Source: Chloroflexota bacterium (GTDB taxonomy: Bacteria; Chloroflexota; UBA6077; FW602-bin22; JAMCVK01). Taken from it: a stretch of 64,000 nucleotides of DNA. Position numbers and translations under genes: made by a program. Positions 1-64,000 of the stretch are shown here, piece by piece. Each line of letters starts with the position of its first letter. The stretch's first letter is position 1. The stretch covers positions 1-64,000 of the forward strand of contig JAMCVK010000016.1 of the NCBI GenBank assembly GCA_023475225.1, in the 5' to 3' direction. The notes beneath the pieces are model-generated. The model had not been told where the DNA came from. It saw nothing but the letters and a program-made list of their open reading frames with translations, and ran no database searches.

Positions 1-76
1 CAGTTTCGCTGCCGAAGGCAACTAAGGCCAGTCCTTGGCGGCCTGCAGCTAATCATCCTTGGCGTAGGCAGGTAAT

Positions 77-122
77 GGTGACAAAATCACTGAACAATTA
101 GGGTGACATTTTCACTGGACAA
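77..122. mobile_element. Tandem terminal repeats resembling an IS21-family element end
   Basis: Two 21-bp direct copies (77-97 and 102-122) share the frame GGTGACA-NNN-TCACTG-N-ACAA, matching at 17 of 21 positions with a 4-base spacer. Multiple terminal repeats containing GTGACATTTTCACTG are typical of IS21-family (istA/istB) ends. No transposase lies inside the window, so any element body must be to the left. It could also be a decayed remnant. Confidence 0.45.
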
Positions 123-180
123 CAACAACGCAGCGTGTGCGGGGTGGGCGTTGAATATCTCTTTTTATTATGATTACGCA

Positions 181-1896
181 TTAACACCTATTCCGAGGCA
201 ATACGTCAGTGAGCATCGTCTCGGCCAGGTTCTCTAGATTGATCGACTTCTCCTGACGCGTTCGGCGCCACCGCACCTCTACACTACTCCGCTTGAGTGT
301 CCGTTGGCTTACTGTCAACCGCAATGGTATACCGATCAAATCAGCATCATTGAACTTAACGCCCGGGCTCTCCAAGCGGTCATCAAACAAAACCTTATAA
401 CCAGCGGACATCAGCTGCGTATAGACCCTCTCTGCCTCAGCGGCCACCTGGGGATTGTCCATGCCCAGGGCACAAAGGTAGATTCCATACGGCGCCACCG
501 AAGGTGGCCAAATTATGCCGAACTCATCGTGATTTTGCTCCACTATAGCCGCTAATAGTCTATCCAGACCGATCCCATAACTGCCCATGACGATGGTAGC
601 CTCTTGCCCATTACTCCTGAGATAAGTGGCCTTCATAGCCGCACTGTACTTCGTACCCAGCTTAAAGGTGTGACCAACTTCGATGCCTCGGCCCACTTGA
701 AGAGGCGATCCACAATGCAGGCATGGGTCACCCGCCCTGGCCATAGCGATATCAGCGACGAGCTCGGCCCGAAAATCACGGGGGAAGCGCACATTGCGCA
801 AATGCGTATCCGGCTTGTTCGCACCGGCAATGAAGTTATTCCTGGATACCGAATCATCCAGGACCACCCTTACCCCATCTAACCCCACGGGTGAGACAAA
901 ACCGGCCACTATGCCCGCCGCCCGCAGATTCTCCTCGTCAGCCAGCCGCAGGTCGGCTGATCGTAGCACCCGAGCCAGCTTGGCCTCATTGATGTCAAGA
1001 TCCCCCCTGATGACGACCAGGATAAGGGAACCTTCCATCGTGTAGACTACGGTTTTCAGAAAGCGCTCAGGGGGCAAATTGAAGAACTCTACAAGAGAAT
1101 CGATAGTCTTTATACCTGGCGTGCTGACTTCCTCGATGGGGCGTTGATCTTCCTCAGCTAACACCATGGCTGGCCGTTTAGCGGCTTGAGCCTTCTCTAT
1201 ATTGGCCGCGTAACCACATTTTCCACAAGTTACCAGGGCATCCTCACCGGCTTCGGAGACGACCATAAACTCATGGGAACCGGTGCCCCCCATCATACCG
1301 GGATCGGCCTCTACCGCTATCACCTCCAGCCCACAACGGCGAAAGATATTATGATATGCTTGATAAATCTCGGGGTAGAAAGCATCAAGATCGCTTGCAT
1401 CGGGGTGGAAGGAGTAGGCATCCTTCATAATGAACTCTCGTAAGCGCACCAACCCTCCCCGCGGGCGAGCCTCATCACGCACCTTCGTTTGAATGTGATA
1501 GGACATAAATGGTAGCTGTCTGTAAGAACGAATCTCATTGCGGGCGATCGCTGTTATCGTCTCTTCGTGTGTCATTGCTAAGACAAAATCACGCTCGGTA
1601 CGATCTTTGAAACGCACCAGCTCTGGCCCAATCTCATACCACCGCCCTGTCTCCTGCCATAACTCCGCCGGTGCCAATACTGGCATATACATCTCCTGCC
1701 CACCGATGCGATCCATCTCCTCGCGCATGATGGACTCGATACGACGGATAACCCTCCAGCCTAAAGGCATAAAGGTGTAAACGCCCGCGGCAATCTGGCG
1801 AACGAAACCTCCCCGCACCAGTAGCCTGTGGCTTACCATCTCAGCCTCTTTCGGAGGCTGACGTAAGGTCCGGCCGAATAAATGTGATAAGCGCAA
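181..1896 (-). CDS. proS: Prolyl-tRNA synthetase, bacterial type
   Basis: Charges tRNA-Pro with proline in the cytosol. The 571-residue product has the full bacterial layout: an N-terminal class II core with THEE at about 109-112 and motif 2 at about 138-160 (KVRDEARPRGG), an inserted YbaK-like editing domain at roughly 225-395, motif 3 near 445 (GIGLDRLLAA) and a C-terminal anticodon-binding domain. The GTGSHEF segment before the insertion is also typical. The start is TTG at 1896, 7 bases after GGGAGG, giving MRLSHLFGRTLR, a usual ProS N-terminus. It is the last gene of the rpsB-to-proS run, 12 bases after ispG. Length and motifs are normal. Confidence 0.97.
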   Translation of the reverse strand: MRLSHLFGRTLRQPPKEAEMVSHRLLVRGGFVRQIAAGVYTFMPLGWRVIRRIESIMREEMDRIGGQEMYMPVLAPAELWQETGRWYEIGPELVRFKDRTERDFVLAMTHEETITAIARNEIRSYRQLPFMSYHIQTKVRDEARPRGGLVRLREFIMKDAYSFHPDASDLDAFYPEIYQAYHNIFRRCGLEVIAVEADPGMMGGTGSHEFMVVSEAGEDALVTCGKCGYAANIEKAQAAKRPAMVLAEEDQRPIEEVSTPGIKTIDSLVEFFNLPPERFLKTVVYTMEGSLILVVIRGDLDINEAKLARVLRSADLRLADEENLRAAGIVAGFVSPVGLDGVRVVLDDSVSRNNFIAGANKPDTHLRNVRFPRDFRAELVADIAMARAGDPCLHCGSPLQVGRGIEVGHTFKLGTKYSAAMKATYLRSNGQEATIVMGSYGIGLDRLLAAIVEQNHDEFGIIWPPSVAPYGIYLCALGMDNPQVAAEAERVYTQLMSAGYKVLFDDRLESPGVKFNDADLIGIPLRLTVSQRTLKRSSVEVRWRRTRQEKSINLENLAETMLTDVLPRNRC

Positions 1897-1908
1897 GTCG
1901 GATCCTCC

Positions 1909-3003
1909 CTATTGAGACTTAAGTTCCCTGGTTACTAAATCAATCTCCTTCAGCAAGGCTGACAGTAGTTCATCCTCCTTGACTGTACGTATCACCCTTC
2001 CCTTACGGAAAATAACACCTCGCCCAGCACCACCAGCTATCCCCACATCTGCCTGGCGCGCTTCACCCGGGCCATTAACCACACAGCCCATCACGGCCAC
2101 ATGTAGCGGCGCCTCCACTTGCTGTAAATGCTGCTCTACCTCATTAGCTAACTTGATAATATCGATCTCTGCCCGTCCACAGCTGGGGCAGGAGATAAGG
2201 GTGGGGCCGCGCTCTCTTAGATTCAGCGCCTTCAAGATTTCATAGGCCACCTTGACCTCTTCGTGGGGACGATCGGTCAGGGACACGCGGATAGTATCTC
2301 CTATGCCAGAATACAACAAGATGCCGATGCCCACCGCCGAACGGACCGTTCCAGCCCGAGGTGTCCCCGCCTCCGTAATACCCAGATGTAACGGATATGG
2401 TATCTTAGCAGCGATCTGTCGGTAGGCCTCTACTGTAGTGGGAACATCGAAGGCTTTAAGAGATACCTTGATTAGGTCAAAATCCATCTCTTCAAGAAGG
2501 CGCACCTGCGCCAGAGCTACATTAACCATCCGATTAGCAATAGGTTGGGCCTCAGCCATGGCGTCGCTTCCAAGGGCAGAGCCCTCACTGGGGGGCAAAG
2601 ACCCAGCGTTAACGCCTATCCGTATAGGCACGTGGCGTTCCTTGGCCGCCTTGACCACGGCTTTCACCTGCTCAAGGCGACGAACGTTACCTGGATTAAG
2701 TCGCAAGGCGTCAGCCCCACTCTCAAGGGACAACAGGGCCAGACGATAATCAAAGTGAATATCCGCCACCAATGGTATGCGAATCCGCTTCTTCATTTCA
2801 GCGATGGCCTCCGCAGCCTGCCGATCAGGCACAGCTACCCTGATCACCTCGCAGCCCAACTCGGTCAATTCCTCGATTTGTCTTACGGTCGCCTCTACAT
2901 CTCTGGTATCGGTGTTAGTCATCGATTGCACCACAATGGGTGCATCCCCACCAATGGCCACATCGCCAATATAAATCTGTCGCGCTGGTCGTCGCCTTAG
3001 CAT
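1909..3003 (-). CDS. ispG: 4-hydroxy-3-methylbut-2-enyl diphosphate synthase (flavodoxin/ferredoxin)
   Basis: Penultimate step of the MEP isoprenoid pathway: reductive opening of methylerythritol cyclodiphosphate to HMBPP by a [4Fe-4S] enzyme. The 364-residue protein has an N-terminal TIM-barrel part (RPARQIYIGDVAIGG, VQSMTNTDT, LRLNPGN) and a C-terminal cluster domain. The cluster cysteines are visible in SCPSCGR and in VMGCVVNGPGEA. Length fits the short bacterial form. The ATG overlaps the rseP stop by one base (TAATG), implying translational coupling. With dxr and rseP it forms the common dxr-rseP-ispG block. Confidence 0.96.
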   Translation of the reverse strand: MLRRRPARQIYIGDVAIGGDAPIVVQSMTNTDTRDVEATVRQIEELTELGCEVIRVAVPDRQAAEAIAEMKKRIRIPLVADIHFDYRLALLSLESGADALRLNPGNVRRLEQVKAVVKAAKERHVPIRIGVNAGSLPPSEGSALGSDAMAEAQPIANRMVNVALAQVRLLEEMDFDLIKVSLKAFDVPTTVEAYRQIAAKIPYPLHLGITEAGTPRAGTVRSAVGIGILLYSGIGDTIRVSLTDRPHEEVKVAYEILKALNLRERGPTLISCPSCGRAEIDIIKLANEVEQHLQQVEAPLHVAVMGCVVNGPGEARQADVGIAGGAGRGVIFRKGRVIRTVKEDELLSALLKEIDLVTRELKSQ

Positions 3004-4070
3004 TATTTAGCTCCCCAGTCGATGGCTGGAAGGGGATGCAAGAGATCAAAATAGGTTATAATCAGCATAAGGGCGATAAGCACGGTCATACCGATCAAAT
3101 GAACCAAACCTTCTTTCTCTGGGCTGACCCTTTTTGATCTTATTGCCTCTATGGCCACAAAGAGCAATCTCCCTCCATCTAATCCCGGTATCGGCAATAG
3201 ATTCGAGATGGCCAAGCCAACATTGAGTACAGCCGATAAGCCCAATATAGGGAACCACCAGCCGGTGGTTATCGTCTCGACGGCCGCCTGACTGGTGAGC
3301 TGATAGAGGCCAACGATACCGATCGGTCGCACCCAGTCGGCGGGGATGAGCCCACGAATGATCAGAATGGGGATATATACAGTAAGTACGATCACCTCAA
3401 ATGTTCGGCCGCTGCCAAGCCATAGGGCTTTTAACGGTCCATAGGATACCGGCTCAATCTTTAGGGGGCGTTCCACGATGGCTATGCCTAAAGGGCCATT
3501 GGCCGCTCGGGGCACAACAGTTAGCGCCAGGTCTTGACCACTACGCCCGACCTGGATGGTCACAGGGTTGCCAATATTAGCGCGAGTCCAATGGCGCAGC
3601 TCAGCGACATTGGAAACTGGATGCCCAGCCACAGCTAAAATAATATCGCCTTCCCTCATCCCTGCTGCTGCTGCCGGCGAATCGGGGAGCACCTTTTGCA
3701 CCTCGACCTGTGTGCCCATTGGCGTAGGCCAACCAGCCATAAAGGCCGCAGAGAAAAGCAGGACAGCCAAGAGGAGATGCATGCCAGAACCGGCCATCAG
3801 CACGCCTGTTCGCCATAGCTTGCTGGCCCGCGCAAAACTGCGTGGGTGGGACGGGTCCTCCTCACCGAGCATCCTCGTGAAGGCTCCGAAGGGAATAAGA
3901 TTAATTGAGTAAACGGTCTCCCCCCGTCTCACCCCGGCAAGGCGCGGAGGATAGCCGATACCGAACTCCTCCACTTTAATGCCAGCTAGCTTGGCCATAA
4001 TGAAATGGCCCAATTCGTGGACGATAAGAGACACGCTAAGAACAAATAGCGAAACGAGTATAACGATCAC
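3003..4070 (-). CDS. rseP: RIP metalloprotease RseP (site-2 protease, M50)
   Basis: Intramembrane zinc protease that cleaves transmembrane substrates such as anti-sigma factors and leftover signal peptides. Zinc ligands are in HELGH at residues 18-22, inside the first membrane segment. A PDZ domain spans about 115-195 (DSPAAAAGMREGDIILAV). The third zinc ligand region NLLPIPGLDGG lies near 290, followed by a last membrane helix. The 355-residue length is normal for a single-PDZ form. The start is GTG at 4070, where the ribosome-binding site is weak. It sits between dxr (95-base gap) and ispG. Confidence 0.94.
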   Translation of the reverse strand: MIVILVSLFVLSVSLIVHELGHFIMAKLAGIKVEEFGIGYPPRLAGVRRGETVYSINLIPFGAFTRMLGEEDPSHPRSFARASKLWRTGVLMAGSGMHLLLAVLLFSAAFMAGWPTPMGTQVEVQKVLPDSPAAAAGMREGDIILAVAGHPVSNVAELRHWTRANIGNPVTIQVGRSGQDLALTVVPRAANGPLGIAIVERPLKIEPVSYGPLKALWLGSGRTFEVIVLTVYIPILIIRGLIPADWVRPIGIVGLYQLTSQAAVETITTGWWFPILGLSAVLNVGLAISNLLPIPGLDGGRLLFVAIEAIRSKRVSPEKEGLVHLIGMTVLIALMLIITYFDLLHPLPAIDWGAK

Positions 4071-4165
4071 CTTATCTACTCACCCTGAAAGATTGGCCGG
4101 TGGTCTCTGTCTTCCATGTAACACAGGCACTAAGTAATCACTCATCCTATTTGGGCGCATAGGGC

Positions 4166-5338
4166 TCAGCAACCTACTATCTCCTGGCTCTTACGACGGG
4201 ACCACCTATCGGCCTCTAGGATCTCATCCAAGGTAGGGTTAGCTATGGACTGGTGTTGGGATAACACTTCCTCGATGACCGTCGCGATCTCTAAAAAGCC
4301 GATTCTTTTGGACAGAAACATCTGGACAGATTCCTCATCTGCCGCACTTAGTACGGCCGGATAGGTGCCTCCCGATCGCCCTGCTTGACCGGCCAGACGC
4401 AAACAGGGAAAACGATCCAGATCGATCGGCTCAAAAGTCAATTGTTTGATCTCGATAAGATCGAGGCGCGGCAGCGCATTAGGCAAACGCTCCGGGTAAG
4501 TAAGAGCATACTGGATTGGCAAACGCATATCAGGTAAGCTCAATTGGGCTTTCATTGAGCCATCTATGAACTCCACTAGAGAGTGAACTATACTCTGCCG
4601 GTGGAGCACGATCGTGATCCGTTCATAATCCACCTTGAAAAGCCAGTGGGCCTCGATCACCTCTAGACCTTTATTCATAAGGGTCGCCGAATCCACGGTC
4701 ACCTTCTTACCCATAGACCAGGTAGGGTGTTGTAACACCTCTTCGGGGCTCACCGCAGCCAACCTGGGCTTGTCGTAATCACGTAAGGCACCGCCCGAGG
4801 CGGTCAGAACGAGACGAGTTATCTTATCATTACCACGCAGGCCATCCATAACCGCTTCACTGCGCAAGCATTGCCAAATAGCACTATGCTCGCTATCAAT
4901 CGGCCAAATATCTACGCCATGGGCCGCGGCCTCCGTCATCATGATCTCACCAGCCATGACCAGCACCTCCTTATTGGCCAGAGCAACCCTCTTTCCGGCC
5001 CGAATCGCTGCCAGGGTGGAGGGAAGGCCAACCTTACCAGCAGTAGCGATGACCACAAGGTCAACTTCACCCTGGCTGACCATCTCCTCCATGGTCAACA
5101 GCTGACAATTGACCTTCGACAGCCTCTCCCGGAAGAGGGTCCTATTCTGGACCAAAGAAGGGCTATAAACGAAGCGTGGTTTGAACTCTTGGACCTGTTG
5201 GAGGAGCAACTCTGCGTTACCTCCAGCAGCCAGACCTATCACCCGCAGATGGTCTGCTAACGCCTTGGCCACTTGCAGGGTCTGTCTCCCAATAGAGCCT
5301 GTACTACCAAGAACAACTACCCGCTTTGTCTGATTCAC
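4166..5338 (-). CDS. dxr: 1-deoxy-D-xylulose 5-phosphate reductoisomerase
   Basis: Commits carbon to the MEP pathway by converting DXP to MEP with NADPH and a divalent metal. The NADPH fold starts with VVLGSTGSIGRQTL at about residues 8-21. The metal/substrate segment DSEHSAIWQCL is near 150, and the conserved NKGLEVIEAHWLF block lies near 225. I prefer GTG at 5338 (MNQTKRVVVLG), 6 bases after AGGAG, over the in-frame TTG at 5344 that abuts the ribosome-binding site. The product is about 390 residues, normal. In the usual gene order cdsA lies between uppS and dxr. Here only about 120 noncoding bases do. Confidence 0.96.
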   Translation of the reverse strand: MNQTKRVVVLGSTGSIGRQTLQVAKALADHLRVIGLAAGGNAELLLQQVQEFKPRFVYSPSLVQNRTLFRERLSKVNCQLLTMEEMVSQGEVDLVVIATAGKVGLPSTLAAIRAGKRVALANKEVLVMAGEIMMTEAAAHGVDIWPIDSEHSAIWQCLRSEAVMDGLRGNDKITRLVLTASGGALRDYDKPRLAAVSPEEVLQHPTWSMGKKVTVDSATLMNKGLEVIEAHWLFKVDYERITIVLHRQSIVHSLVEFIDGSMKAQLSLPDMRLPIQYALTYPERLPNALPRLDLIEIKQLTFEPIDLDRFPCLRLAGQAGRSGGTYPAVLSAADEESVQMFLSKRIGFLEIATVIEEVLSQHQSIANPTLDEILEADRWSRRKSQEIVGC

Positions 5339-5460
5339 AGCCAACTCCTGATGGAGAGCTCAGCGGCCAATACTGTTGATTGATAGAGAAGCCCCTCTGG
5401 CAGGACAAGGGGCTGGCATAAGAATTCAGCATTATGTTTGAATAGATGCATGGAGATAAA

Positions 5461-6192
5461 CTAAATCCCACCAAAACGGCGCTCACGCTGCTGGTAGGCT
5501 AGTAGTGCCTTATAGAGCTCCTCTTTGTCAAAATCTGGCCAGTAGGTCGGCGTCGAATAAAATTCCGCATAAGCAGCCTGCCAGATAAGGAAGTTGCTTA
5601 GGCGCATCTCACCCGCCGTCCGAATGATCAGATCTGGATCAGGCTGGCCACTGGTATATAAATAACGATTCATCACCTCCTCATTCAGAAGGGAGGAATC
5701 GATTTTGTCCCCTATCATACGACGGAACGCCTCTAGGATCTCTACCCTCCCGCCATAATTGAAGGCGACGTTCAAAGTAATACGGCTATTATTTTTGGTC
5801 AGTTCGATGGCCGCACGGATAGACCTTTGTAGCTCTGGGGGTAACCCATCAAGCCGACCGAGATGACGTAATTGCACCCCACCCTCGTGTAGGGCCTGGG
5901 TTTCCCTCTGAATGACATCGGCCAGGATACGAATTAACCCCTCAACCTCAGCGCGTGGCCTTGACCAATTCTCAGTGGAGAAGGCGTAGATGGTCAGCGT
6001 TTTTATCCCATAGGAGACACACGCCTCTAGGATCGGACGGATATTTTCGGTACCCGCCCGATGCCCAGCCAAACGGGGTAATCCCCTCTTCTTGGCCCAG
6101 CGTCCGTTACCATCCATGATGATAGCTACGTGATGAGGAATTCTGGTTAATTGTCTGGTCTGATTGGCTGGTTTCTGATTACGTTTAAACAA
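5461..6192 (-). CDS. uppS: Isoprenyl (undecaprenyl diphosphate) synthase
   Basis: cis-Prenyltransferase that extends farnesyl diphosphate with isopentenyl diphosphate to the undecaprenyl carrier lipid for cell-wall synthesis. Family motifs are intact: [14 protein letters not shown] near residue 25, [14 protein letters not shown] near 75 and [16 protein letters not shown] near 195. Length of 243 residues is typical. The start is TTG at 6192, 7 bases downstream of AAGG. It lies between frr and dxr and supplies the lipid end of the same isoprenoid pathway encoded downstream. Confidence 0.95.
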
Positions 6193-6277
6193 ATTGTTAC
6201 CTTCTTGATTCTGCTGTTACCAGTAGGTACTTTAAGCGGCCAGGGAATAAGCATGAGGCTTTATATCCCTAGCTTGC

Positions 6278-6841
6278 CTAGACTTCCAGTATCTCTTCCT
6301 CTTTCTTCGCGCCGATATGATCAGATTCCTCGATAGAGCGATCGGTGGACTTTTGGAGCCGTTCTTGGTCCCGCCTCAAGTCATCCTCAGAGATGAGCTT
6401 TTCCTTCTCGAGATCTTTCAGATCCTCCAGGGCGTCCCGACGACAATTACGAATGGCCACCCTTCCCTCTTCCACCTTCTTTCGGGCCAGGCGCACCAAC
6501 TCTCTCCGTCGCTCCTCGCTTGGTTTAGGAAATATTAGGCGGATCACCCTACCATCATTAACGGGGTTCAATCCCAGATCAGACTTGAGAATAGCCTTCT
6601 CGATGGCCGAGAACGCATTCTTATCCCAAGGCTGTATAACTAACACGTGGGGCTCTGACGCAGGGGTGGTTATGCTCGCCAGCTGGATAAGAGGTGTTGG
6701 AACACCATAGTATTCCACCTGAATCCGTTCGACCAACCCTGGGCTAGCTCTTCCGGTACGTATGGCGGCCAATTCTCTGCGGAGAGACTCAATCGCTTTG
6801 TGCATTTTGCCTTCAGCCTCGGCCAAAACTTCGTCTACCAC
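6278..6841 (-). CDS. frr: Ribosome recycling factor
   Basis: Splits post-termination ribosomes together with EF-G. The 187-residue protein shows the whole family pattern: amphipathic N-terminal helix (KMHKAIESLRRELAAIRTGRASPG), the beta domain (YYGVPTPLIQLASI, VIQPWDKNA) and the C-terminal helices with NDGRVIRLIFP. I place the start at GTG 6841, 8 bases after AGGGGG. A GTG at 6850 is also in frame. The gene follows pyrH as in the standard rpsB-tsf-pyrH-frr order. Confidence 0.96.
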   Translation of the reverse strand: MVDEVLAEAEGKMHKAIESLRRELAAIRTGRASPGLVERIQVEYYGVPTPLIQLASITTPASEPHVLVIQPWDKNAFSAIEKAILKSDLGLNPVNDGRVIRLIFPKPSEERRRELVRLARKKVEEGRVAIRNCRRDALEDLKDLEKEKLISEDDLRRDQERLQKSTDRSIEESDHIGAKKEEEILEV

Positions 6842-6999
6842 AACGATCACCCCCTATCACGCCTAGTACTGAGACTGCCGAACAACATCTCCTGTGCCCC
6901 TTGGTCAAGAGGCACCGTAGGATTTGATACCCCTTGATTAGTTCTTCTCCGAGATCCACAGCGAAGCCCAGAAGGATCGGACTGAAGCAACATTGCCTA

Positions 7000-7746
<747 letters not shown>

Positions 7747-7798
7747 CTAGCAGCCTATGGAGCAGTGACCTAAATTGCAGTATAACCATCCTTTTCAT

Positions 7799-8302
7799 TC
7801 AGCTGCCAAGCACGTAGCGGGTGAAGCGGCGCACCTTGATATTTTCGCCCAGGGTAGCTATCTTAGAGGTTATCAGTTCCCCAACCGTTATACTTGGTTC
7901 CCTGATGAATGGCTGAGCAAGCAAACAGACTTCTGCCCCATCTGCCGCAACTTCGGCTGGCATATCCTCAGGAGAGAGGTATAATGGCGCCGTGGCTGCG
8001 ATCTGCATCGCTATATCGTGGGCTAGAGACTTAAACTCATCCGTCCTGGCCACGAAATCCGTCTCACAGTTAACCTCCACCAGGACTCCAATGCGACCAC
8101 CAGCATGAATATAAGCTTCGACCAGGCCCTGCTGCACAGCGCGAGCGGACTTCTTCTCTGCTTGGGCCAAGCCTTGTTGTTTCAAAATATCCATGGCCTT
8201 GTCAAAATCGCCATTCGCTTCAACCAGCGCCCTTTTACAATCCATGACTCCGGCGCTTGTCTTCTCGCGAAGTTCTTTGATGGATGACACCGCTATGTGC
8301 AA
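7799..8302 (-). CDS. tsf: Elongation factor Ts, short form
   Basis: Nucleotide exchange factor for EF-Tu. The N-terminal UBA-like module (KELREKTSAGVMDCKRAL) and the core motif CETDFVARTDEF are present. At 168 residues this is the short form that keeps one core subdomain, as in thermophiles and many Gram-positives. The frame is open further upstream to 8356, but the TTG at 8302 is chosen: it follows AAGGAGG by 6 bases and starts right before the conserved AVSSIKELREKT. It follows rpsB by about 90 bases, the universal arrangement. Confidence 0.95.
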   Translation of the reverse strand: MHIAVSSIKELREKTSAGVMDCKRALVEANGDFDKAMDILKQQGLAQAEKKSARAVQQGLVEAYIHAGGRIGVLVEVNCETDFVARTDEFKSLAHDIAMQIAATAPLYLSPEDMPAEVAADGAEVCLLAQPFIREPSITVGELITSKIATLGENIKVRRFTRYVLGS

Positions 8303-8395
8303 CTGGATCCTCCTTAGATAACCACAATCTATTATCAGGTTATTATATAAAAACACACGACTTTATCAGCCGCGCCTTCAGCAACCGCTTTCCCT

Positions 8396-9241
8396 CTAGG
8401 AAAAAGCTTCTGCTTCTTCAGTAGAGCCCTCCATCTCGATCCCCTCAGCGGACTCCTCAACGGCTTCTATGGGTTCGACCTCCTCAATCTGTTCGGTAAC
8501 AGCGATCTCCACCGGTTCAACTTCCTCGGAAGCAGCCTCGCCTAGCTGCGCCTCACGAATTCGGGCTCCCTCCAGGACCGCATCGGCTATTTTACTACAC
8601 ATTAATTTAACGGCCCGAATCGCATCATCATTCGCCGGAATAACATAATCGATCTCGTCCGGATTACAATTAGTATCACAAAGGGCGATGATTGGTATCT
8701 CTAAGCGCCTTGCCTCAGCAACGGCGATCCTCTCTCGATGCGGATCAATAACGAAAACCGCCCCAGGTAAATCGGTCATTCCCCTAATACCACTGAGGAG
8801 ACGGTCCAACTTGGCCATCTCTTCCTCAAGACGCCTCGCCTCTTTCTTGGGTAGACGCTCGAATTCGCCTTGTTCCCTCAGCCTTTCTAACTCTTCTAAG
8901 CGCCTTATTCTCCCTTGAATTGTCCGAAAGTTAGTGAGCATACCGCCAAGCCAACGCTGACTAACATAGAACATTCCGCATCTCTTTGCCTCCTCCCCTA
9001 TCGACTCCTGAGCCTGTTTCTTGGTGCCGACAAAGAGGATCGTCCCCCCTTGCATGACGAGGTCACGTACAAAGTTATAGGCTGTGTTTAGACTGGCAAC
9101 AGTCTGTTGCAAGTCGATGATATGGATACCATTACGCTCCGTAAAGATATAGGGCTTCATTCTAGGATCCCAGCGTCTCGTCTGGTGACCAAAATGCACC
9201 CCAGCTTCCAGAAGCAATTTCATTGACACCAAATTGGCCAT
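8396..9241 (-). CDS. rpsB: 30S ribosomal protein S2
   Basis: Small-subunit protein binding late in assembly near the neck of the 30S. The conserved start [24 protein letters not shown] is at residues 10-33, with [11 protein letters not shown] and [10 protein letters not shown] following. The last 45 or so residues form an acidic Glu-rich tail beyond the usual core, which explains the 281-residue length. ATG 9241 follows AAGGGGGA by 5 bases. It heads the rpsB-tsf-pyrH-frr block and has a 285-base upstream gap with a candidate promoter and a strong hairpin. Confidence 0.97.
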
Positions 9242-9285
9242 TTGAATCCCCCTTTAATTACGTTATTCGAGTCCTCATTGACATC

Positions 9286-9313
9286 GGCAGTTCCCAAGGG
9301 CTTGGGAACTGCC
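9286..9313 (-). promoter_or_regulatory. Strong hairpin in the rpsB leader
   Basis: Two 13-base arms, GGCAGTTCCCAAG and its exact complement, are separated by 2 bases. The hairpin lies about 45 bases upstream of the rpsB start, within a 285-base gap (9242-9526) that holds no gene. There is no T-run, so a simple terminator is unlikely. A role in S2 autoregulation or mRNA stability is possible but inferred. Confidence 0.5.
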
Positions 9314-9494
9314 TTGTCCTGATACCTTCGCTATCCATCGCCGTATCAAGACCCGCTAGACTCCCTTCCACCCGCTTCGTCCCGCTGAGCATCGGCTCAT
9401 CATCAGAGGAACCTTCAATCATCCCCACCAAGATGAGGGGCCGACACGTCCCCATCGGTCCACAGGTGTGTGGAATGCGAACATCGGCCTAGAC

Positions 9495-9524
9495 AGTGTA
9501 ACACCGCCTTATGGCCGAGATAAA
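9495..9524 (-). promoter_or_regulatory. Candidate extended -10 promoter for rpsB operon
   Basis: On the minus strand TGT-TACACT (9495-9503) forms an extended -10 element. A weak -35 (TTTATC, 9519-9524) lies 18 bases upstream. It sits just past the hslU stop and would give an rpsB leader of about 245 nt. Confidence 0.35.
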
Positions 9525-9526
9525 GA

Positions 9527-11050
9527 TCAAAGGATATATCTGCTTAGATCCTCATCCTCCAAGATGCCATGTAGACGCTCCTGCACATAACTAGCGTCTA
9601 TGATGATTTTCTCTCCTTTGTACTCCGGAGCGTTAAAAGAGATGTCCTCCAACACACGCTCCATAACCGTTTGAAGTCGTCTAGCCCCGATATTCTCCAT
9701 CCTCTCATTCATCGAAGCAGTAACATGAGCGAGCTCTCTAATCCCATCGGGCGCAAAAACCAATTCAACGCCCTCCGTTGATAGGAGAGATTGATATTGC
9801 TTCGTTAAAGCGTTCTCCGGCTCTATTAAGATGCGCTCCAGGTCACGCTCGGTCAAGCTTTGCAGCTCGATACGCAACGGAAAACGACCCTGTAGTTCGG
9901 GAATAAGGTCCGCAGGCTTATTATTGTGAAAGGATCCTGCAGCGAGAAAGAGGATGTGATCAGTACGCACCTGACCATATCTAGTTTGCACCAGTGTACC
10001 ATCCAAAATGGGCAGCAGGTCCCTTTGCACTCCCTCACCAGAGACATCGGCCCCTGCCTCTACGCGCGGACCAACAATCTTGTCTAACTCATCGATAAAG
10101 ACGACGCCAGTCTCCTCCACACGCTGCAAGGCTTCCTCGACTAGCGCATCTAAGTTGATGAGCTTATTTGCTTCCTCACGGGTAAGAATCCGCCGCGCTT
10201 CTTTGACCGATACCCTACGCTGACGCTTTTGTGACAAGGCACTCTGGCTCTGCATAAACTCCTGGAAGGCGTCAGTCATTTCTTCGACGGTCATAGCGCC
10301 GGAGAACTCTAATACTGAATTAAATGTGTCAAACTCAGCGTTTGTCTCAATCTCGATGATGGCGTCTTCCAGCTCTTTCCTCTGAAGCAGCTCGGCCACT
10401 CGCTTCCGCTCACGCATAAAATGCCTCTTATCGGAGGAGACTGGTCTCTGTCCGGATCGCCTGTCCGAAACTGCAACGGGACATGTTGGCTCCGCCGTAC
10501 GCTCTCTTGGATATGCCTCCACCTGTCCAGAGGAGTAAGGCTCGCCGCTGACGGTTATTGCGCCACCGGCACCAGCCATGGCTTTTGACGACTGCGCTTG
10601 TGCCTTCGCCGTCACCCGTTGACCGGGCAGGACCGATTGTTCACAAAGGTAACTGATGATCCGTTCTGTGGCCAGATTCTCAGCCTTCACTTTAACCTCC
10701 TGCATCTTCCGCTCGTGAACCATCTCCACACTAGTTTCCACTAAATCATAGATGATTGATTCCACATCGCGTCCTACATAGCCTACCTCTGTGAATTTAG
10801 TTGCCTCCACCTTCACAAAAGGTGCGTCCAGCAATTTTGCAACACGGCGAGCGATCTCTGTCTTACCGACGCCGGTCGGACCAATCATAAGGATATTCTT
10901 TGGGGCAATCTCCCGCCGGAGATCCTCCGGCAATTGGCGTCTGCGATAGCGGTTACGCAGGGCCACAGCAACGGCCTTTTTAGCTTCCGCTTGGCCGATG
11001 ATATATCTATCTAATTCCTGTACTACTACTCTCGGTATTAAATTCTCCAT
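9527..11050 (-). CDS. hslU: ATP-dependent protease ATPase subunit HslU, with enlarged I domain
   Basis: AAA+ unfoldase ring that feeds substrates to HslV. Walker A is GPTGVGKT at residues 57-64. EVGYVGRDVESIIYDL follows, Walker B is VVFIDELDKIV, and the sensor-rich C-terminal domain ends in DLSRYIL, the tail that docks into HslV. ATG 11050 (MENLIPRVVV) is chosen, 8 bases after GGAGG, over a TTG/GTG-type extension to 11083. At 507 residues it is about 50 longer than usual. The excess is a low-complexity Ala/Ser/Gly/Arg stretch at about 141-210 in the I domain. It lies downstream of hslV after a 163-base gap. Confidence 0.95.
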   Translation of the reverse strand: MENLIPRVVVQELDRYIIGQAEAKKAVAVALRNRYRRRQLPEDLRREIAPKNILMIGPTGVGKTEIARRVAKLLDAPFVKVEATKFTEVGYVGRDVESIIYDLVETSVEMVHERKMQEVKVKAENLATERIISYLCEQSVLPGQRVTAKAQAQSSKAMAGAGGAITVSGEPYSSGQVEAYPRERTAEPTCPVAVSDRRSGQRPVSSDKRHFMRERKRVAELLQRKELEDAIIEIETNAEFDTFNSVLEFSGAMTVEEMTDAFQEFMQSQSALSQKRQRRVSVKEARRILTREEANKLINLDALVEEALQRVEETGVVFIDELDKIVGPRVEAGADVSGEGVQRDLLPILDGTLVQTRYGQVRTDHILFLAAGSFHNNKPADLIPELQGRFPLRIELQSLTERDLERILIEPENALTKQYQSLLSTEGVELVFAPDGIRELAHVTASMNERMENIGARRLQTVMERVLEDISFNAPEYKGEKIIIDASYVQERLHGILEDEDLSRYIL

Positions 11051-11213
11051 CACTCCAGCCTCCGTGAACCAGCATTTAGCCAAAAGTCACGGCCTTATCC
11101 TTACGGATACGGCCGTGCCTTTTGTCCAATCACGGATAACGGTTATTCCCCTAATCAGTTTAGCACAAGAGATGGTAAAAAGACAACCGCATCGTAGATC
11201 TGGTGGAGTATGG

Positions 11214-11789
11214 TCAAGCATCGCTGGATCGAGACTCCTCCCCAACAGCCACGCGGTTCGGTTGTAGCTCCAAGACGGTGATATTGTCATTGGTGTATAT
11301 ACAAAGCGAAGCAGCGATCTCCATCGCTCTACGAGCTATCTCCGGCGCTGTTAAATCGGAGTGGGTTAGTAAGGCTTTAGCCGCCGCTTGGGCATATGGG
11401 CCACCGGAACCGATGGCTACGACATTATCATCCGGCTCAATGACCTCCCCATCACCGGAAAGCACCAATAGATGCTCGGCATTGGCAACGATCAACCATG
11501 CCTCCAGGCGGCGTAGATAGCGATCCGTCCGCCATTCCTTGGCCAGCTCAACAGCGGCCTTCCTCAGATTACCACTATGCTTGTCCAGGTGGCCTTCGAA
11601 TTTCTCAAAGAGGGTCAGGGCGTCAGCTACGGCCCCCGCGAAACCGGCTAGAACCTGATCATGGTAGAGGGTACGAATCTTTCTCGCCGTGCGCTTCATA
11701 ATGACCTCGCCAATCGTAACCTGACCATCACCGGCCATAGCTATGTGATCCTTGATTTTTACAGCCACAACCGTCGTCGCTCTGATCAT
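11214..11789 (-). CDS. hslV: ATP-dependent protease proteolytic subunit HslV
   Basis: Proteasome-beta-like N-terminal-nucleophile threonine protease that partners HslU. The catalytic Thr would be exposed after removal of MIRA, leaving TTVVAVK. Typical AGDGQVT and [14 protein letters not shown] segments follow, as does [15 protein letters not shown] near 130. 191 residues is slightly above average because of an extended C-terminus. The ATG overlaps the mltG stop (ATGA), suggesting coupling to mltG rather than an own promoter. Confidence 0.95.
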
Positions 11790-12865
11790 TGTGCACCTCT
11801 ATACTTCTGCACGTTTTGGGCGTGCTCTTCCAGGGTCCTGGCGAAAATATGGGAACCATCCTCCTTAGCTACAAAATACAGGTAATCAGTTTGGGCCGGT
11901 TCGAGAACCGCCTTTATGGCTGCCAGCCCGGGGTTACAAATCGGCCCTGGGGGCAATCCACCATACCTGTACGTATTATAAGGGGAATCAACTTCTAAAT
12001 CCTTATAGAGAAGTGCCTTTTTCCAATAACTACCCCTCTCCGTCGAGCTGCCCTTGACCAACGCATATTGCACGGTCGGATCTGCTTGAAGCAACATACC
12101 TCTTTTGAGACGATTGAGGTAAACGCTGGCAATAGTAGCCCGCTCGCTGGGCATACGTGCCTCCCGCTCCACTATGGAGGCAAGGGTTATCACCTGATGG
12201 ATAGTTAAGCCCATATCAGCCGCTTGTTGGCGCATCATTGGCGTAAAGTGTCGTCCAAAGTTGTCCAACATAGCTTGCACCAGCTGCTCAGGGGTGATAT
12301 TAGGTGGGATGCGGTAAGTGTCAGGAAATAGATAACCTTCCAGGGAAGCGTTCTTCGGCCGGCTGGCCAGAAAGTCGGCCTCAAAACGTCCATCGGTGAC
12401 GATTCGCATGAAGTCACCACGTGAGCTTATACCTCGTCTTTCTACGGCATCAGCCATTTCCAGCGCCCGCCAGCCCTCCGGAAAGGTGATCAGAGAACCC
12501 ACGTAGCGACCCCGTTGTAAGCGATCAATAATCTCGTTTACCGTCATGTTAGCACGAAGCTCGTAATCACCAGCTTCCAGACGGTTCTCTACACCGCGCA
12601 CCTTCACCATCAAGCGGAATAGCCAGCGATTTTTGATCAATCCCTGCGACTCCAGATTCTCGGCTATAGCCGCAGCCGTTTCACCCTCCTTGACTACAAA
12701 TTTTACTGGGTGTTGATCAGTACTGGGGCGAGAATCGAGCCAGCTACTAAGATGTAGAAGAGCGGATTCGGCGATCGTCGCTTGCCAGCGGCTGACAGTG
12801 AGAGCACTGATCGTACACAGCGAAAAGGTGATCAAGAAAAGAAGGATGACGGTAATTTTTTTCAA
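11786..12865 (-). CDS. mltG: Endolytic murein transglycosylase MltG (YceG-like)
   Basis: Membrane-anchored lytic transglycosylase that trims nascent glycan strands and sets peptidoglycan chain length. TTG 12865 ([14 protein letters not shown]) is preferred because it has GAGGG 7 bases upstream and puts a single membrane anchor at the N-terminus. An in-frame TTG at 12916 overlapping the ruvX stop is the alternative. A LysM-like segment ([20 protein letters not shown]) precedes the YceG domain. The catalytic Glu is in [14 protein letters not shown], and [20 protein letters not shown] is characteristic. ruvX-mltG adjacency is common in bacteria. Confidence 0.93.
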
Positions 12866-12912
12866 TCGGAATCCCTCTAGACAAAGCGCCTTTACGGCTG
12901 CATCGAATAGCC

Positions 12913-13344
12913 TCAATCTGGCTGTTTAGTGATTCTATTCAAATAATCCAAATAGCTTTGGAGCATAAGAGCGGCCGCGGCGGCATCAATCTTCTTTTTA
13001 CGTTCGGTTCGTTTGACACCAGCGGCAATCAACATCTTCTCCGCCGCCACTGTAGTCAATCGTTCGTCCCAAAAGACCACCTCTATCCCCAGATGCTGTC
13101 GCAGATGTTCACCAAAAGATAGGGCCTTTTCCGCCTGTTCGCCAATCGTCCCCTTCATATGTTTGGGCACCCCGATGACAATCGCCTCAATCCCATATTC
13201 TTGCACCAAATTGGCGATCAGCGCCAGGTCCCTTTTGAGAGAAACGCGCTGGATCACCGTTACGGGCCGAGCAAAGGAGAGCACAACATCGCCGACTGCC
13301 ACGCCTATTCTCCTGTCACCGACATCTAATCCCAGTAGACGCAC
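12913..13344 (-). CDS. ruvX: Holliday junction resolvase-like protein RuvX (YqgF)
   Basis: RNase H-fold protein implicated in pre-16S rRNA 5'-end maturation and called a putative Holliday junction resolvase. The N-terminal LGLDVGDRRIGVAVGD carries the catalytic Asp. VIGVPKHMKGTIGEQAEKA and VFWDERLTTVAAEKML follow, as in the whole family. Length of 143 is normal. GTG 13344 has only a weak ribosome-binding site, which fits translation within the alaS operon. Confidence 0.93.
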   Translation of the reverse strand: MRLLGLDVGDRRIGVAVGDVVLSFARPVTVIQRVSLKRDLALIANLVQEYGIEAIVIGVPKHMKGTIGEQAEKALSFGEHLRQHLGIEVVFWDERLTTVAAEKMLIAAGVKRTERKKKIDAAAAALMLQSYLDYLNRITKQPD

Positions 13345-13353
13345 TGTTCTATC

Positions 13354-14811
13354 CTATTCCACACCCGTGGCCTCACCCTCGACCAGCACTCGTATCCGTA
13401 AAGCTCTCTTCCCCCAACCTGGCTCGATCCGAACCTCCGCTTCCTTGGCCAAGATTGCAGATCTGGATAAATAATACTTCGCTTCATATACTGTCTTCCA
13501 ACGCAGGCTCTGTCGGATACGGTCTTCATTGATTTGGGCCACTGCTTTCGCTTGTACTCGCACGAGGAAGACCAGGTCTCGGCCATCAAGTCTGATCATC
13601 TCCGCCGGCCAGATTTTGAGCGTGCTACTGGATATAACAAAGCCCGGTGGTAGCCTCGGCTGCCACCCCTGCCGAATTAGATTATCGACGTCTTTAACAT
13701 AGAACGTCGTACCGCTAGCGCGTAGCTTGGCCTTTAAGTTCAAGGCCCTTGCCTCTTCACTAACTTTCTTATCGTACTCCTCCTCCAAGGGGATCAGCTC
13801 GACGGACTGCTCCGGCATCGATTCATTTTCCCTTAGCCCCATTTTCAGTTGGGTAAGAGCTTCCTGCCTCATCCTTTCCAACAGCTTTTTTCTTACCTGT
13901 TCCCTATCTCGCTCAGCTACCACGGTGATCTCCTTCTCCCCTCCACCACTGATCGCCTCCTCGTTGAACACAGCCACCTGGTAACCTAGATTCCCAATAA
14001 TCCTCGTGATCTGAAGACGACCGACGTTTGCTCGACTGCCCGGCTCGACGGCCACAATTTTGGTCTGGGCGATGCGGCCGGGCATCGCTGCCAGATTAGC
14101 ATCCCCTAAGGTAACAAAGCGGATATCATCGTTGGTGCTTACTAAAGTACCACTCGGGATGACGATCGGATTGTTTGTGCGATTCGAGAAGGTCACATAT
14201 CCCTCAGCCCTAGCGCTTCCAGTCGATTTCTTACCGGTAACTGGCACCTGCTCTGACCCCTCCAAAAGTAGAGAGACCGCTCGGGCTGGGATTCGCCGTG
14301 CCTTGTAATCCACTACGCTTACAGATGGATCGGCCCTGATTTCCATTGTTTCAGATAAAGGTTGTGAGGCCGGGGCGAGGACGACGGTCATCTCAGGCAC
14401 TAAAAGATAAACGGTGAGGGCAACAAGGGAGATGAAAACGGCCGTCAAGCTAAGACCTAACAATATCTTGACCCTTCCCTGAGTTGAGGGAATAGGGTGC
14501 CTGACCACCGCATGCCGATAGCTTTCTACGGAGCCAAATACCGCTAAGCTCTCTTGACGAGCGAGGCGTCTGACTGTAGGATCGTTACTGATGATTGACA
14601 GCCGTATAGAAAGCTTCTTTGCCTGCCGGCGCAGTATACGCATGGCCGCTGGGCTGGATAACACATCCCTACCCGCCGGCAGCACCAGGGCCACTTGTTC
14701 GGCTTCCAATTTGGCCAGTCTCCGCCTTACGGAGGATAAATCATCATCGGCATCAAGATAGATGATCTCCTCACGACCAGCTGTGGCCACCTCACCTCTC
14801 CGATAGCTCAA
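13354..14811 (-). CDS. Baseplate J/gp47-like membrane protein of Chloroflexota type
   Basis: Function unknown. The 485-residue protein has a cytoplasmic N-terminal domain (about 1-110) of Rossmann-like character (EEIIYLDADDDLSSVRRRLAK). One membrane segment follows at about 118-138 (ILLGLSLTAVFISLVALTVYL), then a large extracytoplasmic region that includes a baseplate-J-like beta segment (EGYVTFSNRT, IVIPSGTLVSTND, IVAVEPGSRANVG). It overlaps the alaS stop (TTGA) and sits directly before ruvX. Chloroflexota genomes often carry such a protein, annotated as baseplate J/gp47 family, next to ruvX. There are no other phage genes nearby, so a cell-envelope role is more likely than a phage role. Confidence 0.7.
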   Translation of the reverse strand: MSYRRGEVATAGREEIIYLDADDDLSSVRRRLAKLEAEQVALVLPAGRDVLSSPAAMRILRRQAKKLSIRLSIISNDPTVRRLARQESLAVFGSVESYRHAVVRHPIPSTQGRVKILLGLSLTAVFISLVALTVYLLVPEMTVVLAPASQPLSETMEIRADPSVSVVDYKARRIPARAVSLLLEGSEQVPVTGKKSTGSARAEGYVTFSNRTNNPIVIPSGTLVSTNDDIRFVTLGDANLAAMPGRIAQTKIVAVEPGSRANVGRLQITRIIGNLGYQVAVFNEEAISGGGEKEITVVAERDREQVRKKLLERMRQEALTQLKMGLRENESMPEQSVELIPLEEEYDKKVSEEARALNLKAKLRASGTTFYVKDVDNLIRQGWQPRLPPGFVISSSTLKIWPAEMIRLDGRDLVFLVRVQAKAVAQINEDRIRQSLRWKTVYEAKYYLSRSAILAKEAEVRIEPGWGKRALRIRVLVEGEATGVE

Positions 14812-17417
14812 TGCCTCTGGTTCCTCACCAGTTTAGACACCAGTCGTAATGCCTCCTGCATCTTGCTCACATCCTTCCCACCAGCCTGAGCCATATCTGC
14901 TCGTCCACCACCACTCCCACCAACGATGGCCGCTACCTGTTTTAGCAGTTGCCCAGCATGCAAGGGCAAATCCGGTGAAACCATGGCCACAAAGCTCGGT
15001 TTGCGGCCAATGACTGTCCCCAGAACGACGACGCTCGTCCCTAGTTGCTCTCGCAGCATATCACCCATCTCACGCAGTATTTCCATGCTCGCTGCGTCCA
15101 CCTTGGCTGCCACCACCTTTATCCCATCAACATCCTCAGCCAAGCCCAAGAGCGCCTCCACCTGCTTCAGGGCCAAGGACCTTTGGAGCTGTACTATCTG
15201 TCGTTGTTGACTCTGCAATTCAGCCAACAGGGTCTCCACTTTGCTCTCCACATCATCTGTTTGCAACCGCCTTTCCAAACGCTCCAACAGATGCAGCCGT
15301 TCGGAAGCATACTGCTGTGCGGCCCGTCCAGCCACGGCCTCTATGCGCCGCAGACCAGTACCGATGCCCACCTCACTGATGAGATGACAATAACCGATTT
15401 CCCCTGTCTGCTGCACATGGGTGCCGCCACACAGCTCTAGGCTATAATCACCGACTTTCACCATCCGTACAATATCGCTGTACTTCTCCCCAAAGAGGGC
15501 TATAGCCCCACTGGCGATAGCCTGAGCATAGCTGGTCTCAGCGGCACCTATCACGGTATCCTCGCGAATCTTTTGGTTAATCAAATCCTCAATACTGTCT
15601 AATTCTTGCTCGGATAATGGCCGCGGGTGCGAGAAGTCGAACCGCAGATGGTCCGGCAGCACAAGAGAGCCCGACTGATGGACGTGGGAGCCAAGAACAT
15701 TGCGCAGTGCCCACTGGAGAAGATGGGTAGCCGTGTGATGAGCCGCAATATCGTGGCGACGCTGCTGGGCCACCTGAGCAAGCACCACATCGCCTATCTG
15801 CAACTGTCCCTCAACGACCCGGCCGCGGTGGACGATTAGTCCAGGTTTAGGACGCTGGGTATCTTCGATCTCGGCACGGCCACCGTCACCCTGAATAAGC
15901 CCAGTATCGCCGACTTGTCCGCCACTCTCCGGATAGAATGGGGTCTCTCGCAAAACTATCTCTAATTCCTCACCAGCTGAGGCTGTATCAACCAGGGCAC
16001 CATCAATGAGTAGGGCCACGATCTGAGTTAATAACTCTAACTGTTCGTAGCCCACAAACTTGGTCTGAACGTCCCCCAATGCCTGGTAAGCCTCCCATTC
16101 TTCCTTTCGAGCCAGCGAGAACTTATGTGCAGCCCGAGCCGTTTCCCGTTGATGCTCCATCGCCTGCTCGAAGCCTTCCAGGTCGACGCCCAGCCCATGC
16201 TCTACCGCTACCTCCACAGTCAGCTCCTTGGGGAAGCCGTAGGTATCATAGATCCTAAAGGCCCTCTCACCGGGGATAACCGACCATCCCTGTGCTTTCG
16301 TCTCACGAATAACTTCATCGAGGACGGTTAAGCCCATCCCCAAGGTCTGATTGAATCGTTCTTCCTCCAGGGCGATTACGGTCAATATGAATTCGCGACG
16401 CTGGGACATTTCTGGGTAGGCATGCTGCATCAGGGCGATAACCGTCTCAGCCGTCTCTACCAGGAATGGCTGCTGAAGTCCAAGCAATCGCCCATGTCGT
16501 ATCGCTCGGCGCAATACACGGCGCAGAATATAGCCGCGCCCCTCATTACTGGGTAAAACCCCATCGGCCACAAGAAAGGTTATGGCCCGACTGTGATCCG
16601 CGATGACGCGCAGGGAGAAATCCTGGCGAGGATCGCTGCCATAACGTACCCGCGTTAAGTCAGCCGCCTTTTGGATGAGGGGAGCAAACAGGTCTGTCTC
16701 GTAGACAGAGGCACGGCCCTGTAATAACATCGCCACCCGTTCTATGCCCAGCCCGGTATCAATGTGTTTCTTGGGCAGAAGTGTTCGCTGTCCACGCTCA
16801 TCCTGGTAGTATTGCATAAATACCAAATTCCAGAACTCCAGGAATCGCTCGCAAGAACAGCCGGGCTTACAATCAGGACGACCACACCCGAGTCCTGCTC
16901 CCCGGTCAAGATACAATTCAGAGTCAGGTCCGCACGGCCCAGTTTCACCCGCCGGCCCCCACCAATTTTCTTCGAGTCGCACGATGCGTTCCGCAGGCAA
17001 CGGCGTCAGTTCTTGCCACAATTGGTAGGCCTCATTGTCCTCCGGGTGGATGGTTACCCAAAGCCTATCCACCGGCATGTGAAAACGTTGGGTAACCAGC
17101 TCCCAGGCAAAAGCGATGGCTTCACCCTTGAAATAATCACCTACCGAGAAATTGCCCAGCATTTCAAAGAAGGTCAGGCTTCTTTCATTGCCCACCGACT
17201 CGATATCGCTGGTGCGAAAACACTTCTGCACGGAAGCGAGGCGCTGATGCGGTGGTGCGATTTCGCCCATGAAGTATGGTTTTACCTGCACCATTCCTGC
17301 ATTAGTAAGGAGCAAGGTAGGGTCACCCTCCGGTATTAGCGACGAGCTAGGGATAATCAAATGTCCCTTCTCTGCAAAGAACTCGAGGAAGGTCCTCCTA
17401 ATTTCAGCGCTTAACAT
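14808..17417 (-). CDS. alaS: Alanyl-tRNA synthetase
   Basis: Charges tRNA-Ala. The protein has the complete set of domains: class II core (RTFLEFFAEKGH, SLTFFEMLGNFSVGDYFK), a tRNA-recognition domain, the editing domain with HHTATHLLQWALR and CGGTHVQQTGEIG zinc ligands, and a C-terminal DHHA1-type part rich in Gly (GGSGGGRADMAQAGG). I choose ATG 17417 (MLSAEIRRTF), matching the family N-terminus. An ATG at 17444 lies only one base from its Shine-Dalgarno. About 869 residues, normal. It is preceded by larC and larB on the same strand and overlaps the next gene by 4 bases. Confidence 0.96.
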   Translation of the reverse strand: MLSAEIRRTFLEFFAEKGHLIIPSSSLIPEGDPTLLLTNAGMVQVKPYFMGEIAPPHQRLASVQKCFRTSDIESVGNERSLTFFEMLGNFSVGDYFKGEAIAFAWELVTQRFHMPVDRLWVTIHPEDNEAYQLWQELTPLPAERIVRLEENWWGPAGETGPCGPDSELYLDRGAGLGCGRPDCKPGCSCERFLEFWNLVFMQYYQDERGQRTLLPKKHIDTGLGIERVAMLLQGRASVYETDLFAPLIQKAADLTRVRYGSDPRQDFSLRVIADHSRAITFLVADGVLPSNEGRGYILRRVLRRAIRHGRLLGLQQPFLVETAETVIALMQHAYPEMSQRREFILTVIALEEERFNQTLGMGLTVLDEVIRETKAQGWSVIPGERAFRIYDTYGFPKELTVEVAVEHGLGVDLEGFEQAMEHQRETARAAHKFSLARKEEWEAYQALGDVQTKFVGYEQLELLTQIVALLIDGALVDTASAGEELEIVLRETPFYPESGGQVGDTGLIQGDGGRAEIEDTQRPKPGLIVHRGRVVEGQLQIGDVVLAQVAQQRRHDIAAHHTATHLLQWALRNVLGSHVHQSGSLVLPDHLRFDFSHPRPLSEQELDSIEDLINQKIREDTVIGAAETSYAQAIASGAIALFGEKYSDIVRMVKVGDYSLELCGGTHVQQTGEIGYCHLISEVGIGTGLRRIEAVAGRAAQQYASERLHLLERLERRLQTDDVESKVETLLAELQSQQRQIVQLQRSLALKQVEALLGLAEDVDGIKVVAAKVDAASMEILREMGDMLREQLGTSVVVLGTVIGRKPSFVAMVSPDLPLHAGQLLKQVAAIVGGSGGGRADMAQAGGKDVSKMQEALRLVSKLVRNQRH

Positions 17418-17495
17418 TAGTGCACCGCTCCTGATAGACACCATCCCTCCTCTAGCGCCCTGATCCGACTGCTGAAGAGCTGCTCCACAAGAATT

Positions 17496-18674
17496 TCATC
17501 CATCCTGTTGACTGCGTAGAGCCCTCTCTTGAACAATACGATAAACCTCTTCTAAGAGCAAACCGTGCTCAAGGGCTATCTTTCGACAATCTTCATATTC
17601 TGGAGTACGGCTGATCTTGTTCGCCCACGACTTTACTTTCACTCCAACAGGACCCCAGGGTGTATCTACCTTCTCTTGCCAACGCATCGCCTTCAGCCGC
17701 TGAAATTCAGCGTAGCGCACACCCAGCGTGGTTGTCTCTGTTAATATTTTTTCAGCCAGCTCACCAGCCATCTCCGGAGCCGCGAGCACACTTAACTTGA
17801 CTCCTGGTCGATTTTTCTTCATCTGAATGGGGGTGAAGTAGACATCGAGCGCCCCCAGAGCGAACAGCCTTTCCATCGTGTAGCCCAGGAGCTCAGGGCT
17901 CATATCGTCGATATTGGCCTCGATCAGGATGATCTTGTCCTGCTTTCGAGCGTCCGCTAGCGGCTCTCCCAGCCAGACACGTAAGGCGTTCGGCCAGGAC
18001 AGTTCCTTCTGCCCAAATCCGTAGCCTATCTTCTCCACCCGCATCAATGGTTGAGAGAAGGTAGCCAATTCGCAGAGGATAGCCGCGCCGGTGGGGGTCA
18101 CGATCTCGACCTCCGCCCCACCGGGCGAGACGGGCGCCCCAGCTGCCCTTACCAGCTCTAAAACGGCTGGAGACGGCACAGGCAAGATGCCGTGGTCGCA
18201 CTTAACCCTGCCAGAGCCCAGGGGCAAAGATGAGGCATAGACCGACTCGACTCCCAGGAGATCCAGGCAGATGGCCGTGCCAACAACATCAATGATGGCA
18301 TCAACCGCGCCAACCTCGTGAAAATGTACCTCCTCCGGGCTGATACCATGAACCATCGCCTCCGCCTTGGCTAACTGTTGAAAAATACGGCCGCTTCTTT
18401 CCTTGATCCGTATCTCCAGATTGCTACGGTCGATCAATTCAAGAATATCGGCCAGATGGCGATGAGGATGCGCCTGCTCCCCTGGCACCCTAACACAGAC
18501 CTGCGTCCCCTGCAAGCCGCCCTTCACAACCTTCCCCACTGTCAGCTCATAGCCACCCAGCTCCAGATTGCTTAAGGCCGCCCGTAAGACATCCGCCGGC
18601 ACCCCCGCATCCAATAGGGCCGCCAAGCACATATCGCCACTTATACCTGAATAGCAGTCAAAATAAGCAATCAT
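17496..18674 (-). CDS. larC: Nickel-pincer cofactor biosynthesis protein LarC
   Basis: LarC inserts nickel into the pyridinium-3,5-bisthiocarboxylate mononucleotide cofactor, using CTP, in the last step of nickel-pincer nucleotide synthesis. The N-terminal YFDCYSGISGDMCLAALLDAG and the HFHEVGAVDAIIDVVG block are diagnostic, with EANIDDMSPELLGYTMERLF in the C-terminal half. Here it is one continuous frame of about 392 codons. In Lactobacillus larC is split by a programmed frameshift. ATG 18674 begins one base after the larB stop; an ATG at 18689 overlapping larB is also possible. No larA or larE is in the window. Confidence 0.92.
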   Translation of the reverse strand: MIAYFDCYSGISGDMCLAALLDAGVPADVLRAALSNLELGGYELTVGKVVKGGLQGTQVCVRVPGEQAHPHRHLADILELIDRSNLEIRIKERSGRIFQQLAKAEAMVHGISPEEVHFHEVGAVDAIIDVVGTAICLDLLGVESVYASSLPLGSGRVKCDHGILPVPSPAVLELVRAAGAPVSPGGAEVEIVTPTGAAILCELATFSQPLMRVEKIGYGFGQKELSWPNALRVWLGEPLADARKQDKIILIEANIDDMSPELLGYTMERLFALGALDVYFTPIQMKKNRPGVKLSVLAAPEMAGELAEKILTETTTLGVRYAEFQRLKAMRWQEKVDTPWGPVGVKVKSWANKISRTPEYEDCRKIALEHGLLLEEVYRIVQERALRSQQDG

Positions 18675-18675
18675 G

Positions 18676-19476
18676 TTAAGACGATCCATTCTTCGTTTGT
18701 TGGCCAGAGGATTGGCCCCGTGCCCTGGCCACTCGATTGGCGATCAGGGCGGCGATAGCCCCGGCTCCGATACCATTATCAATATTCACCACGGCCAAGC
18801 CAGGCGAACAGGTTTGCAACATTGAGAGCAAGGCCGTCACGCCTCCACCGCCGAGTCCATAACCTGTGGAAACGGGTAGTCCAATTACCGGTATATCAAC
18901 TAGCCCGGCCACCACCGATGGAAGGGCACCATCCATCCCAGCCGCCACTATTAGGACATCTACCGAAGCCTCCAGCATTGCTTTCAAAGGGCGAAATAGC
19001 CGGTGGAGGCCAGCTACCCCCACATCGTAGGCAGTTAAGACCTCACAACCCATCTCACTAGCGATAATCTGCGCCTGCTCAGCCACCGCTACATCAGAGG
19101 TACCGGCCGTGATGATGCCAACCCTGCCACCGCTCTTTTCCACCTGTCGCGGCACTTGCCGCAAAACGACCATCCCTGAAACGGGATATGCATCGATACA
19201 ATATTCGGCAAATTCCTTCTGAAGCAGGGCGAGAAGCTCCGAGTCTACCCGACTGATCAACGCCCGACCATTGGCGGTTAAGAATGAGCGCGCGCTTTCA
19301 ACGATCTGCTCCGGGCGCTTGTTACCGGCCATTATGACCTCCGGAACACCCTTTCTAGCCTCGCGCCTGAAATCGAGGTTCATCTGGGACCCAGACCCAA
19401 GGCCCATCCCCTCTATTTGCTCAACAGCGATCAAAATGTTCCTCCACAGATCATCCAATGCACCGGCCAAGGTCAT
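18676..19476 (-). CDS. larB: Nickel-pincer cofactor biosynthesis protein LarB
   Basis: LarB carboxylates the nicotinate ring of NaAD, the first committed step of the nickel-pincer cofactor. Its C-terminal half is related to PurE-type AIR carboxylases: GIITAGTSDVAVAEQAQIIASEMG at about 130-153, AAGMDGALPSVVAGL, and GYGLGGGGVTALLSMLQ. The N-terminal LDFRREARKGVPEVIMAGNK is typical of LarB. The start is uncertain. ATG 19476 abuts GAGGGG, and TTG 19470 has better spacing. It is first in the larB-larC-alaS transcript and divergent from glyS. Confidence 0.92.
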   Translation of the reverse strand: MTLAGALDDLWRNILIAVEQIEGMGLGSGSQMNLDFRREARKGVPEVIMAGNKRPEQIVESARSFLTANGRALISRVDSELLALLQKEFAEYCIDAYPVSGMVVLRQVPRQVEKSGGRVGIITAGTSDVAVAEQAQIIASEMGCEVLTAYDVGVAGLHRLFRPLKAMLEASVDVLIVAAGMDGALPSVVAGLVDIPVIGLPVSTGYGLGGGGVTALLSMLQTCSPGLAVVNIDNGIGAGAIAALIANRVARARGQSSGQQTKNGSS

Positions 19477-19548
19477 CCCCTCTCTGTCTCTATTGGTATT
19501 ATACGTCAATTCGGCAGTCTTCTCCCTTTACAAAACATTCAGAAACTG

Positions 19549-19581
19549 GGAGAGTGGAAGAGGAGCAATCTTCCACTCTCC
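19549..19581. repeat. 12-bp-stem hairpin upstream of larB
   Basis: GGAGAGTGGAAG and its exact complement are separated by 9 bases. It lies in the 19477-19777 gap between larB and the glyS promoter, downstream of the candidate larB promoter, so it would be in the larB leader. There is no T-run on the minus strand right after it. Role unknown. Confidence 0.45.
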
Positions 19582-19610
19582 ATCAGTCTACAAGGACTCC
19601 AAGTGCGCTT

Positions 19611-19639
19611 ATTATAACCCAGGGCATACACCTTGGGAA
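19611..19639 (-). promoter_or_regulatory. Candidate promoter of the larB-larC-alaS transcript
   Basis: On the minus strand TTCCCA (19634-19639) and TATAAT (19611-19616) are 17 bases apart, about 135 bases upstream of larB. The -10 is perfect and the -35 matches 4 of 6. Confidence 0.45.
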
Positions 19640-19725
19640 GATTATCACTGACCTTCAGACCTGAGATGGGACATATCCTAAGACTATCTCCCTAGATAAC
19701 TGTCAAGCCTTGAGCACAATCTCTT

Positions 19726-19763
19726 CTTGAACCCCCCTGCCAAAGTTTGGGGGGATGTTCAAG
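19726..19763. repeat. Inverted repeat between the larB and glyS promoters
   Basis: CTTGAAC followed by six C is mirrored by six G and GTTCAAG after a loop containing TGCCAAAGTTT. It lies just upstream of the glyS -35 element. It could be a regulator site or an old terminator. No T-run flanks it. Confidence 0.35.
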
Positions 19764-19777
19764 CACTCGCCCATTTC

Positions 19778-19806
19778 TTGACTTTTGGACTGAGAGATGC
19801 TAACCT
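19778..19806 (+). promoter_or_regulatory. glyS promoter
   Basis: TTGACT (19778-19783) and TAACCT (19801-19806) are separated by exactly 17 bases. Transcription would start near 19813, immediately before the T-box leader. Confidence 0.6.
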
Positions 19807-19812
19807 TTTGTT

Positions 19813-20060
19813 CAACAACGGAATAGATGGCCTTGAGGGAGAGGAGTAGCCACGACGTGACCAGACAGAGAACCCAGCGGTCTGGTGTGAGTTGGGGCTG
19901 GCCCGTGTGGTGAAGGCGCTTCCGAGCCAAAAGGTAAATTGAGTGGGCCGGCCGGCGTCGATGCATCAGCCATATTGGGATGCATCAAAGCTGGTCGATC
20001 AAGTAGGGTGGAACCGCGGGAAAAACCTCTCGTCCCTAAACAGGATGGTGAGGTTTTTTG
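19813..20060 (+). ncRNA. Glycine T-box riboswitch controlling glyS
   Basis: Tandem elements of a class T-box are visible. The AGTA motif of the stem I specifier loop is at 19845-19848. GAA followed by specifier codon GGC (glycine) is at 19912-19917. A stem with GATGCATC arms lies at 19960-19986. The T-box sequence AGGGTGGAACCGCG is at 20005-20018, and an intrinsic terminator follows. The TGGA of the antiterminator (20009-20012) pairs with UCCA, the 3' end expected of tRNA-Gly with discriminator U. Uncharged tRNA-Gly(GCC) would therefore stabilise the antiterminator and raise glyS expression. Specifier, acceptor match and downstream gene all agree. Confidence 0.93.
20022..20059 (+). terminator. 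Regulated intrinsic terminator of the glyS T-box
   Basis: AAACCTC pairs with GAGGTTT around an inner TCC/GGA stem and is followed by a run of six T. It overlaps the 3' part of the antiterminator, as needed for the T-box switch. Confidence 0.85.
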
Positions 20061-20124
20061 TTTACCAGAGATAGGCCATGGCCGAGGAGTTTCCAAGTAT
20101 CGGTAATGAAGGAGTGTAGTCCAG

Positions 20125-21519
20125 ATGGTTAGTATGGATATGTTGGTCTCATTGTGTAAGCGGCGGGGCTTCATCTTCCCCAGTAGCGAAATCTATGGGG
20201 GCTTTGGCAGCACCTGGGATTATGGACCTCTTGGTGTCGAGCTGAAACGCAATATCAAGGATGCTTGGTGGCGGGCAGTGGTACAGGAGCGGGATGATAT
20301 GGTGGGGCTCGATGCCAGCATCTTGATGCATCCTCGGGTGTGGGTGGCATCTGGCCATGTGGCTAGCTTCGCCGATCTACTGGTAGACTGCAAGTCCTGC
20401 AAGCAGCGCTTCCGGGCTGATGATCTGGTCGAGGCCAGTGCTATCACAGTGGGGATCTCAACTGTAAACGGGCCTCAGACTGAGGAAGAGATCCTGGCTA
20501 TTGAGACAGCTGTTAAGGGATTGCGCTGCCCTAATTGTGATGGCGAGCTCACTGAACCTCGTCGTTTCAATTTGATGTTTCGAACCTTTGTGGGGCCGGT
20601 CGAAGACGAAGCCAATGTAACTTACCTGCGCCCAGAAACGGCCCAGGGTATCTTCACTAATTTCAAGAATGTGCTCACGGTGAGTCGCCGCAGATTGCCC
20701 TTCGGTATTGCCCAAATCGGCAAGGCCTTTCGCAACGAAATCACTCCCGGTAATTTTATCTTTCGAACACGGGAATTCGAACAAATGGAGATAGAGTACT
20801 TCGTCAAATCAGGAACCGATGAGCATTGGCATAGGCATTGGCTCGAGGAGCGGATGAGTTGGTATAAAAGGTGCGGATTAAAGCCAGAAAACCTGCGCTT
20901 GCGTCACCACACACAGGACGAACTGGCTCATTACGCTAAGGCATGTGCGGATATCGAGTATAAATTCCCCTTTGGTTGGGCAGAGTTGGAAGGGATCGCC
21001 AATCGCACCGACTTCGACTTGCGACAACATTCAGCCTTCAGCGGAGAGGAGCTCACTTATTTCGATGAAGAGAGCGATGAACATATCTTGCCCTACGTGA
21101 TCGAGCCCTCCGCTGGAGTGGATCGCTCTGTCCTGGCCCTCCTCGTCGATGCTTATGATGAGGAACCGGATAAGGAGGGGGTACGCATTATCCTCCATCT
21201 CGATAAGCAGATTGCGCCGATTAAGGTGGCTATCCTGCCTTTATCGAAAAAGGAATCTTTAATACAGGTCGCCAAGCAGGTTTGGTCTTTCTTACGCCCA
21301 CACTTCATGACGGCGTATGATGATGCTCAGAGCATCGGACGTCGTTATCGCCGACAGGACGAGATTGGGACACCTTATTGCGTGACGATTGACTTCCAAA
21401 CCTTAGAGGACCAGGCCGTCACCATCCGCGATCGCGATACGATGGCCCAGATACGTGTGCCCATCGCCGAGCTGAAGCAGATCCTTGCAGCCAAGCTCGC
21501 AGAGAGCTCCTGTAGTTGA
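20125..21519 (+). CDS. glyS: Glycyl-tRNA synthetase, single-chain dimeric type
   Basis: Charges tRNA-Gly. It belongs to the alpha2 (eukaryotic/archaeal-like) form of 464 residues, not the alpha2beta2 GlyQ-GlyS form. The class II core shows [22 protein letters not shown] at the N-terminus, motif 2 [21 protein letters not shown], and motif 3 [15 protein letters not shown] near 330. Two CxxC pairs (DCKSCKQRF and RCPNCDGE) form a probable zinc site inserted at about 90-150. The C-terminal anticodon-binding domain begins near 360. ATG 20125 lies 10 bases after AAGGAG. It is expressed from its own T-box-regulated promoter. Confidence 0.96.
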
Positions 21520-21539
21520 TCAGGCCATTCGCTCTGCTC

Positions 21540-21860
21540 CCCTACGGCTAGGTGGCTAAAGGGAAGGTCAAGGAGGGAGGGCACCGCCCCACTACTGGGA
21601 GTGAATCGGAATACAGCCCAGGGCCGATCCCCCTTCTCTTAAGGGGTAGTCCAGAAGGAGGCCGGCCCCCCTTCTGGGAGTCCTTCGAAGAAAGATATGG
21701 CTCTGCCCTAGCCTCTATCCCCCCTTCTCCCGCAGGGGAGGTCAAGGAGGGACCACCCTCCTTGGAGGGTTCTAGGGCTCTGCCCTAGCCTCTATCCCCC
21801 CTTCTCCCACCTTGTGGGAGAAGGGGGGTCAGGGGGGATGAGGGCACCTCCCAGACAAAA
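21540..21860. repeat. Repeat-rich intergenic region between glyS and ppdK
   Basis: The roughly 400-base gap has no convincing gene. A 33-bp direct repeat beginning GGCTCTGCCCTAGCC and ending in CCCCCCTTCTCCC occurs at 21699-21731 and 21776-21808. GGTCAAGGAGGG also occurs twice (near 21563 and 21740). Short hairpins of C-rich and G-rich segments alternate throughout. This looks like a dispersed, structured intergenic repeat rather than coding sequence. Confidence 0.6.
21796..21828. repeat. 15-bp perfect hairpin, possible terminator of glyS
   Basis: CCCCCCTTCTCCCAC and its exact complement are separated by CTT. The stem is very stable but lacks a following T-run. It may end glyS transcription or be part of the local repeat family. 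Confidence 0.5.
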
Positions 21861-21861
21861 G

Positions 21862-21870
21862 TGCTATAAT
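21862..21870 (+). promoter_or_regulatory. Extended -10 promoter of ppdK
   Basis: TGC-TATAAT is a perfect extended -10, 51 bases before the ppdK start. No clear -35 is visible at the usual distance. The same TGCTATAAT string marks two other promoters in this window (28985 and 39297). Confidence 0.55.
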
Positions 21871-21920
21871 AAAAAGGCTAAATTATAGCTCATTCTATAC
21901 TTCGACTGGAGGATTGTTTT

Positions 21921-24707
21921 GTGATGACAAAGAAATGGGTTTATTCCTTTAGTGAAGGAAACGCCGCTATGCGTGACTTGCTCGGAGGCAAAGGGGCTGG
22001 GGTATCAGAGATGACCAACGCCGGCCTACCTGTGCCACCAGGGTTCACTATTACGACCGAGGCTTGTAATGAATACTATGCCCGCGATGGGCGATTTCCG
22101 GAAGGGATGTGGGAGCAAGCCCTCGAAGCCCTGCGGGAGGTAGAGAAACAGACAGGAAAAAGATTTGGTGACCCCCATAACCCTCTATTGGTCTCCGTCC
22201 GCTCTGGAGCAAAGTTCTCCATGCCAGGGATGATGGATACCGTATTAAACCTGGGCCTCAATGATGAGACCATCCAGGGATTGATTCGACTGACCGGGAA
22301 TGCTCGCTTCGGTTATGATGCTTACAGACGCTTCATGCAAATGTTCGGAAAGATCGTCCTTGGCATCGAGGGGGAGAAGTTCGAATCTATCCTGGAAAAT
22401 CAGAAGAAGAGCGTCGGGGCTAAGTTTGATACTGATCTTACCGCCGAGGATCTACAACAGATAGTTCTCGCTTTCAAGCGTTTAGTTAAGGAGGAAATAG
22501 GAGAGGAGTTTCCCTCTGATCCTTATGAACAGCTCCGCAGGGCCATTGAGGCTGTCTTCCGTTCCTGGAATAATAAGCGCGCTATCGATTACCGTAACTT
22601 CCACAAGATTCCCCACGACCTGGGCACAGCGGTGAATGTTCAAACGATGGTCTTCGGCAACATAGGCGATCGTTCTGGCACCGGCGTCGCTTTCACCCGT
22701 GACCCGCGCACCGGAGAGAAGAAACTTTACGGGGAGTACCTCCTGAACGCCCAGGGTGAGGATGTAGTCGCCGGTATCCGGACGCCTCAGCCGATCGCCG
22801 TGATGGCCAAGGAGATGCCCCAGGTTTACCAACAGTTTGCCACGATCGCCGAGCGCTTGGAACGACATTATCGAGATGTGCAAGATCTGGAGTTCACTGT
22901 TGAGGCTGGCAAGCTCTGGATGTTACAGACAAGGGCTGGAAAGCGCACAGCGCAGGCAGCTGTAAAGATCGCCGTGGATATGGCCGAGGAAGGGCTTATC
23001 TCTAAGCATGAGGCCGTGCAGCGTGTAGAGACAGCGCAGATAGAGCAGCTACTCCATCGACGCATTGACCCCAATGCCGTTGTGCAGGTAATTGCCAGAG
23101 GGTTGAATGCCTCGCCAGGGGCGGCCAGCGGTAAGGCCATCTTTGATGCCGATTTAGCCGAACAGTTGGGTAAGTCCGGCGAGAAGGTAATCCTCGTTCG
23201 TCCAGAAACCAACCCGGATGACGTTCACGGTATGCTGGTAGCCCAGGGCATCTTGACCGCACGGGGAGGAGCAACCAGTCACGCCGCGGTCGTGGCGCGA
23301 GGCTTGGGTAAACCCTGCGTGGCTGGCTGTGAAGCGATCAAGATTGATCTGAACGCCAAAATGCTTTCAGTCAATGGGGTCACCATACAAGAAGGGGATA
23401 CTATCTCCATCAATGGGAGCACCGGTGAGGTGATCCTCGGCCAGGTCCCGCTGATCGAGCCCGAGATGAGCCCAGAGCTACGGAAGTTGCTCTCTTGGGC
23501 CGATGGAATTAGGCGTTTGCAGGTCTGGGCCAACGCTGATTACCCACGAGATGCCCTGAAAGCCAGGGAGAATGGCGCTCAGGGGATCGGACTCTGCCGT
23601 ACGGAGCACATGTTCTTCGAAGAGGAGCGTTTGCCTCACGTTCAACAGATGATCCTCGCCGCTGCGGAGGCAACAGCGATCGATAACGAGCTGGCTAAGT
23701 TGCGTGAGGAAGTGAAGACAGTTTCTCCGGATAAGAAAGAGGCTGCGGAAGAAAGTCTACGTCAAGCCGAGCAGAAACGTGAGGCATCGAAAGCCTGGCA
23801 TACCTACCATGAGGCGCTTGATCGACTACTGGAGTTTCAAAAGGAGGATTTTAAGGGCATCTTCCGCGCCATGGCTGGGCTGCCTGTAGTTATCCGCCTG
23901 CTAGACCCGCCTCTTCACGAATTCCTGCCCAGCTACGAGGATCTATTGGTGGAAACGACAGAGCTGCGTCTCAACAAGGCTAATCCCCAGCTGTTGAAGG
24001 AGAAGGAAACCTTCTTGAAAGCAGTAGCAGGAATGCGCGAAATGAACCCCATGCTTGGGTTGCGAGGCTGCCGACTGGGCTTGATCTACCCGGCCATAAA
24101 TGTGATGCAGGTAAAAGCCATCCTTAGAGCAGCCTACGAGGTCCAGAAGGAGGGTATAGAGGTCCATCCAGAGATAATGATCCCCCTGGTTGGACACGTC
24201 AATGAACTGCGGGTAGTACGGGAGCAGTTGGTGACAGTAGCGAGGGAGGTGGAGCAAACAGTGGGGACGAAGCTCTCTTATAAGTTTGGAACGATGATTG
24301 AGATACCCCGCGCTGCCCTGACGGCCGATCAGATCGCTGAATATGCTGAATTCTTTAGCTTCGGGACGAACGATCTAACTCAGACCGTCTTTGGTTTCAG
24401 TAGAGATGACGCTGAAGGGAAATTCCTTCTCCAATACGTTGAGCGCAATATCCTGCCCGAGAATCCATTCCAGGTACTGGATCATAATGGGGTGGGCAAA
24501 CTGATGAAGATGGGCGTGGAGTTAGGACGTAAGACCAGGCCTGATCTTGAGGTGGGCATCTGCGGTGAGCATGGTGGTGACCCCAGCTCGATCGAATTTT
24601 GCCACCAGATAGGACTCAATTACGTCAGTGCTTCGCCCTATCGGGTGCCGGTCGCCAGGCTCGCAGCCGCCCACGTCGCGCTAGCTTCGGTCGAAAGGGA
24701 CAGATAG
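21921..24707 (+). CDS. ppdK: Pyruvate, phosphate dikinase
   Basis: Interconverts pyruvate, ATP and phosphate with PEP, AMP and pyrophosphate, linking glycolysis and gluconeogenesis in anaerobes. The N-terminal ATP-grasp domain starts LLGGKGAGVSEMTNAGLPVPPGFTI. The central swivelling domain has the phospho-His loop GGATSHAAVVARGLGKPC near residue 455. The C-terminal TIM barrel contains GLCRTEHMFF, SFGTNDLTQT and GICGEHGGDPSS. At 928 residues it is somewhat longer than the usual 875-900; a charged coiled-coil stretch near 590-635 (ELAKLREEVKTVSPDKKEAAEE) accounts for it. GTG 21921 lies 8 bases after GGAGG; ATG 21924 is equally possible. Confidence 0.96.
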   Translation: MMTKKWVYSFSEGNAAMRDLLGGKGAGVSEMTNAGLPVPPGFTITTEACNEYYARDGRFPEGMWEQALEALREVEKQTGKRFGDPHNPLLVSVRSGAKFSMPGMMDTVLNLGLNDETIQGLIRLTGNARFGYDAYRRFMQMFGKIVLGIEGEKFESILENQKKSVGAKFDTDLTAEDLQQIVLAFKRLVKEEIGEEFPSDPYEQLRRAIEAVFRSWNNKRAIDYRNFHKIPHDLGTAVNVQTMVFGNIGDRSGTGVAFTRDPRTGEKKLYGEYLLNAQGEDVVAGIRTPQPIAVMAKEMPQVYQQFATIAERLERHYRDVQDLEFTVEAGKLWMLQTRAGKRTAQAAVKIAVDMAEEGLISKHEAVQRVETAQIEQLLHRRIDPNAVVQVIARGLNASPGAASGKAIFDADLAEQLGKSGEKVILVRPETNPDDVHGMLVAQGILTARGGATSHAAVVARGLGKPCVAGCEAIKIDLNAKMLSVNGVTIQEGDTISINGSTGEVILGQVPLIEPEMSPELRKLLSWADGIRRLQVWANADYPRDALKARENGAQGIGLCRTEHMFFEEERLPHVQQMILAAAEATAIDNELAKLREEVKTVSPDKKEAAEESLRQAEQKREASKAWHTYHEALDRLLEFQKEDFKGIFRAMAGLPVVIRLLDPPLHEFLPSYEDLLVETTELRLNKANPQLLKEKETFLKAVAGMREMNPMLGLRGCRLGLIYPAINVMQVKAILRAAYEVQKEGIEVHPEIMIPLVGHVNELRVVREQLVTVAREVEQTVGTKLSYKFGTMIEIPRAALTADQIAEYAEFFSFGTNDLTQTVFGFSRDDAEGKFLLQYVERNILPENPFQVLDHNGVGKLMKMGVELGRKTRPDLEVGICGEHGGDPSSIEFCHQIGLNYVSASPYRVPVARLAAAHVALASVERDR

Positions 24708-24738
24708 AATTGCCCCTCTGAGGAGGGCAGCAAATTCG

Positions 24739-25899
24739 ATGATGATTCATTCCGACATCCGCTTCCGCATCGAAGAGAGCGAGAGGCGGTTATCACCATG
24801 CGCGGCCAAGAGTCGATTCAGCCGTGGGCGGCTTACACCTGAGGAGCCATCCCCTGTTCGGGCGGAGTTTCAGCGTGATCGGGATCGTCTTATCCATTCG
24901 AAGTCCTTCCGCCGTCTAAAGCATAAGACACAGGTCTTTATCGCTCCACTGGGTGACCATTATGTCACCCGTTTGACCCATACGCTAGAAGTGGCCCAAA
25001 TCGCCCGTACCATCGCCCGGGCGTTGAACCTCAATGAGGACCTTACCGAGGCCATAGCTACAGGACACGATTTGGGCCATACCCCTTTTGGGCACGCCGG
25101 CGAGGAGACGCTGAATCGCATCTACCAGGATGGTTTTCATCACAATGAGCAGAGTTTACGGGTAGTCGATCTTCTGGAGAAGAATGGCCAGGGCTTGAAT
25201 TTGACCTGGGAAGTGCGCGATGGCATCCTACGCCATTCTAAAGCACGAGATAGCGTTGTGGCCGAGGCCTGGGGTGTAGCACGCACCATCGAAGGGCAGA
25301 TCGTCAAGATCGCCGACAGTATCGCCTATGTTAACCACGACATAGGCGACGCCATTCGCGCCGGACTGATTACCGACAAAGATTTGCCAGCTAGAAGTGT
25401 GGCCATTCTGGGCCAAACGCATGCGGAGCGGATCAATAATGTCGTTTGCAATATCATCGAGACAAGTTGGGATATGGTCAGATCCGGCGAAGATAGCGCC
25501 CACCAAACACAGGCAGAGTACGCAGAGACCAGACGGTTTATCGAGGACTTGGCAGATCAGAATAAACCACTGGTTCAAATGGGCGAGCGAGTATTGGAAG
25601 CCCTGGACGAACTACGCGAATTCATGTTCCAAAAAGTATATATTGATTCAGCCGCTAAGGAGGAGGTAGATAAGGCTCAACAATTGGTGGAGACGCTTTA
25701 TGGTCACTTTTGTAAGCATCCGGAGCAGTTGCCTCAGGAGTTGCAAGCGAATCCTAGGGGCGAACCCATTGAACGAATCGTCTGCGACTATGTTTCGGGA
25801 ATGACCGACTGGTATGCGTTGAGGGTCTTTGAAGAAATATATGTCCCCAGATTGTGGTCAGTTCCCAGTTCCCCACTTGATCTGAAAGGCAGATTGTAG
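24739..25899 (+). CDS. dgt: dNTP triphosphohydrolase, dGTPase-like
   Basis: HD-domain phosphohydrolase that releases triphosphate from dNTPs (dGTPase family) and so helps balance dNTP pools. The family signature HSKSFRRLKHKTQVF is near residue 53. The HD metal-binding pattern is seen in RLTHTLEVAQIARTIARAL and ATGHDLGHTPFGHAGE. The later DSIAYVNHDIGDAIRAGL is also conserved. The 386-residue length fits the deoxyguanosinetriphosphate triphosphohydrolase-like type. It follows ppdK closely and precedes dnaG, a common dgt-dnaG pairing. Confidence 0.93.
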   Translation: MMIHSDIRFRIEESERRLSPCAAKSRFSRGRLTPEEPSPVRAEFQRDRDRLIHSKSFRRLKHKTQVFIAPLGDHYVTRLTHTLEVAQIARTIARALNLNEDLTEAIATGHDLGHTPFGHAGEETLNRIYQDGFHHNEQSLRVVDLLEKNGQGLNLTWEVRDGILRHSKARDSVVAEAWGVARTIEGQIVKIADSIAYVNHDIGDAIRAGLITDKDLPARSVAILGQTHAERINNVVCNIIETSWDMVRSGEDSAHQTQAEYAETRRFIEDLADQNKPLVQMGERVLEALDELREFMFQKVYIDSAAKEEVDKAQQLVETLYGHFCKHPEQLPQELQANPRGEPIERIVCDYVSGMTDWYALRVFEEIYVPRLWSVPSSPLDLKGRL

Positions 25900-25965
25900 C
25901 AAAGATGCATCTGATCGAACAGAAGTGATAGGTTTTCATCTCCTCGGCGATTGAGAGGAGTAGCG

Positions 25966-27822
25966 ATGTCCAGTGGTAGCCCGGTAGAAGAGATTAAAGA
26001 TAGATTCAATATACTCGATATAATCTCGCCACGGGTGTCCTTGAAGAAAGCAGGACGCAATTTCAAGGGGCTCTGTCCTTTTCACGCCGAAAAGACACCT
26101 TCCTTTATCGTTTTTCCGGACAAAGGCAATTACCACTGTTTCGGTTGCGGCGCCAACGGGGATATTTTCACCTTCGTAATGAAGATGGAAAATATTGACT
26201 TTGGACAGGCGTTGCACCTTTTGGCGGAGAGGGCCGGAATAACCTTGCCGGCCAAACGGGAGGCTATGGCCGAGGATGAGCATCGGGCACGCTTAAGGGT
26301 GATCAATGAAGCCGCTGCCCAGTACTTCCATAATCTGCTATTACACAGGGAGGTAGGGCGAAAGGCTAAGGAGTATTTAGGGGGACGCGCTGTAAGTAAT
26401 GAGACGATTGAGAGGTTTGAGCTCGGTTACGCCCTGGATTCCTGGGATGCGCTCTTGCGTTATCTGACAGATAAGGGCCACGAGCTGGCTGATGTTGTGG
26501 TCGCTGGGCTTCTGGTGGAGAGGGAGGATGGTACCCATTATGATCGCTTCCGGGGGCGCCTGATGTTCCCTATCCGAGACATGCGAGGGAACATCACCGG
26601 CTTCGGGGCACGGGCTCTTGATGACTCTCAGCCTAAGTACCTCAATTCGCCCGAAACACCTCTCTTCGATAAGGGTGCCAGTCTCTATGGCATCGATCTG
26701 GCTAAGGAAGCAATAAAGCGCGAAAATCTGGTTATCGTTGTCGAAGGATATATCGATGTGTTGATCGCGCATCAGTTCGGGATAAATAATGTGGTAGCCT
26801 CGCTGGGTGCCTCCTTGACCGAGCGTCAAATAGCCATCGTGAAAAAGCTGACTAAGAACTTGATTTTAGCTCTCGACGCCGATACGGCGGGTGATGAAGC
26901 GACTATACGGGGGTTAGAGGTAGCCAAGCAGGTCTTCGATCGAAAGGCGGTCCCTGTCCCTACCTGGCGTGGGCTGATTCGCTATGAGTATAAGCTTGAT
27001 GCCGATATCAGGATCATCACCCTGCCCCGCGGGGAAGATCCAGATGAGATTATTCGACAGAATCCCAACGAATGGCGGCAGCTTGTTGAGCACGCTTTGC
27101 CCGTCGTCGATTACTATTTCGATATCATCACCTCCCGGCTCAACCTGTCCTCTCCCAGAGACAAATCGGCGGCCGTTGAGCGATTGCTTCCGGTTATCGT
27201 CGAGCTGCCAGATAAGGTCCATCAGTGGCATTATCTACAGAAGCTGGCTCGCCTCATTCAAGGAAATGAACGAGACTTGGCCGCCAAATTGGAGCGCGTG
27301 CGAGGGGTTATCAGCGGTAAGAAGACTCAAACTAGCCCTCGGACAGAGGGCAGGTTGCCCTTATCCATAGAGGAATATTTTCTATCATTGCTCTTATGCT
27401 ACCCGACGGCTTTGAGTCAAGTCGATTCCATCGCTGCCGATGAAATCAAACATCCCTTAACCCGTCAGGTATTGGCTGCGCTTCAGAACTTCGTGGCGCG
27501 CTATGGGGCACTTGAGTTGGAGCATTTTCTGGATGAGCTAGAGCCATCTTTACAGGAGTTCGCCCGTGGATTGGAGGAACGAACAAGAGGAGAGCCTGTA
27601 TTATCTGACACTGATTTGGAGAGGGAGCTATCTCTCTGTCAGACAGAGATACGACGGCGCAATATCAGGGAGCAGATCAAGTTGCTCGAATTCTTGATGC
27701 GCGATGCTGAGGAGGACGGTGATGTGGAAACTCTGAGGCAATTCATCCAGCAGAAAGAACAACTGCGAGTCCAACTCGAACCATACGAACACGGCAGAAC
27801 ACGGGCGTTGCAAATAGGGTAA
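25966..27822 (+). CDS. dnaG: DNA primase DnaG
   Basis: Synthesises RNA primers at the replication fork. The CHC2 zinc finger uses C37, H40, C58 and C61 (LCPFHAEKTPSF, YHCFGCGANGD). The TOPRIM catalytic core shows VVEGYIDVLIAHQFG and ILALDADTAGDEAT, then LPRGEDPDEIIRQNP. The C-terminal part is the helicase-binding region. ATG 25966 (MSSGSPVEEIKDRFNIL) is chosen because GAGGAG lies 5 bases upstream; the frame is open from TTG 25951. 618 residues. The usual dnaG partner rpoD does not follow; ychF does. Confidence 0.96.
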   Translation: MSSGSPVEEIKDRFNILDIISPRVSLKKAGRNFKGLCPFHAEKTPSFIVFPDKGNYHCFGCGANGDIFTFVMKMENIDFGQALHLLAERAGITLPAKREAMAEDEHRARLRVINEAAAQYFHNLLLHREVGRKAKEYLGGRAVSNETIERFELGYALDSWDALLRYLTDKGHELADVVVAGLLVEREDGTHYDRFRGRLMFPIRDMRGNITGFGARALDDSQPKYLNSPETPLFDKGASLYGIDLAKEAIKRENLVIVVEGYIDVLIAHQFGINNVVASLGASLTERQIAIVKKLTKNLILALDADTAGDEATIRGLEVAKQVFDRKAVPVPTWRGLIRYEYKLDADIRIITLPRGEDPDEIIRQNPNEWRQLVEHALPVVDYYFDIITSRLNLSSPRDKSAAVERLLPVIVELPDKVHQWHYLQKLARLIQGNERDLAAKLERVRGVISGKKTQTSPRTEGRLPLSIEEYFLSLLLCYPTALSQVDSIAADEIKHPLTRQVLAALQNFVARYGALELEHFLDELEPSLQEFARGLEERTRGEPVLSDTDLERELSLCQTEIRRRNIREQIKLLEFLMRDAEEDGDVETLRQFIQQKEQLRVQLEPYEHGRTRALQIG

Positions 27823-27827
27823 GAGCT

Positions 27828-28958
27828 GTGACTCTATCACTGGGGTTAGTGGGGCTACCTAACTCAGGGAAATCTACCCTCTTCAATGCCCTTACGCGCC
27901 TACGTGTACCGGTAGCCAGCTACCCCTTTACCACGATTGAGCCGCACGTTGGGGTTGTGCCGGTTCCCGATCAACGCCTCCAGCATATAGCTGAAATAGT
28001 CCGTCCACAGCGTGTAGTGCCCACTGTTATCGAGTTTGTGGATATTGCTGGGCTGGTACGCGGGTCCAGCAAGGGTGAAGGTTTAGGCAACCAGTTCTTG
28101 AGTCACATCCGTAATGTCAATGCTGTAGCCGTCGTCGTCCGCTGTTTCAGCGATGCCGATGTGCCCCATATATACAATACCATTGATCCGGTGCGCGATG
28201 CGAAGGTCATTTCCACAGAGCTTTGCCTAGCCGACTTGGCTATGCTTGAGCGTCGAATGGAGAGGATACACAGGGCAGCCAAATCGGGCGACAAGCAGTT
28301 CATAAAGGCGCTTGACCTTTTGGGACAGTTCCAAATCTATCTAGATGCGGGGCGTTCTCTTCGATCATTCCCCTTCGATGTTAGGAGCGCTGAACTGGCC
28401 CAAAGCTTGGATCTTACCGTCGGTTTATTGACCACAAAGCCCATCCTCTATGTAGCCAACGTTGATGAGGAAAGATTTGCCGCTGCTGTGAATGGCCCCT
28501 ACGAGGCCTTACCCGATATTCAGGCCCTCAAGGAGCTCTCGGAGAGAGAAGGGGTACCGATGGTAGTCGTGTCGGCGAAAATAGAGGCTGAGCTGAACGA
28601 GCTACCCGAGGATGAGGCCAAGGACTACCTGGCCGCTATGGGTGTCTATCAGTCGGGCCTACAAAGATTGGTAGAAGTGAGCTACAAATTGCTCGGTCTG
28701 GTCACCTTCTTCACCACAACGGGCGGTAAGGAGGTACACGCTTGGACGGTGGCAGCTGGAATGAAGGCTCCACAGGCAGCCGGGCAAGTACATTCTGATA
28801 TGGAGCGAGGATTCATTCGCGCTGAGGTCGTTTCCTATCGCGATCTAGCCCAGGCTGGTTCGTTCGCCGCGGCTCGTGAGCACGCTTTGATCCGCCTTGA
28901 AGGGCATAATTATATCGTGCAGGATGGTGACATAATTCATTTCCGGTTCAGTGTCTAG
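27828..28958 (+). CDS. ychF: Ribosome-binding ATPase YchF (OBG-family)
   Basis: P-loop NTPase of the OBG/HflX group that prefers ATP and is tied to redox and stress control of translation. G1 is LPNSGKSTLFNAL at about residues 9-21, and G3 is in VDIAGLVRGSSKGEGLG. The G4-like YVANVDE lacks the NKxD of true GTPases, in keeping with ATP preference. The C-terminal TGS domain ends DGDIIHFRFSV. Length of 376 is slightly above the usual 363. GTG 27828 has a poor Shine-Dalgarno and starts 5 bases after the dnaG stop, suggesting coupled translation. Confidence 0.95.
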   Translation: MTLSLGLVGLPNSGKSTLFNALTRLRVPVASYPFTTIEPHVGVVPVPDQRLQHIAEIVRPQRVVPTVIEFVDIAGLVRGSSKGEGLGNQFLSHIRNVNAVAVVVRCFSDADVPHIYNTIDPVRDAKVISTELCLADLAMLERRMERIHRAAKSGDKQFIKALDLLGQFQIYLDAGRSLRSFPFDVRSAELAQSLDLTVGLLTTKPILYVANVDEERFAAAVNGPYEALPDIQALKELSEREGVPMVVVSAKIEAELNELPEDEAKDYLAAMGVYQSGLQRLVEVSYKLLGLVTFFTTTGGKEVHAWTVAAGMKAPQAAGQVHSDMERGFIRAEVVSYRDLAQAGSFAAAREHALIRLEGHNYIVQDGDIIHFRFSV

Positions 28959-28964
28959 CGGTGC

Positions 28965-28993
28965 TTGTCGTCCGTAGTAATTGGTGCTATAAT
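28965..28993 (+). promoter_or_regulatory. Promoter of the rpsF-ssb-rpsR operon
   Basis: TTGTCG (28965-28970), a 17-base spacer and TATAAT (28988-28993), with TGC making an extended -10. It gives an mRNA leader of about 240 nt before rpsF. Confidence 0.65.
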
Positions 28994-29011
28994 GCCGCTA
29001 AGATGACTGTT

Positions 29012-29042
29012 GGCAAGTGATGATCGGTCTAAGTCACTTGCC
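29012..29042 (+). promoter_or_regulatory. 9-bp hairpin at the start of the rpsF leader
   Basis: GGCAAGTGA pairs with TCACTTGCC around a 13-base loop, about 15 bases downstream of the expected transcription start. It may protect the 5' end or form part of the S6:S18 leader fold. Confidence 0.4.
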
Positions 29043-29062
29043 GCTATAAAATGACCTTTCTG

Positions 29063-29096
29063 CTCCAGGTGTCCACAGTAGTCACACCGACTGGAG
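29063..29096 (+). promoter_or_regulatory. Probable S6:S18-binding mRNA leader motif
   Basis: CTCCA (29063-29067) pairs with TGGAG, and an apical GTGT/ACAC stem is closed by an 11-base loop. The 3' side carries a bulge with CCG (29087-29089). A CCG bulge flanked by a stem and a hairpin is the described leader that S6:S18 binds to repress its own operon, mimicking its 16S rRNA site. It lies about 145 bases before rpsF, whose operon also holds rpsR. Confidence 0.55.
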
Positions 29097-29239
29097 GGTA
29101 GCTTGGAGCAATAGGAGAGTGCTCTCAGAGTGTCCATCAGCGAATCACTGAAAGGGCGGATGCTATTTTGAGCTCCGCCTATAGGGAAGGTTCGCTGGAT
29201 TCTCTAAGAGGATCCATGCCAGAGAAAGGAGGTGTGCAT

Positions 29240-29524
29240 TTGCGCGACTATGAGCTGATGTTTATCATTAGCCCTGAGGTGGCTGATGATAATATAGACA
29301 ACGTCATTGAGAGGGTCAGCCATCTGGTTACAAATGGTGGTGGCGAAGTAGCCAAGGTGGATCCCTGGGGACGCCGTAAACTGGCCTATCCCATTGATGG
29401 ATTTCGTGAAGGGTCCTATGTGCTCTTACAATTTCAGGCCGAGCCAGAGGCTATCAAGGATCTGGAGCGAAATCTGCTGCTGTCTGAAGACATTCTTCGC
29501 CACTTGCTGGTGCGGCATGAGTAA
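29240..29524 (+). CDS. rpsF: 30S ribosomal protein S6
   Basis: Platform protein of the 30S subunit that pairs with S18. RDYELMFIISPEV and EPWGRRKLAYPI-type segments (here DPWGRRKLAYPIDGFREGSYVLLQF) are family signatures. The frame is open from 29168, but the TTG at 29240 follows AGGAGG by 7 bases and gives LRDYELMF, a 94-residue protein of standard size. It is first in the rpsF-ssb-rpsR operon. Confidence 0.95.
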   Translation: MRDYELMFIISPEVADDNIDNVIERVSHLVTNGGGEVAKVDPWGRRKLAYPIDGFREGSYVLLQFQAEPEAIKDLERNLLLSEDILRHLLVRHE

Positions 29525-29583
29525 GCCAAGAGTGAGTTGAGAGACGAGAGAATAATCGAGAGTGCGGGAAAGGAGATGTTTGA

Positions 29584-29985
29584 ATGGCAATGTCACTCAA
29601 TAAGGTCATGATCATCGGTAATGTGGGACGGGAACCAGAGATGCGTTATACACCAAATGGTAATCCTGTGACCACCTTCAGTGTGGCCGCCAGTCGAAGG
29701 TGGACTACACCCGAAGGGGAACAGCGAGATGAAACAGAATGGTTCAACGTGGTTGCCTGGAACAAGTTAGCCGAAACATGCAGCCAATACTTGGCCAAGG
29801 GCAGCAAGGTCTACATCGAGGGACGACTACAGACACGCTCTTGGGAAACACCTGAGGGGCAGAAGCGCTACCGCACAGAGGTCGTCGCTAATACGATGAT
29901 CATGCTGGATAGTCGACAAAGAGGCCCGGCGCCGGCTGAGGAAAGTTACCCCGAAGAGATCGAAGCAGAGGAGATACCATTCTAA
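29584..29985 (+). CDS. ssb: Single-stranded DNA-binding protein
   Basis: OB-fold tetrameric protein coating single-stranded DNA in replication and repair. KVMIIGNVGREPEMRYTPNGNPVTTFSVA and TEWFNVVAWNKLAE are typical of the OB fold (residues 1-108). A short acidic tail ends in EEIPF, equivalent to the DDDIPF partner-binding tip. Length of 133 is on the short side because the linker is short. ATG 29584 lies 7 bases after AGGAGA. rpsF-ssb-rpsR is the conserved order. Confidence 0.96.
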   Translation: MAMSLNKVMIIGNVGREPEMRYTPNGNPVTTFSVAASRRWTTPEGEQRDETEWFNVVAWNKLAETCSQYLAKGSKVYIEGRLQTRSWETPEGQKRYRTEVVANTMIMLDSRQRGPAPAEESYPEEIEAEEIPF

Positions 29986-30086
29986 CGAAGTGTGCTCAGA
30001 AAGCAGAAGAATCTGAAAATGACAGATAATTTTAGAGAGGTTTCAAAAGCCTCTAGTGAGACCAGTCTACAAGGGAGGAGTGTTTT

Positions 30087-30398
30087 TTGGCTAGGCAGAC
30101 AAGGCAAGGTAAGAGTAGAGCGAAGGCGTACGGCAAGATCAGATACTTCCTCAAGCGTAGAGTGTGCGCTTTCTGTGTGGATAAAATAGATGAGATCGAC
30201 TATAAGGATATTGGACGTCTTCGCCGTTTCCTTTCGGATCGCGGACGGATCGATCCTCGACGCAAAACGGGAACATGCGCTAAGCATCAACGGAGGTTAA
30301 GCGTGGCCCTGAAGCGGGCCAGGCACATCGCCTTGCTTCCTTTTACCCCTGAACATGTACGCCAGATGGGTGGTCTACCATCAGCTGCTAAGGGGTAA
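30087..30398 (+). CDS. rpsR: 30S ribosomal protein S18, zinc-binding type
   Basis: Platform protein and partner of S6. [37 protein letters not shown] and [10 protein letters not shown] are clear signatures. CxxC at about residues 26-29 together with CxKH near 65 forms a zinc-ribbon C+ form. The start is TTG 30087, 6 bases after GGGAGGAG. 103 residues, with a short basic N-terminal extension. It ends the rpsF operon and is followed by a hairpin terminator. Confidence 0.95.
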
Positions 30399-30418
30399 GG
30401 GCCTCAGCGAGCTTTCAG

Positions 30419-30457
30419 CAAGGGCATAGGCTGGCCAGTCTATGCCCTTGCTTACTG
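30419..30457 (+). terminator. Hairpin terminator after rpsR
   Basis: GCAAGGGCATAG and its exact complement form a 12-bp stem around a 10-base loop, 20 bases after rpsR. Only a short T-containing tail follows (TTACTGC), so termination may be partial. Confidence 0.5.
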
Positions 30458-30528
30458 CATGATATAAATCAAAGATGTTCCCCTGTCTTAGCGGGGGGCT
30501 CGGGGGCAATCAAGAGGGATAAAAGGTT

Positions 30529-31725
30529 TTGAAAAAGACTAAACAGGCCATAGAGAAGCCCGTAAAACGCATGACGCAGAGGGAACTCTCACGTCATCAG
30601 AGAGAGCAAAGACAGCAACGAATCCTACTTGTCGTTGGTGCAGTTGTATTGGTCTCTGTCTTGGGCATCCTGCTGTTTGGCTATTGGCGTGAGGCCATTC
30701 ACAAGGGCAGTGAGCCGATCGTTAAGGTAAACGGACAGCCCGTCTCGGTAACAACCTACGCCAAGGTACTTGGCTTTCAACAGTATATGCTCGATCAGCA
30801 AATCGAATACTTCCAGAGGATCGCCGGCCGTGCTCAGTCGACATCCAGCGCAGGTAAGGAGGATCCCAACGAAAAGCTGCTGGCCCAATATGCCCAGCAA
30901 CAGGTGCAGTTCTTAGGGCAGCAGAGAGCAAGGTTAGAAGGCGACACTGTCGAACAATTAATCGATGATGAATTGAGCAGGCAGGAAGCGACCAAGAGAG
31001 GACTCACCGTCACAGCAGAGGAGGTCGATGCCGAGATCGCGCGGGAGTATGCCTCCTCTCAGGCAGAGCAGGGGACACCCATCACAAACACCACTCAGGC
31101 AACCCCCACGCCAACGGCAACACCATCGGCATCTATGGCTAACGAGCAGCTGCGGAAGAGCCTATCAAGTATAGGCATTCTCTCTGAACAGGAATTCCGC
31201 CGCTGGATTATAGAGCCAAAGCTGTGGCGTGAGAAATTGGAGAAGGTTATGGAGGAAGAGGTCCCTCGCTCTGGAGAACAGGTGCGAGCCAGCGAGATCG
31301 TAACGGAGACCGAAGAGCAGGCTAAGCAGGCCCTGGAAAGAGCCCTCAGGGGTGAGGATTTCGCTACCCTGGCCACCGAACTGTCCAAGGATGCGACAAC
31401 GAAGGCTAAGGGCGGCGATTTAGGCTGGTTGCCTAGAGGAGTGGAGGCAAAGGAGATCGATGAGGCCCTCTTCAGCTTGAAACCAGGTGAGATATATCCC
31501 AAGGTAGTCTCCAGCTACGGTCAATTCTATGTGCTCAAGGTTGAGGAACGGGCTGAGAATCGAGAGATAAGCGCTGAACATCTTAGCCAACTCAAGTCCA
31601 CCGCACTCTCTAGATGGTTGCAGAGCCAGAAGCCACCCGAAGGAAAGAGCATTGAGTATTTTCTCTCTTGGGAGAAGACCAAGTGGGCCAGAGATTACAT
31701 TGCCAAACACTTGAAGGCGAGGTAA
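30529..31725 (+). CDS. Membrane-anchored parvulin-type peptidyl-prolyl isomerase
   Basis: Extracytoplasmic foldase of the SurA/PrsA type. A basic cytoplasmic tail is followed by one membrane anchor at about 34-54 (LLVVGAVVLVSVLGILLFGYW), an Ala/Gln/Glu-rich SurA_N-like region to about 240, and a parvulin domain at about 245-340. The parvulin domain is recognised by VRASEIVTETEEQAKQAL, ELSKDATTKAKGGDLGWLPRG and LKPGEIYPKVVSSYGQFYVLKV. A Thr/Pro-rich linker (ATPTPTATPSA) lies near 190. TTG 30529 is the apparent start, with a moderate upstream AGAGGG. It has its own terminator downstream. Confidence 0.85.
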   Translation: MKKTKQAIEKPVKRMTQRELSRHQREQRQQRILLVVGAVVLVSVLGILLFGYWREAIHKGSEPIVKVNGQPVSVTTYAKVLGFQQYMLDQQIEYFQRIAGRAQSTSSAGKEDPNEKLLAQYAQQQVQFLGQQRARLEGDTVEQLIDDELSRQEATKRGLTVTAEEVDAEIAREYASSQAEQGTPITNTTQATPTPTATPSASMANEQLRKSLSSIGILSEQEFRRWIIEPKLWREKLEKVMEEEVPRSGEQVRASEIVTETEEQAKQALERALRGEDFATLATELSKDATTKAKGGDLGWLPRGVEAKEIDEALFSLKPGEIYPKVVSSYGQFYVLKVEERAENREISAEHLSQLKSTALSRWLQSQKPPEGKSIEYFLSWEKTKWARDYIAKHLKAR

Positions 31726-31735
31726 TGATGGGGTA

Positions 31736-31777
31736 AAATCGGTTTGACTCACCGCTGGGTCGAACCGGTTTCTTTTT
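31736..31777 (+). terminator. Intrinsic terminator after the peptidyl-prolyl isomerase
   Basis: A 16-bp stem (with G-T pairs) is formed by AAATCGGTTTGACTCA and TGGGTCGAACCGGTTT around CCGC and is followed by CTTTTT. It lies 10 bases after the stop codon. Confidence 0.8.
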
Positions 31778-31791
31778 AGGGGGAGAAGGCC

Positions 31792-32412
31792 GTGTCCAAA
31801 GATGCTACATCTGAACTGGCAGCATTATATAGAGAGATCGCTCTCTGTGAGCGCTGCTCTCTGGCCAAATCACGCCTGAAGGTCGTACCTGGTGATGGAC
31901 CAGCAACGGCTGAGATCGTATTTATCGGTGAGGCCCCTGGTTGGCATGAGAATCAACAGGGACTACCCTTCGTGGGGCCGGCCGGGCAGTTTCTCGATGA
32001 ACTTCTCGCCTCCATCGGCCTAAAGAGGAACAATGTATATATAACCAACGTGATTAAGTGCCGTCCCCTGAACAATCGTGACCCCCTACCAGTGGAGATG
32101 GAGGCCTGTGCTCCCTTCCTCCAACGCCAGTTAGAACTGATTGGACCCAGGATGGTGGTGACTCTAGGACGCTACTCAATGGCTAAATACTTCCCCGGAC
32201 AATCGATCAGCCGTGTTCACGGGCGGCCCAGCAAGAGGGGTGGTGTCGTCTACTTGCCTATGTACCACCCGGCGGCAGCCTTGCACCAACCGAGTCTGCG
32301 ACGGATCGTAGAAACCGATATGCTGAAGATCCCCTCCATTCTTGCTGAAGCCAAGCAAATGCCTGACGAAGGTGAAGAGGAAAGAACGGCGGAGCAATTG
32401 ACACTGTTTTGA
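31792..32412 (+). CDS. udg: Uracil-DNA glycosylase, family 4
   Basis: Removes uracil from DNA, starting base-excision repair. C19, C22, C90 and C106 match the four [4Fe-4S] ligands of the family-4 (thermophile-type) enzymes. The active-site motif is GEAPGWHENQQGLPFVGPAG, and the C-terminal MYHPAAALHQPSLR carries the conserved HPAA. Length of 206 is typical. GTG 31792 is taken as start. Chloroflexota, Thermus and many anaerobes use this family. Confidence 0.93.
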   Translation: MSKDATSELAALYREIALCERCSLAKSRLKVVPGDGPATAEIVFIGEAPGWHENQQGLPFVGPAGQFLDELLASIGLKRNNVYITNVIKCRPLNNRDPLPVEMEACAPFLQRQLELIGPRMVVTLGRYSMAKYFPGQSISRVHGRPSKRGGVVYLPMYHPAAALHQPSLRRIVETDMLKIPSILAEAKQMPDEGEEERTAEQLTLF

Positions 32413-32481
32413 TCAGCTATCATTAGTCTTAGGTCCCCGGTTCAGCGGTATGTGGAATTGACTAAGGAGGTCGGTGTAGAC

Positions 32482-34140
32482 TTGGCACGAAATAGGGTTA
32501 AGATCATCCCTCTTGGTGGAGTGGATGAAGTTGGCAAGAACATGCTCGTTGTGGAATACAAGAATGATCTCCTCATCATCGACGCTGGGCTCAAATTTCC
32601 TGAGGAGGAGATGCTGGGCATTGACCTGGTCATCCCGGATACGACCTATCTGGAGGCTAAGAAGGATAAGATTCGGGCTATCCTGATAACGCATGGTCAC
32701 GAGGACCATGCGGGGGCCTTGCCCTACATCCTATCCAGATTTGAAGCTCCCATCTACAGTACAAAACTCACCCAGGGTTTAATCTCGGTTAAGCTAAAGG
32801 AATACGGTTTGGCTGGGGTGGTAGATCAACGCCTCATTGAGCCTGGGGATGTGCTGCATCTGGGGTCATTTGAGGTGGAGTTCTTCCACGTTAGCCATAG
32901 CATACCCGATGGCGTTGGATTGATCATCCGCACACCAGCTGGTACGATCGTTCATTCGGGTGATTTTAAGTTCGACCAGACGCCAGTGGATGGGCTGTTG
33001 ACCGATTTTCGGAAGTTGGCCGAAGTTGGCAGTCAAGGTGTGCTCGTTTTGTTATGTGATTGCATCCGTGTGGAACGCCCGGGCTATACCCCATCGGAGC
33101 ATCTGGTAGGAGATGCATTTGATACCATCCTCTATCAAGCCCCCGGCAGAGTGATCATCACCACTTTCGCTTCCAATATCTCGCGATTGCAACAGGTCCT
33201 GGATACAGCCTGGAAACATGGACGAAGGGTAGCCGTTGTCGGCCGCAGTCTGGAGACCAGCGTTAGTGTAGCCACCGAACTAGGTTATCTCATTGATCGG
33301 GATGGTACGCTGGTGAGTCTTGAGACAGTACGACGCTTACCCCCAGAAAGGGTTATCTTGCTTACGACCGGAAGCCAGGGTGAACCCACTTCTGCCTTGA
33401 GCCGCATTGCCAGCAATGAGCACCCCCAAATCCGCATCATCCCGGGTGATACGGTGATCATTTCGGCTTCACCTATACCCGGCAATGAGGAGACTGTAGC
33501 CCGCACAATTGATAATCTTTTCAAACGCGGGGCAGAGGTCATCTATGGTGAGATGAAAACTGTGCATGTATCGGGACACGCCAGCCAAGAGGAGCTCAAG
33601 TTGATGCTTAATCTCTTGCAGCCCCATTTCTGTGTACCAATACACGGTGAGTATCGCCATATGTCCTTATTCCGAAAGTTGGCCGAAGAGGTTGGTATCC
33701 CCGAGTCCAACGTCTTGCTGCCCGAAATCGGCCAGGTTCTGGAATTCGGAGACCATTTTGGAAGGATCGCTGGTAAGGTTCCAGCTGGTTCAGTACTAGT
33801 GGATGGGCTCACTGTAGGGGGCATCAGCGAAATCATCCTGCGGGATCGACAACACCTGTCGCGCGATGGCGTCGTCATCGCTGTTGTCGCGCTCGATAAG
33901 CAGACTGGCAAGATAGTAGCCGGGCCTGATCTCATATCAAGGGGCTTTCTCCTGCGGCGGGATGCAGAGGGCCTCTTCGATGCAGCGCAGGAGCAAGTAC
34001 GTTGGACGCTGGATCAGGGGGCACGCGGTGGGGTAGAGTATGGGTTCATCGTGCAAAAGATAAAAGAGGTGTTGAGTCAGTTCCTCTTCGAGCGCACCGG
34101 ACGTCGGCCGATGATCCTGCCGGTCGTAACCGAGGTTTAG
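32482..34140 (+). CDS. rnj: Ribonuclease J
   Basis: 5'-3' exonuclease and endonuclease in mRNA decay and rRNA maturation. The metallo-beta-lactamase motif HGHEDH is at residues 71-76. The beta-CASP domain follows (TTFASNISRLQQVLD, LTTGSQGEPTSALSRIA). HVSGHASQEELKLMLNLLQPHFCVPIHGEYRHM and a C-terminal domain come next. TTG 32482 (MARNRVKIIPLGGVDEVGKNM) is chosen as it follows AAGGAGG by 11 bases; GTG 32452 lacks a ribosome-binding site. 552 residues, normal. It is just upstream of ftsK. Confidence 0.95.
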   Translation: MARNRVKIIPLGGVDEVGKNMLVVEYKNDLLIIDAGLKFPEEEMLGIDLVIPDTTYLEAKKDKIRAILITHGHEDHAGALPYILSRFEAPIYSTKLTQGLISVKLKEYGLAGVVDQRLIEPGDVLHLGSFEVEFFHVSHSIPDGVGLIIRTPAGTIVHSGDFKFDQTPVDGLLTDFRKLAEVGSQGVLVLLCDCIRVERPGYTPSEHLVGDAFDTILYQAPGRVIITTFASNISRLQQVLDTAWKHGRRVAVVGRSLETSVSVATELGYLIDRDGTLVSLETVRRLPPERVILLTTGSQGEPTSALSRIASNEHPQIRIIPGDTVIISASPIPGNEETVARTIDNLFKRGAEVIYGEMKTVHVSGHASQEELKLMLNLLQPHFCVPIHGEYRHMSLFRKLAEEVGIPESNVLLPEIGQVLEFGDHFGRIAGKVPAGSVLVDGLTVGGISEIILRDRQHLSRDGVVIAVVALDKQTGKIVAGPDLISRGFLLRRDAEGLFDAAQEQVRWTLDQGARGGVEYGFIVQKIKEVLSQFLFERTGRRPMILPVVTEV

Positions 34141-34197
34141 TCGCCTCTTCGGCCATGTGTGCAGCTGGGTTTGGGGACTGAATAAGATGGGGATAGA

Positions 34198-34237
34198 CCC
34201 CTTATGTTACGCTGTTTTCACCCGAAGCCATAAGGGG
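34198..34237. repeat. Inverted repeat between RNase J and ftsK
   Basis: CCCCTTATG is mirrored by CATAAGGGG across 22 bases in the 116-base gap. No T-run follows, so this is only a candidate hairpin or protein-binding site. Confidence 0.3.
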
Positions 34238-34256
34238 CTGCCTACGCGGGAGCGGG

Positions 34257-36518
34257 ATGAGAAAAAGGAAAAAGTCTACTAAACCCAAAAGGAGTGGACC
34301 TTTATTTAGGCTCAACCTGCGGTTTAGCCGGGAAATCCTTGGCTTGGTGCTGCTATTTTCAGGCGGCTTAAGCCTCCTCGCCCTCCTTTTCCCCGAGGGC
34401 ATCTTGGGCAGTCAATGGAGCAATTTGCTACACGCCGGATTTGGGTGGGGGGCTTATTTGCTTCCTTTCCTGTTGGGGGTCTTAGGGCTTGGTTACGTTT
34501 GGTCAAATCTCAAGCAAGGCTACCGGCTGCGCTGGGGAGAAGCATCCGGCTGGCTTCTCCTGTATGGTACCTGCCTGGCTCTATTACAATTGCTGGCGGG
34601 GAATCCAGAGCCAGGTCCAACTGTCACTAAAGGGGGTGGTCACACCGGCTATTGGATCTATCATCTTTTGAACTTAGTTATAGGTTCAGTCGGCGCTATC
34701 ACCATTCTATTCGTCCTGGCCATCCTTGGGCTGGTTCTCAGTTTCAAGCCAGCACCTCCTGATCTCTTGGTCAGATTAAGTTCCTTTAGGAATAGTGTAA
34801 ACTCCTGGTTCAAGGTTCTCCTCTCTGCGCGTGTCAGGATCAATCGCCTCTTGGCTTATCGGCCAGGTCTCAAACTAGCCTGGCCATCCTCGCGTCGGTC
34901 GTCGCGGCTTGAGCAACTCCCGCTTCCGGAGCCAAAAGAGACCCCTGTGCTTAACATACCTTCTTCCCCTATAACACACCCTGCTCCACCACCGCCGGTA
35001 GAGGTGCTGGAACCGCAGGTTACCGAGCCGGCAGTTATTTCAGACAAGGGGAAATGGCAACTGCCACCTATAACACTGCTGGAGGAGGCCAGTGCAGCTG
35101 ATCAGGGTAGAGCAGATAATCGCCAGAGGGCAAAGCTCATCGAAGAGACGCTGGCCGATTTTGGCGTGAATGCTCGAGTAGTGGACGCCAATCCCGGTCC
35201 GGCCGTGACGCGATTCAATATTGAGCCAGGTTTTCGTGAACGGAGGGACAGGACCGGCGCTATAGTCAAGCGCGAAAAGATCAGAGTAAGTGAAATAATC
35301 TCATTAGCAAACGACCTGGCTCTTGCTCTGGCAGCGCCAACTATTCGTATCGAAGCGCCCGTTCCAGGCAAGACAGTGGTGGGGCTCGAAGTGCCCAATG
35401 TTTCGACCACTTTAGTCAATCTAAGAAGCGTAATTGAATCCGCAGCCTTCCAGAAGGCGAAGGCGAAGTTGAAACTGCCTATCGCCCTGGGGCAGAAGGT
35501 CTCCGGCGAGGCGGTAGTGGATGACCTAACCAAGATGCCCCACCTCCTCATCGCTGGGGCGACTGGCTCAGGTAAGAGCGTCTGTATAAACTCCATCATC
35601 ACCTGTCTCCTCCTCCACCTCAAGCCGGACACGCTGCACTTCGTTTTAATTGATCCCAAGAGGGTGGAGTTGTCGCTCTTTAACCGAGTCCCTCACCTGT
35701 TGTCGCCCGTAGTGGTCGAAGTGGGAAAGGTGGTGAGTACCCTCAAATGGATGACGCACGAGATGGACAGGCGTTACAAGCAGTTCGAGATGATTCAGGC
35801 ACGGCATATCGATGACTACAACCGGAAGGTAGCTGGTCGAGCTGGCTGGGAGAGGATGCCTTACATAGTCGTACTTATCGACGAGCTGGCAGACTTGATG
35901 ATGACGGCCCCAGAGGAGATAGAACGTACCATTTGTCGTTTAGCCCAGTTAGCACGGGCGACCGGTATTCATCTGGTGGTAGCCACACAGCGCCCCTCCG
36001 TGGACGTGGTAACGGGGCTAATCAAGGCCAACTTCCCCACCCGTATCAGTTTTGCAGTCACCTCCCAGATAGACTCGCGCGTCATTCTAGACATAGCTGG
36101 AGCAGAGAAGCTTTTGGGACGAGGCGATATGTTGTACCTGCCCACAGATGCAGCTAAGCCGACACGGGTGCAAGGGAGCTATGTATCCGACGAGGAGATC
36201 CAAAGTGTGGTGCAGTACTGGAGGAGACAGGGCGATCCCCAGTATTCGGCTGAACTGCTTAGCCTGCCCGCATGGGAGCCCGGCTCTGCTGGTGACGAGA
36301 TACCTGAGGACCTGTATCGGAAGGCAGTTGATTTGACAGAGAGGCATAACCATATCTCCGCCTCATTTTTGCAACGCGGCCTGCGTATCGGCTACCGCCG
36401 GGCAGCCCGTTTGATGGAGCGGTTGCGGGAAGAGGGATATATCGACGAGAAGGGAGATGTACTAAAGGAACAATTACACATTGAGGCAACTGAGGCGCAA
36501 GAACAGGCTCCTCATTAA
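34257..36518 (+). CDS. ftsK: DNA translocase FtsK/SpoIIIE
   Basis: Hexameric DNA pump that clears chromosomes through the division septum. Four membrane segments lie within residues 20-165, followed by a Pro-rich linker (about 215-265). The motor shows GFRERRDRTGAIVKREKIRVSEI, Walker A HLLIAGATGSGKSVCINS near 430, VLIDELADLMM (Walker B) and VATQRPSVDVVTGLIKANFPTRISF. The C-terminal gamma winged helix (ASFLQRGLRIGYRRAARLMERLREEGYI) reads KOPS-like sites. 753 residues. ATG 34257 is preceded by a G-rich Shine-Dalgarno. Confidence 0.95.
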   Translation: MRKRKKSTKPKRSGPLFRLNLRFSREILGLVLLFSGGLSLLALLFPEGILGSQWSNLLHAGFGWGAYLLPFLLGVLGLGYVWSNLKQGYRLRWGEASGWLLLYGTCLALLQLLAGNPEPGPTVTKGGGHTGYWIYHLLNLVIGSVGAITILFVLAILGLVLSFKPAPPDLLVRLSSFRNSVNSWFKVLLSARVRINRLLAYRPGLKLAWPSSRRSSRLEQLPLPEPKETPVLNIPSSPITHPAPPPPVEVLEPQVTEPAVISDKGKWQLPPITLLEEASAADQGRADNRQRAKLIEETLADFGVNARVVDANPGPAVTRFNIEPGFRERRDRTGAIVKREKIRVSEIISLANDLALALAAPTIRIEAPVPGKTVVGLEVPNVSTTLVNLRSVIESAAFQKAKAKLKLPIALGQKVSGEAVVDDLTKMPHLLIAGATGSGKSVCINSIITCLLLHLKPDTLHFVLIDPKRVELSLFNRVPHLLSPVVVEVGKVVSTLKWMTHEMDRRYKQFEMIQARHIDDYNRKVAGRAGWERMPYIVVLIDELADLMMTAPEEIERTICRLAQLARATGIHLVVATQRPSVDVVTGLIKANFPTRISFAVTSQIDSRVILDIAGAEKLLGRGDMLYLPTDAAKPTRVQGSYVSDEEIQSVVQYWRRQGDPQYSAELLSLPAWEPGSAGDEIPEDLYRKAVDLTERHNHISASFLQRGLRIGYRRAARLMERLREEGYIDEKGDVLKEQLHIEATEAQEQAPH

Positions 36519-36574
36519 GGACAAGCGCGTTGACTGGTAGTCATCCTTATTTTAGCACTTGAGATGGGCCAAAG

Positions 36575-37012
36575 TCAAACTAGATGCTCGATCCAACGGT
36601 CGGCGGTGCGTATCCTCTCAGCCAGCACTGGTAACATCGCTACAGCGATCTCCGGGTAGCGCTGTAGCGCGTTTATAAAATCGCCTCGACTCAAGAAGAG
36701 GCATTCTGTCGGCCCCATAGCCGTCACCGTGGCTGAACGGGGTTGGTCATCGAGCAAGGCCATTTCCCCAAACACTTCTCCTCTCTTTAGCAGGGCAAGC
36801 GGTGCTTCCTTCTGTCCGCTCGGCGATTTCTTGGTCACTTTGACCAAGCCAGAGGTGACGATGTACAGGCCATCACCTGGATCACCATCCCTCAAGATAT
36901 CCTCGCCAGGTGCAAAGGTACACTGAGTAAGCAATCTGGCGAGCTCACTCAGCTGCTCCTGCCTCAGGTGCTTGAACAGGGATATATTTCCTAAAAGCTC
37001 TTCAGTACCCAA
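36575..37012 (-). CDS. Cyclic nucleotide-binding domain protein (CRP-like, no DNA-binding domain)
   Basis: A 145-residue protein that is almost entirely one cNMP-binding domain: FKHLRQEQLSELARLLTQCTFAPGEDILRDGDPGDGLYIV, and the phosphate-binding cassette RGEVFGEMALLDDQPRSATVTA. No helix-turn-helix follows, so it is not a full CRP/FNR regulator. It could be a stand-alone sensor or adaptor. It lies downstream of rpsT on the same strand with a 119-base gap and is convergent with ftsK. Confidence 0.8.
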   Translation of the reverse strand: MGTEELLGNISLFKHLRQEQLSELARLLTQCTFAPGEDILRDGDPGDGLYIVTSGLVKVTKKSPSGQKEAPLALLKRGEVFGEMALLDDQPRSATVTAMGPTECLFLSRGDFINALQRYPEIAVAMLPVLAERIRTADRWIEHLV

Positions 37013-37131
37013 TCTCGGACCTCATATGGCTTACACTAAGAGGGCTCGTCTTGGCCTATGTCCGACCGTATCCCCTGCCTCCGTGGTCTAGGGCATACCC
37101 CTGCCGACGCGAGCGCCTATCACCCCGCTGC

Positions 37132-37413
37132 TCAGAGGGACGGCGAAGGACTGGCCAGAATGTTCAATTTCTTCGTCAGACGCGATTTGCGGCGAGCGGC
37201 GTTATTACGGTGGATGACCCCCTTTTGGGTAGCCCTATCCAGAGCGCTCACTGCCTGAATCACCGCTGCCCTTGCAGCCTCAACGTCGCCGCCACCAATC
37301 AGCCTCTCGGCTTTCTTAATATACGTCTTCGCCGCTGAACGTATCGGCTTATTGCGTTCTCGTCGCCGCTCAGCAACCCTGATCCTTTTCAGGGCAGATT
37401 TGGTGTTCGCCAA
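37132..37413 (-). CDS. rpsT: 30S ribosomal protein S20
   Basis: Small-subunit protein binding the 16S 5' domain. ANTKSALKRIRVAERRRERNKPIRSAAKTYIKKAE and GVIHRNNAARRKSRLTKKL are diagnostic. The frame extends to GTG 37422, but the TTG at 37413 lies 7 bases after AGGAGGT and yields the standard MANTKSA start, 93 residues. The C-terminus carries a few extra Ser/Pro residues. It has its own promoter and is divergent from the AI-2E permease gene. Confidence 0.94.
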   Translation of the reverse strand: MANTKSALKRIRVAERRRERNKPIRSAAKTYIKKAERLIGGGDVEAARAAVIQAVSALDRATQKGVIHRNNAARRKSRLTKKLNILASPSPSL

Positions 37414-37441
37414 CCAGTTCACCTCCTCCTTGAACTATAGA

Positions 37442-37460
37442 GAGGGTTCTGCTAACCCTC
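37442..37460 (-). promoter_or_regulatory. Hairpin in the rpsT leader
   Basis: GAGGGTT and AACCCTC form a 7-bp stem with a 5-base loop, just downstream of the rpsT promoter and about 30 bases before the start. It is a possible S20 autoregulatory or stability element. Confidence 0.35.
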
Positions 37461-37470
37461 GCCGTGCACA

Positions 37471-37499
37471 AATATATACTATTGGGGTGATTTTGTCCA
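37471..37499 (-). promoter_or_regulatory. rpsT promoter
   Basis: On the minus strand TGGACA (37494-37499) and TATATT (37471-37476) are 17 bases apart, each matching 5 of 6 of the consensus. Confidence 0.65.
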
Positions 37500-37539
37500 G
37501 CAAAAGATTGCGAATGTCGTGTCAAAAGTCGCCTTTCTA

Positions 37540-37548
37540 TGTTACAAT
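37540..37548 (+). promoter_or_regulatory. Candidate extended -10 promoter of the AI-2E permease gene
   Basis: TGT-TACAAT lies 28 bases before the ATG at 37576, with a weak GTGTCA about 19 bases further upstream. The short leader still contains the ribosome-binding site AGGGGAA. Confidence 0.4.
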
Positions 37549-37575
37549 TGCTCCAGTTCAAGGGGAAGTGCTCTG

Positions 37576-38730
37576 ATGAATGGGATCAAGTTCTCTTATC
37601 AGGCCAAGGTAGTTACCGTCTGTGTCTTCCTTGTCCTGGCTATTTTATTTATCCACGCCACATGGGATTTGGTCCGCCCTCTAATTTGGGCGGCCATACT
37701 GACCTATGTCCTTAACCCCCTGGTCTCCGCCTTTACGGCGCGCACCGGCAGACGCCGTATCTGGGGGGCAACCATCCTCTTTGTCATCCTAGTGGCCAGC
37801 TTGGCCGGGGGACTTTTCTATGCTATCCCGCGGCTTTCTCGGGAGATGATGCACTTGCGCCACAATTTTCCAGGCCTAGTTTCCTCGGTCTATACCAGCC
37901 TTTTAGGACATGAGGCAATCGAAGTCTTCGGATTCCACATCAGTTCCCAAGCAATCAGCAATGCTACAAGTGAGGTAATATATTCCATAGCAGCCTATCT
38001 ATCGAGCAAGGGCGTGCCGGCATTTTTTGGGGTGCTGGGAGCCCTAACGAAGCTGCTGGTATTCCTCTTCGGTACCTTTTATTTCCTCGCTGATGCGGAT
38101 AAAATCGGCCGGTTCCTGAGTGGGCTTATTCCCGAGCCGGCACGCGGCGAAGTCGTTGGCCTCTGCAGGGAGATAGACGGTCTGCTCGGGCGGTATGTGC
38201 GTGGACTGCTTGTGCTAGTACTAATTATGAGCTCGGCCACTATGATCGCTCTCTCCTTGCTGCATGTGCACTATGCGCTCATGTTGGCCATAATGACTGG
38301 TGTACTAGAACTCTTCCCCATCGTTGGGCCCATCGTTGCTGGCTTCATTGCTTGTACGGTGGGCTTCTTTCAGCCGAATCCCTTCGGCTGGAGCAACTTT
38401 ACCTTTGCCGCGGTGATAGCCATCGTCTATATTGTGCTACGCCATGCTGAAGACTACCTAGTCATCCCCAATGTTATGGGGCGCATCGTCCAATTCCATC
38501 CTCTGGTGGTGCTCCTTGCCTTATTAAGCGGAGGGATGATCGCTGGTATTTTGGGGATGGTTTTGGCCGTTCCGGCCATAGCCATTTTGAAAGTTGTGGC
38601 GATATACTTTTACCATAAATTGCTTGATCTACCGGTCTCAGCGGAGACATATCCAGCAGTCAAAGGACAGAAACCCATGCGTGTGGTGATGGAGGGAGAG
38701 GGTGTTAATACGCCCAGCGACGCAGGTTGA
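37576..38730 (+). CDS. AI-2E family (PerM-like) membrane transporter
   Basis: Polytopic membrane protein of the AI-2E/PerM family. Members are linked to autoinducer-2 export or Na+/H+ antiport, and the substrate here is unknown. About seven to eight hydrophobic segments are seen, starting VTVCVFLVLAILFIHATWDLV. Conserved family blocks are LFGTFYFLADADKI and GVLELFPIVGPIVAGF. ATG 37576 (MNGIKFSYQAK) follows AGGGGAA by 8 bases. 384 residues. Its last bases overlap the GNAT gene by about 29 bases, suggesting coupling. Confidence 0.85.
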   Translation: MNGIKFSYQAKVVTVCVFLVLAILFIHATWDLVRPLIWAAILTYVLNPLVSAFTARTGRRRIWGATILFVILVASLAGGLFYAIPRLSREMMHLRHNFPGLVSSVYTSLLGHEAIEVFGFHISSQAISNATSEVIYSIAAYLSSKGVPAFFGVLGALTKLLVFLFGTFYFLADADKIGRFLSGLIPEPARGEVVGLCREIDGLLGRYVRGLLVLVLIMSSATMIALSLLHVHYALMLAIMTGVLELFPIVGPIVAGFIACTVGFFQPNPFGWSNFTFAAVIAIVYIVLRHAEDYLVIPNVMGRIVQFHPLVVLLALLSGGMIAGILGMVLAVPAIAILKVVAIYFYHKLLDLPVSAETYPAVKGQKPMRVVMEGEGVNTPSDAG

Positions 38731-39229
38731 TTGGAAGTCCCTGGCAGCCCTAGATGATTCCTATACGACAGAGTATGTCTGGCAGATGCAGGAGAGAACC
38801 GAGGGGGAGGAGATAATCGTCAACTTCCGCACGATAAAATTGCCTCGTCCCTTGCGCGTAAGTCGAACTAAAGATGCCGCCTCCCTCTTCTCTCAATGGG
38901 CCAGTAGCGACCTGCTCCTTATGGCCGAGCAGGAGGGCGAGGTTTGGGGTTACCTGGAGTTGCGGCCAAGGTCGGCGGAAAGAGGCGCACTTATAGCCAA
39001 CTTAGTGATTACGCCAAATCGACGCAGACAGGGGGTAGCTACAGCCCTGATAAAGGAGGCTAGGGGATGGGCCAAAGCTCATCGCCTGCGCTCATTGTTC
39101 GTCGAGACGCAGACAAAGAATTATCCGGCCATCAGGCTCTGTCAGAAATGTGGCTTTCTCTTTTGTGGGTTCGATGACCATCACTACTCTAACAGGGACA
39201 TCGCCGTTTTCTTCGTCTCTAACCTTTAG
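38702..39229 (+). CDS. GNAT family N-acetyltransferase
   Basis: Acetyl-CoA-dependent acetyltransferase of unknown substrate. Residues 1-9 (MLIRPATQV) are a typical GNAT opening. The acetyl-CoA loop is seen in LVITPNRRRQGVATALIKEARGWAK at about 100-125 (the R/Q-x-x-G-x-G/A pattern), followed by LFVETQTKNYPAIRLCQKCGFLFCGFDD, the motif B region. GTG 38702 lies close to GGAGGGAGAG and overlaps the permease gene. Confidence 0.8.
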   Translation: MLIRPATQVDWKSLAALDDSYTTEYVWQMQERTEGEEIIVNFRTIKLPRPLRVSRTKDAASLFSQWASSDLLLMAEQEGEVWGYLELRPRSAERGALIANLVITPNRRRQGVATALIKEARGWAKAHRLRSLFVETQTKNYPAIRLCQKCGFLFCGFDDHHYSNRDIAVFFVSNL

Positions 39230-39296
39230 GCTGGCAGGGCAATTCGGCTCCTAGCCATCGCTGTTCCCTTCCGCCAGACATTTCTCATTATGATTA

Positions 39297-39305
39297 TGCT
39301 ATAAT
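39297..39305 (+). promoter_or_regulatory. Extended -10 promoter upstream of the tungsten oxidoreductase gene
   Basis: TGC-TATAAT, identical to the elements before ppdK and rpsF, lies 226 bases before the ATG at 39531. The -35 is weak. The transcript would begin near 39312 and carry a leader of about 220 nt. Confidence 0.5.
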
Positions 39306-39357
39306 AAATTCACTACGTTTCCAGGCCACATATAAAGACTGTTAAACAACAGGGGTT

Positions 39358-39452
39358 CCAGGGAGACACAGCCTGGTAAGGGCCTTTCTGATGTGCCCCC
39401 AGAGTGCCCAAAGCCGCAGGGCTACCTTGAAACCTCCGCGGAGGTCTGGGGG
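39358..39452 (+). promoter_or_regulatory. Candidate structured RNA leader of the oxidoreductase gene
   Basis: The roughly 300-base gap holds no gene but folds readily. There is a hairpin CCAGG/CCTGG (39358-39376). Then an 8-bp stem CCCCCAGA (39396-39403) with TCTGGGGG (39445-39452) encloses GCCC/GGGC (39406-39422) and CCTC/GAGG (39433-39444), making a three-way junction. Because the gene needs a pyranopterin cofactor, a Moco/tungsten-cofactor riboswitch was considered, but I could not match its consensus. Confidence 0.4.
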
Positions 39453-39530
39453 GAGCTACTCAACGCTCTCATTTAATCTTGAACGTCCAACTGTTCATTG
39501 CATAAACCAAGCGCTAGGGAGGGTTAGAAG

Positions 39531-41447
39531 ATGCCTTATGGTTCTAACGGCCGCATATTGCGGGTAAACCTGACCGATCGGAAGGTAATCATAGAAGAAC
39601 CGTCAGAGAACTTCTATCGGACTTATTTAGGCGGATGGGGATTTATTTCCCATTACTTATTTAAGGAGTTGGCTCCTGGCCTAGATCCATTCGGTCCTGA
39701 AAATAAGCTGGTCTTTGCTGATGGGGTGATCAGCGGTGCGCCCATTGGTGGCGCTAGCCGCAACAGTGTGGGGGCTAAATCGCCTCTAACTGGAGCTCTG
39801 GGCGAAGCGGAGGTGGGCGGTTTCTGGGGCGCTGAGCTGAAATTCGCCGGCTACGATGCCCTCATCGTGGAGGGTAAGGCTGAACGCCCGGTCTATCTCT
39901 GGATCCATGATAGTGAGGTCAAGATTAGGGAAGCGCACCACCTTTGGGGATTGACCACGGGCGCCTGTCAGCAGGCGATTCGAGACGAGCTGGGCGATCA
40001 GTTCATCCGGGTGGCCCAGATCGGACCGGCGGGGGAGAACCTTGTGCGCTATGCCTGTGTCATCAATGATTTGAAGGATGCGGCTGGCCGCACCGGTATG
40101 GGTGCTGTTATGGGTTCCAAGAATCTTAAGGCTATCGCCGTACGCGGTCATAAACGGCCAGCACTGGCTGACCCGGAAAAGGTACAGTCCTTGGCGAAAT
40201 GGTTGGCTAAGTCTTACAAGGATTTAGCGCGGGAATTGCACGAGGCCGGAACCGGTACCTCCCTCGTTGGACTGGGGCTTTCTGGTGGCTTGCCTACGCG
40301 CAATTTCCGCGAAGGCAACTTTGAGGGGGCAGAGAAGATCTCTGCCTTAGCCATAAGAGACCAGGTTCGCCTCAGAATGGATGGGTGTTATGCCTGCCCC
40401 ATCCGCTGTAAGAAGGTAGTAAAAATAGAGGAGCCCTATACGGTGGATCCTATGTACGGTGGCCCGGAATATGAGACGCTTGCGGCCTTCGGCTCAAACT
40501 GTGGCGTAGATGATTTGAAGGCCATCTGTAAGGCTAACGAGATCTGCGGGGCCTATTCGCTCGATACGATTTCAACCGGGAATGTGATCGGCTTTGCTAT
40601 GGAGTGCTTTGAAAACGGACTCCTCACGGAGCGTGATACCGCTGGGTTGAGGCTCACCTTCGGCAACGCTGAGGCGATGGTCAGTCTCGTTCAACTGATC
40701 GCCAGAAGAGAGAGCATCGGCGATCTCCTGGCCGAGGGCGTGCAACGGGCAGCCCAGAGCATCGGCCCGGGGGCAGAAAAATTGGCTATGCATGTAAAAG
40801 GGCAAGGGCTACCTATGCACGAGCCAAGGTTGAAGCATGGCTTAGGGATCGGTTATGCCATATCGCCGACTGGCGCGGATCATTGTCACAGCATGCACGA
40901 TACGCTCTATGCTCAGGAGGGATCGAACCTCCAATCCTTGAAACCTTTAGGCATATTGGAACCGCTGCCAGCGGATGATCTCAGCCCGGCCAAAGTAAGA
41001 ATGTTTGTCTACGAGCACCAGCGGCGGGCCCTTTGCAACTGCCTGCTCCTGTGCATCTTTCTACCCTACAGCAGCCAACAGGTGGTGGATCTCGTCAACG
41101 GCGTTACCGGCTGGGAAACTAGCGTATGGGAACTAATGAAGGTCAGTGAACGGACGTTGAACCTGGCCCGTGCCTTTAATGCTCGAGAGGGCTTCGATGC
41201 CCGAGATGACGGTCTCCCCGACCGTATCTATGAGCCATTCCGATCCGGCCCATTAGCAGGACACGGCATTGATCGAGAGGCTATGCGAGAGGCTCTGCGG
41301 ACCTATTATCAGATGATGGGTTGGGATGCGACTAGCGGTTGGCCGACAGCGGCGAAGTTACACGAATTAGGACTAGGGTGGGTTGCTAAAGCACTGGAGC
41401 AGTATCGTCAGATGTCTAGGCAGGTCAGCAGGGCAGCCCTGGTTTGA
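39531..41447 (+). CDS. Aldehyde ferredoxin oxidoreductase family tungstoenzyme
   Basis: Oxidises an aldehyde to the acid, or reduces acids, with ferredoxin, using a bis-pyranopterin tungsten site and one [4Fe-4S] cluster. The N-terminal YGSNGRILRVNLTDRKV and the GGASRNSVGAKSPLTGALGEAEVGG tungstopterin block are typical. Cluster ligands are C286, C289 and C293 (CYACPIRC), with C508 in LLLCIF as the likely fourth, close to the positions in Pyrococcus AOR. 638 residues, normal. ATG 39531 has GGGAGGG 7 bases upstream. No MoaD-like or ferredoxin gene is adjacent, so the exact substrate cannot be told. Confidence 0.92.
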   Translation: MPYGSNGRILRVNLTDRKVIIEEPSENFYRTYLGGWGFISHYLFKELAPGLDPFGPENKLVFADGVISGAPIGGASRNSVGAKSPLTGALGEAEVGGFWGAELKFAGYDALIVEGKAERPVYLWIHDSEVKIREAHHLWGLTTGACQQAIRDELGDQFIRVAQIGPAGENLVRYACVINDLKDAAGRTGMGAVMGSKNLKAIAVRGHKRPALADPEKVQSLAKWLAKSYKDLARELHEAGTGTSLVGLGLSGGLPTRNFREGNFEGAEKISALAIRDQVRLRMDGCYACPIRCKKVVKIEEPYTVDPMYGGPEYETLAAFGSNCGVDDLKAICKANEICGAYSLDTISTGNVIGFAMECFENGLLTERDTAGLRLTFGNAEAMVSLVQLIARRESIGDLLAEGVQRAAQSIGPGAEKLAMHVKGQGLPMHEPRLKHGLGIGYAISPTGADHCHSMHDTLYAQEGSNLQSLKPLGILEPLPADDLSPAKVRMFVYEHQRRALCNCLLLCIFLPYSSQQVVDLVNGVTGWETSVWELMKVSERTLNLARAFNAREGFDARDDGLPDRIYEPFRSGPLAGHGIDREAMREALRTYYQMMGWDATSGWPTAAKLHELGLGWVAKALEQYRQMSRQVSRAALV

Positions 41448-41523
41448 GGACCGACACCGTTCTCCAATAACGAATTGCCCTCCTCGCCATATGGAGAGGG
41501 GGGGCAAAATACTCTTCAGGCGC

Positions 41524-41598
41524 TGGTGGGCCCACCCGGATTCGAACCAGGGACCAACCGGTTATGAGCCGGCCGCTCTGCCGCTGAGCTATGGGCCC
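41524..41598 (-). tRNA. tRNA with CAU anticodon (elongator Met, or Ile2)
   Basis: A full cloverleaf reads on the minus strand: acceptor GGGCCCA/TGGGCCC, D-stem GCTC/GAGC, anticodon stem GCCGG/CCGGT with loop CTCATAA (anticodon CAT), T-arm CCTGG-TTCGAAT-CCGGG, discriminator A, then an encoded CCA (41524-41526). The G1-C72 pair and absent GGG/CCC anticodon stem exclude initiator tRNA. Elongator Met and lysidine-modified Ile2 cannot be told apart safely from sequence. Confidence 0.95.
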
Positions 41599-41879
41599 TT
41601 TTGGATTGACATTTCAATTTTATCGTAGAGAGGCTATTTTTGCAAGATAAGCGGGCTCTGGGGGATTTTCCATTGAAAAGTATGACCTCTATCCGTGCTT
41701 GAATATAGCCTCTTTCATACTGTAAGTCCGCCGAAGGAGGAATGACCCCCAAATCCGCCTTCGGCGGATTCAAGGTAGCCCTTCGGGGCCTTTGTTAAAT
41801 AGGGGGGCACCCCCTGTGACCCCCGCTCCGCCTTCGGCGGACACTCCCCATTATGAAAGTTCCTGCTTGTCCAAAGGAC
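41599..41879. repeat. Noncoding region with repeated GGCGGA-type hairpins
   Basis: No gene is visible. AATCCGCC-TTC-GGCGGATT (41752-41770) and TCCGCC-TTC-GGCGGA (41827-41841) are two hairpins built from the same core, and a related GTCCGCCGAAGGAGG is at 41726-41740. GCCC-TTCG-GGGC followed by CTTTGTT (41778-41796) could terminate weakly. The region separates the tRNA from the catabolic cluster promoter. Confidence 0.5.
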
Positions 41880-41908
41880 TTGACAAATCTGCGCTCCAAT
41901 GCTATTAT
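41880..41908 (+). promoter_or_regulatory. Strong promoter of the catabolic cluster
   Basis: Perfect -35 TTGACA (41880-41885), a 17-base spacer and TATTAT (41903-41908), with TGC making an extended -10. It is the best promoter in the window, with the start site expected near 41915 inside the adjoining palindrome. Confidence 0.8.
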
Positions 41909-41949
41909 TAATTTAGTAAATCGTTTGCCTAAAACGATTTACTAAATTA
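41909..41949 (+). promoter_or_regulatory. Large palindromic operator overlapping the transcription start
   Basis: TAATTTAGTAAATCGTTT and its exact 18-base complement flank GCCTA. It abuts the -10 element and covers the expected start site, the classic position for a repressor. The LacI-type regulator encoded 0.9 kb downstream is the obvious candidate. At 41 bp it is longer than one LacI dimer site, so two dimers or a tetramer may bind. As RNA it would also form a long hairpin. Confidence 0.75.
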
Positions 41950-42094
41950 AGAGGGGTGAGCTGCTCACCGCGAAACGATACCTTCTCGTATAACAGAATC
42001 TTGCCAGGGGAGAGCACCAGTCATTACTTCTGGCGAACGCAAGGCCATCCCAAGGTCGATGGGGTAAGAACCGCTACGGTGAGGGGAGTGACCT

Positions 42095-42844
42095 ATGATC
42101 TTGCAGGATAAGGTAGCCATCGTTACTGGTGGAGCACGGGGTATCGGCCGAGCAATCAGCCTGGCCATGGCCAAGGAGGGAGCACGGGTAGTCGTCAACT
42201 ACGTCTCTAACTCTGAGGCGGCCACAAGGGTAGTAGAAGAGATCCACCAAGAGGGTGGAGAAGCGATAAGCATCCAGGCCGACGTCTCTGACAGTTTGGC
42301 TGTGCAGCGTATGGTTGAAACTACCCTGAGTAGATTTGGACGAATCGATATCCTCGTCAATAACGCCGGTATAGCTACTGGCTCTTTCGTTGTGGACATG
42401 CCAGAAGAAGATTGGGATAAGGTTATAGATACTAATCTGAAAGGGGTCTTCCTCTGCTGTAAAGCTGTGCTACCCACGATGATCCAACAGCGACAGGGCA
42501 AGATCATCAACATCGCTTCCCTCGTCGCCCATACGGGCTCTTATCAGCACGCCCACTATGCCGCCTCCAAAGCCGCTGTGATCGCCTTCACTATGTCCCT
42601 AGCCAAGGAAGTAGGGCCATACAATATTAACGTCAATGCTATAGGACCGGGCCGCATCGCCACCGCGATGGAAGCGGAGAGACAGGCACGTGAAAGGGCG
42701 CGCTGGATCAGCGAAACTCCCTTAGGTCGGTTAGGGCGACCTGAGGAGATCGCCTCCGTAGCCGTCTTTCTGGCCTCAGAAGCAGCCTCCTTTATCACCG
42801 GCGAGACGATCAATGCTACCGGTGGCATATGGATGGGCACATAA
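42095..42844 (+). CDS. Short-chain dehydrogenase/reductase (FabG-like)
   Basis: NAD(P)-dependent oxidoreductase of the classical SDR family. The nucleotide motif VTGGARGIGRAISLAMAKEGARV is at about 10-32, NNAG near 88, the catalytic Ser in NIASLVAHTG, and YAASK (Tyr-x-x-x-Lys) near 154. The C-terminus GETINATGGIWMGT resembles FabG and glucose dehydrogenase-like members. In this cluster a sugar or polyol dehydrogenase is more likely than fatty acid synthesis. ATG 42095 follows GAGGGGAG. It is the first gene after the operator, with a leader of about 150 nt. Confidence 0.9.
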   Translation: MILQDKVAIVTGGARGIGRAISLAMAKEGARVVVNYVSNSEAATRVVEEIHQEGGEAISIQADVSDSLAVQRMVETTLSRFGRIDILVNNAGIATGSFVVDMPEEDWDKVIDTNLKGVFLCCKAVLPTMIQQRQGKIINIASLVAHTGSYQHAHYAASKAAVIAFTMSLAKEVGPYNINVNAIGPGRIATAMEAERQARERARWISETPLGRLGRPEEIASVAVFLASEAASFITGETINATGGIWMGT

Positions 42845-42853
42845 GGAGAAACG

Positions 42854-43885
42854 ATGGCCACCATCAAGGATGTAGCCGCCCTCGCTAGGGTATCCCCAAC
42901 CACCGTATCCCGCCTGCTGAATAATAAGATAATTACAAGAGAGGAAACTAAGAAGCGCATTGAAGAAGCTGTCAAACAACTTGATTATAGACCAAACTTC
43001 TTAGCGCGCAGCTTAGTGACGAAGGAAACTCGTACCATCGGATTAGTTATCCCTGACATCATTAATCCTTACTTTCCAGCCATCGCGCGCGGTGTTGAGG
43101 ATGTGGCCAACCGCCGCGCTTGGAACGTCATCCTCTGTAATTCCGATAACCGGCCAGAAAAGGAGCTAACCTACATCAGGGTTCTGCAGCAAAAGCAGGT
43201 CGATGGCATCATCCTCGCCTCCACCGGGGTTAACAAGGAGCAGATCAACGCCTTCTTGGCGGAGGGACTTAATCTCGTCTTCGCTGGCCGCTACGTCGGA
43301 GAGGTTATGACCGATGCCGTGATCATCAACAACGCTGAGGGTGCTTATCAGGCTACCCGGCATTTGCTTACCCTGGGGCACAGACGCATCGCCTTCATCA
43401 CTGGACAGATGTCGATCCGAACCAGCCAGGAGAGAAGGCGCGGCTACGAGCACGCTTTGTCTGAGTATGGCTTAGCCGTGGATGAGGACTTGATCGAAGA
43501 TGGGAAGTACCAATATCAAGGCGGTTACCTGGCTATGAAGCGGCTATTGAAACGGAAACCATGGCCCACCGCCCTCTTTGCCGCTAATGATGTGATGGCC
43601 ATTGGGGCCATCAGGGCCGTAGAGGAGGTCGGAGCCGGTGTACCTGACGACGTGGCCATCGTTGGCTTCGATGACATCCTCCTAGCCTCCCTGATAACGC
43701 CCCCTCTCACCACTATGGCTGTCTCTGCCTATAAGATGGGCACTATCGCGGCCAAGATGCTTTTGGATAGGGCGACTGGGAAGAAGGCAAAACCGAAGAT
43801 AGTAACAATGGAACCTAAGCTCGTGATAAGAGCATCCTGCGGAGCCAATAAGTCAAGCCACATGGAGAAACGATGCATGCCTTGA
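42854..43885 (+). CDS. LacI family transcriptional regulator
   Basis: The N-terminal helix-turn-helix (ATIKDVAALARVSPTTVSRLLNNK) and hinge (NFLARSLVTKETRTIGLVIPDIINPYF) are standard LacI-family features. The periplasmic-binding-protein-like effector domain follows to about residue 330 (LTLGHRRIAFITGQM, AANDVMAIGAIRAVEEVG). ATG 42854 follows AAGGAG, 9 bases after the SDR stop. It probably represses its own operon through the 41909-41949 palindrome and is released by a sugar-like inducer. Its end overlaps the transketolase gene by 13 bases. Confidence 0.94.
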   Translation: MATIKDVAALARVSPTTVSRLLNNKIITREETKKRIEEAVKQLDYRPNFLARSLVTKETRTIGLVIPDIINPYFPAIARGVEDVANRRAWNVILCNSDNRPEKELTYIRVLQQKQVDGIILASTGVNKEQINAFLAEGLNLVFAGRYVGEVMTDAVIINNAEGAYQATRHLLTLGHRRIAFITGQMSIRTSQERRRGYEHALSEYGLAVDEDLIEDGKYQYQGGYLAMKRLLKRKPWPTALFAANDVMAIGAIRAVEEVGAGVPDDVAIVGFDDILLASLITPPLTTMAVSAYKMGTIAAKMLLDRATGKKAKPKIVTMEPKLVIRASCGANKSSHMEKRCMP

Positions 43886-44733
43886 GAGAGACAAAGACGA
43901 GAGACCAGCAATGCAAAACTATTCTTGAGCTCCAGCAGAAAGCACGGCTCATCCGGCGCACAGCCTTACAAATGATTGGGGCAGCCAGCTCCGGACATCC
44001 CGGCGGGTCACTCTCGTGCGCCGATATCCTGGCCTCCCTCTATTTTTGTCTGCTTAACGTTAGGCCAAGTGAGCCCAAATGGCCAGATCGTGACCGCTTT
44101 ATCCTCAGCAAAGGACACGCTGCCCCTGCCCTCTACGCCACCTTAGCTGAGGCAGGCTTTTTCCCCAAAGAGAAATTATCCACCTTTCGCCAGGTTGATG
44201 GCATGCTTCAAGGACATCCTGATATGAAGAAAACACCCGGCTTAGACATGACCACTGGTTCGCTGGGACACGGACTATCGGCTGGTGTCGGCATGGCCCT
44301 GGCCGGCAAAATCTTGAGGAGACGATACCACGTTTTCGTATTACTGGGCGATGGGGAAGTTCAAGAAGGGCAAGTCTGGGAGGCAGCTATGGCCGCTTCC
44401 CATCATAAATTGAATAATCTTATCGCCATTTTAGACCGCAATAAACTACAACTTGATGGAGCTACCGAAAGAATAATCGCCCTCGAACCATTGCCCCCAA
44501 AGTGGCGAGCTTTCGGTTGGCGGGTACGAGAGATCGATGGACACGATATCACCCAAATCATCACTGCCATAAAAGGGGCCAAGCGAGCCAAGGATCGACC
44601 AACAATCATTATCGCCCACACCGTAAAGGGAAAGGGCGTTTCTTATATGGAAAATAGGTACGAATGGCACGGCAAAGCACCTGGAGCAGAACTCCTGGCC
44701 CAAGCCCTCAAAGAGCTGGAGGAAAACGCCTGA
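43873..44733 (+). CDS. Transketolase-like, N-terminal (TPP-binding) subunit
   Basis: First half of a split transketolase, which moves a two-carbon ketol unit between sugars using thiamine diphosphate. ASSGHPGGSLSCADILASLYF near residue 40, SKGHAAPALYA, and MTTGSLGHGLSAGVGMALAGK are typical. The TPP/Mg motif is GDGEVQEGQVWEAAMAASHHKLNNLIAILDRN near 160-190. 286 residues. The second half is the next gene, one base after. Such two-gene transketolases occur in specialised sugar catabolic operons (for example the apiose and sulfoquinovose transketolase pathways), apart from the housekeeping enzyme. Confidence 0.93.
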   Translation: MHALRETKTRDQQCKTILELQQKARLIRRTALQMIGAASSGHPGGSLSCADILASLYFCLLNVRPSEPKWPDRDRFILSKGHAAPALYATLAEAGFFPKEKLSTFRQVDGMLQGHPDMKKTPGLDMTTGSLGHGLSAGVGMALAGKILRRRYHVFVLLGDGEVQEGQVWEAAMAASHHKLNNLIAILDRNKLQLDGATERIIALEPLPPKWRAFGWRVREIDGHDITQIITAIKGAKRAKDRPTIIIAHTVKGKGVSYMENRYEWHGKAPGAELLAQALKELEENA

Positions 44734-44734
44734 G

Positions 44735-45709
44735 ATGAGCGAGCTTAGATCAACCCGCGAGGCCTACGGCCGAGCCATCGTTGAGCTAGGTCGAAGGAAT
44801 CCTAAGATCGTAGTCTTAGACGCAGACCTATCGGAATCGACGCAAACAGTGCACTTCGCCAAGGAGTTCCCTCAACGGTTCTTCAATATGGGGTGTGCTG
44901 AGCAGAACCTGCTGGGGGTGGCCGCTGGGCTGTCCACCTGCGGTCTTGTCCCCTTCGTCAGCACCTTCACCGTCTTCGCCAGCATGAAAGCTTGCGAACA
45001 GGTGCGTACCTCCATCTGCTATCCTAACCTAAACGTCAAAATTGTAGCCACACACGCTGGCCTCGATGTGGGCGAAGCCGGACCGACACATCAGTCCATA
45101 GAGGATATCGCCATTATGCGCGCTTTCCCGAACATGACTGTTATCTCCCCTGCCGATGCGCGGGAAACGACTTATGCTGTGGAAGCCGCCCTGGAGCATA
45201 AGGGCCCAGTGTATATCCGTCTCGGGCGCTCAAACGTGCCCGATCTGCCTGATGAACATCACCACTTCGTCCTGGGCCAGGCCGTGCCACTGCGACCCGA
45301 CGGTGAGGTAACCCTAATTGCCACTGGTGTAACCGTCCACATGGCCTTGGAGGCGGCTGACCTTCTCTCCGCTCGCGGCATCCGGGCTGCTGTTCTCAAC
45401 GTTCACACCATTAAACCTATTGACACTCAAGCGATCCTGGCTGCCGCTCACTCTTCCCTGGCGTTGATCACAGTTGAGGATCACAACGTCATCGGTGGAC
45501 TGGGGAGCGCCGTGTTAGAGGCCCTAGGGGAAACTCCTAGCGTGCCAGTGAAACGTTTGGGCTTGCAGGATGTCTTCGGCGATTCGGGTAAGCCGTGCGA
45601 CCTCTTCGCCAAATACGGTATTGATGCTCTCAGTATAGCCCAGGCGGCGGAGACGATGCTTTATTGCCTCACCTCCATCAGGAGGACTACAGCCGACCGA
45701 AGGTCGTAA
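44735..45709 (+). CDS. Transketolase-like, C-terminal (pyrimidine-binding) subunit
   Basis: Second half of the split transketolase. It has the Pyr domain (TREAYGRAIVELGRRNPKIVVLDADLSESTQT, FFNMGCAEQNLLGVAAGLSTCG with the conserved activating Glu, VATHAGLDVGEAGPTHQSIEDIA) and the C-terminal transketolase domain (VLNVHTIKPIDTQAILAAA, TVEDHNVIGGLGSAV). 324 residues. It starts directly after the N-terminal subunit, so the two are surely made together. Confidence 0.93.
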   Translation: MSELRSTREAYGRAIVELGRRNPKIVVLDADLSESTQTVHFAKEFPQRFFNMGCAEQNLLGVAAGLSTCGLVPFVSTFTVFASMKACEQVRTSICYPNLNVKIVATHAGLDVGEAGPTHQSIEDIAIMRAFPNMTVISPADARETTYAVEAALEHKGPVYIRLGRSNVPDLPDEHHHFVLGQAVPLRPDGEVTLIATGVTVHMALEAADLLSARGIRAAVLNVHTIKPIDTQAILAAAHSSLALITVEDHNVIGGLGSAVLEALGETPSVPVKRLGLQDVFGDSGKPCDLFAKYGIDALSIAQAAETMLYCLTSIRRTTADRRS

Positions 45710-45733
45710 AGAATATTAACGAGGTGGAAATTT

Positions 45734-46768
45734 TTGAAGGCTTTGGTTAAAACACAGCACGGTCAAGGGTTCGTGACCCTGATGGATATAGATGAGCCCA
45801 TAGCAGGTCCTGGTGAAGTGAAGGTGCGCGTTGAGGCCGCCGGTATCTGCGGTTCCGATTTACATATATATCACGACCTCTTCCCCTCCTGGCCACCAGT
45901 GGTCATGGGGCATGAGTTTAGCGGTGTGATCGTGGACTTGGGAGCTGGCGTCTCCCGCTGGCAGATCGGCGATCGGGTTACCTGTGAGGCTGCTGTGCAG
46001 ACGTGTGGAACATGCGCATACTGCCGGATGGGTGCTCCAGCCCTTTGCCCTGAGCGACGTTCCTTAGGAAGTGGAGTCAACGGGGCCTTCGCTAGATATT
46101 GTCTGGTACCCCAAGAGAAAGTACACCGTTTGCCAGATAACATCGACTTTTTAAATGGGGCTATGGCCGAGCCACTATCCTGCTGCGTGCACGCCGTCCT
46201 GGAGCATGGACACGTCTCGGCCGCAGACGTGGTGCTGGTCACCGGCCCGGGCCCAATCGGGCTCCTGGTATCTCAGGTGGCCAGGGCTCAGGGAGCCAGG
46301 GTAATCCTGTGCGGCACAAGCGCTGACATCGAACGGCTGCGCCTCGGCGCGGCGCTCGGTCTAGACGCGACCATCGACGGGCAAAAACAAGATCCTCTGG
46401 CAACCGTCCTCGCTTACTCCGCCGGGCAAGGGGCTGATGCTGTTTTTGAGTGTGCTGGGGCAGCCGCCGCGGCCCAATTAGGTCTAGCGGCTGTTAAAAA
46501 AAGGGGGCGCTACGTACAAGTAGGGCTTTTCGCTAAAAATATAGAACTCGATTTCAATCAGATTACTACCAAGGAGCTGACGGTTGTCGGTTCTTTCGGC
46601 GCTACCTATGTTTCTTGGCAAAGAGCATTAGAGCTCCTGGCCCAGGGTAAGGTGGCTGTTCACCCCCTTATCACGACTGAACTACCCCTTTCTCAATGGG
46701 AAATCGGTTTCACCCAAATGCAACAGCGTCAGGGATGCAAAATCATCCTCAGGCCGGAAGACTCTTAA
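45734..46768 (+). CDS. Zinc-dependent medium-chain alcohol dehydrogenase (polyol/sugar type)
   Basis: NAD-dependent oxidation of an alcohol, probably a sugar or polyol. The catalytic zinc Cys is in [11 protein letters not shown] at about 36-46, and the His-Glu pair in MGHEFSGVI near 60. Four structural-zinc Cys lie in [19 protein letters not shown] near 93-110. The Rossmann motif is [20 protein letters not shown] near 170. Closest in style to sorbitol and threonine dehydrogenases. TTG 45734 follows GAGGTGG. Its stop overlaps the ATG at 46768 that could begin the next gene. Confidence 0.9.
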
Positions 46769-46785
46769 TGAGGGGAAGAGGGCAC

Positions 46786-48456
46786 ATGCTGAGAAGCAAA
46801 CACTGCCGAGGGTTAGCGGCTGCTGAGCGACGAGCTCTCTTATTCGGCAGCGGGTTAAGCGCAGACGAGCTCAAACGCCCCTTCGTGGCCGTAATCAACT
46901 CCTGGAATGAGGCTAACCCCGGGCATTTACATCTCCGTGAGGTTGCCCGTGCGGTCAAGGAAGGCATTCGCCAAGCAGGAGGGGTGCCCTTCGAAGTATA
47001 CACGATGGGGTTGTGTGATGGCCTCGCCCTGGCTAATCCCAAATATATCCTGCCCAGCCGAGACCTTATCACTGCTGAAGTAGAAGTGATCGTTGAGGCC
47101 AACCAGTTCGATGCTATGGTGCTACTCTCCACCTGCGACAAGATTGTGCCGGCCCATCTGATGGCCACAGCCAGAATAAATATCCCTGCCCTACTGGTGA
47201 CAGGGGGCTATATGGCCTTAGGAGAGCACCGCGGCATGCCCTGCACCTTCCTGGAGGTGGGCAAGGCTGTTGGTAAACGACAGAGCGGTGGGCTGACCCA
47301 AGAGGAATTGGACGATATTCTCAGGGTGGCTTGTGCCCCCGGCGGTGCTTGTGCCTTTATGGGCACAGCCAACACTATGGGTTGTGTCACCGAGGCTCTG
47401 GGCATGTCTTTACCAGGCAATGCTACTATGCCAGCCATCGGGCCACGTCTCCTGGATCTGGCGCGCCGCGCCGGAGAACAGATTATGACCCTCCTAGCGG
47501 AAGGAATTGCGCCACGAGAAATCATCACCCCAGAATCGATCGAAAATGCTATTAAGGTGAGCATGGCTATCGGCGGATCCACTAATTGTGTTGTTCACCT
47601 GCCAGCCATCGCCGTAGAGGCTGGCTTAGACATCGACTGTCTAGCCCTCTTTGATCGATGTAGCCGAGAGGTACCCTTGCTCTGCGGCATCGCCCCCAAT
47701 GGTCCGTATTACATGCCCAACCTGGATCAGGCAGGTGGCCTACAGGCTGTGATGAAGGAACTGGCTAGTGGGGACAAGCTGAACCCCAACGTCTTAACCG
47801 TATCTGGGGCATCTGCCGGACAGCATTGGGCTGCTGCTACCGTGCTGGATCGCGCCGTTATCCGCTCTCTCGACGCCCCTCTGCAAAAGGAGGGTGGCCT
47901 GGCCATACTCAGGGGAAATATCGCCCCTGAGGGAGCGATCGTGAAACAATCAGCCGTATGCCCCGAAATGTATGTCTTCTCCGGACCAGCTAAGGTTTAT
48001 TGGTCAGAAGGGGATGCTTCCACCGCGCTTCAAGCTGGTGCGATAAGGCCAGGGGATGTGGTGCTCATCTTGAATCAGGGTCCCAGGGGTGGCCCTGGGC
48101 TGGTAACCGTTTTCGCCTTTACAGGACAGCTCGTTGGTATGGGCTTAGGCCGCTCTGTAGCCCTAATCACTGATGGGCGTTTCTCTGGCGCCACTGAGGG
48201 GGCCTGCATCGGGCATGTCTCACCTGAAGCAGCCGTAGGTGGACCCATCGCCGCCGTTCGGGATGGGGACATCATCTCCATCGATATACCAGCCCGCCAG
48301 CTCAATGTGGCTCTTGATGACGCTGAGATCGAGGCTCGTTTGGCGACCCTTACCCCTCAACCCGGAACAGTTGTGCCTGGAAGTTATCTCTCTATTTACG
48401 CCCAAATGGTGCAATCCCTGGGGAAAGGTGCTGTGCTGGGCAAGCGCTACTTTTAA
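46786..48456 (+). CDS. IlvD/Edd family dehydratase
   Basis: Fe-S dehydratase that converts 2,3-dihydroxy acids, including aldonic sugar acids, to 2-keto-3-deoxy acids. Seen are [15 protein letters not shown] (the PGHxHL form also found in E. coli IlvD), CDK at 117-119, C189 in [15 protein letters not shown], and the C-terminal [29 protein letters not shown] 46786 ([10 protein letters not shown]) gives 556 residues, the family size. ATG 46768, overlapping the previous stop, is possible. Beside two dehydrogenases and a transketolase, a sugar-acid dehydratase is more likely than branched-chain amino acid synthesis; no ilvB/C genes are near. Confidence 0.85.
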
Positions 48457-48585
48457 AGATAGGTCAATGGTATGAGATTCATATTTAAATACGGTCATTG
48501 CTTGGGGGAGATCGGCTGTCAGCATGGTAATTGGCCGACATCAGGGCGTGATTGCGGTCGTAGTGCGGCCTTGAGGAGACGATAA

Positions 48586-49689
48586 ATGGAGCTGCTCACC
48601 CTTAGCGGTTCACCCTACGAGCGCGGCTATACTTACGGATCGCATTTTGCGACCATAACCGCAGAATTGGTGGAGAAGAACAGGCTCAGCTTACAGAACC
48701 TGGTAGAGAAGAAGGGGCTTACCCCTCTTTCCGATGAGCGGTTTGCTAATCTGGTACGTAAGGGTTTGCCTTACGCTATGGGATACGCCTCAGATTTAGT
48801 CGAGGAGGTAAGGGGTATAGCCTCAGGAGCAGGGCTAGAATTTGAGCAAGTGTTTGGCCTAAACTATTTCCTTGATCTCTTTGATCTCACCTACCCTCAA
48901 TCGTCTACCGAGTTGCTCTTCGGCTGCACCACCTTCGCTGCGGCCCATTCGGCAACAGCTGATAATGGGGTTTACCTAGGACAGAACTACGATCTGCGCG
49001 GACTATTCCAAAAAGGTATCCTCCTTATCAGGCTAAATACAGCACCAAACCTCACCACTATGCTTTTCACCATCGCTGGCCTCGTTGGCTGCGCGGGGAT
49101 GAATTCGGCTGGATTAGGCATCGTAATCAACAATCTGACACCCTCCGATAGCCATCCCGGTGTGCCATACACTTTCGTACTGCGCAAAGCCCTGGAACAG
49201 AGGACCATGGCCGACGCCATAAACGTCATTATATCCAGCCGGCGCGCCTCAGGCATCAATTACCTCTTGGCCGATGCCAATGGGGAGATCTTAAGCCTGG
49301 AAACGACGGCTACCAAAGCCGAGATAATCTACGCCTTGGAGGAATACGTGGGGCATACCAACCACTATGTTCATCCACGCCTTTTGCCCTATGATGCCCC
49401 CAGCCGACCCTATAACGGTGATAGCTACGTGCGCTGGAGCAGAATCAACAAGCTGTTACGACAACGCCGCGGCCATATCACCCTGCAGGATCTAATGAGC
49501 TTCGCTAAAGACCATGTTGGTTATCCTCAGTCAATCTGTCGCCACCCACTGCCAGGACTATCCGAGCTTCAGACAGGGAATACGATCTCCTCCATGATTA
49601 TGGATTTGCGCCGGCTGTCGCTGTGGATCACTACAGGCAATCCTTGTCAAAATGCTTACGAAAGGCATAACTTAGAACCAGTAACGTAA
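48586..49689 (+). CDS. C45 family autoproteolytic acyltransferase/hydrolase, copy 1
   Basis: N-terminal-nucleophile hydrolase of the acyl-CoA:6-aminopenicillanate acyltransferase family (C45). Members self-cleave before a Cys and then cut or transfer amide-linked acyl groups. Cys114 in LLFGCTTF is the expected nucleophile after the Gly113-Cys114 cut. YLGQNYDLRG, GLVGCAGMNSAGLGIVINNL and SRRASGINYLLADANGEILSLETT are the matching core motifs. There is no signal peptide, so it acts in the cytoplasm. A clear paralogue is at 59226. Reaction and substrate are unknown; amide cleavage of an imported compound is inferred from the neighbours. Confidence 0.8.
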   Translation: MELLTLSGSPYERGYTYGSHFATITAELVEKNRLSLQNLVEKKGLTPLSDERFANLVRKGLPYAMGYASDLVEEVRGIASGAGLEFEQVFGLNYFLDLFDLTYPQSSTELLFGCTTFAAAHSATADNGVYLGQNYDLRGLFQKGILLIRLNTAPNLTTMLFTIAGLVGCAGMNSAGLGIVINNLTPSDSHPGVPYTFVLRKALEQRTMADAINVIISSRRASGINYLLADANGEILSLETTATKAEIIYALEEYVGHTNHYVHPRLLPYDAPSRPYNGDSYVRWSRINKLLRQRRGHITLQDLMSFAKDHVGYPQSICRHPLPGLSELQTGNTISSMIMDLRRLSLWITTGNPCQNAYERHNLEPVT

Positions 49690-49723
49690 CGCCTTTACCA
49701 AAGAAAGATGGGACACAAGACGG

Positions 49724-51388
49724 ATGAAAAGGCAAGTATCATCAACGGATGTATTGATCATCGGTGGGGGTACAGCTGCTCTACGAGCAGCGCTAGCGGC
49801 TGCCGAGAGCAACGTTAGGGTTACTATACTGACGAAGGGCCCGGCCAGCTTGGGTATAGTCGGCCTAAACGCTTGTCTCGCTGAGTCCGGCGATAGCCCA
49901 GCTGACTTCTTCAGTGATACCGTATTAAGTGGCGAATTTATCAATAATCCACGCCTGGTGGCCATCCTTGCCACCGAATCCACTCAGCAAGTCCAGTTCT
50001 TAGAAGAGATCGGTGTACCCTTGAAGAAGGCCAACGGCACCTATGCCCCTCGCCTGACAGCAGGCAACAATCGTCCGCGAACCCTCTATTATACTGATCA
50101 AACGGGACCAAGGATCGTTGATTGCTTGCAACAGCAGCTGCAAGAACACGGGGTGACGATACACTCTGGAACGACTGTTGTATCCCTACTAATGGGCGAT
50201 GGCCAAGTCAAAGGCGCCTTAGCCATCAACCCTCAGGAGCAAACCATCCATGCTTTTTCGGCGAAGGCGACGATCCTGGCAACAGGAGGCATAGGCGGCA
50301 TCTATGCCTTTAGCACTAATCCCCCTAGGCTTAGCGGTGATGGATACGCTTTGGCCTATAGTGCGGGGGCGGAATTGATCGATATGGAGTTTGTCCAATT
50401 CGAGCCTTTCGTCATCATCACCCCAGCGGAGTGTCGTGGATTTAGCGTCTCCTTCCTCTTTTCAGAGGGTGCCGCCGTTTACAACGGACAACGAGAGGAC
50501 TTCCTCCCTAATTATAGGGACAGATGTAAAGGCATTGGCAAGGATGTACTAGCCAGGTCTGTCTATACCCAAATACAAGAGGGCAGGGCGACACCAAACG
50601 GGGGCGTATTCTTTGATCTCACCAACAGTTCCCTAGAAAAACACCCTCGCTTCCTGGCCATTTGCCGGGCAGGAGGCCTGGATCCAAAGACCATACCCCT
50701 CGAGGTCGCTCCCGCTCAACATTATATGATGGGAGGCATACGTATCAACGAGTACACTATGACCTCTATTCCCGGCCTCTTCACCGCGGGTGAGGTGGCA
50801 GGAGGCATACATGGAGCAAACCGACTAGCGGGCAATTCCGGCACGGACGTATTAGTCTTCGGTCACCGTGCCGGCCACTACGCGGCTGCATATGCCTTAA
50901 GGACAGCCGAGCCAAAACTCAGCCCAGAGGAGTTGGACAAACACTGGAACCAGATCGTGCGGTCGATATCTCCCCAAGAGGAGCGCACCTGGCCTATTGG
51001 GTCGATCTTATCTAGGCTCAGGCAAATTATGTGGACTAAAGTTGGCTTGGTTAGAGAACGAGGAGGATTAGAGCAAGCGATACAAGAGATCAAAACTTTG
51101 GCCGCAAAATGCGCTAGCCTTCAGCCCACCAATTTGGGGGAATGGTTATCCCTCTTTGAGGGCAAAAATGCCCTCCTGGTAGGAGAAATGATCGCCAAAG
51201 CCGCCCTGCTTCGCCAGGAGAGCCGTGGGGCCCACTATCGTCATGACTATCCTCAACGAGACGACCTATCATGGTTGAGAAATATTGCCATCTCAAGAGG
51301 AGACGCTGGCATGACTATAACCTATTTACTACCATCCCTGGAGCGACAAGGCTGGCCAAAATCTTCACCGCCTTTATCTAGGGGGTAG
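49724..51388 (+). CDS. FAD-dependent oxidoreductase, fumarate reductase/aspartate oxidase type
   Basis: Flavoprotein subunit-like enzyme. The FAD-binding GGGTAALRAALAAAESNVRV motif begins near residue 14. LATGGIGGIYAFSTNPPRLSGDGYALAYSAGAELIDMEFVQFEP and HYMMGGIRINEYTMTSIPGLFTAGEVAGG, then HGANRLAGNSGTDVLVFGHRAG, are typical of the succinate dehydrogenase/fumarate reductase/NadB group. 554 residues. No iron-sulfur or membrane-anchor subunit is adjacent, and no nadA or nadC, so it is not part of those complexes here. It lies between the C45 hydrolase and the FdrA gene and may oxidise or reduce a pathway intermediate. Confidence 0.85.
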   Translation: MKRQVSSTDVLIIGGGTAALRAALAAAESNVRVTILTKGPASLGIVGLNACLAESGDSPADFFSDTVLSGEFINNPRLVAILATESTQQVQFLEEIGVPLKKANGTYAPRLTAGNNRPRTLYYTDQTGPRIVDCLQQQLQEHGVTIHSGTTVVSLLMGDGQVKGALAINPQEQTIHAFSAKATILATGGIGGIYAFSTNPPRLSGDGYALAYSAGAELIDMEFVQFEPFVIITPAECRGFSVSFLFSEGAAVYNGQREDFLPNYRDRCKGIGKDVLARSVYTQIQEGRATPNGGVFFDLTNSSLEKHPRFLAICRAGGLDPKTIPLEVAPAQHYMMGGIRINEYTMTSIPGLFTAGEVAGGIHGANRLAGNSGTDVLVFGHRAGHYAAAYALRTAEPKLSPEELDKHWNQIVRSISPQEERTWPIGSILSRLRQIMWTKVGLVRERGGLEQAIQEIKTLAAKCASLQPTNLGEWLSLFEGKNALLVGEMIAKAALLRQESRGAHYRHDYPQRDDLSWLRNIAISRGDAGMTITYLLPSLERQGWPKSSPPLSRG

Positions 51389-51398
51389 ATGGAAGGCG

Positions 51399-52958
51399 AT
51401 GATCATTAAATCCCTTATTCGTCGAAATGAATATCGTGACTCCGTGATCTTGATGAACGCCTCTAAGAGGATCCGTGCCATCGAGGGGATCGCCGAGGCT
51501 TTAGTAGTTATAGGTACTGATACCAATAAGGACATGTTAAAGGAGCTCGGCCTCCTCACCCCAGAAGCAAAAGCGGCCACGGCCAATGACATGATCGTGG
51601 CCATGCGGGTAACCGCTGAAGACATCGCCCGGGAGATCCTGAACAACATCGACGAATACCTCGTTCGAAGGGATATCGAACAAGAGGTTGAATCGTATCA
51701 CTCTCTCGATGCGGCCTTCCAAGCGCTGCCCGAGGCCAATTTGGCCATCATCTCAGTACCGGGTGAGTTCGCTGCCGCCGAGGCCCGCAAGGCCCTGCGT
51801 CGTGGTTTGCACGTACTTATCTTCAGTGATAACGTGCCCCTGGAGGATGAGGTGGCCACAAAGCAGCTGGCCAAGGAGAAAGGTCTCCTGGTTATGGGGC
51901 CTGATTGCGGCGTCGCTAACATCAACGGTGTAGCCTTAGCCTTGGCCAGCATCGTCGGCCCTGGTCCTATCGGGATCGTCGGTGCTTCAGGCAGTGGTAT
52001 CCAAGAAGTGGCCGCCTTGATCGAGCGCGCCGGACTAGGAATCTCCCAAGCCATCGGCAGCGGTGGCCGTGATCTCCATGAAGTGGTTGGCGGAGCGACG
52101 ATGCTTCAAGGGCTAGAGGCCCTGGACGAGGATGAGGAGACCAGAGTCATCGTCTTGATCGCCAAGCCACCGGCTCCATCGGTGGCTCAGCTGATCTTGG
52201 ATCGAGTCCGACACTGCCGAAAGCCAGTGGTAGTGAATTTCTTGGGTGGCGCAATGGAGCCGATCATAGCCGCCGGGGCCTATCCAGCAGCCACCTTGGA
52301 CGATGCCGCCTTCGTTGCCGTCAATCTAATCGAGGGCAGCGTCCCCCAAAAGCGATGCTTCTCATTGCCGGAGACGGAGATCACCAAAATCATCACCGAG
52401 GAGGCATACAAGTTCAAGGCAAACCAGAAGTATCTCCGTGGACTGTTTGGCGGCGGCACATTCTGCCTGCAAGCGCAGCTCATCCTGAAAGATATCATCG
52501 GCCCTATCTATTCCAACGCACCTCTATACCCCCACCTACGCCTTAAGAATTCTCAGGAGAGCCAGGGGCACAGCCTGATCGATCTTGGTGACGAAGAATT
52601 TACGCGCGGACGACCCCATCCTGTGCTCGACCCTACCCCCTACCGCATACGCCTGGCCAGAGAGGCACAAGATCCAGAAGTGGCCGTCCTGTTACTTGAT
52701 GTCATCCTGGGACCGGCCGTCCATCCCGACCCAGCCGGGTTTCTGGCCAGTTGTCTCACCGAAGCAAGGGATGACGCTCGTCAGGAAGGGAGACATCTAA
52801 CGGTAGTGGCCTCAGTGTGTGGCACAAAACGTGATCCCCAGAATCTGGAAATCCAGGAGGAGAAGCTGCGTGAGGCAGGGGTTATCGTGACGCCCAGTAG
52901 CGCACAAGCAGCACATTTGGCCGGACTGATCATCAGAGCCGCCCAGAGAGATGGCTAA
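51399..52958 (+). CDS. FdrA-family acyl-CoA synthetase-like protein (AllF-like)
   Basis: FdrA proteins resemble both subunits of NDP-forming acyl-CoA synthetases. In E. coli FdrA (AllF) works with YlbE and YlbF as oxamate carbamoyltransferase. Seen are KSLIRRNEYRDSVILM at the N-terminus, a CoA-ligase-like Rossmann block (VMGPDCGVANINGVALA, GPIGIVGASGSGIQEVAALIERAGLGISQAIGSGGRDL) and VLLLDVILGPAVHPDPAG near 430. The product is 519 residues. A small FdrA-associated ORF overlaps its end and a DUF1116 gene follows, so the module is conserved, but the acyl or carbamoyl substrate here is unknown. Confidence 0.85.
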   Translation: MIIKSLIRRNEYRDSVILMNASKRIRAIEGIAEALVVIGTDTNKDMLKELGLLTPEAKAATANDMIVAMRVTAEDIAREILNNIDEYLVRRDIEQEVESYHSLDAAFQALPEANLAIISVPGEFAAAEARKALRRGLHVLIFSDNVPLEDEVATKQLAKEKGLLVMGPDCGVANINGVALALASIVGPGPIGIVGASGSGIQEVAALIERAGLGISQAIGSGGRDLHEVVGGATMLQGLEALDEDEETRVIVLIAKPPAPSVAQLILDRVRHCRKPVVVNFLGGAMEPIIAAGAYPAATLDDAAFVAVNLIEGSVPQKRCFSLPETEITKIITEEAYKFKANQKYLRGLFGGGTFCLQAQLILKDIIGPIYSNAPLYPHLRLKNSQESQGHSLIDLGDEEFTRGRPHPVLDPTPYRIRLAREAQDPEVAVLLLDVILGPAVHPDPAGFLASCLTEARDDARQEGRHLTVVASVCGTKRDPQNLEIQEEKLREAGVIVTPSSAQAAHLAGLIIRAAQRDG

Positions 52959-53193
52959 GGGGGAAGCTAGAATGTCCAATGAGATCAAAAAGCTATGCAA
53001 GGCCAGGGTCAAGGTGATCAACATTGGGGTGAGAACACTGGCCGCTTCCCTAAAGCAACAGGGGGTAGAGACGGCTCACGTTGACTGGCACCCACCAGCC
53101 GGAGGTGACCTCAGGATAGCCAAGCTATTAGAGAAGCTACACCAAGATTCATCTAGGCCCTATCCCAATGAACATACGGAAAAGGGAAGATAA
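52951..53193 (+). CDS. Small FdrA-associated domain protein
   Basis: An 80-residue protein overlapping the end of the fdrA-like gene by 8 bases. The core KARVKVINIGVRTLAASLKQQGVETAHVDWHPPAGGD is the short domain often annotated as fdrA domain, with an invariant-looking DWxPPAxGD. In related systems this segment is fused to a larger FdrA or DUF1116 protein; here it stands alone. A later ATG at 52972 (MSNEIKKLC), preceded by GGGGGAAGC, is an alternative start. It probably is a structural part of the FdrA-DUF1116 complex. Confidence 0.75.
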   Translation: MAKGEARMSNEIKKLCKARVKVINIGVRTLAASLKQQGVETAHVDWHPPAGGDLRIAKLLEKLHQDSSRPYPNEHTEKGR

Positions 53194-54462
53194 ATGGAAA
53201 AGGACATCCACCAAAGGATCCAAGAAGCGAACAAGAGGGCCTTCGATATTTTTGTCCAGGGCCAACCAGTATGGGTTGGGGTGAAACCAGCGATCGAAGC
53301 TATTCCGGGCATGAAGAAAAACCTACTCTTACACACTGGACCACCCATTGAGATCGATAGGATGGTACCAGCCCAACGGGATGGGGTCATTGGCGGCATC
53401 CTCTTTGAGGGCCTAGCCAAAACAAGGCAGGAGGCCCTGGAGATGGTGCGGCGGGGTGAGATAGAATTAGCGCCGGGGCTAGATTACGGGGTACCGGGAG
53501 GTGGGATGGCTCCTACTACTGCCTCCATGCCTATTCAAGTAGCCAGGGATTTGGCCCACGGGACAGAGTCTTATACCACCATCCAAGAGGGGCCTTCTTC
53601 TGAAGCCCTGCGCTGGGGCATTTACAATGAGGTGGTGGAAGAGCGCTGGGCCTGGTTCAAGGGAGTGCTAGGACCAGCTCTGGACACTGCCCTTAGAGAA
53701 ACGGGTGGGGTCAATCTGAGAAATGTCATCGCGCGCTCTTTACACATGGGCGATGAGAACCACAGTCGCGAGCTCGGCTCAACCCTTCTCATCTTCGCTG
53801 AACTCACACCTCATCTGGCTCAACTAGATCTTGAAAAAGCAGAGCTAGTCCGTTGTCTGGATTTCTTGATCAAGGCCGAACGCTTCGCTCTGCACGTCCT
53901 GATGGCCGGCTGTAATGCTGTACTTCAGGCTGCCAAGGGGATCGACTACTGTACGGTAGTCACAGGGATGGGTGGCAACGGGATTGAGGTCGGCATCAAA
54001 GTGAGCAGCCTCGGAGAAGAATGGTTCACCGCGCCAGCCCCGCTGATCCAAGGGAACTATCTCAACCCCAGTTGGACGATCGAAGACACCGTCCCCTTCT
54101 CCGGCGACAGCTGCGTGGTAGAGGCGATGGGACTCGGCGGTCTAGCGGCAGCGGCCTCGCCAGCAGTAACCCTCCTCACTGGCAGCACGGTGCAGGAAGC
54201 CATCAGCCGAACGCGACTGATGAGGGAGATAACCATAGGAATGAACCCCAATTACCAGATACCAATCCTTAACTTCGAGGGGACACCGACATGCATTGAT
54301 ATCATTAAGGTCCTGGAAAAGGGTATCGAGCCTCAAAGCCACGCTGGTATCATCCACAAGCGAGGTGGGCAGGCCGGGGCTGGCGTAGCCAGCATACCAA
54401 TGGAGTGCTTCAGGAAAGCCTTCCTCAGCTTCGCCCAAAAATACGCGCTGGAGGAGCTATGA
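53194..54462 (+). CDS. DUF1116 family protein (YlbE/AllG-like)
   Basis: YlbE (AllG) homologue of 422 residues, partner of FdrA in E. coli oxamate carbamoyltransferase. Typical stretches are FVQGQPVWVGVKPAIEAIPGM at about 17-37, LHTGPPIEIDRMVPAQRDGVIGGILFEG, GGGMAPTTASMPIQVARDLAHG, HMGDENHSRELGSTLL and TGMGGNGIEVGIK. The ATG directly follows the stop of the small gene, and the stop overlaps the kinase ATG (ATGA), so fdrA, the small gene, DUF1116 and the kinase are translationally linked. The third E. coli partner, YlbF (DUF2877), is not present in the window. Confidence 0.88.
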   Translation: MEKDIHQRIQEANKRAFDIFVQGQPVWVGVKPAIEAIPGMKKNLLLHTGPPIEIDRMVPAQRDGVIGGILFEGLAKTRQEALEMVRRGEIELAPGLDYGVPGGGMAPTTASMPIQVARDLAHGTESYTTIQEGPSSEALRWGIYNEVVEERWAWFKGVLGPALDTALRETGGVNLRNVIARSLHMGDENHSRELGSTLLIFAELTPHLAQLDLEKAELVRCLDFLIKAERFALHVLMAGCNAVLQAAKGIDYCTVVTGMGGNGIEVGIKVSSLGEEWFTAPAPLIQGNYLNPSWTIEDTVPFSGDSCVVEAMGLGGLAAAASPAVTLLTGSTVQEAISRTRLMREITIGMNPNYQIPILNFEGTPTCIDIIKVLEKGIEPQSHAGIIHKRGGQAGAGVASIPMECFRKAFLSFAQKYALEEL

Positions 54463-55673
54463 AGATACTGGTAGCCAACGTGGGAAGCACATCATTCAAG
54501 TATCAATTGATCGAGATGGAGGGGGAGCAAACCCTGGCCATAGGCAAGGTTGAGCGCATTGGCAGCGCCAAGGCCCCCTTAAGCCATCAGGTTGCTGGGA
54601 TGCCCGCTGTAATCCAGGAGATAGATGCCCCTGACCATACGGCAGCCATCAAGCAGGTCCTGGCTTTACTCTGTGATCCCAGAGCAGGTTGTATTGCTGA
54701 CCTCAGCCAGCTCAGCGCTGTTGGATTCAAAGCCGTTCACGCCGGCTGTCTCAGCGGCGCCGTCCTGGTTACTGATGAGGTCATCACTGCTATGGAGGAG
54801 TATAACGACGTGGCTCCAGCCCACAACCCGCCATACATTGCCGCCATGTGCATCTTCCAAAGTCTTATCCCCCAGACGCCTTTAGTAGCCCTTTTCGAAA
54901 CGGCCTTTCATACCTCGATGCCTGCGCACGCTTATACCTATGGACTCCCCTACGAGTGGTATGAGAAGTATGGCGTACGTCGTTACGGCTTCCATGGCGC
55001 TTCCTTCCGCTATATATGCGAAAGGGTGCCCCAAATTCTGGGGGTACCCAAAGAAGGACTACGCCTCATCGCCTGTCATTTAGGGGGTAGCTCCTCGATC
55101 TGCGCTATACAGGATGGCCGATCGATCGATACTAGTATGGGCTTCTCGCCTCAGGCCGGGGTCTCTATGTCAACGCGCTGTGGTGACATCGACCCCTTCG
55201 TTATTCCATATATCATGGAGAGGAAAGGACTAACCACAAGGGAGATCCGCGAGTGTCTCATCAAGCGAGGGGGGCTTTTGGGCATATCAGGGCTTAGCGG
55301 CGACGTAAGAGACCTGGAGGAAGCAGCCAGGAGTGGCGACCAACGCGCCGCGCTAGCCCTCGACGTTTTTGTCTATGAGATCAAGAAATACATTGGGGCT
55401 TATGCGGCGGCCCTGAGCGGTGTGGATGCTCTGGCCTTCGCTGGGGGCATCGGCGAGAACAGTGTTGAGGTGCGTCGCAGAGTCTGTAGTGGACTGGAAT
55501 TTCTGGGGATACGACTTGACCCCCAGAAGAACAATTGTCGTCGGGTCGAGGCCATCATTTCCAGAGATGGGGCCAGAGTGAAGGTATTGGTGGTTCCCAC
55601 CAATGAGGAGATCATCGTAGCCAGAGAGACCGCCCGCCTGGTAGGTATCCTGCAGGAGCCAAGGAGGAAGTGA
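54459..55673 (+). CDS. Acetate/butyrate-kinase-like acyl-phosphate kinase
   Basis: ASKHA-fold acetokinase family enzyme making ATP from an acyl phosphate. Seen are ILVANVGSTSFKYQLIEM at residues 2-19, ALFETAFHTSMPAHAYTYGLPYEWYEKYGVRRYGFHG near 145-180, HLGGSSSICAIQDGRSIDTSMGFSP, and FAGGIGENS near 340. ATG 54459 (MKILVANVGS) is chosen, giving 404 residues; it overlaps the DUF1116 stop. In E. coli the equivalent place by AllFGH is filled by a carbamate kinase of a different fold, so this kinase may harvest the acyl phosphate made by the FdrA-DUF1116 complex. Confidence 0.85.
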   Translation: MKILVANVGSTSFKYQLIEMEGEQTLAIGKVERIGSAKAPLSHQVAGMPAVIQEIDAPDHTAAIKQVLALLCDPRAGCIADLSQLSAVGFKAVHAGCLSGAVLVTDEVITAMEEYNDVAPAHNPPYIAAMCIFQSLIPQTPLVALFETAFHTSMPAHAYTYGLPYEWYEKYGVRRYGFHGASFRYICERVPQILGVPKEGLRLIACHLGGSSSICAIQDGRSIDTSMGFSPQAGVSMSTRCGDIDPFVIPYIMERKGLTTREIRECLIKRGGLLGISGLSGDVRDLEEAARSGDQRAALALDVFVYEIKKYIGAYAAALSGVDALAFAGGIGENSVEVRRRVCSGLEFLGIRLDPQKNNCRRVEAIISRDGARVKVLVVPTNEEIIVARETARLVGILQEPRRK

Positions 55674-55749
55674 CATATGTATGATGTATAAACCATTAAT
55701 TATCATCGTTGAAAGTGGATTGCTGTTTAACACTAAGGAGGAATAGAAG

Positions 55750-57144
55750 ATGAGCGAGATCAATCGACTGATGGATCAACTGACCCAGAGGAGAATAAGT
55801 CGCCGGGAGTTCATTATTCGGACTACAGCTTTAGGTCTCTCTGCCTCAAGCATAGCTGCCCTTCTCTCTGCCTGTGCTCCCGCGGCGCCAGCGACGCCGA
55901 CACCTACCAAACCAGCCGTACTAACCCCTGTAGCCGTAGCTACGCCCGTACCCACGCCTCCCCCCAAAGAGGTGAAGCTGACCTTTTGGACCTGGCAGAA
56001 GCACGACGAGGAGCTAGCCAAGGGCTTCATGGCCAAGAACCCCAACATCAAGATTGAAACCACCGTGGGTGGGCCGTGGGATCTACAGGATAAGCTTGTA
56101 GCCGCCCTAGCGGCGGGCATGGGAGCACCGGATATTTCCCGAGTAGTGATGCGGATGTTCTACAAATTCTCCGGCCCGGGCAGGGGCATGCTGGATATCA
56201 CTGATCGCGCTGCCCCATTCAAGAAAGACATCCCAGAACACCTGTTGAGTCTCATGACCGTTGGAGACCGTATCTACGGACTTCCTTCGGAGAATAACCT
56301 CTGCGGGCTATTCTACCGCAAGGATATCTTCGATAAATACGGGTTCAAAGCGCCAGAGACCTGGGATGAGTTCATCCAAATCGGTAAGACGCTGCGCGAG
56401 AAAGAGAATATAGCCATGCTTCCCCTTTGGATTCCGGGCGGCTTTTGGGGTTCTGATCACTACCGCATGTACCTGCAATCGCGCGGGGGCAATATCTTCG
56501 ACAAAGGTAACAAGATCATTGAGAACAACAAGCTGGCCAAGGAGACGTTGCGTTGGTACTATGACCTAAAGGCCAAACACAATATTGGCTGGCTCACTCA
56601 GCTCTTTAAGCCAGAGTTTTACGCCGGCATGAATGCCAACGCCTTCGTTACCTGGCCGATGAACTCCGGCGATATCGTCTCAATGAAGAGAAACTGTGCG
56701 GGACTCTCTGGAAAATGGGCTAGGACACCCTTCCCACTATGGGCGAAAGATGCCCCTAAGTACAACGCCGAGCTAGGTTCGTCGGGGGTAGCTATACCGG
56801 CTCAGACCAAGTACCCAGAGGAAGCTTGGAAATTTGTCCAGTTCTACGCCGTTTCCCTGGAAGGACAGACCCTACTCTGGGAAAAGGGGAATCAGATCCC
56901 CTCTTACAAGCCAGCCTTTGAGAGCAAGGAGGTCATAGACAAACCCGATCCCTACTTCGGTGGTGGCACCCTTCGTGATTTCCTTCGCGATCGTGCCACA
57001 CCTATCTTTAACTATCTGGGTTGGGCTGAGGTATCAGTGATACTGGGCGAGGAGATCGACTCCATGTGGGCCGGGAAGCAAGAGCCAGAACAAGCCTGGG
57101 ATAATGTGGAGAAACGGATCAAGGAAAAGGGCATTGGAAGATAG
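55750..57144 (+). CDS. ABC sugar-type solute-binding lipoprotein 1
   Basis: Family 1 (MalE/UgpB-like) extracellular binding protein of 464 residues. The N-terminus has a twin-arginine motif (SRREFI) and a lipobox LLSAC ending at about residue 41. It is followed by a Pro/Thr/Ala linker that in DNA is nearly identical to that of the second binding protein. The mature part shows ELTFWTWQKHDEELAK-type beginnings and the RKDIFDKYGFKAPETWDEFIQIGKTL block typical of sugar binders. ATG 55750 follows AAGGAGG. It is upstream of two permease genes and likely the most abundant product of its transcript. Confidence 0.9.
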   Translation: MSEINRLMDQLTQRRISRREFIIRTTALGLSASSIAALLSACAPAAPATPTPTKPAVLTPVAVATPVPTPPPKEVKLTFWTWQKHDEELAKGFMAKNPNIKIETTVGGPWDLQDKLVAALAAGMGAPDISRVVMRMFYKFSGPGRGMLDITDRAAPFKKDIPEHLLSLMTVGDRIYGLPSENNLCGLFYRKDIFDKYGFKAPETWDEFIQIGKTLREKENIAMLPLWIPGGFWGSDHYRMYLQSRGGNIFDKGNKIIENNKLAKETLRWYYDLKAKHNIGWLTQLFKPEFYAGMNANAFVTWPMNSGDIVSMKRNCAGLSGKWARTPFPLWAKDAPKYNAELGSSGVAIPAQTKYPEEAWKFVQFYAVSLEGQTLLWEKGNQIPSYKPAFESKEVIDKPDPYFGGGTLRDFLRDRATPIFNYLGWAEVSVILGEEIDSMWAGKQEPEQAWDNVEKRIKEKGIGR

Positions 57145-57190
57145 CCACTCTGCACTCTATCAGAGAGGCAATTAGCAGCAGTTGTGGTCA

Positions 57191-57233
57191 GATACCTGCT
57201 CTGCGGCGAGGTTTTGCTCCTAGAGCAGGTATC
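57191..57233 (+). promoter_or_regulatory. 12-bp-stem hairpin after binding protein 1
   Basis: GATACCTGCTCT and its exact complement flank a 19-base segment. It lies in the 215-base gap between the binding protein and its permeases, immediately before an even longer hairpin. Confidence 0.55.
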
Positions 57234-57237
57234 CGAA

Positions 57238-57280
57238 GGGTTCAGCGTATCTGCGCCATTGGCGCAGATACGCTGAACCC
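57238..57280 (+). promoter_or_regulatory. 20-bp perfect hairpin between binding protein 1 and permeases
   Basis: Two 20-base arms (57238-57257 and 57261-57280) are exact complements around ATT. There is no T-run, so it may act as a processing or 3'-protecting structure that keeps binding-protein mRNA more abundant than permease mRNA, as known for malE-malF type operons. Confidence 0.65.
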
Positions 57281-57359
57281 AGCCACAGCTTGTCGCTAGC
57301 CATCTGCCCGTGCTTTGCACGCAGAAAAGGCGGGGTAAGGTACTTTGTTGGAGCTCTAA

Positions 57360-58265
57360 ATGGCGAGCATAGCAACAGCACCAGCACAAAAGATAAGGTG
57401 GATAGTAAATGGACGGAAAGTGGCCCCTTACTTGTTCATTTCTCCGTTCTTTATCCTGTTCATAATCTTCTGGATAGGGCCCATCCTGTTCTCATTCTAC
57501 CTAGGCTTCACCAAATGGGAAGCCATAGGTACGCCAATATTTATAGGCTTAAGCAACTATCGACAACTGTTGTTTTCTGATCCAATCTTCCTCCTTTCGG
57601 TCAAGAATACCTTTTTCTTTGTCATCGTCTACAGCATCATTATGATGGGTATCGCTGTGCCTTTGGCCTTAATCCTGAATGAAGGTGCTGTGAAGTTCAG
57701 AGAGGCTTTCCGTACAGCCTACTTCATTCCCGTTACCGTCGCCCTAGCCGTCACCGCCCTCATCTTCAGCATGATTCTGAGTCGAGATTTCGGCCTTCTT
57801 AATCTTGTCTTACAGGCCCTGGGGTTCAATCTAAAACCGGATTGGTTGAATGATAGTAACCTAGCTATGTGGTCACTCATTGGCGCCAGGGTCTGGAGGG
57901 TTACCGGATACTACATGGTTTTCGTTCTGGCCGGGCTACAGGCGATCGATCGAGAGCTCTACGATGCGGCGGCTGTCGATGGGGCCAGCACGCTGCGACG
58001 CGTCTGGCACGTGACCCTTCCCTTGCTAAGACCTATGTTGCTGTTTGTCCTGGTGATGTCATCCCTCTGGTCCTTCCAAATATTCGAGGAGCCCTGGATT
58101 CTGACACGGGGTGGTCCAGCCAACGCGACCTTAACCTTGCCTATATACCTATACCAAAACGCCTTCCAGTTTTCGAGGTTCGGGTACGCCTCGGCCATCT
58201 CCTATCTGATGACATTAATGATGATTGTTATCGCTTATCTACAGGTGAAGATCCTAACCAGGTGA
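57360..58265 (+). CDS. ABC sugar transporter permease (MalF/UgpA-like) 1
   Basis: Inner-membrane permease of 301 residues with six predicted membrane segments, first at about 22-45 (LFISPFFILFIIFWIGPILFSFYL). The ATPase-contacting EAA loop reads YDAAAVDGASTLRRVWHVTLPLLRP near 200-225. ATG 57360 follows GGAG. It pairs with the next permease and binding protein 1. No ATPase gene is present in the window, so a shared MsmX-type ATPase encoded elsewhere is likely. Confidence 0.92.
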   Translation: MASIATAPAQKIRWIVNGRKVAPYLFISPFFILFIIFWIGPILFSFYLGFTKWEAIGTPIFIGLSNYRQLLFSDPIFLLSVKNTFFFVIVYSIIMMGIAVPLALILNEGAVKFREAFRTAYFIPVTVALAVTALIFSMILSRDFGLLNLVLQALGFNLKPDWLNDSNLAMWSLIGARVWRVTGYYMVFVLAGLQAIDRELYDAAAVDGASTLRRVWHVTLPLLRPMLLFVLVMSSLWSFQIFEEPWILTRGGPANATLTLPIYLYQNAFQFSRFGYASAISYLMTLMMIVIAYLQVKILTR

Positions 58266-58293
58266 GACTTGACCAGAGCTGAGGTCTTAGATT

Positions 58294-59133
58294 ATGTCTA
58301 GAACAAATACGAGCAATCCGCTTTTGAATACTTTGATTTACACCATTCTTATAATCTTTCTGCTTCTAACCATCGCCCCCTTCTATTGGACAGTCGTATC
58401 TTCGCTAAAAGAACCAGCGGAGCTCTTCTCACCACGGCCATCCCTGATTCCCCAAAAGCCAATCCTGGATAACTATTTTCACCTCCTCAAAACAACCGAG
58501 CTATCCAGATGGATGCTTAATAGCGGCGTAGTGGCTGCTGGCAGCACCCTCTTAGGCATCTTCTTCTCCTCTCTTGCTGGCTATGCCTTCTCCAAATATA
58601 GATTCGCTGGACGCGATTTCCTCTTCTGGGTCGTACTGAGCTCGGTGTCCATACCACAACTGGTAACTATCATCCCTATGTTCGCTCTCATGGCCCGAAT
58701 CGGCTGGTTGAATACATTCCAGGCCCTGATTATCCCCGGCGCAGCCAACGCCTTCGGCATCTTCTTGATGCGGCAATATATCGACTCGGTCCCCGATGAG
58801 CTGCTTGATGCCAGTCGGATCGATGGCTGTTCCGAATTCCAGATCTATTGGCAGGTAATACTCCCCGTGGTCAGGCCAGCCTTGGGGGCTCTGGCCATCT
58901 TCCTCTGGTTAACCTCCTGGAATTCGTATCTTTGGCCGTTGGTGATGTTACATACTTCTGATATGTATACGATGCCCCTCGGTCTGGCTACCTTATATGC
59001 AAATCCGTGGAATATAGAGTATGGGCCGCTGATGGCTGGCTCCATTTTGTCTATCCTTCCTATCATGATTATCTTTATCGCTATGCAGAAACAATTCATC
59101 GTTGGATTAACACAGGGAGCAGTCAAAGGTTAA
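58294..59133 (+). CDS. ABC sugar transporter permease (MalG/UgpE-like) 1
   Basis: Second permease, 279 residues and six membrane segments, beginning LLNTLIYTILIIFLLLTIAPFYWTVVSSLK. The EAA loop is LDASRIDGCSEFQIYWQVILPVVRPAL near 170-195. It lies 28 bases after permease 1 and completes the first importer. Confidence 0.92.
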   Translation: MSRTNTSNPLLNTLIYTILIIFLLLTIAPFYWTVVSSLKEPAELFSPRPSLIPQKPILDNYFHLLKTTELSRWMLNSGVVAAGSTLLGIFFSSLAGYAFSKYRFAGRDFLFWVVLSSVSIPQLVTIIPMFALMARIGWLNTFQALIIPGAANAFGIFLMRQYIDSVPDELLDASRIDGCSEFQIYWQVILPVVRPALGALAIFLWLTSWNSYLWPLVMLHTSDMYTMPLGLATLYANPWNIEYGPLMAGSILSILPIMIIFIAMQKQFIVGLTQGAVKG

Positions 59134-59225
59134 GAGATAGGCGCACTGAGATGATGGGACCAGGAATAGCCATCCTTAAGTGGATTTCCTGACCCAAGGT
59201 ATTAGGGAGGAAAAGATTTCGCCCT

Positions 59226-60338
59226 ATGAAAGATGTCACACCCGTGCTCGAGGCCAGTGGTTCACCTTACGAGATAGGATATGCGCTTGGTTCGCAGAAT
59301 AAAAATCTCATTCCCTACTTGGTTGAAGATAACTTTGCCAACCTTCATGAGCTATTCAAACGAAAGAGTCTAACGTACCTACCTCACGATAAGTATTTGG
59401 CTCTAGCCAACAGATACCTACCGTATGCCATGGAGTATGCCCCAGACCTTGTTGAGGAGCTGCGCGGTATGGCTGAGGCGACCGAGATGGAGCTATCGGA
59501 GATATTCGCCTTCAATTGTCTTATGGACTTCGAAGACCTCGCCTATCCAATGTTGGCTGACCAGCTCCTCTTTGGCTGTACCGTCTTCGGTGTCACTGGC
59601 AAGGCTACTACTGACGGCCAATCTTATATTGGGGAGAACTATGATTATCGGTCCATCTTCAAGACTGCTGGGATGGTGATGCATTTGAAGCCAGATGAAG
59701 GACCAGCGGCGTTATTATGGTCAATGCCGGGGTTGTTGGGCTGCGCCGGCGTCAACTCTGCCGGGATAGGGGTGGTGATCAATAAGCTGGTACCGATCGA
59801 CTCCCGATCAGGGGTTCCTTATACCTTCATAGTAAGAAAGATTCTTCAGCAAGAACGCATCGGTGATGCCATAGCGGCCATCAGCGGTGCTAGGCGAGCG
59901 TCGGGGATAAACTACTTATTGGCCGATGCCACCGACCAGGTTCTGAGCCTGGAGACGACGGCCACCAACTACGAGCCGTTGTATCCTACTAAAGGTATCA
60001 TCGCTCATACAAACCATTACCTCACTCCCATCCTGAGGGGATATGAGCGTTTTCGCCTTCCCTATTCCCACGATAGCCTCTTCCGCTACAACCGCATGCA
60101 GAATTTGCTGGAAGATAAGGTTGGGAACATCACGATGGAGGATCTTAAAACATTCACTAAGGATCATGTCAATTATCCTTTCTCTATCTGCCGCCATGAG
60201 GGGGAGCACGTGGAGGAGCCACTCTTGACCGAAACCATAGCCTCACTAATCATCGACCCATCTATGCCAAGCCTGGTCGTGACGGCTGGTAACCCGTGTG
60301 AACGGGAATATCAGGCCTTTTCGCTAGGAAGGAGGTAA
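59226..60338 (+). CDS. C45 family autoproteolytic acyltransferase/hydrolase, copy 2
   Basis: Paralogue of the gene at 48586, sharing long stretches (SGSPYE, PYAM-YA-DLVEE, LLFGCT, GCAG-NSAG-G-VINKL, ARRASGINYLLADA). The expected nucleophile is Cys118 in LLFGCTVF, exposed by autoproteolysis. YIGENYDYRS and FTKDHVNYPFSICRHEGEH are conserved between both copies. No signal peptide is seen. It sits between the two importer blocks, so each importer may supply a slightly different amide substrate. Exact reaction unknown. Confidence 0.8.
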   Translation: MKDVTPVLEASGSPYEIGYALGSQNKNLIPYLVEDNFANLHELFKRKSLTYLPHDKYLALANRYLPYAMEYAPDLVEELRGMAEATEMELSEIFAFNCLMDFEDLAYPMLADQLLFGCTVFGVTGKATTDGQSYIGENYDYRSIFKTAGMVMHLKPDEGPAALLWSMPGLLGCAGVNSAGIGVVINKLVPIDSRSGVPYTFIVRKILQQERIGDAIAAISGARRASGINYLLADATDQVLSLETTATNYEPLYPTKGIIAHTNHYLTPILRGYERFRLPYSHDSLFRYNRMQNLLEDKVGNITMEDLKTFTKDHVNYPFSICRHEGEHVEEPLLTETIASLIIDPSMPSLVVTAGNPCEREYQAFSLGRR

Positions 60339-60472
60339 CGCCCCAAGAAAAAAGGACGGCAATCGCAAAGTGGATAGCCGATGGCCACCCTGCTAACCGC
60401 AAGCGTCAAGGGGCAACCTGCGGCAGAGGATGACCATCTCAGGCACGTTGATTCTTGGTTAGGAGGAAAGAG

Positions 60473-61840
60473 ATGAAAAAGATGATTTTCCTAGCAACAA
60501 TTTTGGCACTGGTGCTATTGCCTGTTTTAGAGATGGGCTGTGCTCCGGCGGCGCCAGCGACGCCGACACCTACCAAACCAGCCGTCGCCCCAACGGTGGC
60601 CATAGCTTCCCCCACGCCAGTGCCACCGGCGCCGGTCACCATCCGGTGGGGAATTTATGAGGACCCCGGGCGGCGAAAAGCGGCTGAAGCCCAGGTAGCT
60701 GTCTTCAAGCAAAAGCATCCCAACATTGACGTCAAGATCGAAGCGGCGCCCTTTGCGCAGTACTACGATAAGCTGAGCGCTCAGATCGTCGCTGGTACAG
60801 TCTACGACGTCTTCATGATGAGCGGGGCAAACTTCCAGAATATCGCCCCCAAGGGGGTCTTTGAGGAATTGGGGCCCTATCTCCAGAAGGCCGGCATCAA
60901 CCTGAGCGACTATACCATCGAGAAGGAGAACTCAGAGTATCAGGGCAAGATCTATGCCGTGCCTTACGAGTTGGATATTCAGGCCCTCTATTACAACAAG
61001 GACCTCTTCGACAAGGCAGGGGTGAAATATCCAGATGATACCTGGACCTGGCAAGCGCTCCTGGAGGCAGCCCAAAAGCTGACTGTTGATGCCAATGGCA
61101 AACACCCCACCGATCCTGGCTTCGATGCGAAAAACGTGGCTCAATGGGGGTTTTACTCGGAGAACCTTTATCCATCCTACGTCTCCTTCATCGCTCAAAA
61201 CGGGGGGGCGGTTCTCAGTGAGGATAGGACCAAGTGCACCCTGACCTCGCCGGAGGCGGTGGAGGCCATCCAGTTCATGCAAGATTTGATCTACAAGTAT
61301 AAGGTCTCGCCTGGACCAGGACAGCTGCCGGCTGGGGTAAATCCATTCCACACCGGCAAGATAGCCATGCGCATCGATGGTTCCTATTCGGTGAATCCAG
61401 CCCTGGGCATCACAGCCTTCAAGTGGGACCTAGCCCCACTACCCAAGGGCAAGAAGAGAGCAGTAGCCTACTGGACGCAAGCCATCGTGATGTACAATAA
61501 GACGCCGAACAAGGAAGCCGCTTGGACCTTCATCAACTTCCTGCTCAGCGATGATGGACAGAAGGCCATGGGCAAGACGAAGATGTCCACGCCATCCAAA
61601 AAGGCCATCGCCCTCAGCCCAGATTACCTGACTGGACCACCAAATAATTTACGGGTCTTCGTCGATTCCTACGCCTACGGGCGAAGCCTGCAATTCACGG
61701 CCCAGTGGTTCCAGATCATGGCCGGGGGTACTTCGGTCATCGCCAAGGAATTTGATCTGGTCTGGCTGAACCAGACGACTCCTAAGGAGGCATGCGCCAA
61801 GGCCAGCGAGAAGATCGACAAGATTCTGGCCGGTCAATGA
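60473..61840 (+). CDS. ABC sugar-type solute-binding lipoprotein 2
   Basis: Family 1 extracellular binding protein, 455 residues. A Sec signal peptide MKKMIFLATILALVLLPVLEMGC ends in the lipoprotein Cys, without the twin-arginine motif of binding protein 1. The CAPAAPATPTPTKPAV linker that follows is the same as in binding protein 1. The mature part shows YNKDLFDKAGVKYPDDTWTWQALLEAAQKLT and MRIDGSYSV, typical of sugar binders. ATG 60473 follows AGGAGG by 6 bases. Together with the following permeases it makes the second importer. Confidence 0.9.
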   Translation: MKKMIFLATILALVLLPVLEMGCAPAAPATPTPTKPAVAPTVAIASPTPVPPAPVTIRWGIYEDPGRRKAAEAQVAVFKQKHPNIDVKIEAAPFAQYYDKLSAQIVAGTVYDVFMMSGANFQNIAPKGVFEELGPYLQKAGINLSDYTIEKENSEYQGKIYAVPYELDIQALYYNKDLFDKAGVKYPDDTWTWQALLEAAQKLTVDANGKHPTDPGFDAKNVAQWGFYSENLYPSYVSFIAQNGGAVLSEDRTKCTLTSPEAVEAIQFMQDLIYKYKVSPGPGQLPAGVNPFHTGKIAMRIDGSYSVNPALGITAFKWDLAPLPKGKKRAVAYWTQAIVMYNKTPNKEAAWTFINFLLSDDGQKAMGKTKMSTPSKKAIALSPDYLTGPPNNLRVFVDSYAYGRSLQFTAQWFQIMAGGTSVIAKEFDLVWLNQTTPKEACAKASEKIDKILAGQ

Positions 61841-61887
61841 GGTAGGGGTACACACCTTTATTATCTTGGGGACGGAAGGGCATAAGG

Positions 61888-61929
61888 CGGCGGATACCTG
61901 CCGATCACATAGTTGACGGGTATCCGCCG
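61888..61929 (+). promoter_or_regulatory. 11-bp-stem hairpin between binding protein 2 and permeases
   Basis: CGGCGGATACC pairs with GGTATCCGCCG across 20 bases, in the 172-base gap before the second permease pair. Its place equals that of the hairpins at 57191-57280 in the first importer, suggesting the same post-transcriptional role. No T-run follows. Confidence 0.55.
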
Positions 61930-62012
61930 TCGGGATAACCCTGCGAGGGGGGTTCTGTGCGTTTTCAATATGGCCAACAGACATCGGTCTCTAGCTGCCG
62001 ATTGGAAGGAAA

Positions 62013-62954
62013 ATGACGTTTATGGAAAGAACAGTTGAAATTTCTGAGAGCTGGTTGGGACGAGCCCTAAAGGCCATACGCAGTCCAAAAATGGCCAACG
62101 CTGGATGGACCTTGTTCTTCCTGCTCCCTTACTTGATCGGGTTGGTCGTCTTCGTCGCCGGCCCAATCATTGCCGCCTTCGCGATCAGCTTCACTAGATG
62201 GGATATACTCACCGCACCCATTTTCATTGGCTTAAAGAACTACCAAAACCTGATCCAGGATGAACTATTCTGGCAATCCCTATATAACACCCTCTACTAT
62301 ATCGTTCTCATCGTTCCAGCGGAGATTCTGTTAGCCTTCTTCCTCGCCCTGGCCATCAACCGTAGTCTGGGGGGAATCACGGTCTACCGCGCTGTTTTGT
62401 TCATGCCCTTTGTGCTCTCCTTGGCCTCCATTGGCTTGCTCTGGGCCTGGCTCTACAGTCCAGATTTCGGATTGATCAATTACGCTCTTAAATCCCTTCA
62501 TCTACCCACCCTCACCTGGCTGGCCAATACAACCTGGGCTATGCCAGCTATAGTGCTCACCTCCGTTTGGCGCAATGCCGGATACTACATGGTCATCTTC
62601 TTGGCTGGTCTACAGGGCATCCCTGGGGAGCTGTATGAGGCAGCCAACCTGGATGGAGCGGGACCCTTGAAGAGACTATGGCACGTGACCATCCCTCTTC
62701 TCTCACCCACTACGTTTTTCATCCTGGTTATCGCCGTGATCTGGGCCTTTCACGTATTCGACCTAACCTACATCATGACCCGTGGTGGCCCCAGTAATGC
62801 TACCTACACTATGGTTTACTTCATCTACGAAAGTGGCTTCCGTTGGTACAAGATGGGCTACGCTTCTGCCCTGGCCTTCATCCTCTTCGCCGTGACCATG
62901 GTCATTACTATTGTGCAATTCGTTGTCCAAAGGAGGTGGGTCTATTACCAATGA
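62013..62954 (+). CDS. ABC sugar transporter permease (MalF/UgpA-like) 2
   Basis: Permease of 313 residues, six membrane segments starting ANAGWTLFFLLPYLIGLVVFVAG. The EAA loop is YEAANLDGAGPLKRLWHVTIPLLSPT near 208-233. Partner of the next gene, with which it overlaps (ATGA). It resembles permease 1 of the first importer in length and in the KWDI/RWDI-type and LKNY/LSNY segments, so the importers are related. Confidence 0.92.
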   Translation: MTFMERTVEISESWLGRALKAIRSPKMANAGWTLFFLLPYLIGLVVFVAGPIIAAFAISFTRWDILTAPIFIGLKNYQNLIQDELFWQSLYNTLYYIVLIVPAEILLAFFLALAINRSLGGITVYRAVLFMPFVLSLASIGLLWAWLYSPDFGLINYALKSLHLPTLTWLANTTWAMPAIVLTSVWRNAGYYMVIFLAGLQGIPGELYEAANLDGAGPLKRLWHVTIPLLSPTTFFILVIAVIWAFHVFDLTYIMTRGGPSNATYTMVYFIYESGFRWYKMGYASALAFILFAVTMVITIVQFVVQRRWVYYQ

Positions 62955-63823
62955 AAACGATTACTGTATCGAGACAAGCTCCACCTACATACCGTACCTT
63001 CTTAAGAGTATTGTCCATTTATTTGCTGCTCACAGTCATAGCCATCATCTTCCTGTCACCCATCTTCTGGATGCTCAAGACGGCCTTGACCAGGACCGGT
63101 GATCTTTTTCTGATGCCCATTAGAATCATTCCTAATCCAATGGTCTTCACCAACTTCCAGACCATCTGGCACAATTACCCCTTCCCCCGCTTCTACCTCA
63201 ACAGCTTTCAGGTAGCCATCCTGGCCACCATTGGACAACTGTTGTCTTGCTCCTTTACGGCGTTTGCCCTGACAAACCTGAAGTTCCCTGGCCGCAACCT
63301 GCTACTGATAATCATACTAGGCACCATGATGATCCCCTTCCAAGTGATTATGGTGCCCCTTTTCATCTTGATGAGCAAGCTAGGTTGGCTGGATACGTTA
63401 CTCCCTCTCTGGGTACCACCGTTCTTCGGAGGGATCACCGGTGCCTTTGGCATCTTTCTCCTGCGCCAGGCCTTCCTCGCCGTTCCCAGAGAACTAATCG
63501 AGGCCGCCGCTATCGATGGCGGTAACCTCTTCGACCTCTATTGGCGTATCTGTCTGCCCTTAGCCAAGCCACACCTCGCTGTCCTCGGTGTCTTCGCTTT
63601 TATGACCTCATGGAACGACTTTTTGGGGCCCATAATCTTCATCACCCACACGGATACGATGACTGTAACGGGTGGATTGAGCTTTTTCCAGGCCCAGTGG
63701 CACGTCTACTGGAGTGAGCTGATGGCTGGCACTTTCCTGGCTATGATCCCCACCCTAATAATCTATATCTTCTCTCAACGCTTCTTTATTGAGACGATCG
63801 CCACCACCGGATTAAAGGGCTAG
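62951..63823 (+). CDS. ABC sugar transporter permease (MalG/UgpE-like) 2
   Basis: Second permease of the second importer, 290 residues with six membrane segments. The EAA loop is IEAAAIDGGNLFDLYWRICLPLAKPHL near 180-205. ATG 62951 (MKTITVSRQAPP) is chosen because it overlaps the stop of the upstream permease; the frame is open to 62843 but that part is a shadow of the previous gene. It ends the recognisable catabolic cluster. Confidence 0.92.
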   Translation: MKTITVSRQAPPTYRTFLRVLSIYLLLTVIAIIFLSPIFWMLKTALTRTGDLFLMPIRIIPNPMVFTNFQTIWHNYPFPRFYLNSFQVAILATIGQLLSCSFTAFALTNLKFPGRNLLLIIILGTMMIPFQVIMVPLFILMSKLGWLDTLLPLWVPPFFGGITGAFGIFLLRQAFLAVPRELIEAAAIDGGNLFDLYWRICLPLAKPHLAVLGVFAFMTSWNDFLGPIIFITHTDTMTVTGGLSFFQAQWHVYWSELMAGTFLAMIPTLIIYIFSQRFFIETIATTGLKG

Positions 63824-63863
63824 GGATAAGGACGATAGATACAACTTCTAGATATTTAAGCGT

Positions 63864-64000
63864 CTAATAAACCTTGCCAGGAGGCTGGGCATAAGTTCCC
63901 ACATCAGAACGCGCCAGATCAGGATTGGCTCTGCGGAAGAGGCCGACTTCTTCCCCGACCGTCTCGCCTCGGCTACCGAGGTATTGAATAAAGGGGTAGC
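63864..64000 (-). CDS. Partial reading frame at the right edge, unknown
   Basis: A frame enters from the right edge and stops at 63864 (TAG). It would encode the last 44 residues of a protein, ending ARSDVGTYAQPPGKVY. The composition looks protein-like but I do not recognise it. It would be convergent with the permease gene, with a 40-base gap. Another frame is open over the same bases, so this is weak. Confidence 0.3.
   Translation of the reverse strand, partial: YPFIQYLGSRGETVGEEVGLFRRANPDLARSDVGTYAQPPGKVY

Follow-up and report, generated by a model that had tools for sequence, protein, structure and literature searches.

An A+T-rich inverted repeat at the head of a large catabolic gene cluster is very probably an operator through which a LacI-family protein from the same operon regulates its own expression. 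In the window (the whole stretch of 64,000 nucleotides that was analysed), this putative composite operator occupies 41908-41950 and reads TTAATTTAGTAAATCGTTT GCCTA AAACGATTTACTAAATTAA, an exact 43-bp inverted repeat with 19-bp arms and the 5-nt centre GCCTA. The original prediction had described a perfect palindrome at 41909-41949, with 18-bp arms around a 5-base centre and beginning just after TATTAT; the perfect repeat, its centre and its contact with the -10 element hold, but each side extends one base further and the last T of TATTAT (41908) is common to both elements.

The -10 element belongs to a predicted sigma-70-type promoter on the forward strand (41880-41908; 11 of 12 bases in a consensus scan), in which TTGACA (41880-41885) and TATTAT (41903-41908) are separated by a 17-bp spacer and a TG lies one base ahead of the -10. 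If transcription starts near 41915, as expected from a distance of about 7 bases after the -10, the repeat spans approximately -7 to +36. Its first base is the final T of the -10, and it overlaps both the promoter and this predicted start site, as an operator would.

Within the repeat, each arm carries its own LacI-type core, as had been proposed. Specifically, site 1 (41914-41931, TAGTAAATC/GTTTGCCTA, CG centre 41922/41923; slashes mark site centres) contains a AANCGNTT core at 41919-41926, and site 2 (41927-41944, GCCTAAAAC/GATTTACTA, CG centre 41935/41936) contains a second one at 41932-41939. These cores, AATC/GTTT and AAAC/GATT, lie in inverted orientation with their CG centres exactly 13 bp apart, the arrangement of a 13-bp overlapping operator pair, and both show the even dyad, central CG, A/T-rich flanks and AANC/GNTT pattern of LacI-family operators. 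An AANC/GNTT pair at 13 bp appears in 0.03% of arm permutations. With a start near 41915, the dyad of site 1 would fall near +8 and that of site 2 near +21. Agreement between the inner half-sites (GGCAAAC, CTAAAAC) and the outer ones (GTAAATC) is only partial; a consistently better match of outer than of inner half-sites was considered and rejected (mean 2.9 versus 3.15 of 5 over 20 double sites).

The proposed ligand of these sites is encoded close by. The operon opens with an SDR-family oxidoreductase gene (42095-42844, forward strand, NCBIfam), and its second gene (42854-43885, forward strand) encodes a 343-aa LacI-family repressor with an HTH domain (Pfam PF00356), a sugar-binding domain (Peripla_BP_3, PF13377) and the hinge motif ARSL in its translation. 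The LacI-type protein that the original prediction placed in the operon is thus present, with all the domains expected of a cognate regulator; NCBIfam describes it as PurR/RbsR/CytR-like, with scores below the equivalog cut-offs. The link between the hinge motif and a central CG is established for PurR and LacI. The same 13-bp layout occurs at a paralog in this genome and at distant LacI genes, and no close ortholog for comparison was found in the genomes searched (best 44% identity). Predicting the operator from regulators that share the recognition residues (P, T, R) was dropped, as no other protein in the set has them.

Downstream genes at 43873-63823 (forward strand) are probably under the same control, with co-transcription of the 20-kb cluster suggested by gene order and families. 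They encode a split transketolase, a Zn-alcohol dehydrogenase, an IlvD/Edd-type dehydratase, C45 hydrolases, an FAD protein, FdrA, AllG, an acetate-kinase-type kinase and sugar-type ABC transporters, the ABC permease genes being named by eye from the sequence. At 51399-55673, FdrA, an 80-aa ORF, AllG (oxamate carbamoyltransferase subunit) and the acetate-kinase-family kinase stand in one row; together with the split transketolase, this is an unusual set for an allantoin/oxamate-type pathway. The cluster also encodes two autoproteolytic hydrolases of the C45 type (AAT family; 48586-49689 and 59226-60338), which suggests an amide or acylated substrate. A further perfect hairpin (57238-57280; 43 bp in all, with arms of 21 bp and a centre of 1 nt, and about -45 kcal/mol for a 65-nt stretch) separates a solute-binding-protein gene of this cluster from its first permease gene; it is unique in the genome and is perhaps a stabiliser or attenuator that sets the binding protein above the permease.

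Two perfectly matching arms of 19 bp would not arise by chance. In 418 kb of genome stretches used as background, there are eight perfect hairpins with arms of at least 18 and a loop of at most 12, most of them G+C-rich; the long perfect hairpins of this genome often lie between or behind genes and some are members of the CCCCCTTCTCCC repeat family. Because such hairpins are fairly common here, length alone is not remarkable, and what distinguishes the 41908-41950 repeat is that it is A+T-rich, lies over the start site, contains LacI-type cores and is unique in sequence. The recurrence in many unrelated intergenic regions that was to count against an operator is not seen. A mobile or repeated element was rejected, as the only part of 41840-42100 with matches elsewhere is a stretch of about 30 bases at the upstream end; this stretch (CCTTCGGCGGA-type, 41840-41870) recurs at several other sites in the genome.

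We compared the double core with other LacI-type sites in the same genome. An exact 13-bp double core occurs three times in the 2.74-Mb genome, compared with about 0.12 expected from composition, and two of the three are at lacI operon promoters; the third, on contig C3, is apparently in coding sequence, judged from the sequence. The second promoter belongs to a lacI paralog on contig C39, where TATAATGTAATC/GATTACAGTAATC/GGTTACATTATA repeats the 13-bp step directly behind the -10 and GTAATC/GATTACAGTAATC/GGTTAC forms a near-perfect outer dyad. At this paralog promoter (G000:C39:170-200, L143), the double-site dyad takes in the -10 TATAAT itself. Two other lacI paralogs each carry just one LacI-type site, immediately after the -10 (GTGAACGTTCAC on C36 and TGAAACGTTTCA on C38). 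As for further targets, TAGTAAATCGTTT without mismatch is found only in the two arms of the 41908-41950 repeat, and at up to two mismatches it has 28 genome matches versus 47 for a reversed-pattern control, no excess. The search for additional copies that the original prediction had recommended for defining a regulon thus yielded no good ones, and as the C3 double core seems to fall within coding sequence, the idea of a regulon extending past the operon was rejected.

The spacing recurs beyond this genome. Related genomes contributed 79 regions upstream of lacI genes, picked by protein search regardless of operators; in five of these promoters two exact cores stand 12 or 13 bp apart, and none has a pair at 4-11 or 14-23 bp, with shuffled sequences giving approximately zero. 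Another set comprises 86 upstream regions, of which many came from a broader scan of genomes and some are shared with the first set; it contains nine pairs at 13 bp and two at 12 bp; with some loci related and the core pattern fixed, these counts indicate a preferred spacing and are not a census. In genome G060 (L238:100-135), three LacI-type cores follow each other in two 12-bp steps (AAATCGATTACGTAAACGATTGCGTAATCGATT), which makes 12 bp an alternative to the 13-bp step. The recurrence of the 13-bp spacing at lacI promoters of this and other genomes, and in the literature, supports the LacI-core reading.

These observations point to a simple mode of control. In the absence of inducer, repressor dimers on the composite site would obstruct RNA polymerase at this strong promoter, and a sugar-like ligand would free them from the operator. 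The anatomy of the locus gives good support to auto-repression by the LacI protein of the operon, possibly with double occupancy; binding, repression, the ligand and the simultaneous filling of both sites are what we infer from it. Our confidence in the operator covers that reading as a whole, and joint and alternative filling of the sites are sub-cases whose likelihoods are not additive. Simultaneous occupation of the two sites, 13 bp from each other and on different DNA faces, by two LacI-family dimers seems to us quite possible, though short of probable. Two dimers at this distance are hard to picture from published structures and, to our knowledge, have never been seen together structurally in this family. 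Idealised B-DNA arithmetic, which leaves out the bulk of the protein cores and is not a structural model, would set their dyads about 86 degrees apart and their inner HTH units about 31-36 Angstrom apart, a geometry that does not appear obviously forbidding. The overlap of the contact zones of two dimers in published structures fits better with cores used one at a time, as mutually exclusive sites that would raise the local chance of binding. This is conceivable but rather doubtful; such use predicts no fixed spacing, yet exact short-range pairs were found only at 12-13 bp. Because of this narrow spacing, we favour joint over merely alternative binding.

Two further explanations set the LacI cores aside. 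A different dimeric regulator could read the whole dyad centred on 41929, and it is true that the dyad is perfect over 43 bp, beyond the need of two LacI sites, and that a similar promoter-proximal palindrome without LacI cores precedes a recombinase-type gene elsewhere in the genome. That palindrome (4590-4623, within L152:4560-4640 on G000 C15) follows a strong TTGACA-17-TATAAT promoter, is A+T-rich, has 14-bp arms (TTTAGTTTCCAGAA-ATAAAA-TTCTGGAAACTAAA) and an XRE-type gene nearby on the opposite strand, and is itself likely another operator. However, the cluster genes examined include no other recognisable regulator, and the comparison set varies at the middle axis but keeps the CG centres (although the search pattern fixes the CGs), which makes this explanation unlikely. 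More improbable still is a mainly RNA role, in which a 5′-terminal hairpin stabilises the mRNA or shapes translation. As the original prediction anticipated, RNA starting near 41915 would begin with a hairpin (12 bp, 41915-41943, forward strand; -13.3 kcal/mol and z = -7 by fold computation), formed from the first transcribed bases, and long perfect hairpins are common in this genome. But the dyad straddles the -10 and is thus partly untranscribed, no Rfam family fits, and the LacI cores and their spacing would be left unexplained. No U-tract of an intrinsic terminator follows the hairpin on either strand, and a riboswitch or known structured RNA leader was rejected, with nothing but tRNA above the Rfam gathering score and weak miRNA-model matches that are hairpin artefacts. 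The single-site paralogs have just short symmetric sites at this position, so the hairpin is probably a by-product of the dyad; an additional effect on mRNA life is possible.

The preferred reading, a LacI operator, accounts for how this large catabolic cluster is probably kept repressed. The locus also adds to a documented operator class in which the structural basis of the 13-bp step has been unexplained since 2014; together with the C39 paralog and the relatives described above, it extends the 13-bp pattern to this genome and its relatives, with 12 bp occurring too. In addition, its perfectly symmetric 43-bp DNA offers a clean test object for structural work on joint binding.

Several known systems share features of this layout. 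At Bacillaceae lacI-type promoters (L076, L080, L092), TAAATCGATTTAGTAAACCGATTTAGTAAATCGGTTTA is arranged in 13-bp steps just behind the -10 and has TTTAGTAAATCG in common with the window, but these are three sites in a row in contrast to the single inverted pair, and the recognition helix is SKSTVSQYLN versus SPTTVSRLLN in the window's LacI protein. In E. coli, the gntKU upstream region, read directly, contains an inverted repeat in which GTTACC recurs at a distance of exactly 13 bp (GTTACCGATAACAGTTACCCGTAAC). It differs in its half-site (GTTACC), its much shorter perfect arms, its phylum, and its regulator, which responds to gluconate and is encoded by a separate neighbouring gene, gntR. 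These overlapping GntR operators are reported to be functional, as cited in Ravcheev et al. 2014 (PMC4052901). That survey reports that the distances separating LacI-family sites peak at 13, 22 and 32 bp, with 110 operons at about 13 bp, and often finds local LacI regulators to be auto-regulated. It places the overlap of 13-bp pairs in the contact zone, hard to reconcile with structures, and its only proposal is that the repressors bind in a special mode in which the DNA is partly unwound. Its pairs are predicted sites from other lineages, whereas the dyad in the window is perfect over 43 bp and belongs to a genome for which the sets searched contain no close relatives; nevertheless, both consist of even sites with a CG centre, spaced at the preferred 13 bp and located upstream of the operons they regulate or, here, would regulate.
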